Shown here: in pieces, positions 1-64,000 of the stretch
Position numbering within the stretch: position 1 is the stretch's first letter
Layout of the letters: every line of letters starts with the position of its first letter
Source: Aureobasidium sp. EXF-3400
Lineage: Eukaryota; Ascomycota; Dothideomycetes; Dothideales; Saccotheciaceae
Reading direction: 5' to 3'
Length of the DNA: 64,000 nucleotides
Assembly (NCBI GenBank): GCA_024195585.1
Contig: SWBL01000151.1
Location: 50,942-114,941, forward strand
Program-made: the position numbers and the translations under genes
The notes under the pieces: model-generated
Database searches by the model: none
What the model was told of the DNA's origin: nothing
The model's input: only the letters and a program-made list of their open reading frames with translations

Positions 1-1
1 G

Positions 2-223
2 GCTTTTGGCCAGCGACGGCGGGACCGGATCGCCGTGGTCGGCACTATTGACATGGTCGGCAGTGATGTTGTATGGAGCAAAGTACCTATCGCACGCACA
101 GTCGTGTCAGGCTTCAGGGCTTCAGCTGTCGATCCATCGCCACGCCCTATCATATTTACCTTGCCAACGCTCGCAGACGAAGCCACTCCTGCACCGAATC
201 CGGACCTGCCTGTGTCGACATGA
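2..223 (+). CDS. possible 3' end of a gene entering from the left edge
   Basis: The frame beginning at base 2 is open from the window edge to a stop at 221-223 (about 73 codons) and has a protein-like composition (IAVVGTIDMVGSDVVW, then a proline-rich tail PAPNPDLPVST). It could be the last exon of a gene whose body lies outside the window. I recognise no domain, and an open frame of this length can occur by chance, so this is only a candidate. Confidence 0.2.
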   Translation, partial: AFGQRRRDRIAVVGTIDMVGSDVVWSKVPIARTVVSGFRASAVDPSPRPIIFTLPTLADEATPAPNPDLPVST

Positions 224-963
224 GACGTCTGTCTTTGGTCACTGGTTCGAGAAGCTCCCCAGACGCTGCTGCATAGACTGGGAGGGGAAAATTCTTCGCT
301 GAACGTCGTTCCTACGAAGAAGCGTTCAGACCCGGGAATGCCGACTACATGGCGTTTCGTTCTGCTCGAGCCCTGAGCGCCACTGCTCGCGGTTGCCGAT
401 TACGACTCTGGTCGACGCTGACATTCGGGATCGAGTCACCTTTTTTCCCTGAGGCACGCACCCACAATCCCACTGATAACGGTTTTTGGAGCCGCAGGGT
501 AATCGGAGCCGACGCCGAGCTGAGGAAGCTGCGGCTCCAGACAGTCTTGCGACGACTTCTTCAGGTCTGGGAAATCATGCTCAGTATAGCCGATTCCAGG
601 CATGTCTGTATATAGTGCCAGTGCCTTATACTTACATTCTATTGAGGCCTTTAATATATGGTAGGGTTCTTGGGTAGGTGCCTCGCGCCTAAATCCTCTT
701 GGCCTACTTTACACGTCCTCGTGGAGAAGCAGCACATTTCTCGGAGCCGAGAGAGACAAAAGCGCTTTGCCGCCTATGCCGCTATGCATGACTGCATGGG
801 TATTTGTGCATTTGCCAATTAGGTTGATGCTTTGTGGTTACTTGCAAGCATGCAAGAGCGTTGAGGAATCCTTTGATCGCTGCGTACAAATACATTTCGT
901 TATCGTTACATATTACAGATTAAGTCTATTTGATTCATGGGTCATGAGGATTCTATCCCCTTT
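224..963. other. no gene seen
   Basis: About 740 bases hold only short overlapping ORFs without recognisable domains or plausible splice partners. The right part is the 3' flank of the MFS gene that ends at 964. Confidence 0.5.
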
Positions 964-2796
964 TCAGGACTGATCCTCTCTCTCCTTGTCCTTCTCCTTA
1001 TCCTCGTCGCTGCCGACTTGGGTTCTCTCATCATCGCTCTTCTCTTCATCCTTCTTCTCCTCATCCTTTTTGTTTATATACTCCTGAGAAGCTCTCTTGC
1101 TGCGAGCTCTGAGTCTATCTCCCTTCAACCACAAGTAGGTGACTATAGGGATGAACACAACAGTCAGGAAACCGAGAAGCGAGTTACCCCAGTTGAGACC
1201 GAGAGTGTTGAACATCTGACGAGCGAAAAGAGGGAAGGCGGCACCGAAGCAGGAACGGAAGAAGTCGTTACCTGCAGAGATGGATGCGAAATCTGCAGGG
1301 TAGGCATCGCCAAGATAGTTAAGCACACCCGAGAAAGCACCGAAGGCTCCGATGGTGAAGAAGGCAGTTGCGATGATGGGGACGATGAAGTTAATCGAAG
1401 GGTTGGCGGTCCAGCCGAACATAAACAGACAGAGGGGTAGGCAGATGCAAGTTGCCACCGCAGGCTCCATTCTGATCTCGGGACGAAGGGTTCCATCCTT
1501 GGAGAAGCGAGGCTCGACATAATAGTAGTTGTAGTACCAGTAAGGGGGAATGCAGATAATACCACCAACACAGATACCAAGGTAGCACAAGCCAGTGGTT
1601 CCAAGACTGAAGTGATAAAGATCTTCAAAGGCGAGAGGAATAGACTCCAGCCAGCAGTAGAGGACGGCGTAGATGAGGGCAATGTACATGTTCAAGGCGA
1701 ACACGATGGGCTCGGTAAGGGTGAGGGAGAACGGCTTGACCAAAGTCATCATGGCGATGTCACCAAGGCCCATGCTTTCACCTTGGATCTCAGGCTCGCA
1801 CTTGATCTTGTCGTATGGCTTGTCATCCAGATATCCGTTCTTCTCTTGCCACTTGCGAAGACGAGCAGTGCGGCGGTATAGAATGTTGGCCGCAGAGGTT
1901 TCAGGGACTGTATAATGGTCAGCTCGGTGGACAGAGCGAGCGAAAGCACACAACTACTTACAGAAGAAAATCAGGAAGACGAGACAGGCTCCAGACATCC
2001 AGATGAGCATCCAAATGGGCCAAGTCCATCCCTCGTATTGTGCTGCCCAGTTACCGGCAACTGGTCCAAGCGAAGGTCCCATGATGTTGGCAATACCGAA
2101 GATGGAAAGGGCATATGCACGCTTAGAAGCAGGGAAGATATCGGCCAACGAAGCACCTCCAGTAGCAAGAACGGGAGAGCCGAAGAAACCAGTCAGGAAA
2201 CGGAAAGCCAGGAGCATGCCGATGTTTTTGGCGTAAACAACGCCGAAGTTGAAGAAGACGAATACAACCAGCGTTCCAATGTAGATAGGATTTCTGCCAA
2301 TCTGAGGAATTTCGGATAGAGGTGCCCAGATCATGGGACCAAGACCGTAACCCAGAACGTAAAGAGTAAGACCAATAGTGATGACTTCTGTGGACACACC
2401 AAAGGCTTGAGTCATGAATGGTAGACCAGAAGTGTAGATGGCGGATCCAATGTATACGGAAGAAGTCAGGAAACAGATGTTGAAGGTCACAAAGCACTTC
2501 TTGAAGGTGGACCAGTTTTGCGGGTTCTGCAGCAAATCAGCTCACGCGCGCAGTTTGCAAGCTCTGGCGCGACGTACATCAGGATCGTCCTCTCTGAACT
2601 CGATCAACTTGTATTTTCCCTTGGAACCGTTCTTCTCTTCATCGTCAGAGGATTCCTCCTCTTTGATGTCTCCTTGGTTGAAGTATTCCTCGCGAAGCTC
2701 CGCATTGTAAGTATCCTCGTATGGGAACAATCTTCCACCAGAAATGTTGCGCATGAGAAACCCGAAGGTTGTATCAACAAACAGGGAAGGTGCCAT
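964..2796 (-). CDS. MFS drug:H+ antiporter (DHA1 type), 3 exons
   Basis: Plasma-membrane multidrug/polyamine-type exporter of the major facilitator superfamily. Exons read 2796-2578, 2526-1962 and 1907-964, giving 575 aa. Introns are 51 and 54 nt; the first starts GTACGT right after DDPD and rejoins at NPQNWS, the usual N-terminal motif of this family. Residues 1-75 form an acidic, soluble head; twelve hydrophobic segments follow. Motif C is visible as GPSLGPVAGNW, the loop 2-3 region as APLSEIPQIGRNP, and the start of the second half as PETSAANILYRR. The tail (about 45 residues) is highly charged, with KDEEKKDEEK. Length and motifs fit the FLU1/TPO1-like group. The substrate cannot be told from sequence; neighbours give no help. 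Confidence 0.9.
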
Positions 2797-3930
2797 GTTT
2801 GATGGTGGTGTCAGGCAAGACCTGATATTGCAGATCGTTGGATAGCAAGTGGTGTAAACCGACAGATACTCCTACAGGCCTACCTATATACCAGGTGAGG
2901 TGTCGAAGAGAAACACGGGTTTTGAAAGTGTCAGAAAAAATGATGATATCACCATCCACAAAAACATCATGCGCAACCTATCAGATCGCTAGTTAGCCGC
3001 GGAGCCCCACTCGATTGGAAAAATGGAAGCTACTTGTAGAAGCTCCAGTCGAACACTCCGAACGTGGAAATCAGAAGCGCGCAGATCGATGAGCTTTTGG
3101 TGACAACAGGTGCAAAAAGGTGTGTTTTTGGTGGGCGGTGGAGAGAAAGGGCCGTTTCCGAATCGCTGAGGGGCCATCGGGGCGTGAAACTCTATCGTGA
3201 CGATCTGTCATGACGTAGTTTTCGGTAACGGAGAGAGGGATCCTCGTCAGGGCATTTCACCTAATTCGATGAAAGTGGCTTGAGTTCTCGGTGCGGATTT
3301 TGATTTCTGTCTTGGTGATGACGCTGTCGCAGCATCTTGGGTGTGATGAGGATGGGACGGGGTGTGATGAAGCGACAAAAAGACAAGTTCAGACTTACCC
3401 GACAGCATTTTCAGACGACGAACAGCCTCAACGACACAACCACGCATGCACCTGCATACTACATCCTAAAGCACTTCTAGAAGAGCGTCAAGGCAAGCCC
3501 CCATATTCTTGTCTTGCGGCTGGTCCAAAGAGTACAAAGTTCGGAGCCGCATTCTGTGTGGAAGAAATCAGGCCCCCACGATTCCAACATTTTGGCTTTC
3601 GTGGCTTGCAAGCCATGACAGTCCCTGCGTGGCCATGGCTTCTACTTTATCTCAACCATTTGACGAGTTTGCAATAGGGATTCAGTAGTCTAGGGCGATA
3701 GCAGATAGGAGCCACGTCGTTGTAGGCAACTCGGACATGTTAATGGAAAACGCTACTCTTTCTACGTCCGATCGTTCAGCTATTTCCATTTTCTAGTGGT
3801 CATACAGATATCATTCAGCTAAACCATTTGAGCATGTAGAACACTGCGAAAGCTCATTTTGGACCACTTGATCTGTCTGACTATCACAATGGGATGAATA
3901 TAGCCATACATAGTTGTTGCAATCGGAAAA
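2797..3930. other. gene-free stretch, MFS promoter side
   Basis: This holds the 5' flank of the MFS gene followed by about 1 kb without a supported gene. A 128-codon ORF at 3291-3677 (+) lacks domain signals, membrane segments or a convincing composition and was not accepted. Confidence 0.5.
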
Positions 3931-4659
3931 TTGGTCGAGCTCAAGGTGTCGGGCTTCTCGAGTCCCCGGGAAGTCTTACCATTCCATCTCATTGGCTCAA
4001 ATAAGGGTAACGCATTTTCGTACCTGCAGCCTTTGTACTCTCTAGTAGCCAGTATATACGGACAGCTATTCTTGCATATTCTAATGAGGCTGACGAGTTT
4101 GTTGTGGGTGCGAATCAAGACGATTCTTAGACAGGGTGCTCCTCTCAGCATCATCAACGGGCTTATTCCCGGGCTCTTGTTGATCACGAGCAGCATTATT
4201 GAGAAAGATAGTCTGCATCCGGAAAGCACGGAACTGTCAGAGTACGCTGAGGGAATATTGCTTTCGGATGGCTGCTATATATTACACGTCTTCCTTGCTA
4301 TCCTTGTAGAAACCACCGCTCTCGACCTCCGCTGCATCATGGATCCCAAATCTTCCTCTAACCCAGCTCAATTGACAAGCCATGGACCTCACAGATATCG
4401 GTCCCTCATCGTTCTTGGTGCATATACACTTGCGACCAGTCTGTACTTGATCGCACTTCGTAACACAGAAGGTTATGTGATGATAACGATTCTGCTCTGC
4501 TGGATGGCTTGGCTGCTTCCAGATCTCATGGTTATAAAACTCCTAGGAGGCCCTCATCCGGTAATGGACCGGATCTTACTCAACCTGGTCGGCCCGTGGT
4601 CCTCGGCATTTTTCTTGCAACTTCTCTTGTGCAAAAGACCTTTGATGTGCCCACGATGA
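3931..4659 (+). CDS. uncertain hydrophobic membrane-protein ORF
   Basis: An open frame of 242 codons that begins without ATG; the first in-frame ATG is at 4084 (191 aa), so a 5' exon may be missing. The translation has five or six hydrophobic stretches (for example APLSIINGLIPGLLLITSSI, YRSLIVLGAYTLATSLYLIA and VMITILLCWMAWLLPDLMVI), which is more than a random frame usually gives. I do not recognise the family. It ends 152 bases before the cyclase-family gene and runs in the same direction. It may be a small polytopic membrane protein or a gene remnant. Confidence 0.35.
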   Translation: MVELKVSGFSSPREVLPFHLIGSNKGNAFSYLQPLYSLVASIYGQLFLHILMRLTSLLWVRIKTILRQGAPLSIINGLIPGLLLITSSIIEKDSLHPESTELSEYAEGILLSDGCYILHVFLAILVETTALDLRCIMDPKSSSNPAQLTSHGPHRYRSLIVLGAYTLATSLYLIALRNTEGYVMITILLCWMAWLLPDLMVIKLLGGPHPVMDRILLNLVGPWSSAFFLQLLLCKRPLMCPR

Positions 4660-4811
4660 GATGATGGCGGAAAAGCAGAAACCGCCAAACGGAGAATTGG
4701 GCCCCGTCGGAAAACCAGACAGCTACCCCGCACACGTCACCGTCAACAAAAACACCCCCCGTGCCTCTCGCAGCTTGCTATACCACAAATATTTACTTAT
4801 TTTCCAACTCA

Positions 4812-5768
4812 ATGTCATCAACGCGCCCTCCCTTCTCTTCCTTGCCTCTCGATCACAATGGCCCTCACGGCAATGCCTGGGGCCTCTGGGGCGACAAAGA
4901 CGAGCTCGGCATGCTCAATCTCCTAACCCCCTCCACCACGACCTCAGCAGCAAAAGAGATCGAACACGGCATTCGCATCTCCATCGACTGGCCATTGAAC
5001 AAGATACCGCCGCGTTCCAACCGCATCGCTTTAGAACACAACATCATCAACAAAGCTCCTCGAAGCGTAAACGACGATACCGTGACTTTCAACACGCAGA
5101 GCAGCTCTCAGTGGGACGGCTTCAGACACTATGGATACCAGAAAGAGAAGAGATACTACAACAACTGTACAAATGAAGATGTATTGGGGTCAGAGCGAAA
5201 TGGCATACACGTCTGGATTGAGAATGGCGGTATTGTGGGACGAGGCGTCTTGCTCGACTACAAGTCCTGGGCCGAAGAAAAGGGTATCTGGGATGTAGAT
5301 GCTTGTTTCCAGACGACACCTATCACTGTCGATGTTCTGGACCAAGTTGCGCAAGCCCAAGGTGTGCAGTTCAGAGAGGGAGATATTTTGTTCATCCGCA
5401 CGGGCTGGACAGGCGCATACGAGCAACTATCTACAGAGACGCGCATAAAGCTATCCGAGACACCCCCACATCCAGCCATCGGTGTCGAGTCGTCCGCAAA
5501 GACGGTGCGTTGGATGTGGGAAAAGGGGTTCGCCGCTGTAGCAGGAGACCAACCGAGTTTTGAGGCATGGCCGTGCCAGAACACCGACTACTTGTTGCAC
5601 GAATGGCTGCTTGCTGGGTGGGGTTTGCCTATTGGTGAAATCTTCGATTTGGACAAGTTGGCAAAAGAGTGCAGGAACAAGAACAAATGGTCTTTCTTCT
5701 TTAGCAGCATGCCCATCAACGTCCCTGGAGGTGTTGCTAGCCCACCCAATGGTGTTGCCATCTTGTAG
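4812..5768 (+). CDS. cyclase-family (PF04199-like) hydrolase
   Basis: Intronless, 318 aa from the ATG at 4812 (MSSTRPPFSS). The frame stays open upstream, but the protein family starts around this methionine. It belongs to the putative cyclase/kynurenine-formamidase-like fold. Visible family blocks are GNAWGLWGDKDELGMLNLLT near residue 20, the SSQWDGFRHYGYQ block near residue 100 that stands where bacterial members carry the metal-binding HxGTHxDxPxH motif, GREGVLLDY-like GRGVLLDYKSW, DILFIRTGWT, and the C-terminal AVAGDQPSFEAWP and LLAGWGLPIGE. Fungal members typically have this degenerate metal motif. The substrate is unknown. It is probably cytosolic, as no signal peptide is seen. Confidence 0.85.
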   Translation: MSSTRPPFSSLPLDHNGPHGNAWGLWGDKDELGMLNLLTPSTTTSAAKEIEHGIRISIDWPLNKIPPRSNRIALEHNIINKAPRSVNDDTVTFNTQSSSQWDGFRHYGYQKEKRYYNNCTNEDVLGSERNGIHVWIENGGIVGRGVLLDYKSWAEEKGIWDVDACFQTTPITVDVLDQVAQAQGVQFREGDILFIRTGWTGAYEQLSTETRIKLSETPPHPAIGVESSAKTVRWMWEKGFAAVAGDQPSFEAWPCQNTDYLLHEWLLAGWGLPIGEIFDLDKLAKECRNKNKWSFFFSSMPINVPGGVASPPNGVAIL

Positions 5769-6018
5769 GTATGTTGCTTGTAATGCAAGATGTCTTGATC
5801 CTATTTGTCCTAAGTCTATCGTCGCTTATTCGATAGGGGGTATAATCCATCAATGCCATCCGTCTCGTTGAACACATGACACTGCGACGCAAGCGCTCTC
5901 TACGTGGTCGCCAGCAAGCCGAGACTTGCAAATCATCTCTGTACAAGCATCAGCGACTTGATACCGCTTCTTTGCCAACCGCTTTGCAGTCGCCGTGGTC
6001 ATGCTTGTTGAAGAGGCT

Positions 6019-7170
6019 TCAGGACTTTGCTGTCACTCTGACTGTACTCTCAATGATGCCTAGAGTGTCGTTAGATGCACAAGCCTTTTCAAGTCCAAGT
6101 GCCTTCCCCTTGTAGTCTCCCTCCGCTGTCACCATCTGGATTGCTTGCTTGACCTGCTCCACGCTCGGAGTTTGTGTCTGAAGATCGATTGCAGCTCCCG
6201 TCATTACAGCACGAGCAGTGGTTTCCATCTCTTCCTCAGTCACACCTGCGGGGACCATAGGTACACCAGCAGCGAAGGCCTGTGTGATGTCGCCGAATCC
6301 ACCATTGGGCACCACCAGAGAGGCATGCTTAAAGAGCTCTTCAAATGGTATCCATCTAGCGACTTTGACATTCTCGGGCATTGGGAAACCCTTCGGCGGG
6401 TGAACATTGACGGCGCAGACCACGACTCTCACCGGAAGCGAGCGACAAGCTTCAATCGTTGGCATAATCAATTGCTTCACATCAGCAGATGGCGCAGTTC
6501 CTGAAGTGGCTACAACGAGGGCTCGCTCATCGTCTTGACGGACAAAACTGTCAAACCAATCCGGCTCGCTCTTGCTATCATTCTTGCCGAGTAGAGCGCC
6601 AGTGAATTCGACATTGGGTGCCAGATCAGATCTCGGATATTCCAGCTGAGGCACGGAAAGCTGGAAGAAGCGATTGGCAGAGTAAATCATATCTTCGACC
6701 ACAAACTCATGTTCAAGCTCTCCAGGACATTCGCACCTTGCCATGATCTCTTTGGCTCCAGCGTCAACTTTGCCGAACATTTCTTTTGTCATGGCGTTCA
6801 AGTCCAGATCTCGCTCTTCACTTTGTGGTGGTAGGCCCACACCAAAGGACGCACAGTCTTTGCTTAGCCCAAAGAAGACACTGTGCCCTATCGCGATAAT
6901 TGGTACTTGACGGACATACGGACTCTCCAATGTTATCGGCAGTATTCCGGTGACCAACCGGTCAGAAACAACCACAACACGCTTATCCCGAAGCTCTGTC
7001 GACTCAATAACATCCCTCAGCACTTCAAACTGATCATGTAATACTCCAAACAAGACATGCTCAATATCCCATAAAGCATGTTTTTCATCCAGAGGTTGAA
7101 GTGCGCGGTCAGGAAATGTCGCTGAGAGATTGTCTGAATCGTATTCTGCGTCTGTTTGGCTAAAGTGTTC
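6019..7170 (-). CDS. GT1-type UDP-glycosyltransferase, N-terminally truncated
   Basis: The frame is open from 7170 to the stop at 6019 (about 383 codons) and is closed upstream by TAA at 7173-7171. It has no ATG near its beginning. It contains most of a macrolide/UDP-glycosyltransferase: the middle of the acceptor domain (DKRVVVVSDRLVTGILPI), the interdomain strand VEFTGALL, the donor-domain start RALVVATSGTAPSADVKQ, and the C-terminal donor loop VPNGGFGDITQAFAAGVPMV. Asn in NGG, rather than His, is common in fungal and bacterial MGT-like members. The first 70-80 residues expected of the family (the N-terminal Rossmann strand with HINP-like motif) are absent. No convincing 5' exon was found up to 7500, so it is either a remnant or has a distant first exon. 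Confidence 0.6.
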   Translation of the reverse strand, partial: EHFSQTDAEYDSDNLSATFPDRALQPLDEKHALWDIEHVLFGVLHDQFEVLRDVIESTELRDKRVVVVSDRLVTGILPITLESPYVRQVPIIAIGHSVFFGLSKDCASFGVGLPPQSEERDLDLNAMTKEMFGKVDAGAKEIMARCECPGELEHEFVVEDMIYSANRFFQLSVPQLEYPRSDLAPNVEFTGALLGKNDSKSEPDWFDSFVRQDDERALVVATSGTAPSADVKQLIMPTIEACRSLPVRVVVCAVNVHPPKGFPMPENVKVARWIPFEELFKHASLVVPNGGFGDITQAFAAGVPMVPAGVTEEEMETTARAVMTGAAIDLQTQTPSVEQVKQAIQMVTAEGDYKGKALGLEKACASNDTLGIIESTVRVTAKS

Positions 7171-7550
7171 TTATGTATCTTTCGAACTTATCTGTGCTAG
7201 GGTCTGCAATCGACATGATTTAATTCCGAGTCGATGATTTTCAGGGTACCTGCCTTTTGTTGCAAAGGCATGATCGACGGAGGCTGCTTGTTTTGGCTGC
7301 CGCCAAGAGATTGATGGATTGCGCTTTACCCTAAGCTGACTCGTGTGCGAGCAGAAAGGTGAATCTATGGCCAACACTTTTGGCCACCCCGAGTACGAAA
7401 CTCGTCCCTGGCAATCACCCTCAAGGTCTCGTTCATAAAGATTCGTATTTTGGAGTGACCTATATGTTTGTGAACGCTGAATATATCTTCGTAGATGCAC
7501 CGCCGCCATCTAGAGCGAGAAATCCTCCTTGAGCAAAGTCGCCGGCAGTC
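7171..7550. other. no gene seen
   Basis: The interval between the glycosyltransferase frame and the phosphotransferase remnant has open frames on both strands. None resembles the missing glycosyltransferase N-terminus or any other family. Confidence 0.4.
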
Positions 7551-7967
7551 ATGACCGAAAAGTCGTCGGCGGTTAGCGCGCCCGCCGGTGACGACCTGTC
7601 AATCAACAACACCCGATTCAATCGCATCTTCACCAGAGTAGCACTAAAAACTCTGGCGAAGCTGCACAAGTCTGATGGCTTTTGCAGTCCTATCTCGCGC
7701 AAGCTGATCATCAAAACTGGACCTTGGGTCGACTCGACCGAAGCAGGGACCACGAAATCCATTACGGAGAACACTTCCATCCCCGTGCCGAAAGTACACT
7801 CTTCATCCGTTCACAAAGGTCGCACATATATTTTCATGGAGCGCATACGAGGCCAGGGCTCTCTGCTGTATAAGCGCTTGCTGTTATCTGCTGTGGCTCG
7901 TCGGGGTTCTATCGCTGCAACTCATCTGTCGAGAACTGATGATCGCATTACGCTAAACGCCAGATGA
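7551..7967 (+). pseudogene. aminoglycoside-phosphotransferase-like kinase remnant
   Basis: The 138-codon frame starts as fungal APH-type (PF01636) small kinases do: an ATP-lobe lysine block (RKLIIKTGPWVDSTEAGTT), then NTSIPVPKVHSSSVHKGR and YIFMERIRGQ, the hinge region. After residue 105 the similarity stops abruptly. The catalytic HGDxxxxN loop and the DxE metal motif of the family are not found in the next 450 bases in any frame. Only the N-lobe survives, so this is most likely a truncated pseudogene. An unrecognised second exon cannot be fully excluded. Confidence 0.45.
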
Positions 7968-8431
7968 TCTCAACGTCTTCTAACCTCAAGCCTGGTTATC
8001 AAATCGTCGGAGCTGGACGAATCCCACGAGATATATAAGCCAAACAACACTTAGACAAAGAACTCATTTATCATCCTCATGGATGGCTTCTTGGCAAACA
8101 CGATTTCAATCGTTGGCAAGATAAAGTTCTCTCAAGCTTTAAATCCTTCGTGAGCGTGATCAATCGCTGTCTTGATGGAAGAATATCCAGCAGAACTTGC
8201 CATGGAGATAAACCGCCAGAGGTCGTGGGGTGAATTCTGGCACTAAGTAATCCATGGAACTCGTGAACAACGAACTTGTGAAGGATGCACCGACGGGACG
8301 CCAACAACTTGTTTCAAGTTATCAAAACTATCCAGGGAGTCTCCTCAGCAACCATCGAAAGACAAACATTTGTCGTTCCCACATCGAATCAGACTGCGGC
8401 CGAACCTGGTCATGACCTCCGACATTCTCCG
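7968..8431. other. no gene seen
   Basis: No supported coding region; this is the 3' flank of the purine permease gene plus the expected but missing C-lobe region of the kinase remnant. Confidence 0.4.
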
Positions 8432-10254
8432 CTACTCAACTGGACCGACGACTCCTGATGATGTGCCCGGTCTCAAATGAGCCATATCGCCTTTGTCCGA
8501 GGGAAGTACCGAGTTTAAGAATACTCCAATCACAGCTGCGATGATAAAGGGTGTCTTGACGATCAGGTTGATTCCCTGCTCGAATCCTGCAAGCTGAAGA
8601 TTGTTCCCACTGTAGTCCAATACCTGATCAAACCATGTAGGAGCAACGATATCGATGAAGCCGATGCCCAAAGAGCAGGTGAGGATGAATCGGTTTCGGC
8701 GAGTAAATTCGACCAAACTCAACACTCTCAGACCAGCTACGACGATTGTGCTGTAGAGGAAGCATTGCATGCCTCCTAAGACCGAAGGAGGCATTGCACT
8801 AAACACACCTCCGAATTTGCCGAAGATGCCCATGAGAACCAAGAATCCTGAGGCACACCAGCCCGCTCTTCTGCTCTGTAAAACAAAAAAAGGTCAGTAA
8901 GACAATTTATGATGGATTTGGAGAAACTTACTGCACATCCGGTGAGAACGATGACACCGTTGTTTCCTGCTTGTGAGACCATTGGCAGTCCAGTGCCTAG
9001 GGTACTAATCAAACTACCGACTCCATCGCAGAGTATACCTCCCTGAATCCTGCTGTTGAATTGAGTACCATCAACCGCAACGCCTGATATCTCTGCAGTG
9101 GCGAGGATATCTGGCATACAGCTGACTCCTTCGCAAACGAACATGATCAGTAAAGGTAGGACCAGCGTGCCATCCACGGACAGCTTGAACGTATGAGCCC
9201 AAAGGAATGTCACAGCAGGAGCTGAGTCAATGTTCGAGGATGACCAGTATCCGGTGGCTCCTGAAATTGCACAACCTACGCCGAGCCCGATCAATACTGC
9301 TGCAGACTTCATCATGGGCGAGCCGAACTGTTCGACCATAATTACACTGGCAAAGACGCTGAAGCCAAGGCCAATCAATTTCGGATCTCCCCATGCAAGA
9401 GGTCGTGGTGCGGCGGTATCTGGACAGAGGGCGTAGAAGCCTTTTCCTCCATTGCAATTCGATGATCCTCCCCAGTTCTGCATTCCGTTCGAGACCAGAT
9501 ACACCCCTACAAGGAGAAGCAAAGAACCAGTGACAATCTTCGGAAAGGCGCGATTGAGCAGGCGAGGTGGGACTAGAGACATCAAGATCTGGACCCAGAC
9601 CGTGCAAAGCATGGTACCAAGTACAGCGCCCCACGCTTCGGGACATGGTAGTTGTGTCCCATCTGCAGCAGTCGGGCACGATCCGTTCTTGTAGCGATTC
9701 TCGCTGTATGTTATAGCGATAGCGATGATATCGAAGGTTGGTCCCACGACTGAAAGAAGACCGGTGCCTATGTAGAATGGGGTGCCCTTGATGTGAAATC
9801 GTGTAACTTGAATCGCTGTTGCAACACCAGTCGTGATGAACGCGGCCGAAACCATGTATGATGTTTCTGCGGATGAGAGGTAGAATGCGCCTCCTGCCAG
9901 TGCAAGGGGTGGCGACACGATTGACCCGATCATAGTGAGTGCGTGCTGAAAGCCCAGGATCAGTGTAAGAAGGATGGGCACCCTGTCATTGAGACCATAG
10001 AACGGAGTTGCATAGTTCTTATACTTTCTGTTAAAAGGTGGAAGGTTGGGGGTGATCAGGTAGAGGTAGTCGTAGTCCCCGAGCCATCCTTCTTTACTGA
10101 AGACATAGTTTGCAAGTTGTTGGCATCTTTGTTTGAAGTTGGTTTGTGTGCGATAGTCTGTAACAGAGCCTTGCGAAGTTTCTGTCACCTCTCCTTGTGT
10201 CGCAGACTGATCATGCCCCTTTTCAAAAACGACGGTAGATGTTGTTATATCCAT
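8432..10254 (-). CDS. NCS2 purine (uric acid/xanthine-type) permease
   Basis: Plasma-membrane H+/nucleobase symporter of the NAT/NCS2 family. Exons are 10254-8932 and 8875-8432, separated by a 56-nt intron (GTAAGT..TTACAG), giving 588 aa, close to Aspergillus UapA. About 14 membrane segments are present. The substrate-site glutamate region is visible (FVCEGVSCMPDILATAEISG) and the signature reads QAGNNGVIVLTGCASRRAG, spanning the splice junction. Where characterised UapA has Gln before NNG, this protein has Gly, and the Arg after the Thr is also Gly, so purine specificity may differ from UapA. It is divergently arranged with the amidohydrolase at 10633; the 378-base gap is a likely shared promoter. 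Confidence 0.93.
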
Positions 10255-10632
10255 TGCGTGGTGCAGTGATGACTGAGGAGAGATGAGAGATTTAATGTCC
10301 CGGATCCATCTATTATGAATATCCTAAAGACAACTTGTAGCCCTTCGGAGTTGTGTATCTAGGTGATGTACGATTCGATAACGGACGATGTACGATTGTC
10401 GCTATCGATCTTGGGGGCGTGCGAGATAAAGCGGGGCTGCCGTACAACAAATCTTGTCACCGTGGATGTCCTCGGTCATGTCCGGTCATTGAGACTTTCG
10501 ACAAACATTACTTATGACAGATAACAGTCTGGCCTTTTCTCCGTAACTGGCCACGAGAAAGTAACCTATGATCAGACTGCGCGACATTCGGGAATCATCC
10601 AGTTGCCTTCTTCTTCCTGATCTGAGATCGAC
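10255..10632. promoter_or_regulatory. divergent promoter region, permease/amidohydrolase
   Basis: This 378-base non-coding interval separates the start codons of the NCS2 permease (-) and the amidohydrolase (+), so both genes must use it. It contains GATA-type cores, for example GATAA in gagataaagcg near 10424 and in gacagataac near 10519, which would suit nitrogen (AreA-type) control. No specific operator can be proven from sequence. Confidence 0.45.
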
Positions 10633-12120
10633 ATGGCCTCAAACTCCAGTCTTTACATCCATGCTACCATCATTACGGTCGACAAAGAAAGGCGCATTAT
10701 CCTGGATGGCGCTATGCTGATCAGACGCAACCAGATTGTGGCAATCGGCAAAACAGTTAACCTATTGAACGACTCTCTCGTCTCGTCAGACACAGAACAG
10801 ATTGATTGTTCTGGTCGGATAATCCTACCTGGACTGATCAATACGCATGCGCACCTCGCACAATCCCTTCTGCGTGGTCTTGCAGAAGACCTCCCCTTGC
10901 ATTCCTGGCTATGTGATTCAATTTGGCCTCTTGAAGCGAGTTTCGGTCCGAGAGATGGTTACATAGGAGCAAGATTGACCATTGCTGAGATGTTGAAAAG
11001 CGGAACCACGTGTTTTCTGGAAGCCATGTTGACTCATCGGTCTGGTTTCGAGAATGTGGCGACCGCTGTAAATGAAATGGGCATACGAGCTTGTCTTGTG
11101 AGTTGATTCCCCTGAGAGTCGACACAAATTGCTAACTGCTCGCAGGGAAAACTGGTGAAGGTTGAGGAGACCAACAAGGCAACTGGTATGATTGACCCAA
11201 GAGATCGAGATATCTCAAGCATGTCTATTGCTTCCGCCCTGGAAGCGCACAATGTTCACCACGGCTCATGCGATGGCCGATTGCATGTGTGGATGGCAGC
11301 AGGAACGCCTAGAGGTTCGCCGGCTGCTTTGCACAAAGCTATCGGAGATGCCTGCGAGAACTACGGTCTAGGTCTTACCATGCATTGTGCTGAAGCCCCA
11401 AAAGACCTTGATATCTTCCATGACTGCTATAACTCGAGTCCTGCAGAGTTCTGCAAGGTCAACAATCTGATCAGGAACGGTGGAAGAACAGTCTTGGCGC
11501 ACATGGTCAATCTCGATCTTGCGAAGGATCTGCATTTGCTGAGTGAATGTGGCGCTACTGTCGCGCACAATCCCGCGAGTAACTGCAAGCTTGCCTCAGG
11601 TATCGCACCTATCCCGGAACTTATGGATGGAAGCGTCAATGTGGCCTTGGGGACCGACGGCGCTCCTTGTAACAACACCTACGACATGTTCCAGGAGATG
11701 CGACTGGCAGGACTGATCCAAAAAGGAGTCAGGAGAGATGCTGCTGTCATGAGTGCCGACACAATCTTGGAGATGGCGACAATCAATGGTGCCAGAGCTC
11801 TGGGTTTGGAAGACAAGATTGGTAGCTTGGAGGTTGGGAAACTTGCTGATTTCGTGGTACTGCGGGTTGGGGGTCTGCATTGTGCTCCTTTCGATCAAGA
11901 ACAGTTACTTCATGGTAGTGTTGATCCAGTCACTACTGTGGTGTATTCATGCACTGGTTCAGATATCGAGAGGGTTGTTGTCGATGGCCAAGTTCTTGTT
12001 CAAGGGCAAAGACTTCTCTGCGCTGATGAAGACGAGATACTGGCACAAGTACGTCAAGCAGTGAGAAGTATTCGTGACTCTGCTGGCGTTGTGTCGAGGC
12101 AGGCCAAGAATTATGTCTGA
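10633..12120 (+). CDS. amidohydrolase (SAH/MTA/guanine-deaminase-like)
   Basis: Metal-dependent deaminase/hydrolase of the amidohydrolase superfamily, 479 aa. Exons are 10633-11097 and 11146-12120; the 48-nt intron has GTGAGT, a GCTAAC branch site and CGCAG. Metal ligands are visible in order: NTHAHLAQSLLRG (His72, His74), TMHCAEAP (His235 with Glu238), LAHMVNL (His274) and the catalytic Asp in ALGTDGAP (Asp326). The C-terminal composite beta domain ends with the usual KLADFVVL strand. The family deaminates purine-like rings (SAH, MTA, 8-oxoguanine, guanine) or dechlorinates s-triazines. Partnership with a purine permease favours a nucleobase substrate. It is cytosolic. The exact substrate is not decided. 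Confidence 0.9.
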
Positions 12121-12249
12121 TATTATGTGGAAGCTTTGTGATATCCTGACTTGACCTATGGCTTTGCTATTCGTGGTGTCTATAGGAAATTTCATCGTGT
12201 CGAGATGTAAATCAAAGTAGATTCTTTTCCCTCATTCCACCCCCAGTGA

Positions 12250-12331
12250 CCAAGACTTTTGGCCATGTTGATGACATCTTACTACGCAGCACGGAGGCAT
12301 AATCTGGGTCCCGAGTGGCCAAAAGACTTGG
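12250..12331. repeat. 16-bp inverted repeat at the regulator gene start
   Basis: Bases 12250-12265 (ccaagacttttggcca) pair with 12316-12331 (tggccaaaagacttgg) with one mismatch and a 50-base loop. It surrounds the most upstream possible start codon (12259) of the Zn2Cys6 regulator, so it lies in the leader if the ATG at 12409 is used. Confidence 0.6.
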
Positions 12332-14526
12332 CTCACATGAGTGCCGACGTTGCCACGGACGCGACTCGATCGGAAGCATCCTATCGGTGCCATCGTACAA
12401 CACTCTGGATGCCCAAAGAAAGAACCACATGCACCGAATGCTCTATTCGCAGGCAGAGATGTGATCGCGAAACACCATGTGGCCGATGTGTCAAGCGAGG
12501 TGTAGCTGACCGTTGTACCCGAATATGGTCTAGCAGAGAGGAGGCCAGATCACACCGTGTCTCGCTGGGTCGACAAGTGCGACAGGACACATCAACTGAA
12601 ATTGACAGCCCGAATCCAGGCCAGATGGAAATGGCCAGTGGAAACTCAGCGTTGTCCACATTCGAACATGCGAGCTTACCAACGGATTCAACTAGGCGTA
12701 GTGCGAGCATTCCTCCTGACGAGGCGACATCCGACTATGGCGCAGCGCCCGTCTCGACTCACCTGGATGGGCACAACAGCGGAGATAATGACGCTCTGGA
12801 GTCAAATGAACTGATCTTGCAAAGTCCGTCTATCACTACTAGCCAGTGCCTATTGATCGACGGTCTCGTTCCGTCACAATCTCCGCTCCCCCCTGGTTTT
12901 CCGGATCTTCGCGCAACCTCGCTAGCTTTACTGGAATTGCATCTACCGAGTGTCTCTCAGATATGGTCTCTTGTTGATTACCATGAGAAGTTCTTGCTGT
13001 GGTATCATGGCTGCTATCATGGTCCAACTTTCCGACATGAGCTAGAAGAGAGTCTCGAGAATCATGACGACTCACTTCCATTGGCTGTGCTTGACCTTCA
13101 ATGGGTTGCCTTGCTTTTCTCCATCATGGCCGGCAGTATGGCATGTGCAAATCGGAATTTGACCAACTCATGGAGATTTAAAGAGGATGAGGTTTCGAGG
13201 TTGTCGAAACAATGGTATAAAGCCACTTCAACTTGCCTCGATCTGGCTGAGTATACCTACAACCATCATATCCATGCAGTACATGCTATCACTACCTTAA
13301 CCATGTCGGCTCATACTTTAGGTTTCTCTGAGGACATTCTGGTCATGCTAGGATCTGCTTTGCGAATCGCACAAAGTTTGGGCCTGAACAGACTCGAATT
13401 GATCAAGAGGCTGGAGAATATAGCAGAAAATTCTCCTCAATTGCAGCGTGTACAGGTCCTTGAGCGAGAAATCGGTCGACGACTATGGTCACAGTTGTGT
13501 GTACAGGACTGGTTTTCGCTACCCTTCACTGGATGTCAGACTATCTGCCTGTCAGATTTCACTGCCATAAAACCCTCAAATAGGAATCACATCACGATGG
13601 AACCACTACCAGAGGCTACTCCCACGTACATCAGCTACGGGAACTACGTCAACGATATTGCAAGGCTGGTTGCAGAACACCACGCTTCCAAAGCTCAAAG
13701 CAGTACAGCATTTCTCATGTACGAGAAAGTCCTTCAATATGACGCAAAGATGAGGAACCTGGCACGAAACGAGATGCCTGCTTATTTCAACGTTACTACA
13801 CCGATTGAAGAGTCATGGGCTTGTTTCATTCCATGGGCAAGGAGAAGTCTGACAATCTGTTTCGCACACAAAATTATCATGATCCATCGGGACTTCATCC
13901 GGAGAAGTTTCATCAATCCTGCCTTTCAGATGACTCGAAACACATGCATTGCAGCTTCGAAAACTATACTCCGAGAGGCGAAACAAGAGCAGCAAGAGGA
14001 TGGACCAGTGATATGGATCGATCAGGTATGGATCGGAATCGAGCTCTAATTCTCGCAGTTGACTGTTTCTCAGGCCTTCTGTATAGTCGCAGGAATAATA
14101 CTATGCCTTGACATCATCCATCAGCATACCGATCATCCTGAGTATGCAACTCACACCAATATGGTCAACGAGTGTATTGCAATGCTTCAAAAGTACGAAA
14201 CAAGTTTGATCGCTCGTCGTGGCGTATGCATATTATCTACGCTGCTGTCAGAAAGGAAGAAGCTTGTCCAACCTTGGTCTGCAAGTCGCAAAAGAGCGGC
14301 TCCTCGAGGTGATACCGATGCTCAGACTTCTAAGCGTAATAAGATAGATCTTACTTCGGTACGCAATGCACTTGCTTTCCAGGTAGATCGAGACCACGAG
14401 ATTGGGCATTGTGTTGGAAAGGGCGCAGCAACTTTCGTTCGCAAGCAGATTGCGGAGCTTCTTCCTCCACAAGCGGGCTTTTCGAATAGCTTCCTGTTCG
14501 GTGAGCTTCTGGATTTTACAGAATGA
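12259..14526 (+). CDS. Zn(II)2Cys6 transcription factor
   Basis: Fungal-specific nuclear regulator. The Gal4-type cluster reads TTCTECSIRRQRCDRETPCG, then RCVKRGVADRC, with all six cysteines in place. The middle domain (about residues 230-550) fits the fungal_trans family, including LLWYHGCYHGPTF and the REIGRRLWSQLCVQDWFS block. The first exon ends at 14025. The 48-nt intron 14026-14073 (GTATGG..TTTCTCAG) joins IDQ to AFCIVAGIILCLDI, the usual terminal helix; an acceptor at 14058 would instead give a 33-nt intron, also in frame. The start may be 12259 or the ATG at 12409, just before the zinc cluster. It follows the amidohydrolase by 138 bases and is the likely local regulator of the permease, amidohydrolase and dioxygenase group. 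Confidence 0.88.
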
Positions 14527-15090
14527 TACCAAACCTAGAATATCTCTGGACGGCATTTGCATTGTAGAATTGACATTGTCCCAACCTTGTTCCACGCTTC
14601 GTTCGTTGGGACACGACCGCTCTTGACGTTTCCGCCAGCGATCGTTGTACGACATCTTGGACGCGACGCGCTTTTGTCGGATAAACACGCTGACAGACCA
14701 CGAAAATCTTCAAGTACTGCACGCTGGATCACAAAGCCCTACAACTTGGCGGAGAAAAGATGCTGAGAGCCCTGCTGCATTTGAAAATGCCTATCTGCCA
14801 CCTGAACTTCATCCATCATACGATGCATATGGTCCTATCCAACCCCGCACTTCGTCCAACACACCCTTATCAGCCGATATCGCACAACGATAGAGCGACA
14901 CAATCGCCTTCTGTCGATTCGTGTTAGCCTGCTTATCATACGTGGAGGCCTATCACTGGTTGTGCGACACACAAGTGCCTCGAGTGTGATCCTTGAGAGA
15001 GCATATAAGTACATCCGCTGTAGCTCAGCTTCTCCATCAATAGTATCTCCACAACCTATCAATCCTGCATCCCTACAACCATCGAACAAT
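14527..15090. promoter_or_regulatory. dioxygenase promoter region
   Basis: This 564-base interval between the regulator and the dioxygenase holds no gene. A TATA-like element, catataag, lies at about 15002-15009, some 85 bases upstream of the ATG at 15091, followed by a C/T-rich leader rich in CAACC and CATCC typical of fungal 5' UTRs. Confidence 0.4.
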
Positions 15091-16131
15091 ATGGGCACGA
15101 CAGAATACCTAGCAAGATCCATTCCAACCATTTCTCTGGCCGATTTTGACTCTCGTATTGATGCCATCACTTCTGATCTAGTCTCGGCAGCCGAGAAGGA
15201 TGGCTTCTTTTGCATCGTCGATCATGGGATCTCCCGCGAACAGGTCAACCAGATGTTTGACAACTCTGCTGCATTCTTCAATTTGGACGACAGTGAAAAA
15301 GCTACTGTACCGTTCTCAGCCGTACACAATGCCGGCTGGGAGAAGAACGCTCAAATACGGCCCAGTACTGGTGCAGTGGACCGGAAGGAGTCATATCAGA
15401 TGCAATTCAGCGAGAACATGGAAGGTCGATGGATTGACGAAGATGTGCTTCCGGGCTTCAAGAAAAACAGCCTCGCATTCATGCACAGCGTTCAAGCCGT
15501 CTCCGAGAAGCTCATGGTCTGTTTTGCCAGAGGACTAGGCTTCGAGAACGACTTCTTCGTCAAGTGCCACGACGTCTCAAAAAGCGATTCCCAGACTGTC
15601 GCTAGACTTCTTCACTACTTCCCGACGCCCGAGAACACCAATGGAGAAGTCTATCATCGCGCTGGAGCTCATACCGACTGGGACTTCCTGACCTTGCTTT
15701 TCCAGAAAGCCGGTCAATCAGGACTTGAGATTTGTCCCGGCCGTGAAGTGTCAACCAGTTTCGGTTATGGAGATACATGGACCAAGGTTGATCCCGATAC
15801 TGAGTCAAATGCCATCATCTGCAACATCGGAGACTTGCTCATGTCATGGTCTGACGATCGATTTAAGAGCACCTTCCACAGAGTCAAAGCTCCTTCTGAG
15901 CCTGGAGACTACTATGGGGAGAGATATAGTATTGCGTTCTTCAACCAGCCACGGAAGAGTGCAGAGATTCAAGGACCGAAGAAGAAGTATGCCATGGTTA
16001 CTGGAGGAGAATTTACCAGAAATGCAATGCAAAGGAACTTCAAGGCTTTGCTGGAGAAGACAGAGTCCAACTCCAAGTCTGGAGCAAACGCCTCTTTTGT
16101 TTCTGTCAAGGAAGTGTCGGTTACGGCTTGA
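15091..16131 (+). CDS. 2-oxoglutarate/Fe(II) dioxygenase (IPNS-like)
   Basis: Intronless, 346 aa from the ATG at 15091 (MGTTEYLARS); a longer frame upstream is leader sequence. The N-terminal DIOX_N domain is seen as DLVSAAEKDGFFCIVDHGI. The double-stranded beta-helix core follows with iron ligands AGAHTDWDFLTLLFQ (His194, Asp196) and STFHRV (His263), and the 2-oxoglutarate-binding RYS (Arg278, Ser280). All catalytic residues are intact. The family includes isopenicillin N synthase, ACC oxidase and thymine 7-hydroxylase. Next to a purine permease and a deaminase, oxidation of a nucleobase or related heterocycle is an attractive guess, but sequence alone does not fix the substrate. Confidence 0.9.
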   Translation: MGTTEYLARSIPTISLADFDSRIDAITSDLVSAAEKDGFFCIVDHGISREQVNQMFDNSAAFFNLDDSEKATVPFSAVHNAGWEKNAQIRPSTGAVDRKESYQMQFSENMEGRWIDEDVLPGFKKNSLAFMHSVQAVSEKLMVCFARGLGFENDFFVKCHDVSKSDSQTVARLLHYFPTPENTNGEVYHRAGAHTDWDFLTLLFQKAGQSGLEICPGREVSTSFGYGDTWTKVDPDTESNAIICNIGDLLMSWSDDRFKSTFHRVKAPSEPGDYYGERYSIAFFNQPRKSAEIQGPKKKYAMVTGGEFTRNAMQRNFKALLEKTESNSKSGANASFVSVKEVSVTA

Positions 16132-16492
16132 TCAACCATGTTACTTCTCTGTCTTGGACGTTCTTTTTAGTCACCAGCCTGTCATGAACTTCGAAAAAGC
16201 ACTTACACGTCATCTTCCCTCTATCATCGATCAACGTGATCCTTCTAGAGCTACCTTCGTGCAGATCCATCTTGGACTGCATGGTATTCACCTCTCAATG
16301 CGGCACAAGAGGAAAGTATAGCGAGCAAGAGAGTTCCCATAGCATATTCGATAAAGCATACATTTCCTACTTTTCCCAGGAACGCATCGCTGGAGATCCA
16401 AAACGCACCATCTGTCTACATCATTTGTTCATCTTAGTACACCGTTGACTGCGTCGTGCCAGTCTCGATGTTGGGCCCGTTGATAAATCCAC
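16132..16492. other. no gene seen
   Basis: A 361-base convergent intergenic region between the dioxygenase (+) and the amino-acid permease (-); it contains the 3' flanks of both genes and nothing else recognisable. Confidence 0.5.
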
Positions 16493-18123
16493 TTATCTTT
16501 TAACAGACCCAGAATTGTCTGCACATGACCATGCCGATGTGCCGCCGTCTGAGTTGTAACTGTCGATAATAGAAACAACAGAGCCATAGGTGCCGGCAAC
16601 CATAAGGAACATGCCTGAGACGATGACAAAGATGCACCAAGCCACCATCAAAGTCCACTTGCGTGTACGTTCACCATGCCAATTATCATATAGCCACATG
16701 CAACCATACGGCTGGAAGGAGAGCAGAGTGCCGAGGAGTGCGCCGATGAGAGACACGAGGCCGCCAAAGACAGGAATGGCACTTGCGATGATATAAGAGA
16801 TGATGATAGTGCCGGCAGTACAGCCAAACCAAGTCACCCAGTGAATCGCAGTGTTCTGAGTGACGTGCTTCGTGCCACGCAGTAGGCGAAGGAACACATA
16901 TTTTGCTGGTAACTGGCGACGAATTAGTAGGCTGTTTCCACGTTTTTTGATTTCTAACCTACGTGTGAAAGCAGGATGGTGCTGACGCAAAGTCCCGGTA
17001 GAGCCAAACCGTAGCAGACCTTCTTCATGGTCGCTCCGGCAGATCCCAGTGCAGGGGAGGCAACATATGAGCCACAGAAGTAATAGACCACAACCCCGAT
17101 AGCAACGTATATAGCTGTGACGATTGACTGACAGATGATGAGCGAGCGGGTAAATAGGCGAGGGTCGCGCATCTCAGAAGCAATCGGGAAGAAGCCAGGC
17201 GTGCCAGCGTAGGCAAATACCAAGGACGATATCGCTGATATAGCATCTTCGAATGTGGGGCTGCCGACAATTTTGTAGTCCGACTTCCAGGGGCCAGTCT
17301 GAGGTGCTGCAGCCGGACGGCCTCCCACCCCGACAGCGACTGTCAGAGTCAAGACTTCAATGCGTTAGTCACAACTTCCGAACATTGGTCTAATCGACTT
17401 ACTGGCTGAGATAATTGCGATAACTCCCGCCCATGCGAGCCATGTGATACGGCCCAGCGTCTGAATACTGCAGAAGATGAAGCCAATGATAGCGGCAACG
17501 ACCACGAAGACAGCAGTGCAGGCGCCATGAGTCGAGAGTGCATTGAATGCAATCGAGATGCTGAGCATTCCGGAACCAGCAACAAAGATCCAATCTGCAT
17601 GATTAGCATCAATCCCTCGTATCGGATCAGTCGAACCTCTTTTCTACTCACAAAGAACGTAGGCGACGCCCATCACCTCCCGGCCAATGTTACCAAACAG
17701 CAATCGACCCACATCATCGATTCCATAGACTTCAGGGTGTCTCAGCTTGAATGCACCCACCATGTAGTCTGACCAGGTGGTGATGATAGCGATGACAAGA
17801 AGACAGATGATACCAGGAATCATGCCGAGGACGTCGAAGACTGCTGGGATTGAAAGAACACCCAACCCGATCTGGGTTTTCATCATAAGAGCGACAGTCC
17901 CAAGCCATCCCACCTGTGATCGGTCAGTACGTGAAGAGAAAGCAGTAAATCATGTCCATACGTCGCGATAGTTAGGGCCACCCTCTCCAATATCTCCGAA
18001 GACTGCATCATGGTGCGGATCGAGAATCACGACTTGCCCAACATTGTGAGAGTACGTCAAGCTGAGTTTGTTCTCAGACTTCTCTTCAACCTTTGGCATA
18101 TTTGGTTTCGTGGTGTCAGACAT
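16493..18123 (-). CDS. AAAP-family amino-acid permease, 5 exons
   Basis: Plasma-membrane or vacuolar amino-acid transporter (Aa_trans family, like Neurospora mtr). Exons are 18123-17962, 17913-17653/17652, 17594-17403, 17354-16963 and 16912-16493, giving 475 aa; the four introns are 48-57 nt. About 54 soluble residues precede the first segment, which contains MMKTQIGLGVLSIP, the hallmark first helix of the family. Further blocks are AYAGTPGFFPIASEMRDP and the late SFQPYGCMWLYDNW. Eleven membrane segments are expected and visible. It is transcribed towards the nucleobase genes, but its other neighbour is P5C dehydrogenase, so it may supply proline or hydroxyproline to the catabolic genes that follow. 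Transport specificity is inference. Confidence 0.9.
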
Positions 18124-19059
18124 GATGGTTATGATCGTTGATTGATCGTGAATGGAGGAGTGGTATGGCATGTGGAAGTAGGGAATGAGGTCGGCAATAT
18201 ATCCGACCCAGACCATGTACACATGTATCTTATCATGCCAAGTCGAACGCCTCATGATCACGCGCAGAAGGTGGTCTAGCACTTCGCGAAGCTATCCGAG
18301 CGCTATCTTCCTTCATCCAGAAGATACGGATGTTATCACCACTTCTTGGACTGCTGCACATACTTGAGAAACTCAGATAAAGGAACATCCGAAGTAGCTT
18401 GTAGACAATATGACTCTCTACCAACCAATGGTGTAAGAGCACTTGTATGTCATGCCCCTTATCTCAGCACGTTTGCGAGAGGCTGCTCCGCATGCAACGT
18501 ACAGCCCTACCTGCTCCATATCCAACTGATATGGACGTATCGGTAGACTTGTCCAGACCTTGATGTCATATCTCTCACCTCAATTCATTGTCAACGGCGG
18601 GACAATCGTCCGAGGAGGGCAGGGCAGAAATTCGGCAGCAAAACCGAAGTGACAGCGTACGGAGCAGACCACAATGTTTAGATGTCCGATGCAGTTGCCC
18701 TACCGTAACTAATTCCTATGCCAAATTTCCTTTCCAAAATGCTTCTGTCCCTTTCTCTTCGTTCAAACTCCTGGATTTATCCTGGAGCTGAGTTTGGTTT
18801 AGAGAGCAATACCGGGCTTGTCGTATGTCTGACTATGGCAAAGCAAAGAAGAAAAGCATATACTTCTGCTGCAGGTGAGTTACCAGAAAAGCAATATTGA
18901 GCTGGTACTTCGGAATCATACACATTGTCAAGGACAAGTCACGAAGTCTGCCGACGCTGGATCACAGAGACCCAAGTCACAGGCTTAGAATTTCATGGAT
19001 CTCGGCTATCTAACTCGATCTGATTGAGGATTTTGTGTTGTACACTACATATCAAGTAC
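18124..19059. other. no gene seen; permease promoter
   Basis: These 936 bases are the 5' flank of the permease and the 3' flank of P5C dehydrogenase. Short ORFs are present on both strands, but none shows a domain. Confidence 0.5.
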
Positions 19060-20830
19060 TTAGTAGTTGCTAGGATACAAAACATCGTGCAGCTTGTGAT
19101 ACTCTTCTTTCAGAGTACGAGGAGCGGTGAAACGGACAAGCATGCCAGAGCTTCCTGCTTTGTCATTGGTCCCACTACCACGCGCGCCACCGAAAGATTG
19201 CTGTCCAATGACTGCACCGGTAGTCTTACAGTTGGTATAGAAATTTCCTGCGGCGTAGCGAAGGCGATCCTCGGTCTTGCGGATGACCTCTTGGTCAGTA
19301 GCGAAGATTGCGCCAGTCAAGGCAAAGCCACCACCCTGCTTGTCGATGGCTGTGAGCAAAGAGTCATATTCGGCGTCCGGATAGACGTGAGCGACCAAGA
19401 CAGGACCGAACAGCTCCCTATTGAATAACTCATGGTCGAGCGTCTTGGCAGCGTAGATGGTAGGGTCGATATACAAGCCTTTGCTGCCGTCGTATGTGCC
19501 ACCAACAATTCGCTCGAGGCGACTATCTTTGTTTGCCTCATCGATCGCGGTAGTAATTTTTTTGAAGGCTGCTTCGTTGATGACAGGGCCAGTGAAGCTT
19601 GTGAAGTCTTCAGGCGCACCAACCTTGACATGGCTTAGTTCTTCCTTCATCTCTGACCAGAACTCAGCAGCACGGCTCTCGGGAATGTAGATACGAGAGC
19701 ATGCTGAGCACTTCTGACCCGCATATTCAAATGTAGCGCGGATGGTATGCTTGACTGAGTTGGGGATATCGGCAGAGTTATGAACCAGGTGGAAGTTCTT
19801 GCCCGAAGTCTCGGCGATTATGCGAGGATAGTCGCGGTACTTCTTTGTGCGCACTCCATCAGCAGCTCTAGCATATAGCTCGCGGAACACGTCTGAAGAA
19901 CCAGTAAAGTTGAGGGCAGAAAACTCGGGATGGTCGTAGACAACGTCGGTAACAAGTTCGGCGTCGCCATTAACAAGTTGAATCACATTTGGCGGAAGGC
20001 CAGCCTCAAGCAGAATCTTGTGAACAAGATAACTAGCGTAGACGTTACCAGCAGAGGGTTTCCACAGAACGACATTGCCCATTAAGGCAGGACCGGAGAT
20101 TAGGTTGCCACCAATGGCTGTAAAGTTGAACGGAGAGACAGCATAAACGAATCCTTCTAGCGGGCGCCAGTCGGTGTGGCCAGCCTGGCCAGATGCGTTC
20201 AGTGTTGGTTGTCTTGAGTAGATTTCCTCGGCAAAGCCAACGTTGAATCTGTAAAAGTCGGCCAGCTCAGCTGCGGCATCGATTTCGGCCTGCCAGGCAT
20301 TTTTGCCTTGACCTAGCATAGTTGCGGCCATCAGTTCAAACCGATACTTAGTCGAGACCAGCTCGGCTGCGCGCAAGAAGATAGCGGCTCGATCATGGAA
20401 TGAGGTCTCCTGCCAGGTCTTCTTCGCCTCGAGTGCTGCTGCGATGGCTGCGGCCACATCTTCTTTGGTCGCTGGCGAATAGCGGGCGAACACGGAAGCC
20501 GTCTCTGATGGCATGACCGTCTCCAGTTCCCCTTTGCTCGCGGACTCAACGCCATTCTTGACTGTAGGCACTGACACGGGCAATTCCTTTCTCAACTTTG
20601 CCAAAGCTGCCAATAACTTCTCTCTCTCGGGAGAGGATTGCTCATAGTGAAGCTAAACAAGCGTTAACATCGAGACCATATCTTCGTCCTAAACGACTTC
20701 TTACATTGGGTTCATTATAAGGTTTTGGGATCTTGAATGCTGTAGAAACTGATCGTGCAGGGTATACCCTGGCACCACCGGTTCGCACCAAGTTACGCCT
20801 GAATGTTGTTCGGGAGAGCACGGATTGCAT
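19060..20830 (-). CDS. PUT2: delta-1-pyrroline-5-carboxylate dehydrogenase, mitochondrial
   Basis: Oxidises P5C (as glutamate semialdehyde) to glutamate with NAD+. The same enzyme in animals (ALDH4A1) oxidises 3-hydroxy-P5C to 4-hydroxyglutamate. Exons are 20830-20705 and 20652-19060 with a 52-nt intron, giving 572 aa. The N-terminus MQSVLSRTTFRRNLVRTGG is an arginine-rich mitochondrial presequence; a longer upstream frame lacks that character. Catalytic residues are visible: Glu near 323 in IIAETSGKN and Cys near 357 in EYAGQKCSACSR. The cofactor and family blocks are SPFNFTAIGGN, LWKPSAGN and ALNFTGSSDVF, and the end reads GSSGMLVRFTAPRTLKEEY. The protein appears complete. It is the second step of the proline/hydroxyproline route encoded around it. 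Confidence 0.96.
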
Positions 20831-21791
20831 GTTGGAGAATGGATGAATGAGTGAGACAGTCCCGCTGCCACAGGAATATATGCTGTCTGCACCGGCCGCA
20901 GGACGATTCGGTTTCTCGACCGTGGACAAAAAAACATCCGCTTTCGTATGACCACACTACGTGTTGGATAAGAGCTGGCCGAAGGTGCGGGGCAGCACGT
21001 CGGGATCGCATCCGTAGCGTCCGTCGATCGATGTCACGAAGTAAATCTAGCAGCGAGCAATTGTATCAACAGGCATAGACAAAGAAGTTCTAATTCGGCA
21101 AAAGAATCCAGATGACGCTTTGGTTTGTGCGGCTACTACTCAACGTGTGATAGTTGACATGGCAAATTGTGCCCAGAAAACACCACATACCCGACACCTT
21201 GACAACACTCGGAAGAGACACTTGAGGCTTTATGTCAGACCCAAAGGAATGGATACAAGCATAATGAGCAGGGTGTGTATCGGTAACAGTGGCAGTATGA
21301 ATACAGTGCCAACACACATACCAAGAAGCAGGGTGTTGAATAAACAGGGTCACTGTGTCAACATGTTGCGACAGGCTTTACCGTGTCATCGTGCTCATTG
21401 ACATATGGCAGCCTGCTTGACTTGCAGAGCCATTTGGGAGAGTTGCAACAAGTACAACCAAAGTTCTCTGCACTTGACAGACTCTTGTCATTGATTCTAT
21501 TGCCACAAACACCACTGTTGTTACAAAAGACTCGAACAAACACCCAGGCGGAACCGAAGAGAGACAGGGTAGATCTCAACCTTTCACTCGAGCAACATGC
21601 CCAAGAGCAACAGAGTCAGTCCCGATGTCCAATCCGCAAAAAGGTAGAATACCAATACGTCTGAACAGACCGCAGAAGTACTGACGGAGGAGTTAGCCAC
21701 TTGGCAATTCCATATCGATACCATCACTCTTGCACGCAATTCAACGCAGTTAGTGCATGAGATCAATTCTTGATTCTGAATTCGTATAAGC
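20831..21791. other. no gene seen; P5CDH promoter
   Basis: A 961-base interval with the promoter of P5C dehydrogenase and the 3' flank of the aldolase. A CCGG-CCG stretch occurs at 20892-20898. A 93-codon frame at 21383-21664 (+) shows no family features and was not accepted. Confidence 0.45.
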
Positions 21792-22769
21792 CTACAGAGA
21801 TTCCTCAATTTCTGCCACCTTATCCATAGCAGCCTTTACACCCTGTTTGATCTCCTCATTGACCGAAGCATAAGGATGGCGTGGAGCCAACTTCGCTTCT
21901 GCATCCTCGATACCTGCGGCAGTGGCAGAATAGCAAGCGACTGCATACTTGGTGGAGGCGATACCGCTCTTGCATGGGCTCTCCGCCAACGCTGCTTTCT
22001 GCTGGAGACTCATAGCCTCATCGAACTGTCCGGTCTTATAGAGGTGGTAAATCTTCGAAGTGAGTTTGGGGAACACATTTGCAAAGGCAGCAATGCAACC
22101 AGCGGATCCCGCAGCCAGGCCTCCAATAAGGAAGTCTGACTGACCACCGAATATGGCGAACTCCGAAGGATTGAAGGTCGCGGCCAGCCGAGTGATCTTG
22201 CCCACCGACGCGCACGTCAACTTCACGCCTACGACGTTAGATGTGCCGCTGGTTGCTTTCGACTCTTGAACAATAGCTGTCATAGCTTCCGAGTCGATGT
22301 CCACGCCATTGGTCACACCTGGAAAGTTGTAGATGACAACTGGGAGAGGCGATTGTGCAGCGAAGGTGGCAAAGAAACGCTTCACGACAGCCATAGTGGT
22401 CGCTTTGCCAAAGTATGCAGGAGGAAGCACGAGAACGTAGTCAGCTCCAGCCGCAGCAGCATCTTGCGCCAGTTCCAGGGATTGTTTAGTCGAATGAGCT
22501 CCCACGCCTACCATCAGAGGGTAGTTAGGACCGACGGCTGCGCGAGCGGTGGAGACCAGTTGCTTACGCTCCTCGCGAGTGAGCAAGAAGGCTTCGGAAT
22601 TGGTTCCTAGGATGACCAGACCAGCGAGTCCAGTGGTCGAGAGGTAGGCAAAATAACGAAACTGTGCATCGAGGTCGAGGGAGTCATGTTCATGATTGAA
22701 GAATGTGATTGCAGGGCACCAAACACCAGAAGCAGGGATGCGGGTCTTGGAGCTGGTATGAGATGGCAT
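21792..22769 (-). CDS. 4-hydroxy-2-oxoglutarate aldolase / DapA-family lyase
   Basis: Class I (Schiff-base) aldolase of the dihydrodipicolinate-synthase family, intronless, 325 aa. Visible active-site features are the substrate loop GTNSEAF near residue 55, the catalytic Tyr147 in VIYNFPG and the Schiff-base Lys183 in VVGVKLTC. Fungi make lysine by the aminoadipate route and do not need DapA, so fungal members act in catabolism. Human HOGA1 in this family splits 4-hydroxy-2-oxoglutarate into pyruvate and glyoxylate, the final step of hydroxyproline breakdown. Other family options are sugar-acid aldolases (such as KDG or 2-keto-3-deoxygalactonate). The setting, beside P5CDH and divergent from an aspartate-type aminotransferase, favours the HOG aldolase reading. 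No clear presequence is seen. Confidence 0.88.
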   Translation of the reverse strand: MPSHTSSKTRIPASGVWCPAITFFNHEHDSLDLDAQFRYFAYLSTTGLAGLVILGTNSEAFLLTREERKQLVSTARAAVGPNYPLMVGVGAHSTKQSLELAQDAAAAGADYVLVLPPAYFGKATTMAVVKRFFATFAAQSPLPVVIYNFPGVTNGVDIDSEAMTAIVQESKATSGTSNVVGVKLTCASVGKITRLAATFNPSEFAIFGGQSDFLIGGLAAGSAGCIAAFANVFPKLTSKIYHLYKTGQFDEAMSLQQKAALAESPCKSGIASTKYAVACYSATAAGIEDAEAKLAPRHPYASVNEEIKQGVKAAMDKVAEIEESL

Positions 22770-23376
22770 CTCGTATTTTGAACAAGGACGATTAAATCAG
22801 TACTGGAGTGAGATGTCTGGACGGAAAACAGGAGGTCAAGTTATCATCAAATATCTGATGCTCAGACAAGTCGACATCTGAGATATCATGCGTAAGAAAC
22901 TGCAGGCTCGAGCAGTATTGCCGATACGGGTCACCCTCCGCTTGTCGGGGCATAGTAATGAGCTCTAGTTCACAGTCGGAAGCTGACCCGATAGCAGATA
23001 AATGATTCATCTGCAAGAATATGGGCTCAGAAGGTTCCTCCGAAATCTTGCAGGATGTACTTTCCTCATCTGGCTAATGCTATGTAGTTTGCCGTGAAAG
23101 ATTGGGGCAGCAACTTTGACCAAAGGCTTACAATCCATGGAGAGCAGGTTCCTTGCAACATCAGTTACAACAAGGTAGAAGACGACGCGAAATGCGTTAT
23201 CAATCATCATCCAGCGAAGTATTTCTCGGCAACGATTCCGGGTGGGCGTATCGATCGCCGCCTGCACCACCAATATCGAGCACGTGCAAGACCTGCCGAG
23301 TGGCAATGTATAAGATGTGTAAAATGATATGATAGTTTCGATCACGAGCCGCTGGTACATCCTGCTGCGGACCATT
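22770..23376. promoter_or_regulatory. divergent promoter, aldolase/aminotransferase
   Basis: The aldolase (-) and the aminotransferase (+) start 607 bases apart and share this region. Two GATA cores lie close together at 22990-22993 and 22997-23000 (cgatagcagataaat), the second being a perfect AGATAA, suited to AreA-type nitrogen control. One CCGG occurs at 23238-23241. Function is inferred from motif and position only. Confidence 0.45.
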
Positions 23377-24993
23377 ATGGCTGTTACCTCGAATGCAACC
23401 ATGAGCAATGTCGCAATAACAAAGGCGGAGTCTTGGTTTGCCGCCGCCGAGTATGTTCCACCCGACCCGATCTTTGCATTGACAGCACAATATCTCCGAG
23501 ATTCTTTCCCTCTGAAAGTGAACCTTGGTCAAGGGACCTATCGTGATCATGATGGCAAGCCCTGGGTTCTTCCTTCGGTTCGGCAAGCACGAGAACAACT
23601 CCTTGCAGAGGGCTTGAATCATGAGTATTTGCCCATACTCGGCTTACATGATTTTCGCGAGAGAGCTGCTGAGACTGCTCTTGGATCAACTATATATGCT
23701 GAGAGAGAGAAGGTAAGCTTCGACCGACCTCGACAAGTTGTAATTCTCAAGTACTGATGTCTGACGCTGTTACTCTAGCTTGCAATCTGTCAAAGTCTTT
23801 CTGGTACAGGTGCCTTGCATCTGGTAGGGTTGCTCCTCAAGTCATGTAGAAGACCTCTGCCAAAAGTGTACATCCCAGAGCCTACATGGTCCAACCATCA
23901 CCAGGTGTTCAAATCCTTGGGCTTCGAATGCGAGTCAATTCCATACTACGATTACGAACACAAAACAATAGATTTGGGCTCCTACTTGTCAGTTTTGAAT
24001 AGTGCTGAAGAAGGGTCTATCTTCATCGTCCATGCTTGTGCTCACAACCCCACGGGCTGCGACCCTAGCAAAGCACAGTGGGATGAACTCGGTCAGGTCA
24101 TGAAGCGCAGGAATCTGTTTCCACTATTCGACGCAGCGTACCTTGGTTTCAATTCTGGCGACCTAGATGAAGATGCATTCGCAGTTCGTCATTTCATCGA
24201 TAAACTCAAGTTGGAAGCAGCAGTCTGTGTGTCTTTTGCAAAGAACATGGGCTTGTATGGTGAGTTTGACGGCACATTGGAGTCACAAGCATAAGTTGAC
24301 AATGGCATCTAGGAGAGCGGGTCGGCTGCGTTGTTATAGCTCTGAACAGCCAGGCAGTAGCCAGGAATACCCAATCCACACTGGAGATGCTACAGAGATC
24401 AGAGGTACGAGGAAATCCATGTCTGGACGCGCGGCGATGAGCTGCAGTCACTCAGTTGATCAAAAGCAACCAATAGACGCTGCAAAGGCTTTATATCTGA
24501 ACGCGTGCTGATTAGTCCTCCGCATACAGGTCTCTAATCCGCCTGCATTTGGCGCCAAGATTGCAAGCGTGGTGCTAGGATCAGAGAAACAGAGAAATGC
24601 ATGGTTCGAGGACTTGAAGACTATGAGCAGCCGGATCAGGGTCATGCGCGAAAGTCTCCATGATGCATTGATAGCTTGTGGTCAGTCAATCGCCCATATC
24701 TACCCTGACGTACTTCTAACAGAATCCAGAGGCTCCAGGTTCTTGGGACCACTTGAAACAGCAGACTGGTATGTTTGGATTTTTGGGTCTGTGCCCGGAG
24801 GTTGTCACAAAGCTCAGAGGTAAGCTTTTCGTGGACGTACACATTGGCAAAGCGATACTGAAACACTGTCCCAGAACAACATCACATCTACATGGCGAGC
24901 AATTCTCGGATTTCGATTGCAGGGCTAACTTCGAGCAACGTGCGATATGTTGCCTCTTGCATTAAGGAGTGTTTGGAAGAGGTCACACAATAA
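23377..24993 (+). CDS. aspartate-type aminotransferase, 6 exons
   Basis: PLP enzyme of class I aminotransferases, 422 aa. Exons are 23377-23712, 23779-24259, 24313-24404, 24530-24680, 24730-24819 and 24875-24993; all phases agree. Intron 3 (125 nt) is the longest. Key residues are visible: HACAHNPTG (Asn202), FDAAYLGF (Asp230, pyridine nitrogen), SFAKNMGLYG (Schiff-base Lys267), and SNSRISIAGL (carboxylate-binding Arg) near the C-terminus. The frame is open 16 codons further up (MIVSITSRWYILLRTIM), which could be a mitochondrial presequence. Animal mitochondrial GOT2 of this family converts 4-hydroxyglutamate to 4-hydroxy-2-oxoglutarate, the substrate of the aldolase next door. It therefore looks like a pathway-dedicated paralogue rather than the housekeeping enzyme. 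Confidence 0.92.
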
Positions 24994-25240
24994 TTGTGTT
25001 ATCATAAGTGACTCCCATATGTGCTCGAGATAGGCGAGGTGATAAGATCAACTCGAGTGAGCCAAGGTGCTGGAGATCGGATCCGTAGCCGTAGCCAAAG
25101 CTTGTATGATTGTGTATTTACGGACAAGACGCGGGTAGATAGTAGAAACAAGGTCTCGACATTTCTCTCTACATGAAGACAAGAAGAGCCCTGATGTTTT
25201 CTTGAGCATTGGATATCGTTACTGCACTTGAACCTCGACC

Positions 25241-26198
25241 ATGGAGCAAAGACAGCCGGTCTTGTATGAGCAAAAGACGACCAGTCGTCGGCATTGGAGA
25301 AACCTGGCCGGCGATATCGTCGCTGCCACAGCCTCTGCTGTTCTAATAACGCCCATAGTGGCTATCATCGACAGGTCGGTTCATAATACGTATTGGAAAG
25401 TAACCTATACTTACTCAATGGCGCAGAGCGATCGTGGAGCAGTCATCTACGAGACGCCCAATTCTACAGTGCCTTCGGCTAAACCTATCCAACGCCATCA
25501 GAACGCCTCGCCGCTTTGTCTTCTCTCGGCCGTTCGGCATTGTGTGGACACTGTACGCAGCAACATATGCAGTTGCCAACACGGTCGACACTCTCGCAAC
25601 CTCGAGCGGGAGTGGACACGTCAGTAGCATCGTGCTTGCATCAACGTGTTTGATCAATATCCCACTCGGGGTCTGGAAGGATCTCAGATTCGCCCAGCTT
25701 TTTGGCATCGGGAAGGTTTCCGTAGCAGTCGGTGCTGCTTCCGCAGCAGCGGCAGCACATATCTCTCAACCAAGGCGACTGCCGATATCGGCCACAATGG
25801 TCTTCCTCGCTCGGGACACGCTCACATTGTTTGGTTCGTTCACGTTGGCTCCGTGGCTAGCTGCGTCTTTGCCACATGACTTGACTGCTAATGTCCAGGC
25901 CCAAACCATCTTCACGCAATTGTCTGTGCCAGCTCTGACGCAAATCGGCGCAACACCGCTGCATCTTCTGGGTCTGGACCTCTGCAACACACCCTATCGC
26001 GTGCCTTGGCGGGCAAGGATGATACAGATCTCCCATTCTCTACTCTCGACGACCGCTGTACGGTGTGTCCGCATACTTCCAGCGTTCGGATTCGGATGTC
26101 TTACCAATACTGCCCTGCGAGATTGTCTGCATGACAAACGCGGAAATCCTGATGATGGCATCGACCCGAACAGAGCTGTATTATCTCAATCAACCTGA
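25241..26198 (+). CDS. polytopic membrane protein, function unknown
   Basis: Exons are 25241-25374 and 25427-26198 (52-nt intron, GTCGGT..GCGCAG), giving 301 aa. About six hydrophobic stretches are seen: DIVAATASAVLITPIVAIID, FGIVWTLYAATYAVANTVDT, IVLASTCLINIPLGVWKD, VSVAVGAASAAAAAHI, LTLFGSFTLAPWLAASL and a last one near CVRILPAFGFGCL. Basic residues sit between them (RAIVEQSSTRRP, RTPRRFVFSRP). I do not recognise the family; the layout suggests an organelle inner-membrane protein of a type seen in many filamentous fungi. It lies between the aminotransferase (248 bases upstream, same strand) and P5C reductase (convergent, 47 bases between stops). A role in moving a pathway intermediate across the mitochondrial membrane is only an inference from position. 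Confidence 0.78.
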
Positions 26199-26245
26199 TA
26201 AAGGAATTCAATGACATGATATACGTAGACTCTTCTCATGTCGAA

Positions 26246-27208
26246 CTAATGACGCGTATCATTGACGTGTGAACTGTCATCCATATGCCGAGCAATGGTG
26301 ACTGCTTCTCGAAGTGCGCGCCCAATGTGACCTCGTACCCCTGCTTCTTCCATGACCATGAGACCTCCGATCGTGCAACCTTCTGGTGAGGTTCCTTGAT
26401 CCTTGAGCAGCGCGGGATGGATACCGCTTTGCAGCAATGCAGCAGTGCCCTGCATCGCTTGGAAAGTCATGATATGAGCAGTTGATCTCGGGACGCCGAC
26501 TGCTACAGCAGCATCGATCAAGGCATCACAGATTACAGCGAAAAATGCTGGCGTGGACCCTCCCAATGCCGTCGTTGCGTCCATCAGCTTCGGCTCGATT
26601 TGCACGGTTTTGCCTATCTTCTGAAAAATCGACTCGGTGATTCTCATGTGTGAAGCTGGTGGCGAAGGATCCGATATCTCAATGGCAGTGAGTGATTGAG
26701 AAACTTGTGCTGCGATGTTTGGAAGGGTTCGCACGATGCAGGTGCGGCCTTCCATGTTTCCATCCGTGCATATGTCGCCATAGAGCGCAGTTTCCAACTT
26801 TTGGCGTGTCCAACCAGCTGCCACACTGATCAAAAGCTTATCTTTTAGAGCTTCTCGAAGCCCAGCCTTAGTCAAGACCCTTTGAACAGCCGACGGATCT
26901 ACTGCCAGAATGACAATGTGTGACTCTGATACGGCTTTGACGTTGTCGTTTCTGCAAATAGTGACCTTGTCGTTCAAACGAGTAAACTGTTGCTCCAGGC
27001 GTCGCTGCGAACCCTCGCTTCGTGCGCAAGCTATGAAACGAGTAATTCGCATGTCATCATTTTCGACTGGCTCAGCATTAACCAAGGTACTGAGGATAGG
27101 AGTTCCAAGATTGCCTGTCAAGAATTCTCTGGTCAGCGGCGCATGACCTACAAGCGAGGGGCATTAGATACCGCAACCTAAGAAACACAGCGTGGCGTCC
27201 TTTGGCAT
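26246..27208 (-). CDS. PRO3: pyrroline-5-carboxylate reductase
   Basis: NAD(P)H-dependent reduction of P5C to proline. A 37-nt first exon (27208-27172, MPKDATLCFLGC) is joined through a 57-nt intron to 27114-26246, giving 301 aa. The Rossmann dinucleotide site is completed across the junction (LCFLGCGNLGTPIL). The catalytic-domain signature is visible as the Pro-Gly/Ala-rich stretch GSTPAFFAVICDALIDAAV near residue 195 and GTSPEGCTIGGLMVMEEAGV near 260. The protein appears complete. Reductase of an oxidative pathway is unusual within its gene cluster; it may recycle P5C, remove toxic P5C, or act on a related imine such as a hydroxylated pyrroline carboxylate. Confidence 0.92.
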
Positions 27209-27610
27209 GATGAATTTGGGAGATGTGAAAGTGGCAGATTGCAGTAAGCCTCTTGGAGACGCGTGACCAAAAGTATTCAGCGTCTTCAACAAGTCCAATG
27301 ACTGAAGGCTTGATAGCGGGTGGCCTTCCGGGCTTGGGTGGGGTTGTGGCCCATATCCGGATGACGACTGATAAGGCAAGTCGGAATCCTTCCAAGCGTT
27401 CCGGTACCATCAAAACGACTTACATGCAGAGAAATAAGGTTCAAAGATAAGCGGAAGGTGGACATAGTCTCATACCACTGCCTGCGTGATGACTTGGTGC
27501 CACTCTTGGCATGTCATGTGTGTCTGGAACCGTGAACAGCGCTCATTTTGGAGGAAAGTGTTTGATTGTCTGCATTCTGCTATTGACTATCAACTAGAAA
27601 ATCCAGATAT
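27209..27610. promoter_or_regulatory. P5C reductase promoter region
   Basis: A 402-base gap between proline dehydrogenase (upstream, same strand) and P5C reductase. It carries three CCGG palindromes at 27328-27331, 27357-27360 and 27401-27404. CCGG pairs are the kind of site bound by the proline regulator PrnA in Aspergillus as I recall it, so this is a candidate operator region, not a proven one. Confidence 0.3.
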
Positions 27611-29153
27611 TTAAGATCTGGTGGCAGGAGAGATGAACAAAGCTTTGAACCGTTTCCAAAACTCGGCTCTCAAGGCCTTCAATTCATCTCCTGTCCTCGA
27701 AACTGCATCACGGTTCTCAACAGCTCTCCGAAGCAGATAAGCCAGACACTCGCTCATCGTGCCCCAAGTGGAACACTTGAAGACCTCGGGTGATGAACCC
27801 TTGTTGTCACGCAATTTCAGCAGTCCGAAACTGACCTGATCAGACATGCCCTGCAACTGGGCATACCCAACGGGAACAGTAGGCTCCGTCGCTCTCAGCC
27901 TTTTCTGGTGAAGATTGTGTGCACTGAATACGCTCTGCTTGTTGTGACTGGCTAGAAACAAATTGACCGAAGGGAATGGGCGGCTGCCTTGTGACCCAAA
28001 AGTACCCAGTTGTTGACTTAATGCGCCCTGTGCAATCGTGTCGTATGCATCATCCGTATCTTGCTTGGTATCATGGATCAGGGATCGTTCATCCGAGTTG
28101 ATGTAAGCACCCCTCACAAGCTTCAGGCCAAGAGTAAAACCTTCATCCCTAGCCAGAGTCAGATGTTTCTCCAAGGTCGTCGGGGTACTCTTCAGATAAG
28201 CTTGGTATGTGTTATACACGAGAGCCCGTCCATCGCGGTTGAACTTGCGCATGAGGTCGATGGTAGCGTCCATGATTCCCCATTGGAATCGCTGAGATTC
28301 GGCGTCAACGAGGATACGAGCATTGCGATTCTTACATTCAAGAGCAATCTCGTCAAGAGCATCGAGCATCTGCTGAGGCAACGGTCTTTTTTCAGCGAAC
28401 GCTTTGGTGACCTCTGGACCAGCGCCGGTCAATCTGAATCCACAAGTCAGCAATATGCCTCGGCAGAATTGGAGAGTCGACTTACTTTACTGCAAGATAA
28501 TCTGTCTCACCGAGCAAGTCAATTGTATCGAGCGTGCCTTTGCGCCAGGACTCGATATCGGCATTAACTACCACTTTAGGGTCCAGAGGCAGGGAGTTTT
28601 CTATGGATTCAAGAGCCGCCTCACCAACGCTGTGTTCAGTGCAAGTGCGATGATCAAAGACCGTTTCCTTGGCGAAAGTGAGCAATACTCCCTGGAAACC
28701 TAGGTCCTTGATTTGTTGGCAAGTCTTTTTGGTCTCGCCGCGTGTTTCTCCAGCACAGAACTGGTCGTAAAAAGTCTTCTTCAAAAAGGCATGAATCAGA
28801 GGGTTCTTGTCCACGTTCAGCAGAAATCCTCGACCCGGCTTTGACAGGAATGAGAGGATTGACAAGGAAGGGATGAGTAAGTAGCGCTTGGAAGAAATCG
28901 TTGCCACAAAGAGTGATCTCAAAAGCATCCTCGTTGGCAGAGCTGATAAGTCTCCTTGTTTCGAGCTGGCAATGTGTGACGGTCCAGTGTTAGCATCGGT
29001 TTGCAATGATGACGCGAATCGACGTCCCGATAGCTTTTGCGAGACCTGGACATAAGGCCTAGCCTGAGACCATGAACGAGAGCCTCGAGTGTGGAGAGGA
29101 GGAGTTTTATGTATCAAAGATGACTGAGAAGTTCTGCTTGGGAAGGGGCCCAT
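27611..29153 (-). CDS. PUT1: proline dehydrogenase (possibly hydroxyproline dehydrogenase)
   Basis: FAD enzyme of the mitochondrial inner membrane that oxidises proline to P5C; the animal paralogue PRODH2 acts on hydroxyproline. Exons are 29153-28486 and 28433-27611 with a 52-nt intron, giving 496 aa from the first in-frame ATG. The N-terminal 60 residues are rich in Ser, Arg and His and lack acids, as in a mitochondrial presequence. The PRODH barrel motifs are present: ILVDAESQRFQ, LKLVRGAYINSDERSL, FLASHNKQSVF, YAQLQGMSDQVSFGL, and the FAD/substrate end LLRRAVENRDAVSR with the paired arginines. The protein appears complete. It follows the regulator gene in the same direction (561 bases) and leads into P5C reductase. 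Confidence 0.95.
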
Positions 29154-29714
29154 GATTCGAGGAAAGAGCTGGGACAACGAAGTATGCGTGGCTGGTCAGC
29201 TCGCTGTGGAAACATCGATCTCATATCCTTGACCTCGAGATATGCTGCTTGTACCCCGACCAAAAGAACGCTCATCGGATAGCAAGCCGATGCACGAGAC
29301 GTAGCCTGCAGTGTGGTAGCATTACCCCCGCACGTCGATAGAAAAGCTATCTGCAGATAGTACCAATGATATGCGGATAGGCGGAGCGCAGTCGATCGCA
29401 GGTAGTAAGGATAACCTTCGGAGCTGGGGCTTGTTGGTTCCGCTGAGCGATTTGTATCCGTAGCTTCACCCGCTTGAACGTGCGCCTGGGATATTATTGC
29501 TTGAAACAGCATCAGAAGCCGGTCAAGAGGTAATCTTATAGACGTCAATTTGTGTAATAGATCGTTAAACATTGATATGATGTGGTGTCACATGACGATG
29601 CATATCACCACTTTGAGTAACGCTAGTGTCCATTCAACTTGGTGACCTCCCAGACCATGAGGAGAACATAACCATTCATTGTGCTAGCAAGTGCAATTTG
29701 GAAATCGTCTCTAT
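29154..29714. other. proline dehydrogenase promoter, no gene seen
   Basis: This 561-base interval holds the 3' flank of the regulator and the promoter of proline dehydrogenase. A single CCGG occurs near 29518. No other coding signal is supported. Confidence 0.4.
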
Positions 29715-32199
29715 TTACAGATTTGCCCAGTCAATGCCCTCAAAATCAATTGAATCTGCAACCTGGATCATCTGTTCCGTCGTCATAGTATACTGCCAAT
29801 TGGCATCACTGATATCGCAATCCATGAACGGTGGAAGTATACCTCCAGAGTTCTCGTCGCTAGTCGCGTTGACACGGTTTGATATGCAGGAGTCCGTTAT
29901 ACTAACCTGGCGATGACCCAGGGGCGCGGCTTGACTCAGAATTGTTTCCAGTTGTTGAAGTTCTAGTCTAAGGAAGCCTGCTACTCGGTTTCCACGAGTC
30001 GCCATTTCATCCAGAATACGATATGACAACTCAGCAAGCTGAATTTCCTCGCCCAGCAGAGAGGGGTCAATTACTGCGGCCATCAAGAGAATGACCGTCG
30101 AACTGAATGCAGCGTCGAGGTCAAAAGATAGGAAGCACTCTATATGTCATCAGCTACGATCTGGGGACCGGAGATGAGAAGTCAACGTACCAAGAAGACT
30201 CTCCTCCTGCAACTGAGCCAGTATCTTCAGGTTCTGGAATGCAGACTCGATACACATTATGACTAAAGGCTTGATTCCATCAAAGCGGCGATGATTTGGT
30301 GATCTGGATTGCAGACGTGCTTCCAACAGAGTATACAGTAATGGCCGTGTGGCGAGAATGATGCATTGATGATGGAGGACGTGGAGGTAAGCAGAGAGTC
30401 TCGAGATGCCGAACTCAGAATCGTCGGGAGAGAGCTCGAAACAGCCATGCAGCTGGTCCGTAATGTGTGCGATGTCCTTGAGTGCTTCCTTGATGTGCGA
30501 CACATATTGCCTGTTGAGACGTCCTTCACGGCCGTATACGTCTAAGTGCAGATATCAGCTTCAAAGATTCGAGGGGTGGATAGAGACATACTGTTTGATA
30601 TCTTGGCAATTGCGCGCGACAGTTTTACTTGTATCTCGAGAGCTGTCGCCCTGTACGGCGATTCAAGGTACAAAGGCAATTCTGCACTAATGTCCTCGTC
30701 ACGGATAGACGAAGGAACGCCCATGAGAGAAGACAGTTGCCTGTCCAACACGTACACTGTCCACCAAATCTTACGGCACCTTTGGACGAGTGGTTGTGGA
30801 ACATGCTGACTTTCCATGTTGGTATGCATGCCATGCTCGAGGGCTATGCGAAGTGCTTGACCGATCTGGAACGTAATCAGTCACTTTACAATACAAATCC
30901 TTTGCGCATGAACTGACAAGCTGGTATGCGGGACTGCGAAAGTCTAGTGAGTGCAGGTATAATGTTGCACAGCACAGAATCTCGATTGTCTCGATAGGAT
31001 GCAAGCACAAAAAGGTGACGTCTGGAAGGATTGCCATTGCCTGAACAAAAAATTCTCCTCCCGCTGGTCGTCTGCCTTTCGACGTGCGGGCCAGGAAAGC
31101 CTTCCCGAAAGCCAAGATGAGCAAATAATGAGTGTACCACAATGGCATAAGTCCAGACTTGTCCGCTGCAGGTTTGTGAAAGGTGGAAAACGAGTGCATG
31201 AAGCTCTCTTCATCGAAGAGGTGAAACATCTGACCGACATGGAACTTGGCAGCGTTGATCAGGTATATCGCATGGTCTGCCGTAGGTAAGGTCTTGACAT
31301 CTAAATTCAGAGAAGATTGCCCCGTCCTGAGACCATTCCAGCCAAGGTCGTAGGCTTCAGATTGGAAAAGAAGATTTTGAGGTGATAAAGGAGATCCTAG
31401 TATCTGTTCATGAGACATTGCAAGCACCCGACGGCCGAATGACCAGTTGGAGGACGTTCCGAGATAGACTAAGAAGTTATGTCAATGACCAATCTTTGAA
31501 CCAGATTTCCATCAAGGTTCACTCCCCAAGACCTACCCGGCATGCGACTGGCATGTGGCGTATAACTACATACACCCAATGCTAATGGGTTCATGAGTGC
31601 AGGCTCTGAAGATGATGAGCGTGTCTCAGAGGATACTTGAGGCTCCCTGCTGATGGCGGGTGTGACTGGTGTGACAAGCTGAACCGGCGGAACAGGTTCA
31701 TCCTGGGGGTCGTCGGTAGAGCTGGTCAGGTCGATTTGTGTGTCGTTGACATTATGACTATCGGTTTGAGGACCTTGGACTTCAACTGTAGGAGAGCCAA
31801 GGTATTGTTGTTGAGTGACAGCGTCCGAATTGACTGGATGGTCTGCAGAGGCCAGAAGAAGCTCGGGCTGTCCAGATGCGTCAAAATTTCCTTCGTAAAA
31901 AGCGACCTTGGCTTCCAATTGACTAAGACGACTGTCGCCAGTTAGTGTCGAGAGCGCATATGTTTCACGACGTTTTTTCACCTCTGAGTGACCAGTATCT
32001 TGCGCAGTCTGTCATCGACAGCACAAGTCAGATTCTTCTTGGTGCATTGGTCGCAGGGAAATCCCCCTCTGCACCGAATTTTTTGCTGGCGGCATCGGTC
32101 GCATCTGTTGATTGCTTAGCCGGAATTTGGTCCAAAGTGCTTGACATACGCATTGGGTGCTCTCTTTCTTGCCGAGTTTTGGCCGCCTTGTTTTTGCAT
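29715..32199 (-). CDS. Zn(II)2Cys6 transcription factor, 7 exons
   Basis: Pathway regulator candidate, 722 aa. Exons are 32199-32150, 32104-31982, 31931-31537, 31468-30918, 30865-30592, 30541-30191 and 30139-29715; all phases agree and introns are 45-68 nt. The zinc cluster is split by the first intron and reads APNACDRCRQQKIRCRGGFP, then CDQCTKKNLTC, preceded by a basic start (NSARKRAP). A leucine-type linker (RLSQLEAKVAFYE) follows. The fungal_trans domain is evident in VGQMFHLFDEESFMHSF and RKIWWTVYVLDRQLSSLMG. The C-terminus ends FEGIDWANL, an acidic-aromatic tail. It sits directly upstream of proline dehydrogenase, as prnA sits in the Aspergillus proline cluster, and is divergent from the flavoenzyme gene. 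Confidence 0.9.
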
Positions 32200-32557
32200 G
32201 GTTGAGAGGTGTTTGACAGCATCGGCAAGGCATCCGGCCCTTTTTGTCTCCTTGCGTGGTCAGCTTTGGCCGCGTCGGCCCCTTACCCCGCCCACGTCTG
32301 CGATAAGCCCCGCTCCACCTGCTTGGCACAAGACGACTCCCGCTTAGGTTCTTCGTTTCTGGCAAGGTTTCGGACACAGTATAGCTTCTACGACAGCATA
32401 TCATGCATCGTGGCCCACCGGATACCTTTCCGGAAGGTCTAAAGGGCGCTATCTTCCTTGCCTCCACGAGACTCAACTCCTGAACAGGATAAGAGAGTGA
32501 TGGTAGAACCCTCGGGTCAGACAACTATCACAAGAGCATACTCAATCATCCTCAACC
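32200..32557. promoter_or_regulatory. divergent promoter, regulator/flavoenzyme
   Basis: This 358-base interval separates the two start codons. It contains a CCGG-N8-CCGG arrangement at 32418-32433 (within caccggatacctttccggaa) and another CCGG at 32234-32237. Such CCGG pairs are typical binding sites of Zn2Cys6 dimers, so autoregulation is possible. Confidence 0.4.
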
Positions 32558-33939
32558 ATGTCAGACAAGCAAGCACCAATCTTCATCCTTGGTGGCGGCG
32601 CGTGGGGCCTCTCGACCGGGCTGCATCTGAGCCGCGCTGGTCATACAAACATCACAGTCTTCGAACGAGCAGAGACGATACCGTCACCATACTCGGCAGC
32701 TTATGATCTGAACAAGATCATACGGCCCGGGTACGAAGACTCGTTCTACACAGACTTGGCTCTTGTAAGTTGCGGCGTTTCCAGGTGCCTAATATCAAAA
32801 TTCCGCTGACGAAAACGATGAAGGAAGCCATAGAAGCCTGGAAGACGCCGCTGTTTGGCCCTTACTTCCATCAGACCGGCTATATTGTTGCCACGACTGG
32901 CGCTGCTCCCCCAAAAGCCATTCATCATCTACAGGCTGCTCTTGAGACTATACAAGCGAATCCCGTGTTCAAGTATAAGATAACACCTTTGACTGGGAAG
33001 AAAGAATTCCAAGACTTCGCATGGCAGTTTTCGGGCCCGCTGAACGGCTTCCAGGGCTACTTCAACCGCCTAGCAGGTTACGCTCACTCCTCGAATGCAC
33101 TTCATGGTATCTGGCTGTATCTAGCCGCCAACGGTGTAAAGTTCATCCTCGGTGATCGTGCCGGGAAGGTTCAGGAACTGCTGTATGACAGCGATTCACC
33201 TTCTGCTGATCGCCGGTGCATCGGTGTCAGGACTGCGGACGGCAGAGTTCATTATTCTAAGACTACCATCTGTGCTCTGGGTGCTCACGCTGCTTCCCTA
33301 ATCCCGAGTCTGGGCCGCTTCGCGATAGCTAGGTGCTGGTCTGTCGCGCATGTACAGCTGACTGCATCCGAGGTCGATCTTCTGCGTGGTCTGCCAACAA
33401 CCAACGTGCGTGATTTGGGCTTCTTCTTCGAACCGGATCCCGAGACACGCCTCTTCAAGCTTTGCCCTCTTGGTGCGGGCTATACCAACACACTAGAGTC
33501 TGGCTTGTCTATCCCACCAGCTGATCGGCTGCCACCTCCGCAGGACTTCATTCCAGCTGCTGACGAACTTAAGCTGCGTAAACTTCTACAAGAAGTGTTC
33601 CCTTGGATGGCAGACCGACCTTTCGTCGACCAGAAATTATGCTGGTTCGCGGATACGATCGATTCGGACTTTTGCATAGACTTTGTGCCAAATTCGCAGA
33701 AGTCACTTGTGGTCCTGTCAGGCGACTCCGGACATGGTTTCAAGATGATGCCAACCCTCGGCTCGTGGGTGGTGCATTTATTGGAACGCGAAGAGCAGAC
33801 TGAAGCCCGTTGGCGCTGGAAGGACATCGATACCAGATCACAGGATTGGGCCGCCGCAGTGAGCTGGCGTATCGGCGAGACAAAGGAGCTCAAGGATCTG
33901 ATAGCAGATAAGAAGCGACAGGAACAAGCACGATTGTAG
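32558..33939 (+). CDS. FAD-dependent amine/imino-acid oxidase (sarcosine/fructosyl-amine oxidase type)
   Basis: Flavoprotein of the DAO/MSOX superfamily, 440 aa. Exons are 32558-32764 and 32824-33939 (59-nt intron). The N-terminal FAD fold is FILGGGAWGLSTGLHLSRAG with the acidic strand end TVFER. The family block YDLNKIIRPGYEDSFYTDLA follows, as in fructosyl-amino-acid and L-pipecolate/saccharopine oxidases. The Cys in KLCWFADTIDSDFCID corresponds to the flavin-linking cysteine of that group. The C-terminal FAD contact is SGDSGHGFKMMPTLG. Members oxidise secondary amines and cyclic imino acids. In this setting N-methylproline, pipecolate, a glycated amino acid or a hydroxyproline isomer are candidates. 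There is no obvious C-terminal peroxisomal tripeptide (it ends QARL; ARL is a weak PTS1 variant). Confidence 0.88.
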
Positions 33940-34311
33940 TTCTGGTCATGAATTCAAAGCTGCCTGGTCAGGTCAAGATTCATTCGAACTAAGAGCTCAT
34001 TTCTCTTTGAGATTCTGCGAATAAAAGTTAAAGACAATATCTAGATACGTCACTCTATGCGAACCAGTATGTATGCGTGTGATGCGATCAAGATCAAATT
34101 TTACAAGTTTCAACGGACTTGGTGACAAGGCCGTGCTCGTCCACTGACTCGTCCTGCTATCATAATAGATACTTGACATGTATCATCTTGTTGTCTCTGA
34201 CATCAGATCTGGGTACGAGTCACTGTCCATCTGCTATGTCAGAGTACGTGAGCCACAACGGTCAAACCACATGCAATCTTCATGAACGTTTGTATCCTTC
34301 CGCCAGCACAA
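33940..34311. other. no gene seen
   Basis: A 372-base convergent interval between the flavoenzyme (+) and the P450 remnant (-). It marks the likely right border of the proline/hydroxyproline cluster. Confidence 0.5.
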
Positions 34312-36149
34312 TCACTGTGAGTTCTTTCTGGCAGCTTTGTCAGTCAACACTTGCACCCGCATCCCAGGACTTGACTTTGACGGCTCTCCAATGAAGCAGT
34401 CTCTGGAATATGCCACGTCACGTTCCCAGGTGGTGTCGAACAACTCAAATTCGAAGCGGTTCAGCAGTGCTGCCAACGCCAAGTATATTTCGCCATAGGC
34501 AAAACTCAGAAGCAAGTCAGCTTGAAAATTGTTTCTTCAGGGGATATGCTACTTACTCCATGCCGATACACATCCTGGTACCTTTCCCAAAGGGCACGAA
34601 CATGCGATTCTGATAGTCAGTGGCATTGAACCATCGATCAGGTTTGAACTTGAGAGGCTCCGAATAGATATCTCCATTATGCAAGATATCAGGTTGGCTC
34701 ATACTGATCGGGGTGCCAGCCGGGATGGTCCATTCATTGTAAGCGAGGTCTTTTGTCAAGATCAGAGGCAGTCTCGATGTCACTGCTGCTCGAAGACGCA
34801 GAGACTCTCGAATAGAAGCAGAAAACCACGGCAGGCTTTCAAGTATCTTGGCCTCTGGACAATCATTCGAACTTTCAGATACTCCTGCAATCTCGACTTT
34901 CACTTTTTCAAGGATGTCGGGATTGTTCAGAAGATGAAACATGGTGTGAGCGAGAAGTCTAGATCCTGTTTCACTGCCAGCAAAAAGCACCCCAAGACCT
35001 TCTTGATACATCCGCTGGAAATTTTTCTCATCCTTGACAAGCTGGCTTTGGTCGATAGCATGGAACAAAGTCTTGGGCTTGATTTTTCCTTTCTCCTCAG
35101 CGAGATCGCTCAAACTGGAAGTCGAGTTCTGGCTGACATAGTTCGAGACAATGTCCTTCATGAGCTACCAATGCTGTCAGTCAGCTGATGAATTGAAGAG
35201 GCCACCGGAGGATGCAATACATACCGCATGTGTTCCAAGCAAGCCCGCGATGTCTGGCAAGAACTTCGTCAAGACTGGCTCGAGCAGAACATGAGGTAAT
35301 GCAAGCAACTTTGCATTGAGCCAAGGAAATTGCTTGCAGAATGGAGTGGCTTGCGCGACTGCTACTATAGAATGTCTCCAAGCTTCTGCCTTCTTCTTAT
35401 TGTTTTGGTAGTTTGTTTTGATGTCAAACATGTAATCGTAGATCACGTCAGTCGTGTAAGCAAGGAACGTCTTCTCTAGATCCAAGGGTTCTGGAGAGTC
35501 AACATTGGCAGCAAACACATCGACTAGCATAAGAACATGAGGTCGTATCAAGTCTTGCGCACTGGCGACAGCTCGCTTTGAGAACATGGGCGATATGGCT
35601 ACCCTTCGACGCCGATGAAGGTCATGAGCTATTGTTCCATGGACTGAGATATGCTATCTTTAGTAGGACTCAGGACACCCAGCACTATATTACTCATTGC
35701 TCCAAGGTAATGCAACCAGCTCTGTAGCGGGAAGATACTTGTTCCTCTTGGGTTGGGTTGGGTGCATACAAAGTATCGAAGAAGCTCGGATCGCGGATGT
35801 GGATCTAGTCAGGATTTGGTCGGACAATTGGGCCTTCAAGGTGTTAGGTAGTTCGAGATCTGACAGTGTCTTCTCGAAACTTACCATATTGGTCGTGCAT
35901 TCGATTGAGCTCACGGAAGAATTGGCCTCCGGGACTTTGGACAATGTCGTAATAGAATTCGTACTATTTTGTGATTGCAGCTAACTTGGGTCCTGGAAAC
36001 CGAGCAAGAGGATGGCAGAAGAGGCGATAAACACATTCGCTCAGCATGTAAAGAATCAGCACACAGAGAAGTGCAAAGAGCCATGCAGTGTAAGTCATCG
36101 GGAAATGACGAGAAATTTCGTTTAACTTCATCTCCCGTGTTGTGTACAT
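34312..36149 (-). pseudogene. cytochrome P450 with two in-frame stops
   Basis: A fungal microsomal P450, recognisable throughout. The membrane anchor and hinge come first ([19 protein letters not shown], then [15 protein letters not shown]), followed by [19 protein letters not shown], the C-helix HDLHRRRRVAISPMFSKR, the I-helix [11 protein letters not shown], ExxR as ESLRLR, FKPDRWF and the heme loop [13 protein letters not shown]. Two stops interrupt it: TAG at 35966-35964, where the family has Trp (K-W-YEFYY), and TAG at 35807-35805 after NPD, where Glu precedes IHIRDPSFFDTLYA. Between that block and the C-helix the frame also changes and no clean splice solution exists. Downstream exons (35643-35225, 35164-34557, 34504-34312) remain open and spliceable. 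This indicates recent inactivation. Confidence 0.82.
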
Positions 36150-36964
36150 AGGATGTCTTCCCTGAGCGTAAAGTCAGTGATGATGAATATCATTCCTCAC
36201 GGGCTAAGCAAAATCATAAGGACCCATGATCGCAGATCCTCTTGTTTTCGTCATATCTAGTTGAACTGTCAAGCGAGATAAGGGCTGCAGGTCTACTATG
36301 TTGTTTTCCGACTCTACCGACAAATCACCCAATACGCAGCCTCGAGATCCTCGATCATGAGGTTTCTTTCGGCACTCAAGGCCGACGACGTTGAAACCTC
36401 ATAATCCATTCAACGCTTCGTTGATCTCGTCGCCTTGTTAGACCAGTCAGCTTGTAGAAGCACTCGCACTGCTATCATTCACCGTGTTGGGCCAGCCGCT
36501 TTGCACGCCACCAACAAACGTATTTGTGAACACGCATTGTGTATCTGTTGCTTCACTACCCAATCATATTTCTCAAAGCAAAGGTGCGCATGGCTGTGAA
36601 ATTTGGCTGGGTGATTTCGTATTTGTTGCATGGTGCGTCGCTTGCCAATTGCTTATCTCGGAATCTCGGAAACACCTGCGTTGTATTACAATCCTTGCTA
36701 ACGCAGATGCATGGACATGCGCACTATCTAACAATAGTTTTCTGACCCGTTTAAACCGAAGCCCGCAGCTGACTCATTTCGTATTTGTTGGAGGTGCATT
36801 AGTGAATCGTCCGATTGGTCAAAAATGAGAGATAGGCAGACAGGCATCTCTGTCGTATGTGTGTATTCATGGAAATCCGCTGACCTTTCAAGCTCATATT
36901 CTCATGCCAGCCAGCACTCACAGTGTATGAACTTACGCTTCTTGACACTTGTATCCATCCTACC
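36150..36964. other. P450/terpene-cyclase intergenic region
   Basis: An 815-base region between divergent genes, presumably their former shared promoter. It has short ORFs without features. Confidence 0.4.
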
Positions 36965-38353
36965 ATGTCCGAAATCGTTCAGAGAGCTTCTTGCGATCCT
37001 AGACCCCTCGACGACCTCAGAGCCGATCTCTCGAAACAACTCAAGTCTGGTTCCTTTTACATTCCCGATCTACGAAGTGCCTACAAGGATTGGCCGGAAG
37101 ATGTCAACCCTCACTACCCCGACTTCAAGGAGGCTTTGACCAAGCGAATTGAAGAGTTGGGTTGTGATCTATACACTTGGAAGTATTTCTGACACTCTCA
37201 GCTTTTATCCTCCTCAGCGGGCCGCGGAGTTGATCAAGGGCGACTATGCTCTCCTTGCCTCGATGTGGTGGCCAAGAGCCAGTACAGAACGTCTGAAAAG
37301 CTGTACTTTCTTCCTCTTGTGGCTGTTCACATGGGACGACGACGCGGAGTTGTTCGTCGACATCGACAAGGCGAATGCTTGCAGAGAAGAATGCTACCAC
37401 TTCCTCAGGTATGCTTTGGGTGTGGGTAATGGAGAAACTGCTGGATACAACTTTGATCAAACTCCTCCTCAACGACCGATCATCCGCAGTGTTGAGATCA
37501 TCGGATCCGACTTGAGCAAGGTTTATGACGAAGGTGATACTCACTTCGAAGAGAAGATGCTATGGACTTCACGAGATACTGACACGATATCTCAGATCAG
37601 ATCATGTGTTTCGTTGAAGAGATTTACTACTACATGGAAAGTCAACAGAGAGAACAGAGGCGCAAGCTGACTAGCATCATACCAACACCTGAACAATACT
37701 GGGAGACTAGACTTGGCACTAGTGCAGCAACTTCGACGCTTGCTTTGAATGAGTGGGTCCTCTGACAGTCTTGTTCCTCTGACGACGGAGCTAATCAGGT
37801 CTACCAGGTTCGCAGACAACCAGTCTTTGCCCAGATGGGTCATGGAACATCCTAGAATGATCGACATCTGGCGCGAAGTCAACTTGAGCATGTCTTTGTC
37901 CAACGATATTCTTTCTCTGAAGAAGGAGATCAAACATGGAGACATTGACAACATTGTGCCCGTTCTTGTTTTCAACAGAAACATGACAGTCCAAGAGGCC
38001 ATTGCTGTAAGGGTATCTTGATCCAACTCTAGTCTGATGTGCCTGACAAACGCTTTTTTTTAGGACACATGCACCCAACTGCAGAAGAACACCGACCGAT
38101 TTGACCTATGGAGTGACGAACTCTGTGCTGTCGTAAAAGTAGACCAGCCAGATATTCTAGAACATGTTAAGAGTTTCATCACTGGTTGTAAGTACAACCA
38201 GATGGCGAATTTGATGTGGAGGTGAGTCTTATAATGCTGCTTGATCTCTCCGCTTCTATACTTATACAGTCTTACAGTCTGAAAACTTCCCGATACGGTC
38301 TGGCAGGCATACCTCGTGACGAGCATGGGGGCATGACTATTGTTGTGGATTAA
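36965..38353 (+). pseudogene. class I terpene (sesquiterpene-type) cyclase with a frameshift
   Basis: Fungal terpene synthase of the isoprenoid-synthase fold, which cyclises a prenyl diphosphate using Mg2+. The metal-binding motifs are present: the aspartate-rich WLFTWDDDAELF and the NSE triad NDILSLKKE, with the terminal motif W-SLKTSRY. The first part (from MSEIVQRASCD) is in one frame up to CDLYTWKYF, then TGA at 37190-37192. The sequence continues one frame over as SDTLSFYPPQRAAELIKGDY, so about two bases are missing near 37186-37190. The remaining splice structure is sound: exon ends 37533, 37596-37752, 37799-38006, 38064-38221 and 38278-38353. No intron can repair the shift. It is either a pseudogene or a sequence error; the adjacent broken P450 supports the former. 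Confidence 0.8.
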
Positions 38354-38460
38354 ACATATGTTTGGAATGACGAAATTGAAATTTTTTATTCACCCAGTCA
38401 GTACTGTTGTGTACAGGATGACAGGTCTGCAGCCAGCATCAATTCCTCAGACCAACTCAT

Positions 38461-38781
38461 CTAAGCATTTGGCGTGTTGATATATCCGTCTAGTATCTGG
38501 GAGGCTGTCAAGACATGTGCTCGAGACAGCAAGGTTTTTTCAATCAGAAAGTCGTGGTTGCCACCCACCGGATCTGCACAAGCATCACTGACAACAGTCA
38601 CAACAAAATCTTCCTCTGTTGCAGGAACTGCTGTTCTGAGAACGCATCCCGAAGTACTCAAGCCAGCCATAATCAACGACTTGATGTCACTGCGACGCAT
38701 GAAATCTAAAAGTCCCGGGGACTGTAACGCAGAAACATATCCCGGAGTTTGCGAAACCTGGTAAACAGAGACTTGCAACAC
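38461..38781 (-). pseudogene. isochorismatase-like hydrolase, C-terminal half only
   Basis: The 106-codon frame holds the C-terminal half of a cysteine hydrolase of the isochorismatase/nicotinamidase fold. It contains GYVSALQSPGLLDFMRRSD, then the nucleophile region IMAGLSTSGCVLRTAVPA with the catalytic Cys, and VTVVSDACADPVGGNHDF. The N-terminal strand with the catalytic Asp and the Lys-bearing segment are missing; the next gene's stop codon lies only about 80 bases upstream, so there is no room for them. No ATG begins the frame. It is a remnant. Confidence 0.6.
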
Positions 38782-38862
38782 AAGATTAGCAACAAGGCTA
38801 TTGTAAGGCTACATCAGTTTCGAATTGTGTACGTCCGTGACCATCTTCGAAAAGCCATTGCC

Positions 38863-40522
38863 TTAAACTGAAGACGAGACCGAGCAAAGCATATCCTTCA
38901 ACACCAGAGCCTGCTCAATCTTCATCGTCTTACCAAGCACCTGATACATGTCCTTGACATATCCAAGTATCTCGGGCGTGGTAGTCGAACAATAACCAAC
39001 CACATACAATGGCCACAGAAATCCATATCCGCCCAGAGCATGCATCACAGGCAACTCGCTCACGAAAGCCTCAGGAATAAGCTCTCGGTCTGACTTCGAA
39101 GGTTCGTTTGACGCATTCTGGAGAGTCTGTGGACCTCCAATCTCTGCGGGGTCTTGAATCCGCCTGCCAGGAAGTAAAAAGCCGGTGTAGGATTGCGATC
39201 GCATGAATGGAGGTATACTGGCCAAGATGTGCGTTTGACAGTCACGCATGATACTATGGCAACGGAGTTTGAGATTCTCATACTTGGACTTATCGCCATT
39301 CTGGGATTCGACATGCTGTACCGTCTTGAGGACTGCTTGTCGAAGCAGAATCCTTGACGAATAGAAAGAGTTCCAGACGTAGCTTGTGGCTTGGTCTTTG
39401 TATTGGAGCTCAAAATTTGGCACGCCACCTTTGAGTGCTTTGTCGTCGGGCATTCTTGCAGGCGATAGAATCTCAGCCTTCCCCTGGATGGGCATACCAA
39501 CGAGCGCAGCGGTCATCTCGGCTTCTATACCAGTAGCACGAGCTATTATGTCCTCAGGAGTACCAAATAAGTGGTGTTGGAAAGCGTGATTGGAGTCTGC
39601 GAATTGAAGGCTGACTTGTTGATATCGCGCTGCTGGAATTTCTGGTCTGTATAGAAATTCGAATATTCTGGACTGCAGATCGTAAATGAATGGTGGGATG
39701 GGCAAATCGTTGAGTAGGCAGGTGATATTAATGAATGCAATGACATGCATGGTCAGTATCCGACCATCTGTGTGCTTGATGCCATCAATCCCTCGAAGGC
39801 GAAGTAAAGTGGTGGCACCGTTGATATGTTGCACCCACGCCTCCAGACTACGATTCAAACCACCAGTCAAGGTCTCATAGCTTGTCAGAACAACGATTGC
39901 AAGTAATGTTTCGTCTCGCATCGCTGACTGAGGATCGCTCAAGGCAGTATTGGTAAGCTGGAGTGCTTGCACGTACTGATGGCGCGCAAGATGCGACAAT
40001 CGTGTGTCCGAATGGTACTTGGAGAGACCAGCAATACTGAGAGCTTTAATACTTGCGAAGAGATGTTTATTGCCAACCACTGAGATACTTGGATGAAACT
40101 TGTTGTTGTTCACAACGTAGGTATGAAAGAAGAAAGCCAGACATTGGTCATCATCTCCGAAAGAAGATGAGGCCCGGATGTTGATTGCTGTGGTCAGATT
40201 GCCCGACTGGGAGGATAAACGGGTGCCGTGCGGAACTGCTGGTCGAGTAGAGGATGAAGCAATTTTCACGACTGCTGTTTTTTGGGCTTGTGCCTTGATC
40301 ATTGTTTCAGAGCTCTGATCACATATCCTCAACTCGTTCTTGTCCGGATAGCCGGGGCATAGACGATGCGCGTTCTCGCATCGGCTACATCCTTCAGGCC
40401 GAAGGTCGCACTGTGAGAGTCAAGTGAAGGAAAATCGACCGTAGGAAGAAGAAGAGGAGAACCTTCTTACGTCGTGAACGACACTCGCGACACCCGAGCG
40501 AGGGTTTCCCACGGTAAGGCAT
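38863..40522 (-). CDS. Zn(II)2Cys6 transcription factor
   Basis: Nuclear regulator, 535 aa. A 60-nt first exon (40522-40463) is joined by a 52-nt intron to 40410-38863. The zinc cluster spans the junction: KPSLGCRECRSRRKK continues into CDLRPEGCSRCENAHRLC, and the next residues PGYPDKNELR are typical of the fungal_trans_2 group, in which the rest of the protein has weak similarity but a conserved LSIAGLSKYHSD and AWVQHINGATTLLRLRG. The frame is intact, in contrast to the neighbouring P450, cyclase and isochorismatase fragments. It starts 296 bases from the end of the ABC transporter gene on the same strand. Confidence 0.88.
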
Positions 40523-40818
40523 GTCGCAACGTGCATGCGGATCGCCGTGGTGCTGTACATGTGAAACTTAGAGGTTCGTTGATGATCAGCTGAGACGTGG
40601 TGATGGTTCGAAGGATTCTGTGGCGCAATGCTTACAGGGACCAGGCTCGACGCAGTGACGAACGCGCTCTTCCTATTTCATGCGCCACATCTCCTTCTCG
40701 GTAATCATGGCCGTAGATTGCAGGGCAAGCTCCAAGAACAAGGTGCCCCTAGTGAACAATTGTCGTTGTTCGACAGACAGCGTCTAGTAGTACACAGTAG
40801 GCTTGGGCGATACAGGAT

Positions 40819-43800
40819 TTACATGCGCGGCTTCCCAGTAATTCTTGCGACAAGGTCGTTACCATCTTTGCCACTCATCACCAAACTATAGAATGCACCT
40901 CTAGCCTTCAAAAGCTCACTCGGCGACCCCTGCTCAACAATCTTGCCAGAATCCATCACAACGATCTTGTCAAATGTAGCAACAGTCTTGAGACGATGCG
41001 CCACCACGATCAATGTCTGCTCCGAGTCGGCACGAATGACGGTCTGAATCGCTTCGTCGGTTCTGTCATCTACTGCTGACGTGGCTTCGTCGAGGATGAT
41101 CAGTTTGTGCTTCTGCATTAGTATTCGAGTAAGGCAGAGAAGCTGTCGCTGTCCATGAGAAATATTCTCTCCACCAGAAGCGACTGGAGAATCCAGTGTC
41201 AGCACTCGAGAGATGTCGAGTTGATCCGCTTCTGGACTCGAGATCAACATCACTTGTTGTAATGCTTTCTCCAAAATCCCATCAGAATACTGATTGAAGG
41301 GATCTAGGTTTGTGCGGATCGTGCCTGAGAACAAAGCTGGGCTCTGGGGAATGTAACCTACTCTGCGGCGTAGGTCGCGCAATCTGATTGCAGATGTGTT
41401 GGCGCCGTCGATGGTGATTGTACCTTCTTCGGGTTCAATCATGCGTAGAAGAGCCAAGAGCAACGTTGATTTGCCAGCACCGGTTCGACCCACGATACCT
41501 ACACGTTCACCTGCGCCGATAGTGAGGTTGATATTGTCCAAGACTAGTGGAAGTGTAGTCGAGTATCTCATCTTCAGACCTCGAATCTCAACACGGCCAG
41601 TGGTAGGCCAATCGCTCGCGACTTCGATACCATCTTGTTGCTCAATCTCCAGGTATCGAAACGCTGATATGGCGCCTGCAGCAGTGGCAGACGTCTCAAA
41701 AGCTCCAAAGCCATTGACAGCTTTGAAGATCACACTGGAGAATCGCATGGAGAACGTGAGCGCGAAGCCGAATAGAGGAGGATCGACGATGGCAGATCGT
41801 GAACGAAGGAGCATTACACCCGTACCGAAACTGAACATGATGCCGATCAGAGACATCTGCAACCCGAGCCAACGGTTGGCTATCCAGAAGTAACGTCGTG
41901 CTTTCGACAGGTCGTCGACGTGGTTGTGCATCTGGTCCATGAACGCTTGCGGCGCACCAAAGGCTCTGATCGTTGCAAGTCCAGTCGTAGTGGCAGTAAC
42001 AAGTCCAAGAATCTTGCTGGTAGGCTCGCGATCAGCCCGCTGGACAGTCTTGCGAGCTTTGTTGTAGAGCCTGCCGACCATGGAACTGGCGTACAGACCC
42101 CCTATTACCATCAAGCCAGTATACAGAGACATGTTGAGGCTTGGAGACGTTAGCATGCTTTCTTCTGTACTTAATCTTGTACATACCCAACCACAATTAT
42201 TGTGAAAGTCTCGATGAAGCATTGCGAAAACTCAGACACCAGTGCCATTAACCTATCGTCCATTGCCTGAGAGTCAGAAGAGAATCTCTGTATGAGATCC
42301 CCCGTCGAGACGTTGTCTAGCCAAGCAAGAGGCATGTGAACAACAGTGTCGAGCATACTGTTGAACAGTGCCTCCGATGCTCGCAGATTGCCTGATGCTT
42401 CGAGGAGATTGAAGAGATACTCTGCAATCACAGCAATGGTCGAGCCAACTACAAACATGCCAGCGTGGTACCTGATTGCTGACTCATGCGTTGCTGAATC
42501 TCGACCTTCCAACCTGGCGTTCTTCAATGTCCATGTCGGGAGAGTGATAAAGATTTGTCGAATTGCAAGGGCTAGAAAGTAGCCCAGTATGAATTTGCGA
42601 CCACCTAGTGCTTCGATATATGTCCAGTAGACTGTCTGTAGAGGTTCGTTGATTCCTGATACTGCCTTCGGCTCTGAAGGGGGATTTTGTTGTTCTTTGT
42701 CCGAGTCTTCTTTTGGGATGTCCTTGGGATTGGGGATCTCGCAATCCGGATCCGAATCCCAGTCAGCTTTGTCAGGCTCAACAAGAATTTGTCGAACCAA
42801 ATTCGATGCCAAAATACTTTCGACCTGAACTGTGCCGTCTACAACACGAACGGCGTAGTCTGCTTTTGGCTTGCAAAGCGTGAGCTGGTGAGTGGCCAAG
42901 ATCCGGGTTCGTCCTTCTCCAAGAGGGCCAGACAAAGCATCGAGGACATGTATGGCCACATGAGTGTCTAGAGCCGAGAGTATGTCATCCATAAGAATCA
43001 TCGTTGCCTCTGAATAGAGCGCTCTTGCAAGAGATATCCTCGCACGCTGTCCTCCGCTCACTTTTACTCCTTGTGGGCCCATCAGGGTTTCATCGCCGTT
43101 CGCAAGTAACTCTAGGTCCTGAACCAGAGCACATGCTTCCAGCACGCTGTCGTATCGTGCCTTGTTGAAACTTCCTCCGAACAGTACGTTGTCCTTGATA
43201 CTCATGCTCTGAAGCCAAGGCGTTTGAGTAACAAAGGCAACAGGAAACCCGTGAGCTGAGCATGGTGCCTCGATGGCTCCATTAAGTAGTTCGGCCTCTC
43301 CGAGCATTGCGGCGAGCATCAGACTCTTGCCACTTCCTGTGTCGCCGTGAATGATACTTAACTTCCCGGCAGGGAAGCGGACGTTCACATCCTTCAACTT
43401 GAACCTCGAGCTTGTGTTCTGTGCTGCAGATGTGAGAGTCTTGTGGTTAGTTGGCCATTCAAATGTTGCATTTCTGAAGATCACGTCTCCTGAGGCGCTA
43501 CCTTGGAGATAGTCAATGTTCTCGGGAGTTCTCAAAAATGACTCTATGCGGCGAGAACTGTTTCTTGCACTGAGGTAATCCTGGATAACTAGAGGTGCTA
43601 GACCCAAAGTGCCCTGGAGTTGAGGCAAAAGTTCAAGTATCGTAAAGATGACTGAAGCCGATGTTCGACCCTCGAGATATGCATGGGTGAAAATTGAAAC
43701 TCCCGAGACTACCAGAGGCGATGCGGTCTTCCACATGGAGCTGACTGTCTGAGCATGGAAGTCTCGTGCCTCAGCGCGAAGTTCGTCGTCTCTGTACTTC

Positions 43801-45098
43801 TTGACACGCTGCTTCCACATGTCTTCGGTTCCTTGTAGTTTGATATGATGGAGTGCTTTGATCATTTCTTCAATCACACGGTCTTTTTGGTCCCGTGTCT
43901 TTCGAAGCTGTTTTTGTGCTGTTCTCCGTCTCCTGACGATGAGGTTGTTCATGGGTATGCTTGCCAGAGTGACGAGCAACGTGATCAGCATACCTCGCCA
44001 GCCCCGTAACTTTTGAATGAAGGCAAGTGCCATCAAGAATTGAATCACAGAAAGAGGAAGTATATAGTGTATCGCGGCGAACTTGCTAATAGTAGTCGCG
44101 TCTGAGGTCAAAAGAGAGTTCACAGGTGGTGGCCGAACCTCGCCAGGTTGTTGTGGAGAACCCCTGGTATTTTCTACGGCGGTAGTCCTGAGTAACTTCC
44201 GATAGACGGCTGTGATAAGCTGTGCTCGAATTGGAATGCCCAGCTCCGACCATTGGATCCAGTTCTGGTGATAGTGGACGACGGTTTCGCATGTTGAGGA
44301 CAAAGCGATGCCAAACAACCATGCCCATGCATCTTGGAATTTACTATTCTCAAGACAAGCAACTAGTCGCATGACGCAGTACGGAGAGCCAAAGGTAAGT
44401 AATGTTCGGAGAATGGTCAAGATCCACTGTTTGGCAATTACATGCACACGTTGGGCGAAAATTTGAGCTAACAAAGTTTGGGTAGACTCGCCTAGAAGTA
44501 GTTGGGTCCTAGACCGAGTGTTGTGGTTGAGGGCAGGCAAGGCACTGAGCTTGGATGTCCTGCCTGCGATGTGGATGGCTTCTCTGGACCAAGTCATCGA
44601 ACATCGGGAGATGATGGATGAATTGCTCTCAGCGTCCACCGCATTGCCATCTTCTAAGAATAGGTATGGTGTACGACGGATTGACAGTGATGCAAAGACC
44701 GTTGCTGCAGCTGACAGCAACAAGATCGGGCGCGCGAAGAATGTTTTGGCTTGAATGTTGGCACATAATTGATGTACTAGAGCCAAGGTCGCAAGGAATG
44801 CTTGCCTGACTCCTGCTCGATATACTGCCTGAGGCTCATGATCTGTATTCAAGCTCAGGCTGTGGTATGCGACCAGAAACTAGTGCCGGTCAATTCCACT
44901 CTAGGAGGTAGATCGTGTCAATTTTCTCACCCAGTAAGTGTTGTTCCAAATGCTCGGTGCGCTTGAGATATTGACGAGAATGCCAAACAAAGAGAAGACT
45001 GTTATAGCAGTAGTGACTGTCTTGATATGATTTTCGTATTGAGCTTGAGATTGCTTGCTGGCAAGGCCATCTTTGTCTTTATAGAGCTGAGCAGACAT
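40819..45098 (-). CDS. ABCC-type (MRP-like) full ABC transporter
   Basis: ATP-driven exporter with two membrane domains and two nucleotide-binding domains, 1393 aa. Exons are 45098-44931, 44879-42187 and 42139-40819, with introns of 51 and 47 nt. NBD1 has Walker A HGDTGSGKSLM, signature VSGGQRARISLARAL and Walker B ILMDDILSALD; its catalytic Glu is Asp, as is usual for ABCC proteins. NBD2 has Walker A GRTGAGKSTLLLALL, a variant signature ENISHGQRQLLCLTR and Walker B LIILDEATSAVD. The second membrane domain starts with DLIQRFSSDSQAMDDRL. The N-terminal extra membrane domain is short. Vacuolar or plasma-membrane location is possible. It is fully open and next to a decayed terpenoid gene group, which suggests a metabolite exporter that outlived its cluster or has its own role. 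Confidence 0.93.
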
Positions 45099-45889
45099 GG
45101 GCGCAAGCAGAGAAAATCAGGCTGACACGAGGATGTGGTGAGGAGTTGCATATGACATGGAACACGTGGCCTAAGCTTGAAGAGAGCCGACGGGTTTTGG
45201 ATACATATACAAGACATGTACAGTCGGAATGATAGACAGTACCAGCGAAAGACATCTGCGCTAGATCCTGCGCCCGAAAGACGTTGGAAACACCTGCCAG
45301 TTTTGACCGAAATGCGGGGCTCGTTACCTGTTTCGACTGCCAACTGGGAATCTCAACTTGATGCGTCTTATATGCTCGCCTATTTTGCCCGTAGATAAGC
45401 AGACGACTGTGCTTATCCGTGCCGACATCCGGATCCGAGAGGTCAAGTTGCAAGCCAAGCTACTTCAAGATAGAAACAAGCCTTGCTAAGCATAGGCTGG
45501 CTCGGAGCGCAGAACAGATAAGCAACTTTCACCGCTTGAACTTGCAGTTCTGGAAAGATTTCATGCGCGACCGACTTGCTGCCAAAGTCAACTTGCCGAG
45601 TACCTTGAGTGGTAAAGAAGTCCACGGAGAGAAACACCTTGAATGATCAACGGGAAAATTGAAGAACAAATATGTTGATAGTCAAAACGATGATTGATAA
45701 ATTAAGTGACAAGAAGAGCAAGAGTAAAACCATGCAAAACCCCAAACCTTGCAACCATGAAACCCAGAGAAGATACGAAATCCCTTACCATTATAGTCAA
45801 AAAGCGCCCGTTTTGACCAAGTCACTCCATCATATCACTGTACCACAACAATCTTTGACCATCTGTGTCCATCACTGAACAGTCATCTC
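45099..45889. other. no gene seen
   Basis: A 791-base stretch with the ABC transporter promoter and the 3' flank of the GPI protein. Short ORFs here have no features. Confidence 0.45.
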
Positions 45890-48436
45890 TTACATCATCA
45901 AAGCACCGAACAGAGCGGCAGCGGCACCGACAACCATGCCGGGAGCTGCCATCGAAGCAGCACCAGTGAAGATGGCCATGGTGGATGAGCTGGTGCCGGA
46001 AGCAGCGGTGGCGGTCTTGGTCGAGGTCTGGCAAGCGCCGTTGCTGCAAGAGACGGCGACGTAGGCGTTGGTGCCGGGGGTGCCGTTGCTCGAAGAGCCA
46101 GAAGCGGGAGCACCGGCAGCGTTGGAGCCAGCAGCATTGCCAGCAGGGGTGTTAGCACCAGAGGTGTTCGAGCCAGCAGCGTTCGAGCCGGCAGCAGATG
46201 AGCCGGTTGCGGCGTTGCCAGATGCCTGAGCGCCAGCTGCCTGGGTGGTGCCGATGATGATGTTGCCGTTGACAGTAGATGTGTAAGTGCTGACAGCAGG
46301 GCAGCTGGTGGTGGTAGTGTAGACATTGCCATTGCTGGTGTAGACGATGGTTGAGACGACGGGGGCGTTTGAGCCAGAAGATCCGTTGGAGCCAGAGTTG
46401 GCAGCGTTTCCGTTCTGGCCAACAACAGCGACGTTTGAGCTGGAGCCAGAGCCGTTCGAGACGTAAGAAGAACCAGAACCGGAGTTCGAGCCAGAGCCGT
46501 TTGCAGCAGCAAGAGCAGAAGCCTCAGCAGCAGGGCAGACAGTGGTGTAGGCAACAATGACATCGGTGGTGGTGGAAGCACCGTTTCTCAGGGGGCAGTC
46601 GGTGACAGTAGGAGCGCAGGAGTAGATGGTTGAAACCGAAGTGCTGTAGAGAGTAGCGGTCACAAGGCCAGTTGCATCAGCACCGCCCATACCAGCGCTG
46701 GCAGCTCCAGTAGCGGCAGCACCGCCAGCAATGGCAGAGGAAGCAGCAGCCGAGCCAGGGACAACCGGGGATGCAGCAACACCGGCACCACAGGCAACAC
46801 CAGATCTGTCGTCCGAAACGCTGGACTCGTAGAGAGCGAAGGTGACACCAGGGTCAGTCATGCGAGTATCGAGCTCAACACAGCGGTAGAACGAGCAAGT
46901 AGCGGTATCCTCATCGAAAGCAGTTCCCTTGCAAGTGACATCTTCGGCACATGCAGTGACACAGCCGTCGAATGTCTGGGCTTGTCTCTTGGCCAAGCCA
47001 AGGTTGACGTCGAGGGTAACACCGAGGTATGTGGTGTTGTACTGAATGCTGAAGGTGACTCCGTCGACAGTGATCGAGGTTGGCAGAGCAGATGCTGCGG
47101 CGCTTGTTGCAGAAGGCGAAGTTGCGGAAGCCGAGCTGTTGGAAGGAGAGCCAGTTCTGGAAGCAATGGCAGTAGGGAGGCTAGAAAGCTCGCTGATGAC
47201 ACTGGAAGGAAGTCCACTGAGGATGCTGGAGATGACACTGGAGGGAAGACCAGTAAGCACGGTCGAGGGGTTGGCAGTCGATGCACCCGAGGGCAAGAGG
47301 CTGGTAGGAAGACCGCTGAGAATGCTGGAGACGACATTCGAAGGAAGCTCGGTCAAAACACCAGTAGGCAGAGTGGTAGGAACGGAACCAGCACCAAGAG
47401 CACTGGACAAGACACCGGAAGGCAACTCGCTCAGAATGCTGGAGACAACATTACCGGGAAGATCAGTGAGGATGCCGGTAGGGATTGCGGCTGGGACACT
47501 GCCAAGGAGACTTGAGACGAGACCGGTGGGCAACTCGGACAAGATGCTGGAAACAACAGCAGTGGGCAGGTCGGTCAGGATACCGGTGGGAAGAGCGGAG
47601 GTAAGGCCACCGAGATCAGAAGTAACACCACCGACGAGGGAAGTGACACCACCAACGATACCAGTGGCGTCCGAGATGATGGGCGTGATGATGGCGCCAG
47701 CGTCGGAGGTCAAAGTTCCAACAAGGCCTGTGGCATCCGAGATAATGGGCGTGATGATGGCGCCAGCGTCGGAGGTCAAAGTTCCAACAAGGCCGGTGGC
47801 TTCCGTGACGATAGAGCCTACATCGGAGGTCAAAGTTCCAACAAGACCGGTTGCTTGAGAGACAATAGGCGTGACGAGAGCGCCAGCGTCGGAGGTCACA
47901 GTTCCAACAAGACCAGTGGCGTCCGTGGCGACAGCGCCTGCAGCGGAGGTTGCAGCTCCGGCGAGAGAGGTGACCTCTGGAACGATTGAAGAGGCAATGG
48001 AGCCTACAGCGGAGGTTGCACCGGCAACGTCGGTTGCAGCGCCCGAGACGATGGCAGAGATCTCAGACAGAACGCTGGAGGGCACGACAGTTCCGGCGGC
48101 AGAGGTGATGTCACCTACGGCACTGCCAACATCTCCTCCACCTGCAACGCTTGTGATGGCAGCAGCCGCGGCGCCGGCGGCCCCAGTGGTTCCGAGGGCA
48201 GCAGTGATTTCAGAGACGGCACTGGACACAATGCTGGTGGCAGCCGAAACAGCACCACCGACGTCGCTAGTTACGGTGTTGACGTCGCCAGTCAAAGTGT
48301 TGACAAGACTACTAGCACCACCGACTAGGCTGGATGCACCACCAACCGCATTGCTAACAATGTTGAACTGGGCATTAGCACCTCCGGCGAAGTAAACACC
48401 GGCAGCTCCGAGAGCGACCATTCTGTAGGAAACCAT
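45890..48436 (-). CDS. repeat-rich GPI-anchored cell-surface protein
   Basis: Intronless, 848 aa from the ATG at 48436; the frame is open further up but that part is leader. A signal peptide (MVALGAAGVYFAGGANAQF) is followed by an Ala/Ser/Thr/Val/Gly-rich body. The body has two repeat zones: units like GLVGTLTSDAGAIITPIISD (22 aa) around residues 200-265, then units around LPTGILTDLPTAVVSSIL (about 35 aa) to residue 430. A cysteine-containing PAN/apple-like module (FDGCVTACAEDVTCKGTAF) lies near 490-530. A Ser/Gly/Asn-rich stalk follows and a C-terminal GPI signal ends AAAALFGALMM. Such proteins are cross-linked in the wall or displayed as adhesins. Strong codon bias makes long shadow ORFs on the other strand. 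Confidence 0.88.
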   Translation of the reverse strand: MVSYRMVALGAAGVYFAGGANAQFNIVSNAVGGASSLVGGASSLVNTLTGDVNTVTSDVGGAVSAATSIVSSAVSEITAALGTTGAAGAAAAAITSVAGGGDVGSAVGDITSAAGTVVPSSVLSEISAIVSGAATDVAGATSAVGSIASSIVPEVTSLAGAATSAAGAVATDATGLVGTVTSDAGALVTPIVSQATGLVGTLTSDVGSIVTEATGLVGTLTSDAGAIITPIISDATGLVGTLTSDAGAIITPIISDATGIVGGVTSLVGGVTSDLGGLTSALPTGILTDLPTAVVSSILSELPTGLVSSLLGSVPAAIPTGILTDLPGNVVSSILSELPSGVLSSALGAGSVPTTLPTGVLTELPSNVVSSILSGLPTSLLPSGASTANPSTVLTGLPSSVISSILSGLPSSVISELSSLPTAIASRTGSPSNSSASATSPSATSAAASALPTSITVDGVTFSIQYNTTYLGVTLDVNLGLAKRQAQTFDGCVTACAEDVTCKGTAFDEDTATCSFYRCVELDTRMTDPGVTFALYESSVSDDRSGVACGAGVAASPVVPGSAAASSAIAGGAAATGAASAGMGGADATGLVTATLYSTSVSTIYSCAPTVTDCPLRNGASTTTDVIVAYTTVCPAAEASALAAANGSGSNSGSGSSYVSNGSGSSSNVAVVGQNGNAANSGSNGSSGSNAPVVSTIVYTSNGNVYTTTTSCPAVSTYTSTVNGNIIIGTTQAAGAQASGNAATGSSAAGSNAAGSNTSGANTPAGNAAGSNAAGAPASGSSSNGTPGTNAYVAVSCSNGACQTSTKTATAASGTSSSTMAIFTGAASMAAPGMVVGAAAALFGALMM
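47600..47960. repeat. 33/66-nt tandem repeats inside the GPI-protein gene
   Basis: The core gcgtcggaggtcaaagttcc recurs with 66-base spacing near 47700 and 47766, and a related tcggaggtcaaagttccaac appears near 47823. Degenerate half units of 33 bases extend both ways. Two neighbouring 66-base copies are almost identical at the DNA level, including third codon positions, which indicates recent duplication or gene conversion. Confidence 0.8.
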
Positions 48437-49910
48437 GGTTGCAAGATTAGAAGGTTGATTAGAAGAACTAAAAGAATGTGGGTCCCAGTTGTGTAGGGGA
48501 TTGAATGAGTGGATGAGTGAGTCGATGATGAGAATGAGAAGGTAGAACAAGGCTGCTGGAAGAATACTTATACCATTCTTCGTCCTACCGACAATACGAA
48601 ATGATGTTTGGATCACAGATGTTGATGGCCAACAACGAGCGGACATGAACATAGGAGACTCACAGTTGATTGCAACTTACCTGTCAAGCAACGACTATGC
48701 AATCTCCAGAGATTTCCGATGATCAAAGCGGTTGTTGTTGTGTCTGGCTGCAGTATCATAGAGTGATGCCCCTTCTCACAAGGAGAGACAGGTGCAGAAC
48801 AAAGGCTGGATTGGACGGAATTGGACAAATCGTCCGTCGAGGCCGTTCCAGCAGAAGAGAAGGAGTTGACAGTTTGATGCGCGAGAGACAAGCCTCTTAC
48901 GAAAAGCAGGCTTCAAGTTCAGGTTGCGCAATTCGCGAGCAAGTCCGAATTGTCCGTCGTCTCTCCTGCATGAGTTGAGGTTCGAGATGTATGCGGTCAC
49001 AGCGGCTCTGGGGACACGAAGGATTCCTGGGCGCGGACAATGGGGATTTTGTACAACGACCGAGGACGTCCGAAGTCTTGGAGCTCCTGCATGGCGTTGT
49101 ACATGATGGCTGTACACACGGCTGGCCGATCTGGATGCAGCGGGAAGAACCCCATGATCGACGAGTGGAGATTAAGCAAACGCATAAGTCGATGAACTAT
49201 GATATCAAATGCTTGTGGTTTACAACAACTGTGGTGTTTGTGATTGGAGACCAAGCATTGCTGGCCAGGAGGATCTGGAGGAAGTTGGAAGGATCGCGTC
49301 CAAGGGTCGCGACCGTTGAGATTCATTCGGTTGACTCGGCAGGGGCGATTACCGAAGATGATCCGATAAGCTGTTGCTGCCAGACAAACCCTGGCATGAT
49401 AGTTTGCGCTCTCCAATTGCCTCAAATTCAGTATACGCCTAATGCTAAGACTAGATCTATGCAGGTTTAGGATGGTGATGACTATCAAAAAGAACAATGA
49501 TTGATCTGACCTGGTTTACCAAATGTTGGGAGGATAGCGAACAAAGTTACGCTTTTTGTGTTTGACGACAAGGACTGAGCACTCGACAACCAGACTCCCA
49601 CGAGATTATGTCTCGATGATGCAACTTTAAGAAAGTTGAAAAGAGAGACTCTGCATTCTATATGTGTTTGTCTGTTAAAATACATTTCTTCATAGGCAGC
49701 TCTACTGATGACGAGAGGGTCGATGGTGAAGCAAGAGACGTTCAAAGCGAAAGCGACAAAACCTTGATGTTCTGGACCCCGCAGGCGAAAAAAGCTTGAG
49801 CGATGGAGGAGGCGCCCCCACACTTCGGAAGGCACAGATGGAAAATCCCAAGGCAGGCAAAGGGAAGAAGGCACAGTCGTTCCTTCCTGAAAGCAACGAA
49901 CACCGTCACG
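48437..49910. other. gene-free stretch
   Basis: About 1.47 kb between two genes that start outward (GPI protein on -, dioxygenase on +). It contains the two promoters. ORFs of 130-170 codons on both strands (for example 48991-49470 +) show no domain, no signal peptide and no splice partner. Confidence 0.45.
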
Positions 49911-51368
49911 ATGGGCAAGAGAAAGCGCAACACACAGGCAGCAGCGCCGCAGAAGCAACAGAAACCATCAGACCTGCCGACACCCAACGACAGCGATGAG
50001 GGCCCTCTGGAGAACGTGTCGCACATCAGCGCCGTCACATCGACCGAAGAACTCGAATTGACTGTCGACACGCTGCGCACCCTGTCGCAATACCCGGGCC
50101 TGATCAAGTCCAAGGCGTGCAAGGATCTACGAGCGGCCGTCTACGACTTCCGACAGGCATGCAATACGGGTGTCAACTCGGCCAGCGAGGGCACCGACCT
50201 GACCGCCCGCATCTCGGCCGCCCTGACCGACGCCAAATACACCGACGCCCTCATTCTCCTCGCCGAGATGCGCATCCGTGGCGAAACTCCAAAGCTCGGC
50301 GCCCTGTGCCGGTGGGTGCGCGACCTGGACGTTGTCAGTGGCTTGTCCATGCAGCCCGAGGGTGTCAGCAAAGTCGTCGTGCCTCGCTCGCACAGAGACA
50401 AGGAGCTGCTGCGTGTCCTCGACGCCGTCCTCAGAGTCACTGGTCCCACCGACACAAACACCAAAGACGCCCTTGACTCGGCCAATCCCATCGCCCTCCA
50501 GCAAGTCTGGAACCTCCGGGGAGACAAGACGCCCATCCAGACACGCCAGAGCGTCGTCGAAAAGTCCATCTTCGCCAACTGTCCCAAAGACCTGCGCGAC
50601 CGCTTCCGCATCATCGAGACAACCACAGGCCCTAACCGCAAGCCCCCGAACCTCCACCCCGCCGTCCTCTACGCCTCGCAAGACGATGCCATCCTGCTTG
50701 GCGACGCTCCCAAGACGACCGTTTTCAAGCACCCCGTCGTGCCCAACCTCCGCCTGATTAAGGACGTCCTCACTCCCGCCGAGTGCACTAGTATCATTGC
50801 CGCCGCCGAGACGATCGAGTTCATTCCCGATGCACCAATCCGTGACGACGGGCAAGAGACGAGCATCTTGGCGCACAACTTCTACTGGATCGCCGACCAG
50901 GCCTTCCACGACAAGCTTTGGGAGAGAGTGCGTCCCTACGTGCCAGAAGAGTCGCAGGGTCGCAAGGTCCGTGGCATCAACCGCAGGTTCAGAGTGTATC
51001 GCTACGTGCCTGGCGCAGAATATAGGTGCCACATTGACGGCGCTTGGCCTCCTTCGGGCATCGACCCCGTCACCGACAAGTACCAGTACGACTCGTCTCC
51101 TGCAGACGCCCGCCAGTCGTCCCTCTACACTTTCCTGATCTACCTCAACGACGAGTTTGAGGGTGGCGAGACTTCCTTCTTCATCCCCAGCGTCCGCGAA
51201 GGCGTCATGAACGCATACCCCGTCAAACCCATCATGGGAAGTGTCGCCGTTTTCCCTCACGGTGAGGCACAAGGCGCTCTCCTGCACGAAGGAACTGGCG
51301 TGACAAAGGGCGCGAAGTACATTATCCGCACCGATGTCGAGTATGATGTTGTCGCTTCTACAAACTGA
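49911..51368 (+). CDS. prolyl-4-hydroxylase-like 2OG/Fe(II) dioxygenase
   Basis: Intronless, 485 aa from the ATG at 49911; the start MGKRKRNTQ is a basic, nuclear-type signal. The first 270 residues form a helical domain without a recognised family (ELELTVDTLRTLSQYPGLIK). The C-terminal catalytic domain carries VYRYVPGAEYRCHIDGAWPP (iron ligands His and Asp), the YLNDEFEGGETSFF strand typical of the P4H alpha fold, and LLHEGTGVTKGAKYIIRTDV with the distal His and the 2-oxoglutarate-binding Lys. It is GC-rich with strong codon bias, so it is probably well expressed. The family is conserved in many fungi; the substrate is unknown (protein prolyl or nucleic-acid hydroxylation are options). Confidence 0.88.
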   Translation: MGKRKRNTQAAAPQKQQKPSDLPTPNDSDEGPLENVSHISAVTSTEELELTVDTLRTLSQYPGLIKSKACKDLRAAVYDFRQACNTGVNSASEGTDLTARISAALTDAKYTDALILLAEMRIRGETPKLGALCRWVRDLDVVSGLSMQPEGVSKVVVPRSHRDKELLRVLDAVLRVTGPTDTNTKDALDSANPIALQQVWNLRGDKTPIQTRQSVVEKSIFANCPKDLRDRFRIIETTTGPNRKPPNLHPAVLYASQDDAILLGDAPKTTVFKHPVVPNLRLIKDVLTPAECTSIIAAAETIEFIPDAPIRDDGQETSILAHNFYWIADQAFHDKLWERVRPYVPEESQGRKVRGINRRFRVYRYVPGAEYRCHIDGAWPPSGIDPVTDKYQYDSSPADARQSSLYTFLIYLNDEFEGGETSFFIPSVREGVMNAYPVKPIMGSVAVFPHGEAQGALLHEGTGVTKGAKYIIRTDVEYDVVASTN

Positions 51369-52457
51369 TTTTGTTCTTTGTCAAATCTGGCGCTCTGCAT
51401 GGGTTGGTGTTGGACACAAACACAAAATTGTACATTTTCTTCGATATGACCAGATTGACACGACATGTAGGTACGAAAATTGCAATCGCCGAGTCTTCTT
51501 TTTCCGGATTAGGGATATAGGAAGCATACTATTTACTACTTATTATTCAGAGGCGTTTCAAGGTTCGAGAAAGTCCCCGCCGAGATTTATTAGTTCATGT
51601 CCGATTTAGTTAGCTTCGGACGGTGGCAGGTCCTGACTTTCCATGCGAATACAATGGACCAAGAGCTACAGGCAACAGCTCGTGCCATACTTGACATCTC
51701 TGCAACTCTGTCTTCGAGCCCCTGCATTGCTGCTTAGGGCTCTTTCGCACTCGGGCTACACGTGTTCGGGTAGTCACCCACTTTCCGATAGATTACGCGA
51801 CCGAACAATGCCACACTATCTGCACCGATCCTGTCTATGCGGCATGCGACTGGAAGTGCAAGGAAGCTGATATGCGCACGGCGCATCAACAACTGCAAGT
51901 CTTGTTTCCCGTCTAGAACGGTTTCATCGGGGTCTCTTGCACGCATGCGATCCGCAATCTGCGCTCTAAACACCGATCTAGAGCCAATAGACCAAAACGA
52001 GATATCAGATCGTGACCGCTTCATCGATCTGCAGTTTCACATACGTCCGCAACTACATCCCACAACTCCAAGGTTCATGCGCTAGTGAACATGACAAGTT
52101 CTTGAGAACACCACATCGTATTCCTAATCCGTCCCTCGTCCAATTGTGGGTCCTGACGTCCGGCCTCTTGATGGTGCTGCCTTTCAAAACTGGGCAAAAT
52201 TTCTTATCCTCTGCTCATTTGTCTCCTGTCAATGAGGCCCCTGACGACCATGGTCATGACACGATACCTGCCCCAGACTACCAACCTCGACACCAGAATA
52301 ACCTAGCCGAAATTCCCTCGAATCTCCGAGTAGGCTTTGTTGGTCTCCCGCTGCTGCCTCTGATGAGGAAGAGGAAACCTTTAGGCTCCTCGGAAAGGCA
52401 AAGAAGATTGTACAGTTCCGAATCTCGATCAGGTTTTTTAAGATTTTATCAAGATCG
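51369..52457. other. no gene seen
   Basis: A 1.09-kb convergent interval. The long + strand frame at 52012-52800 that overlaps it is a shadow of the secreted-protein gene on the other strand. Confidence 0.45.
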
Positions 52458-53195
52458 CTATCTTGGGACAACTTCCAGCAATGCAAACGCCACGCACGCG
52501 AGTAGAAGACTCAAACATACTCCACTCGCTGTCCCCGCACCCCCCGTGTTTCCATCACTCGGCGCCGTTCCAGACTCGCTTGACGAACAATTGGAAGGAT
52601 TCTGTCCGTTCATGGCGGCCGTGGTGTTGGCAGGATTGCACGTCAATGCCCGTGCCGCCTGTACAGAAGTACTGATGGTGGCCAAGGTTCCACTGATGCC
52701 GCCGCCCGGCGAGTTCGAGTACGGAGTGCACGCCTCCACTGACATGCCTTCCAAGTTGTTGCTATCGCAGTGGCTGAGTATTCCTCGTGTGCAGCGATGA
52801 TTTGGTGTGAAGCCGACGTAGCCTGCAGTGCCGTTGTTGATCGGCCAACTTGATATATGATCGAGGCTGGTGGTGGTCGTCTCGTTGAAGGGAATTCCTA
52901 TCTTTGTCGAGATGAGATTGAATATGGAGGCGGAGGTGCTGCTGGAGTCCGTGGTAATGTTAAGCGTGCGGCTATCGGTGACATAGCCTTCGATGGAAAC
53001 AGAACACTGCGGGGAGGTTGATGGACAGACGACGCCTTTGCTGACGATGATGGTCTCGAGCGCCGGTTGTGTGAAGGTATCTTCAGACCCCTCATACGCG
53101 GACACGGCGTATGTCTCGCAGGAGGCAGCGAGGCATGTTTGTAATTGGGCTAAGCACAAGAGTACAGCATCGACAGTAATGGATCGAGAGAGCAT
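52458..53195 (-). CDS. small secreted protein with GPI-type tail
   Basis: Intronless, 245 aa from the ATG at 53195 (MLSRSITVDAVLLCLAQLQT, signal peptide cleaved near AASCE). The body has about ten cysteines, several N-glycosylation sites (NITT, NETT, NGT, NTT, NCSS) and the block GTAGYVGFTPNHRCTRGILS. A Ser/Gly/Asn-rich linker and a hydrophobic C-terminus (GVCLSLLLACVAFALLEV) indicate a GPI signal. A related block occurs in the broken gene at 55.0-55.6 kb, so this is one of a local family. Function is unknown; a wall protein or apoplastic effector is possible. Confidence 0.75.
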   Translation of the reverse strand: MLSRSITVDAVLLCLAQLQTCLAASCETYAVSAYEGSEDTFTQPALETIIVSKGVVCPSTSPQCSVSIEGYVTDSRTLNITTDSSSTSASIFNLISTKIGIPFNETTTTSLDHISSWPINNGTAGYVGFTPNHRCTRGILSHCDSNNLEGMSVEACTPYSNSPGGGISGTLATISTSVQAARALTCNPANTTAAMNGQNPSNCSSSESGTAPSDGNTGGAGTASGVCLSLLLACVAFALLEVVPR

Positions 53196-54559
53196 GGAGA
53201 CTTGCTGGTTTCGGTAAAGTGGTAAAATGTGCGACTGGGGCATGGAAAAGATAGAGGTATGGTTGCTATTGTGATTGATCTGTGATGATGGCCGACTGCA
53301 GGACTATATCATTGAGTATTACAAGGAAGCCATGACGACAGTGCCCTGCCTGCTTCACTGCCCTGAATTCATGGGTCTTCGCGATCATTCACAATAAGTA
53401 ACGGCCGTATGAGAGCATATGCCGACGTTGCATTCTCTACAGATCCCACGTCCCACACAGTGCTGTAACAGCACTACAATGATAGCCCGTACCCGATCCT
53501 CACCTGCCAATCTTCATGCAGATCCGTCTCGTGGTAGAATGTGGAAACCTAAGGGCAAATTAGCAGATGCACGGTGGTACGCAAGGTTCAGAACTGATGT
53601 TTTTGTTATTAGGATGGTGATGATGTCAACTGAGGTGGCTTATCTACGCAGCGTCGCTAATCGCTCCTTCCAACGGAAGCACCAAGCATGGCATACTATC
53701 GAAGCTTCGTTTGTTATCCCACTTACTGATAGTCGTGGGATGCGACGTAGATCTTGTCAGTTTGAAGCAGGACTTGTTTTGTAAATTGTATCTGGTCTGA
53801 CTAGGCTCGATCATGTGCGTATCCTATTTAGCACTATATGGAACTCAATGGATATCAAGTTACGGTGCTTTTCACCCAAGAGCGGAAGTCCGGGACTTAT
53901 ACATGAACATAAAGCAAAGGGCAAAAGTAGTCCAGATCTGCACAAGCTCCATCAACTATAAAAGAAGCTACGCGAAGACTATTCGGAAAGCAACGCCGGA
54001 TCGTTTGCTTGGCAGTCGGTCGCCCTTCCGGTGACTTCCGGATTAATCGAAATTAGGCCGGGTTGCCGAAAGCTTAGGACTTGTTTACTGTATGCTGCTA
54101 GTCTGTGTCGATCGTGACCAAGACGCTAATCATTAGCTCTCGGTTCACTTAGCACTAAACCGGAGTATGGACCATGTGTGGGCATGCGAGCAGCTAATTT
54201 TTGGCGTCTTGGCCGCGATTATAGGCTTCGACTTTTCACCCATGGAGTCGAGAAGTCGTGCATCCAGTTTTGGTGGGCTTGGCGGATTTCCTTAGCAAAA
54301 GTTGATTCACGACTTCTCGACTCGATGGTGAGATGGTGGAGATCAGATTGTGGGATGCCATGGAGAGCAAGAAATCCACAAAACTTGAAATAATTGACAC
54401 TAGATATATCCCAAGTACCTTGCAGGGCAACCAAAACAACAATGTTCCAGATGTACCAAGACTCAGATAAGCCTGCGCTAACATTCCTTCGTCGTATCTG
54501 TCGTATCACAAACGTTAGTATGCAGTCCAATCTCAAGGCAATATCATGGCGTACCTTGA
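53196..54559. other. gene-free stretch
   Basis: This 1.36-kb interval has a lower GC content than the flanking genes and only short ORFs without features. It begins a 3-kb zone of degenerate coding remnants. Confidence 0.45.
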
Positions 54560-54890
54560 CTAGCGTGGATCGACGGAGATAGCAGCGATGTATTGTACTT
54601 CGGGTGTGGTGATGCACCCATCGCCCGCAAAGTCTTGAGTGAGAGGAACGGTGCAGTCGGCATCAGTGTATGCGTTGAGGAAGAATCCACCGGTGGTGTC
54701 GAAGTATACGCTTTGGTAACCGTGACCCTGAATGGAAGTGTAAGGTAGGCTATCTTGACAAGTGAAGGTATATTCTGGATTGTTCTGTGGTTCCGCTGCA
54801 TCGTGGCAGGCTTGCTAGTAGATATCGGCGGCCCGATAACCATCAGGGGCTGGCTGCATAAGGATGTTTTTGCCTTAGGCAACTACGCTG
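54560..54890 (-). pseudogene. remnant of a cysteine-containing secreted protein
   Basis: One minus-strand frame reads LMQPAPDGYRAADIY, a TAG stop, QACHDAAEPQNNPEYTFTCQ, QSVYFDTTGGFFLNAYTDAD and DFAGDGCITTPEVQYIAAIS before a normal stop at 54562-54560. Four cysteines and the composition fit a small secreted protein. The in-frame TAG in the middle is consistent with a C-to-T change. The signal peptide is not found. I do not recognise the family. Confidence 0.4.
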
Positions 54891-54986
54891 CTGCTAATGG
54901 CGGGTGAGTCAACTAAACCATAGGAATATCATCAGGTCTGACCGTTTCATTTCTTGGTGACAGGGGCCAACGTTTGGTTCGACATC

Positions 54987-55033
54987 GCGCAACCAAATCC
55001 TACTTGCGCAACCAAATCCTACTTGCGCAACCA
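54987..55033. repeat. 19-bp tandem repeat, about 2.5 copies
   Basis: gcgcaaccaaatcctactt occurs at 54987 and 55006, and a partial copy starts at 55025. The copies are identical, so the duplication is recent. It lies at the start of the secreted-protein pseudogene. Confidence 0.85.
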
Positions 55034-55643
55034 TCGTCAAATCCCCCGCGAATACTTCAACTGAAGGACGTGGAGACACTATCGGATCATTCAGAATGCT
55101 TGTTGCGTAGAACTGACTGTCAAGGACACCTTTATGGTACAGTTTTGCTGCGGTACTAGTGATTGTACAGCGGCAGGAGTAGCCAATGCTTAGCGAGATG
55201 CCGTCTATCGCCTCGATGCAGCCTCTCCAGGTGTTTTCGGTGCAGTTTTAGCGCATTCGAACGGATCAGTCATCAAACCTTTGCAGCAGGGTGATATCTT
55301 CACAGCTCTTCCTGCGCATAGAAAGAAGTTTGCCAGGGCAGACTGTATCTACATAGCTAATGGAGGCATGGAGGAATACAATCGTCCCGCTGATAATACT
55401 CAGATCGTTACCATCTCTGCTGTGACCAGGAGCGTAGGGGGTACACAAGTGGATATCACGAAGGAGAGGTCGCAGAGCTGGACTACGTTCATCTCCGCTG
55501 GAGGCGACATCTTCGAGATCGTGAAGGCGAGCGTCGGTTTTGAGTTCTCGAAAAGTATCACGGATCCTACTGCCTATACGTTCACTGTCCCTGAAGGACA
55601 GACTGGAGAAGTCGGTTCTATAGCAAATCTAGCAAACATTTGA
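55030..55643 (+). pseudogene. broken paralogue of the small secreted protein
   Basis: Coding pieces line up across frames: CATIVKSPANTSTEGRGDTI, then one frame over VELTVKDTFMVQFCCGTSDC, a TAG stop after AAGVANA near 55195, and an open piece to 55643 with DAVYRLDAASPGVFGA and GDIFEIVKASVGFEFSKSI, ending TVPEGQTGEVGSIANLANI. The GDIFEIV..GQTGEVG part aligns by eye with ASIFNLI..GTAGYVGFTP of the intact gene at 52458-53195. It has a frame change, a stop and a truncated end, so it is a pseudogene. Confidence 0.55.
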
Positions 55644-56123
55644 GCGAACTTAGAGCTATCACAGGATGTCACATTATTAGAACCATTAGCCGATGTCACT
55701 GCTTCGTTATCAACACTGCTCAAAGGGATATCATCTAACAGTTGCAACAGGCCGGCAGCAGGAGAGTCATGACCGGTTCCAATGGTCCCGTGGCTACGGA
55801 CACTTTTGATTCGAGACTCGCCGTCTCGGCGTACTGTATTTGTAGCTTCCGCTACGTCTTGAGGACCAGTATGTAGACCACCCGTACCATCACTTGGCTC
55901 CAAGTCAGGATTGACAATAATAGAATCATCACTGTCTATGCCCTTCCTCTTTTGGGAACTGCCTTTTGTTGTTCAGGTAATCCCAAAACGAGACGTCAGG
56001 CTTGTCTGGGAGTCTCTGATTGCGCAGGTCTGTTCCGACATCAGCAGGCGACACCATCTTGACCCGAGCTTCGATCTCTTCAGCATCAGGTTTTGAGAAC
56101 AACCCCAAGTACGAAAATTGCAT
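55574..56123 (-). pseudogene. possible degraded coding remnant
   Basis: Two minus-strand frames abut. The first (56123-55929) reads MQFSYLGLFSKPDAEEIEAR and VSFWDYLNNKRQFPK. The second, one frame away, reads KRKGIDSDDSIIVNPDLEPS and continues open to 55574. Together they look like a single polypeptide interrupted by a small indel near 55935. No domain is recognised, so this is weak. Confidence 0.25.
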
Positions 56124-56154
56124 CTGCTATATCATGTTTCCAATTTGTGCCAGC

Positions 56155-57054
56155 CTACTCGTCTGCCTCGATAGTCGCATGGCCGCCGACCTCTAGCTCG
56201 CTCAGGATTTGCGTGCCGACCACATGTCCAGATGCATCAGAAAAGATGGCAGCGACGGCTTGCACGCCATGAATGGGCTCATACTTGTACTGCTTTCTTT
56301 CAACTTCCTTGCCGTTCCTTTGCACCTTGTCCTCGTGGCCAGTGAAAGTCATGTCCTTGGCATATGAGCCTACGACTCTGGTACCAGAAACGCGACCGTC
56401 GTTATCGAGATCCTGCTCCACAATGTCGCCGTCTTGCTCGAGGATGCGATTTGTGTGCGAGTTGCCAGAAAAGTCGTTGATCGAGTAGAGGATGTTGTCG
56501 TCGAGCATGAAGGAACGCTTGACTGCCTGGCTAGAGCTAAAGCTCGAACTGTCGCCCGAAAGCAGTCCATCCACGGCGTCGCCTGTCTGATTGAGGATAT
56601 TGCCGACGCCTTGTCCGAGAGTAGCGATGACTGGATTCAAGTCGAGTGATCCCAGGACATCATCAACCATCGCAACCAGATTTTCTAGCCTTGCTTCCAG
56701 CAGAACCTTTGCCTTGACATCCTGAATGAGCAGTTGCACACTGTCAATCGAGAGATCGACTCCAGCATTGAACTGCAACAACTCCAGGACTTGTAGATCC
56801 AGGTTCACTTTTGCCGTCAGGTTGTCTACTTCGATATCGATTTCTTTGACCGAGACAGAGGCGTTGAGGTAGACGTCGGGGTCTGGATATTCGGCGCTGG
56901 CGTTCTGACGCGTGTTTGCGGTCGAGTAGATGACTGAGTCGTCGTCACCGCTGAGCGTGAGATTGTAGCCTACGTAGCCGGCATCAGAGGAGGCGGCAGA
57001 GACTGTGAGACTCAAGGCGAAAGCCAAGAGATAATTGCGAGCGAGCGACAGCAT
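56155..57054 (-). CDS. secreted protein, paralogue of the gene at 57658
   Basis: Intronless, 299 aa from the ATG at 57054; the signal peptide is MLSLARNYLLAFALSLTVSA. The core (residues 60-170) is a run of amphipathic strands or helices without cysteines: PDVYLNASVSVKEIDIEVDN, LLQFNAGVDLSIDSVQLLI and VDDVLGSLDLNPVIATLGQG. The C-terminal half is more charged and contains ILEQDGDIVEQDLDNDGRVS. The same core is found in the divergently transcribed neighbour. The family is unknown to me. Lack of a GPI signal suggests it is secreted. Function is not assignable. Confidence 0.82.
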   Translation of the reverse strand: MLSLARNYLLAFALSLTVSAASSDAGYVGYNLTLSGDDDSVIYSTANTRQNASAEYPDPDVYLNASVSVKEIDIEVDNLTAKVNLDLQVLELLQFNAGVDLSIDSVQLLIQDVKAKVLLEARLENLVAMVDDVLGSLDLNPVIATLGQGVGNILNQTGDAVDGLLSGDSSSFSSSQAVKRSFMLDDNILYSINDFSGNSHTNRILEQDGDIVEQDLDNDGRVSGTRVVGSYAKDMTFTGHEDKVQRNGKEVERKQYKYEPIHGVQAVAAIFSDASGHVVGTQILSELEVGGHATIEADE

Positions 57055-57657
57055 TGCTGTGTGCGGCGAAACTCTTGGAGTCGTGAATGATGAGAGTGCT
57101 GCGACAAGCAAAAGAGACAACCTTTCCTCAAAGTCACGATGCACGGCACTTGTACATTCAACCCATTGCCAACTTACCTGTGATCCAGCCTCAGCTCATC
57201 GCGTGCAAGCAATCAATCGACAATATTTCGATCCTCGAGCGGCTCAGAAGATTGCGCCACGCCAAATGACAGCTACGTGCAAGGTCAAAAACCTGGTATG
57301 CCAGCAATCTTGAGCGGAAGCGAGCTGTACATGAAGGAATAGCTGTTTCACCATGTCAGCCTTAAAAGCCATCCCACAGGACTGCGATGTTTCATTGGCT
57401 TGTCGGTGCGTCATCTCCCGCTAGCAAAGCAGGAACATGTGTTCGGCAGCTGAATCTCGGCCGACTTTGTGGTCGAAACGAAATTACAGAGTGATATGCG
57501 ACCCGTAAGACGGCCTTGTATCGTGATCGCTTGCTAAAAGTTGGTTGTGGAGGAGAGTCGTAAAGGTGACTGGGTAACTTGACTCCTGACATTTTGACGG
57601 TTGTCTCTTTGCATCGCTCTCAACTCTCAGTCGTTGCGGTCGCATTGCTTCGCAACC
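57055..57657. promoter_or_regulatory. shared promoter of the secreted paralogue pair
   Basis: These 603 bases separate the start codons of two head-to-head paralogues and are the only room for both promoters. No ORF is credible here. Confidence 0.4.
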
Positions 57658-58587
57658 ATGGCTCTCATCACAATGTCAAGATTCTTGATGCTCTTTGCCA
57701 TAACCATCTTCGCCCTCCACGTCTCGGCCCAAACAGCCGCAACATCTCCATCCACGGCAACAGCACCCCGCACACTTTCCTCCGCACGCAACAGCACGAG
57801 CAGCAGCACACGTACAAGCACTTCTCGCACCAGCGCATTCACACAAGGCGCAGCCCCAGATGTCTATCTCAACGTCCCCGAGCTCCACGTCGGCCGCATC
57901 GAACTCGTCGTCGAAAAACTGAGTGCAGACCTCAACTTGAACGCCAAAGTCGCAAATCTGGTGCAATTGAATGCGGGCGTGCAGGTTGCCATCGAAAAAG
58001 TCAATATCACTATTGCAGAGGTGGATGCGGAAGTTGAGTTGGTGGTACGACTTGGTAAGAAATACTCATGGTCGCTTGATCTCCTTCCGAAGCTGTTTGT
58101 ACTGATTTTTGGGGGATTAGGCCATCTTGTTGATATTGTCGGTCGCGTGTTTGATTCTCTGGACTTGAACCCTCTTCTCATTTCCACCATCGGCAACGCA
58201 ACATCTCTGGTTGGTAACGTGGTGACTAACGTCGTAGGCGCAGTAGACGGTCTCCTCGGCTCCATCACTCAAGGTGGCAAGACTCTCAACTTCGTCGTCG
58301 ACAACCTTGGAAACATTGTCCAAGAAGTTAGTGGTGTGAGCACCATTGTCGGCGACTATACAAGAAACATGACGCAGACTGGTGCAAGCAAGAGTGTTGG
58401 TCAGGGGTTGACACAGAAGGAGTACTCATATTCGCCATTGAATGCTCTAGTGGATATTGTCTTCAACTCTGCTGGGCAGGTTGTCCAGGCTGTTGTGCAG
58501 AAGAAGAATGGTGGAAACAGTGGAAGTGGCAGCAGCGGCAGTGGGTCAAACTCAACTGTCTCTGCCGCTTCGTCGCCAAAGCATTAG
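57658..58587 (+). CDS. secreted protein, paralogue of the gene at 56155
   Basis: Exons are 57658-58054 and 58121-58587, giving 287 aa. The 66-nt intron (GTAAGA..GATTAG) is a multiple of three and open, so an unspliced reading would add 22 residues, but splicing gives VRLGHLVDIVGRVFDSLDLN, which matches ARLENLVAMVDDVLGSLDLN of the paralogue. The signal peptide is FLMLFAITIFALHVSAQT, followed by a Ser/Thr/Arg-rich linker and the core PDVYLNVPELHVGRIELVVE, LVQLNAGVQVAIEKVNITI. The end is Gly/Ser-rich (NSGSGSSGSGSNSTVSAASS). The start may also be the ATG at 57673. Function is unknown. Confidence 0.82.
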   Translation: MALITMSRFLMLFAITIFALHVSAQTAATSPSTATAPRTLSSARNSTSSSTRTSTSRTSAFTQGAAPDVYLNVPELHVGRIELVVEKLSADLNLNAKVANLVQLNAGVQVAIEKVNITIAEVDAEVELVVRLGKKYSWSLDLLPKLFVLIFGGLGHLVDIVGRVFDSLDLNPLLISTIGNATSLVGNVVTNVVGAVDGLLGSITQGGKTLNFVVDNLGNIVQEVSGVSTIVGDYTRNMTQTGASKSVGQGLTQKEYSYSPLNALVDIVFNSAGQVVQAVVQKKNGGNSGSGSSGSGSNSTVSAASSPKH

Positions 58588-59469
58588 TTACCCACTTGTG
58601 GCAGTACACCCCAATTCAGCCAGATTTAGGACTTTTTTGACCAGCCGCTCGATCGGCCAGCATCTTCCAGGTAATCTTCATGTGCAAAATGTTCTAGTAG
58701 CGAAGCTTTAGCAGAGAAGGGTGAAGTAACAAGACAGCCATGGAAGGGATAGGGAGGAACTTGACTTGCACAAACGTCCTTTCTGAAATTGCTTGGTTAA
58801 CGCCCGTAGGGCCGATCACCATAGAAGTAGAATCCTTGCGTGGCGGTCTTTGTCCCGATGTGCTTGATTAGGCACGAAGCGCACGAACAAGCAGTGCTCG
58901 TGAGATTTGTGAGAGGCGGCATGTCAGCGACAAATACGAAGCAGACGAGAGACACCGCTGCGGACATTGAACACATGCGATAGTCAGGCTACGAGAGTTT
59001 GGCTCGCAGGTGCAGATGGGCGGGAAGCTGGAGGCTGAGCGACATACAGAAGCTGCCAAGTCGCCTTGTTACCCTCCGCAGCGTAATGTTTCTATGCTCA
59101 TTCGTGCATTCATCATACCTCTTATTCTGTAGACGTCGTCCTCGAGAGATCCGTGAGGAAACAAAGTCGCTCGGAGACATTGACGCCGCGCCAGCTTAGT
59201 GTGATTCGGGCATCAAGAATGAGTCGCTTGATCAGCTGCCGAGCGCAATAATGCGGAGCAATGCTGCACCGTCATGGGGCCGAGCATGGCCGAGTTTCCG
59301 GGGTCCTCCACCTACCCGAGAATCTTCTCCGGAGCTATGACTGGTCGGCATAGGTGGGCGTCCCGAGCACAATACTTTGTTTAAAGCAACTGCACGGTTT
59401 CTTGTCTGGCATCACCATCGCTTTCAATCTCCTGCACACGCATATCCTTCGTCCGTCGACACATAAACA
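58588..59469. other. no gene seen
   Basis: An 882-base stretch with the 3' flank of the secreted protein and the promoter of the hydrolase gene. No coding signal is supported. Confidence 0.45.
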
Positions 59470-61275
59470 ATGGGTGTAGATTGGCAAGGCGCCAATCCGG
59501 TACCAATCTCCTTCAAGCCAATCAGCGAGCCTTCCATCGGTCACAACAGTTACGAGGGGTTCCATCCGGGTCGACAGGATTTACTCAAGAAAGGACACTG
59601 CAAAAAGCAGTGGGACGACCAGGATGGCAAAAAGCTAGAGTCCGACATCATCCGCGACAACGATGTTGAAATTGTCATGCGAGATGGAGTCAAGCTCTAT
59701 GCCGACATTTATCGCCCAGCCGATGCGAAGGGGAAAATTCCATGTATCGTGGCTTATGGGCCGTATGGCAAGAAGTACAACATGGCCGGTATCGCCGTTC
59801 ACTTGCCATGGAAACTAGGTCTCAGGCCAGACGACACCTCCGGATACGAGACGTTCGAAAGTGTGGATCCCAAGGATTTCTGCGCGTGGGGATACGCGGT
59901 CGCCAATGTCGATTCTCGAGGAACGGGTCATTCGGAAGGTTACATATGCATCATGGGCGAGCAAGAGGCGCAAGACGGATACGATGTTATACAATTCCTG
60001 GGCCATCAGGACTGGTGCAATGGCAACGTTGGCATGGCCGGAAATTCCCACTTGGCCATCACGCAATACTTTGTCGCAGCCAAGAACCCGCCATGTTTGA
60101 AGGCTATCGCGCCATGGGAAGGATGCTCGGATTTGGGCCGCGAGCAGTTTACCAGAGGTGGAATCTTCTCCATCTCGAACAACAACTTCATCACCAAATT
60201 CACCGTGCGAGGCACAAATGGATACGAAGATTTCGAGGAAATGTACTCGCGATATCCTCTCTCATCAGCATACTGGGAAGACAAGCGTGCAGCTCTAGAG
60301 AAGATCAAGTGCGCAGCTTTCATCACCGGTACCGATTTCGCCGCAATGCACACCATGGGCTCCATCCGAGCCTACATGCAGATTGACAGTGAAAACAAAT
60401 GGATCAAGTGGAATGCAACGCAGGAGTGGTTCGACCTGTGGGCCGTAGAAGAGTCTCGACTCGAGCTGCGCAACTTCTTCGATCGCTACCTCAAAGAGGA
60501 GAAGAACGATTGGGAGCAAACTCCGAAAGTCAGGTGGTCTGTATTACAGTACGGCGACAAACCTCCGATCGAAAACATCGCACTGCCCGACTTCCCTCAT
60601 CCCGAGACAAAGCTCACTACCTACTACCTCGGCGACAAGACTCTCTCACTTTCCCCTGTCAAGACTGAGTCTACGCACTCGTACGACTCGGAGGGTAGCG
60701 AGCGCATTAAATTCGAAACTACGTTCGACAAGCCTACCACACTTCTCGGTCCTCCCAAGATCTACCTCAACATGTCCTGCAACGACCACGACGACATGAA
60801 TGTGTACGTCCAGCTGCGCAAGCTAGACAAGAACGGACATCCTCTGGTCCACGTACAGATTCCGAAAGAACGATGGCAGATCAAGTCCACCTACGATCTC
60901 TCCGAAGGACAGACCGGCAACGGTGCACTGTACTTCAAGGGAAACGTCGGCATGCTGCGAGCTTCACATCGCAAGATTGATCGGACCAAGACACTTCACG
61001 ATCACATACCTTTCCACCCGCACGATGAAGCACAACGTATTCCCAAGGGCGAGGTTGTTGAGCTAGAGATTGGTATTTGGTCAGGTGCCACTCATTTCGA
61101 GGCAGGAGAGACGCTTTCGGTCCAGATTTTCGGTTACATCTCGCTCAACCCGGAGCTCGAAAAGTTCAATAGACCTAGACCGGCTGAGCAGCAAAATCAT
61201 GGAAAACACCATGTTCATGTTGGTGGCAAATATGAGAGCCGAATAATTCTGCCAATCGTTGATTTAGGACTATAG
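59470..61275 (+). CDS. CocE/X-Pro dipeptidyl-peptidase S15-type hydrolase
   Basis: Intronless, 601 aa. Alpha/beta hydrolase of the S15/CocE group. The N-terminal hydrolase domain shows VEIVMRDGVKLYADIYRPAD, CIVAYGPYGKKY, GYAVANVDSRGTGHSEG and the nucleophile elbow GNVGMAGNSHLAITQY with the catalytic Ser in GNSH. The C-terminal jelly-roll domain (PepX_C-like) is seen as LLGPPKIYLNMSCNDHDDMN, VYVQLRKLD and ELEIGIWSGATHFEAGETLS. No signal peptide is present, so it is probably cytosolic. Members cleave amides or esters (Xaa-Pro peptides, cocaine-like esters, acylated metabolites). The substrate is unknown. It is the last intact gene before the AT-rich block. Confidence 0.92.
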   Translation: MGVDWQGANPVPISFKPISEPSIGHNSYEGFHPGRQDLLKKGHCKKQWDDQDGKKLESDIIRDNDVEIVMRDGVKLYADIYRPADAKGKIPCIVAYGPYGKKYNMAGIAVHLPWKLGLRPDDTSGYETFESVDPKDFCAWGYAVANVDSRGTGHSEGYICIMGEQEAQDGYDVIQFLGHQDWCNGNVGMAGNSHLAITQYFVAAKNPPCLKAIAPWEGCSDLGREQFTRGGIFSISNNNFITKFTVRGTNGYEDFEEMYSRYPLSSAYWEDKRAALEKIKCAAFITGTDFAAMHTMGSIRAYMQIDSENKWIKWNATQEWFDLWAVEESRLELRNFFDRYLKEEKNDWEQTPKVRWSVLQYGDKPPIENIALPDFPHPETKLTTYYLGDKTLSLSPVKTESTHSYDSEGSERIKFETTFDKPTTLLGPPKIYLNMSCNDHDDMNVYVQLRKLDKNGHPLVHVQIPKERWQIKSTYDLSEGQTGNGALYFKGNVGMLRASHRKIDRTKTLHDHIPFHPHDEAQRIPKGEVVELEIGIWSGATHFEAGETLSVQIFGYISLNPELEKFNRPRPAEQQNHGKHHVHVGGKYESRIILPIVDLGL

Positions 61276-61499
61276 AAATAAATAATCTATAAGTATGCAC
61301 CATGTTCAAGAAGCGTTCGGGCCGCTTTGGTTGTTGGCTGGTTCCAGATGGCATAGAATATCGCAGTCTCTCCTACACGATCTTGATTCTCGAAATTAGT
61401 ACCAGAGTCTTGAGGAAGTTTTAGCTGCAACTGGGGCTCCGAGCAGTTGCTGGATGTGACTTCTGTCTATCTTATTAAGTGCACGTATGTCGAAACCCG

Positions 61500-61990
61500 G
61501 AACTTCCAGTATCAGTCGTGCCATATCAGCTCTCCATCCTGGCTAGCGTGGTGTCAGATCGGCAAGAAGATGTAAAAGCACCGTACGGCCTTCCGAATCG
61601 CTTTCGTTAATGTCTATATCGCGGTAGTTTAGAAGAGCACGGACTAATTCGATAGAAGTAAAATAACGGATATGCATAAGCGTAGTATGCCTATGTCCCT
61701 AATAGCTAAAGTGTATGGCTTAATTGTAGTAGAGCTTAGGAAGTGCATAAGGACATTATGTCTATTGTACTTTAGCGCCTTAAACATAGCGGTAAACCCC
61801 TTAGCGTTTATAAGATAGGGGTTCGCTCTTAGCTCTAGTAGGAGTATTACGCTATCTAGTTAACTAGCTAAGGCGGCGTATATAATAGGCGTCTTTATAT
61901 GTAAACGGGTTCGACTATCTATCTCCGCTCTTATATTAGAACTAGAAGGAGCCATTAATACTCGATATATAAGACTTATAAGTCTAAAGA
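61500..61990 (-). pseudogene. ankyrin-repeat protein remnant
   Basis: One minus-strand frame, with interspersed stops, gives ankyrin-like units: RLHIKTPIIYAALAS, then LDSVILLLELRANPYLINAK, GFTAMFKALKYNRHNVLMHF, and in a shifted frame HTTLMHIRYFTSIELVRALL followed by NYRDIDINESDSEGRTVLLH. Repeated LLL-x-AxP and G-x-T-x-L elements spaced about 33 residues apart identify the fold. Stops and shifts show it is dead. Base composition falls from mixed to AT-rich along it. Confidence 0.6.
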
Positions 61991-63254
61991 TTATATAGAC
62001 GTATAGCAGTCTAATATTAGGTTCGACATCGAACCTACGTATATATAAATTATAGGCTACTCTATTACTAACTTTAAAATAATTAGTGTTTATAAGATAT
62101 TAAGGGCACCCTACCTATAATTTAATAAATAAAATAAGTTAATTTGTTTAAAAGTCCTATATTAATCTATACTAAGCAATTTTAAGATAGAGTCGATTTA
62201 TTTAAAATTTTAATATCGATTTTTTTACCTAACCTAGTATTATTTTAAGCTATAAAAATTATAGCTTAAGTAATAAATTTTAGTTAATAATTTAGTATAG
62301 TTTATAAATAGGTAAAATATATAGAATCGTAGGTATAATAGAAGTAAGAAAGTTAATATTTATAGAGTAAGTAACGTCTAGATAGTATTCTATCTAAGAA
62401 AAGTATCTAACCTTAGCTAAGGGTAAGCTAAACCCTAACTATATACGTCCTATATATATATTATATTAATCTAGGTTTATATTTTATAGTTAGTTTCTAT
62501 AGTAAACTAGTATCTAGAGAGTAGTTATACTAGAATTATTATAGACTAGATAAATCTAGATATAAAGTAGTATTTCTATAAGTTATTTATTATACGAGCC
62601 GAGTATAAGATTATATAGTGTATCTAGTACTAGTATATAATTAATCCGTTATATATTAAGAGTTATTTATATTATAAATATACTAAGTTAGTAGAGGTAC
62701 CCGATTATAGAGCTATTATAAGATATATAAAGAAACATATCTAGAATATTATAAAAGATAGAATAAAGGTTATATACCTAGAGCTAGGTTTACTACTAGT
62801 ACCTAGTTTCCTAGTATACTATTATAATCTAGAATAACCCTACTCTAGCTTAGTAAAGGATTTCTAAGCCTAGGTAGTAGTTAGGTTAAGGTTATACCTC
62901 TAACTCTATTTCTAGAAGTATATAATATTTATAATTAAGGCTTAATTAGTTTAAATTTATATAGAACTATACCCTCTTAAAGGAGAGGTTTAGGTAGCCT
63001 ATATAGGGGGGCTCCGACTTAGAAAAAATTATAGTATTAGGCATATAAGGCAGGTATTATAATAATATATATATAAACCCCCTAATGTTTTTTAATAATA
63101 TTATAGAGCATATTAATGCGATAAACTTTACTTTACTAAACATATCTATATCTATCGTAATTATTAAGTTATATATAGATAGGTTACTATACCTAAGTAT
63201 AGTTACTTTATAGGATAGCTATTATAGTCTTTCCTATAAAACCTACTAACTAAT

Positions 63255-63320
63255 AAGCTATTAGCTTTATAAATTTCCTAGTAGGGTAAGCTATTAGCTT
63301 TATAAATTTCCTAGTAAGGT
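63255..63320. repeat. 33-bp direct repeat, two copies
   Basis: A 33-base unit beginning aagctattagctttataaat occurs at 63255 and again at 63288, differing at one base near the end (gtaggg versus gtaagg). It sits inside the AT-rich block. Confidence 0.85.
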
Positions 63321-63456
63321 AACTAAAATATATTAGCTATCCGTTTTTAGAGAATATCTATATAGAAGATGTTATTATACTTAGCTCGAATAGATAACCT
63401 TATAAATACTATAGTAGATAGGCAATATTTAAGTACTAACCTTAGATATAATAAAG

Positions 63457-63545
63457 CGAACTTTCTTGCTATAAAAGCTTACTAAGTATAAGGAAGCCTA
63501 TATAAATCTAGGCGTTAAAAATCGCATTTATAGCGAGAAAGTTCG
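63457..63545. repeat. 19-bp inverted repeat
   Basis: cgaactttcttgctataaa at 63457-63475 pairs with tttatagcgagaaagttcg at 63527-63545, with one mismatch and about 50 bases between. It could be a hairpin or the ends of a very small element. The arms are richer in G+C than their surroundings. Confidence 0.75.
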
Positions 63546-64000
63546 GTAAGAAAGTTTGCCTTAATAGTATATAACTCGCCTAAAATCTTAATATAATATA
63601 AATCCTAGTAGACATAAAACAATTACAAAATTTAGGATTAATCTAGCTATAAATAAAGTTGTTATAAATACTTAAACTATACCTATTATAAGAGTATCTA
63701 ACGCCTAGACGCTTAGACCTTTAAAAATGTAAAGATAACTTAGTTAGGACTAATAATAAGAAACGATAACTATTATTATAGGTAGGATAACTTAACTACT
63801 TCTATTACCTAATTAATTGCGTAGCGTATACCTTTAATCGTTCTTTTATACTTAATATAGCATCTTAGACTATTTTAGGTCTAAAGTATATAATCTACTA
63901 CTCTCTTTAGGATAGTCGATGCCTTATAGGATTAAAGACTACTATCTTTGCTTATATTATCCTCTTTAGCTTCGCTTTTATTAGTGTCTCTAATTAATAT

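What the first reader, a model, noticed from the sequence alone, without database searches (positions are those of the whole stretch)
19060..33939. Candidate trans-4-hydroxyproline catabolic gene cluster with all four pathway enzymes
Side by side lie P5C dehydrogenase, a HOG-aldolase/DapA-type lyase, an aspartate-type aminotransferase, and proline dehydrogenase. In animals these four activities (PRODH2, ALDH4A1, GOT2, HOGA1) convert trans-4-hydroxy-L-proline to pyruvate and glyoxylate. A Zn2Cys6 regulator, P5C reductase, an imino-acid-oxidase-type flavoenzyme, an unknown membrane protein and a flanking amino-acid permease (16493-18123) complete the set. The classical fungal prn cluster has only proline steps; adding an aldolase and an aminotransferase makes hydroxyproline the natural substrate, which is abundant in collagen and plant extensins. 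The genes and their order are seen; the pathway is inference. I do not know whether it has been described.
Basis: partly seen in the sequence, partly recalled or inferred. Interest (0 to 1): 0.92.

Follow-up and report, generated by a model that had tools for sequence, protein, structure and literature searches.

The report
Fungal hydroxyproline-degradation gene cluster
A black yeast carries, twice over, a compact set of genes that most likely lets it eat hydroxyproline, the amino acid of collagen and plant cell walls, by the chemical route animals use, and its first enzyme has lost the residue that normally keeps hydroxyproline out.

Summary
An eight-gene block (permease, P5C dehydrogenase, DHDPS-family lyase, aspartate-type aminotransferase, P5C reductase, proline dehydrogenase, Zn2Cys6 regulator, FAD oxidase; 16493-33939) is real, and the same eight genes lie collinear on a second contig (C74) of this diploid-sized Aureobasidium genome while the flanks do not follow.

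The best new evidence for hydroxyproline is in the proline dehydrogenase. The tyrosine that in E. coli PutA favours proline over hydroxyproline (Tyr540) is Cys in both cluster copies and Cys or Ser in all 119 scorable of the 120 listed relatives, but Tyr in the prn-like copies elsewhere in the genome. In other fungi, indirect signs link pairs of these genes: PRODH and aminotransferase on contigs of equal length in 11 of 32 shared species, lyase and aminotransferase in 5 of 13, and eight gene models that fuse PRODH with P5C reductase.

Limits: the HOG-aldolase residues do not separate this lyase from its paralogs; PRODH and lyase shared a contig in 0 of 16 species; no enzyme has been assayed. 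The membrane gene is not core; the FAD enzyme resembles fructosyl-amine oxidases. I found no such fungal trans-4-hydroxyproline cluster in the open papers searched. New variant of a known kind.

The parts
16493..18123 (-). amino-acid transporter, Aa_trans family (PF01490); probable importer of the substrate
   Evidence: Pfam on two exon pieces; 73% DNA identity to C74:91045-92455; exons not fully modelled
19060..20830 (-). P5C (glutamate-gamma-semialdehyde) dehydrogenase, 572 aa, exons 20705-20830 and 19060-20652
   Evidence: TIGR01236 695 bits over cut-off 614; model; 86% to the C74 copy; to the prn-like copies on C67/C510 70-72% over residues 202-571 and 51-58% over the first 200; 57-58% to C382/C369
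21792..22769 (-). DHDPS-family class I aldolase, proposed 4-hydroxy-2-oxoglutarate aldolase, 325 aa, single exon
   Evidence: PF00701; best PDB match 3qfe (460 bits), next human HOGA1 3s5o (about 100 bits) and a bacterial DHDPS (98 bits); 82% to the C74 copy
23377..24993 (+). aspartate-type aminotransferase, 422 aa, six exons
   Evidence: best PDB match 1yaa aspartate aminotransferase, 376 bits, active-site motifs aligned; model; 65-79% to C74 exons
25241..26198 (+). membrane-protein gene inside the block, probably not part of the pathway
   Evidence: no Pfam match; no counterpart found on C74; paralogs on C37/C10 (54-55%) and C251/C51 (36%)
26246..27208 (-). P5C reductase paralog, 312 aa; main exon 26246-27147, first exon 27172-27208 doubtful (24-base intron)
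   Evidence: TIGR00112 210 bits over cut-off 197; model; a stronger ProC-type pair lies on C49/C81
27611..29153 (-). proline-dehydrogenase-family enzyme, proposed hydroxyproline dehydrogenase, 496 aa, exons 28486-29153 and 27611-28433; Cys (KCSTWG) at the PutA Tyr540 position
   Evidence: PF01619; model; motif and spacing
29715..32104 (-). Zn2Cys6 transcription factor (Zn cluster 32023-32103), proposed pathway-specific activator; exons not fully modelled
   Evidence: motif read; Fungal_trans PF04082 precomputed on A. melanogenum models that fuse this gene with PRODH (sequences); 69% DNA identity on C74
32558..33939 (+). FAD oxidase of the fructosyl-amine/sarcosine oxidase group, 440 aa, exons 32558-32764 and 32824-33939; C-terminal ARL
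   Evidence: PF01266; best PDB matches fructosyl amine oxidases 5oc3/4wct, 163 bits; model; C-terminal ARL kept on C74

Best explanation
A dedicated catabolic gene cluster for trans-4-hydroxy-L-proline that follows the animal route. Steps: the permease imports the substrate; the Cys-type PRODH acts as hydroxyproline dehydrogenase giving 3-hydroxy-P5C; the cluster P5C dehydrogenase gives 4-hydroxyglutamate; the aspartate-type aminotransferase gives 4-hydroxy-2-oxoglutarate; the DHDPS-family lyase splits that into pyruvate and glyoxylate; the Zn2Cys6 protein switches the set on. Shown here: the genes, their families, gene models, the Tyr-to-Cys difference, the second copy of the block, and indirect signs of linkage of gene pairs elsewhere. 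Inferred: substrate, order of steps, regulation. Unassigned: why a P5C reductase is included (perhaps to turn surplus hydroxy-P5C back into hydroxyproline) and what the FAD oxidase, perhaps peroxisomal by its ARL end, adds.
For: Active site: in PutA, Tyr540 lies 15 residues before Arg555 (checked on MG1655 PutA). At that spacing the cluster copies on C151 and C74 have Cys, the prn-like copies next to a P5C dehydrogenase on C67/C510 have Tyr, and of the 120 listed homologs (best of 1048 hits) 117 have Cys, 2 Ser, and one, P0066, escaped the pattern but reads KCSTWG. [quoted passage not shown] Extra copies: other PRODH, P5CDH, ProC, AspAT and DHDPS genes lie elsewhere. Second copy of the block with unrelated flanks, proteins conserved. 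Linkage in other fungi: PRODH and aminotransferase on contigs of identical length in 11 of 32 shared species, expected 1.6-2.3; lyase and aminotransferase in 5 of 13, all five Penicillium, expected 1.0-1.3; 8 of 120 PRODH hits are gene models fused PRODH-then-P5CR, in the order found here. Chemistry: a pyruvate-type aldolase after PRODH, P5CDH and a transaminase is explained by a 4-hydroxyl group (established pathway knowledge; HOGA1 mechanism read in passages of PMC3188589).
Against: PRODH and lyase shared a contig in 0 of 16 shared species, A. melanogenum with its short contigs included, so the complete set is seen only in this genome's two copies. The lyase residues resembling HOGA1 (Asn78, hydroxyl at 198) are also in the five other paralogs of this genome that I read, so they do not identify the substrate. 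Ser77 is Thr here, a change that lowered HOGA1 activity; Ser198 is Thr, a change that raised its KM 7-fold at a comparable kcat. The lyase is below the cut-off of all seven NCBIfam models it matched, and source names of its relatives are split between 4-hydroxy-2-oxoglutarate aldolase and 2-keto-3-deoxy-L-rhamnonate aldolase. Cys at the Tyr540 position also occurs in a second PRODH pair (C103/C169) with no lyase or aminotransferase beside it in the 10 kb fetched, so Cys alone does not prove hydroxyproline. A P5C reductase would work against catabolic flow. No glyoxylate-disposal gene was recognised in the block. No expression or enzyme data.
Confidence: 0.75

Rival explanations
1. An extra proline-utilisation (prn-type) cluster, with lyase and aminotransferase along for other reasons: PRODH and P5CDH take proline to glutamate, which the aminotransferase turns into 2-oxoglutarate.
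For: PRODH, P5CDH, P5CR, Zn2Cys6 and permease are parts expected for proline metabolism; the cluster P5CDH is 70-72% identical over residues 202-571 to the copies beside PRODH on C67/C510.
Against: A PRODH+P5CDH pair with the proline-type Tyr lies on C67/C510; the cluster PRODH is only about 26-41% identical to the other copies and the Tyr is absent in all 119 scorable listed relatives; proline use needs no pyruvate aldolase, yet lyase and aminotransferase lie together here, on C74, and on contigs of equal length in 5 of 13 shared species, all five Penicillium.
Confidence: 0.1
2. A bacterial-type hydroxyproline route: epimerisation, oxidation of cis-4-hydroxy-D-proline by the FAD enzyme, deamination by the DHDPS-family protein, and oxidation of 2-oxoglutarate semialdehyde by the dehydrogenase.
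For: The block has a DAO-type FAD enzyme, a DHDPS-family protein and an aldehyde dehydrogenase; a proline-racemase-family gene pair exists in the genome (C83/C13).
Against: The racemase-family genes found are not on C151 or C74; the dehydrogenase is over the cut-off for P5C dehydrogenase (695 against 614) and far under that for a ketoglutarate-semialdehyde dehydrogenase (169 against 770); PRODH and aminotransferase would have no role.
Confidence: 0.05
3. A cluster for a related compound: another 4-hydroxylated or 4-substituted proline or ornithine derivative, or sugar-conjugated (Amadori) hydroxyproline that the FAD enzyme first releases.
For: The FAD enzyme is closest to fructosyl-amine oxidases and is kept in both copies with a peroxisomal-type end (signal recalled).
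Against: I found no sequence feature that points to one such compound, and most of these would still converge on hydroxyproline or 4-hydroxyglutamate (inference).
Confidence: 0.1

Closest known systems
Animal mitochondrial 4-hydroxyproline pathway (PRODH2/HYPDH, ALDH4A1, GOT2, HOGA1)
   Same: the same four enzyme families in the same inferred order; loss of the proline-enforcing Tyr in the first enzyme (that human PRODH2 has Ser there is recalled, not checked by a call)
   Different: genes clustered with regulator and permease; Cys, not Ser; lyase only distantly related to HOGA1 (about 100 bits); extra P5C reductase and FAD oxidase
Fungal prn proline-utilisation cluster (Aspergillus nidulans prnA-D; recalled)
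   Same: PRODH, P5CDH, Zn2Cys6 regulator and permease side by side
   Different: adds aminotransferase and lyase; Aa_trans-type permease; a Tyr-type PRODH+P5CDH pair is present separately on C67/C510
Bacterial trans-4-hydroxyproline clusters (hydroxyproline 2-epimerase, D-Hyp dehydrogenase, Pyr4H2C deaminase, KGSA dehydrogenase; members recalled, in part in passages of PMC5144071)
   Same: hydroxyproline as substrate; a DHDPS-family member and an aldehyde dehydrogenase
   Different: no epimerase match on C151, dehydrogenase is P5CDH, end products inferred to be pyruvate and glyoxylate, not 2-oxoglutarate
Fungal 3-hydroxyproline genes: an LhpI (aconitase X) homolog beside a putative trans-3-hydroxyproline dehydratase in Aspergillus niger (passages of PMC5144071)
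   Same: a fungal gene neighbourhood for a hydroxyproline isomer
   Different: 3-hydroxy isomers and dehydratases; none of the four steps proposed here

Membership tests
Proline dehydrogenase superfamily (PF01619) | Pro_dh domain with C-terminal RR(x2)EN substrate-carboxylate motif | tested here: met
   PF01619 164 bits; LLRRAVEN present
Proline-specific PRODH | Tyr at the PutA Tyr540 position | tested here: not met
   Cys in both cluster copies; Tyr in C67/C510 copies
Hydroxyproline dehydrogenase (HYPDH-like) | small residue in place of Tyr540 | tested here: met
   Cys; Cys 117 and Ser 2 of 119 scorable relatives, 120 examined
Hydroxyproline dehydrogenase (HYPDH-like) | turnover of trans-4-hydroxy-L-proline in preference to proline | not testable with these tools
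   needs an enzyme assay
P5C dehydrogenase (ALDH4A1) | equivalog-level profile match | tested here: met
   TIGR01236 695 bits, cut-off 614
Aspartate aminotransferase (GOT type) | PLP lysine and both carboxylate-binding arginines | tested here: met
   SFAKN, QRSEVSNPP and RISIAGL align with yeast-type aspartate aminotransferase 1yaa; residue roles and the organism of 1yaa recalled
4-hydroxy-2-oxoglutarate aldolase (HOGA1) | Schiff-base Lys, catalytic Tyr, Asn78 and Ser198 for substrate binding | tested here: inconclusive
   Lys, Tyr and Asn kept, Ser198 and Ser77 are Thr; Asn and Thr198 also in the five other paralogs read
4-hydroxy-2-oxoglutarate aldolase (HOGA1) | cleavage of HOG to pyruvate and glyoxylate | not testable with these tools
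   needs an enzyme assay
prn proline cluster | proline-type PRODH next to P5CDH without aldolase | tested here: not met
   Cys-type PRODH and an aldolase here; Tyr-type pair elsewhere
Bacterial hydroxyproline cluster | hydroxyproline 2-epimerase (PF05544) in the cluster | tested here: not met
   matches only on C83 and C13

The most novel reading that the evidence does not exclude
Filamentous ascomycetes evolved their own hydroxyproline dehydrogenase by replacing the proline-enforcing tyrosine with cysteine, apart from the animal change, and built pathway-specific clusters around it. In Aureobasidium all four steps, import and control are joined; in other lineages only pairs stay linked. This would give a gene-level basis for fungal use of collagen and plant cell-wall hydroxyproline.
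Probability: 0.6. Interest if true: 0.65.

Novelty: new variant of a known kind. Interest (0 to 1): 0.58.

Why it matters
Hydroxyproline is a major amino acid of collagen and plant extensins, and at least one fungus grows on it (Aspergillus fumigatus as a nitrogen source: passages of PMC2526178), but my searches of the open literature showed no fungal gene set for the 4-hydroxy isomer. The finding gives named genes and one residue to test, offers a marker (Cys-type PRODH beside aminotransferase or lyase) for finding the pathway in other fungal genomes, and would make fungal glyoxylate production from animal and plant matter testable.

Tried and rejected
Tried: using HOGA1 active-site residues to identify the lyase substrate; rejected because Asn78 and a hydroxyl at 198 are present in all seven own-genome loci aligned, that is the two cluster copies and five other paralogs. 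L007 gave no usable frame, the four loci fetched were not examined for residues, and C10 and C391 were not fetched. Tried: an adjacent 2OG-Fe(II) oxygenase (14806-16131) as a proline hydroxylase that would tie it to the cluster; its best PDB match is thymine dioxygenase and it has no match on the C74 stretch, so left out. Tried: the PRODH tree (13 of the 120 listed relatives); the cluster clade separates from the three other pairs of this genome, but its fork (81/98) is below the tool's high-support mark and the PutA branch is very long, so the tree is illustration only. Tried: dN/dS ratios between the two copies; synonymous sites are saturated, so no ratio is given. Tried: literature on A. 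fumigatus proline oxidase Afu3g02300; reported as more abundant in the infection data, but whether it is the Cys type was not tested. Tried: papers on the Tyr/Ser difference of PRODH2; only the PutA Tyr540 statement was found. The idea that C74 is simply the other subgenome's copy of the region: DNA identity (65-78%) resembles that of C67/C510 (70-77%), so the copies may come from the two parents, but the flanks do not correspond.

Species identity: the window's last base is position 114941 of its contig, the same number as the longest contig of P0247, Aureobasidium sp. EXF-12298; that the contig ends there is inferred. Passages of PMC9430960 list EXF-12298 as a refrigerator isolate from Sweden, strain M, one of the diploid ones. 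Passages of PMC8401163 call it A. subglaciale.

Rows dropped: the contig comparison used 113 of 120 PRODH rows, 60 of 120 lyase rows and 98 of 120 aminotransferase rows, typed by hand; dropped were rows without a species name and 22 aminotransferase rows of species absent from the other two tables. Strains of one species were pooled. Contig lengths are each protein cluster's longest contig, so an equal length is a sign, not a proof, of the same contig; several are contigs of megabases. The chance calculation assumes random placement in genomes of 25-35 Mb.
Full report
WHAT IS THERE. The window lies on contig C151 of a 53.4 Mb, 717-contig genome. Its last base is position 114941, the same number as the contig length listed for Aureobasidium sp. 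EXF-12298, which holds a close copy of the cluster aminotransferase; passages of PMC9430960 list that strain among diploid A. subglaciale-related isolates. The four other contig pairs compared show 69-85% DNA identity, as expected of a hybrid diploid.

GENE MODELS. Reading frames with GT-AG introns were obtained for P5C dehydrogenase (19060-20830), lyase (21792-22769, no intron), aminotransferase (23377-24993, six exons), P5C reductase (26246-27208) and PRODH (27611-29153), and for the FAD enzyme (32558-33939). The P5C reductase model needs an intron of only 24 bases, so its first exon is doubtful. Family assignments; permease Aa_trans; Zn2Cys6 motif at 32023-32103. Permease and regulator exons were not fully modelled.

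A UNIT PRESENT TWICE. Aligning the whole window with 40 kb of contig C74 gave matches over 100 bases only to permease, P5CDH, lyase, aminotransferase, P5CR, PRODH, regulator and FAD enzyme, in the same order, at 65-78% identity. Of the window's flanks, the left matches C171, C657 and C43 and the right has two short matches, on C171 and C184. The membrane gene (25241-26198) has no counterpart found on C74 and belongs to a small family with two other pairs elsewhere. In the six genes measured, synonymous differences are saturated and nonsynonymous divergence is 0.08 (P5CDH) to 0.24 (aminotransferase): both copies are being kept as proteins.

EXTRA COPIES. The genome has other PRODH genes (pairs C67/C510, C8/C150, C103/C169), other P5CDH genes (C67/C510 beside PRODH, and C382/C369), a stronger ProC-type pair (C49/C81), other aspartate-aminotransferase-type matches at 31-48% identity and twelve other places with DHDPS-family matches. 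The cluster therefore holds an extra copy of each function.

THE KEY RESIDUE. In E. coli PutA, Tyr540 precedes Arg555-Arg556 by 15 residues. [quoted passage not shown] At this position C67/C510 have Tyr, C151 and C74 (the clusters) Cys, C103/C169 Cys, C8/C150 Leu. Of 120 listed homologs of the cluster PRODH, 117 have Cys, 2 Ser, and one (P0066) missed the pattern but reads KCSTWG. They carry names from Aureobasidium, Aspergillus, Penicillium, Talaromyces, Colletotrichum, Fusarium, Alternaria and others. Only the best 120 of 1048 hits were visible. That human PRODH2 has Ser here is recalled.

OTHER ENZYMES. The aminotransferase aligns along its length with aspartate aminotransferase 1yaa and keeps the motifs bearing the PLP lysine and the two carboxylate-binding arginines (roles recalled). 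The lyase is closest to structure 3qfe (460 bits; a Coccidioides protein, recalled), named only as a putative DHDPS-family protein, and then, much more weakly, to human HOGA1 (100.7 bits) and a bacterial DHDPS (98.4 bits). Passages of the HOGA1 paper (PMC3188589) name Lys196, Tyr168, Ser77, Asn78 and Ser198. Here they are Lys, Tyr, Thr, Asn and Thr. The five other paralogs read share Asn and the Thr at 198, so this does not settle the substrate. All 120 listed lyase relatives match a cluster copy best among the twelve own-genome loci compared (window copy 108, C74 copy 12), so they form the group to which the cluster lyase belongs; their source names are split between HOG aldolase, 2-keto-3-deoxy-L-rhamnonate aldolase and unspecific names. 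The FAD enzyme resembles fructosyl-amine oxidases and ends in ARL in both copies, a peroxisomal-type signal (recalled).

LINKAGE IN OTHER FUNGI. No fungal genome collection was available, so I used indirect signs. Eight of 120 PRODH hits carry P5CR domains after the PRODH domain (four Colletotrichum, and Zopfia, Annulohypoxylon, Paramyrothecium, Kalmusia), in the order and orientation of the window; four carry the regulator domain PF04082, and two more A. melanogenum entries are fused to the same regulator sequence. Comparing contig lengths by species: PRODH and aminotransferase share one in 11 of 32 species, including contigs as short as 28, 75 and 124 kb and as long as 3.9 Mb; expected 1.6-2.3 for genome sizes of 25-35 Mb, P 1e-6 to 3e-8. 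Lyase and aminotransferase: 5 of 13, all five Penicillium, expected 1.0-1.3, P 0.0008-0.004, one on a 297 kb contig and four on contigs of 3.5-9.4 Mb. PRODH and lyase: 0 of 16. The sum is partial linkage in different combinations, with the full set seen only in this genome.

MECHANISM. Hydroxyproline to 3-hydroxy-P5C (PRODH), to 4-hydroxyglutamate (P5CDH), to 4-hydroxy-2-oxoglutarate (aminotransferase), to pyruvate and glyoxylate (lyase). A pyruvate aldolase at the end makes sense if the proline carries a 4-hydroxyl; proline itself needs none. This is inference from established chemistry; no step is shown by assay.

PRIOR WORK. Seven searches of the open paper library aimed at fungal hydroxyproline genes (the last showed 20 of 31 papers) listed no title about a fungal 4-hydroxyproline catabolic cluster. 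Nearest: a bacterial paper that also reports a fungal LhpI homolog beside a putative trans-3-hydroxyproline dehydratase gene in A. niger (PMC5144071, passages), and an A. fumigatus transcript study using hydroxyproline as nitrogen source, with clustered gene responses but no pathway named in the passages read (PMC2526178). The vertebrate review PMC8779045 holds no occurrence of 'fung' or 'yeast'. Subscription papers and preprints are mostly not in that library, and supplements were not read, so a description elsewhere is possible.

VERDICT. Observation confirmed; hydroxyproline reading supported at about 0.75; a new fungal variant of a known pathway and of a known kind of gene cluster.

Noticed in passing
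G000:C103:102198-103589 and C169:20551-21862 (loci L036, L035): A second PRODH pair in the same genome also has Cys at the Tyr540 position (KCMNWG) but no lyase or aminotransferase match within the 10 kb fetched.
   Followed up: partly
G000:C8:259046-260317 and C150:46798-48069 (loci L033, L034): A further PRODH pair has Leu at the Tyr540 position (KLTAWG), suggesting yet another substrate.
   Followed up: no
window 14806-16131 and 12250-14526: 2OG-Fe(II) oxygenase (nearest solved structure thymine dioxygenase) and another Zn2Cys6 regulator just left of the block; neither matched the C74 stretch.
   Followed up: partly
window 49800-51368: A 522-aa frame with a 2OG-FeII_Oxy_3 domain, a family that includes prolyl 4-hydroxylases (recalled), about 16 kb from the hydroxyproline block.
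   Followed up: no
window 34553-35164: Cytochrome P450 piece immediately right of the block, with no match on the C74 stretch.
   Followed up: no
window 62000-64000: The window ends in a stretch of 25% G+C with a 33-base tandem repeat, looking like AT-rich mutated repeat DNA.
   Followed up: no
window 45890-48676: A long Ser/Thr/Ala-rich frame with internal repeats of 66 and 120 bases and no Pfam match, resembling a repetitive wall-anchored protein.
   Followed up: no
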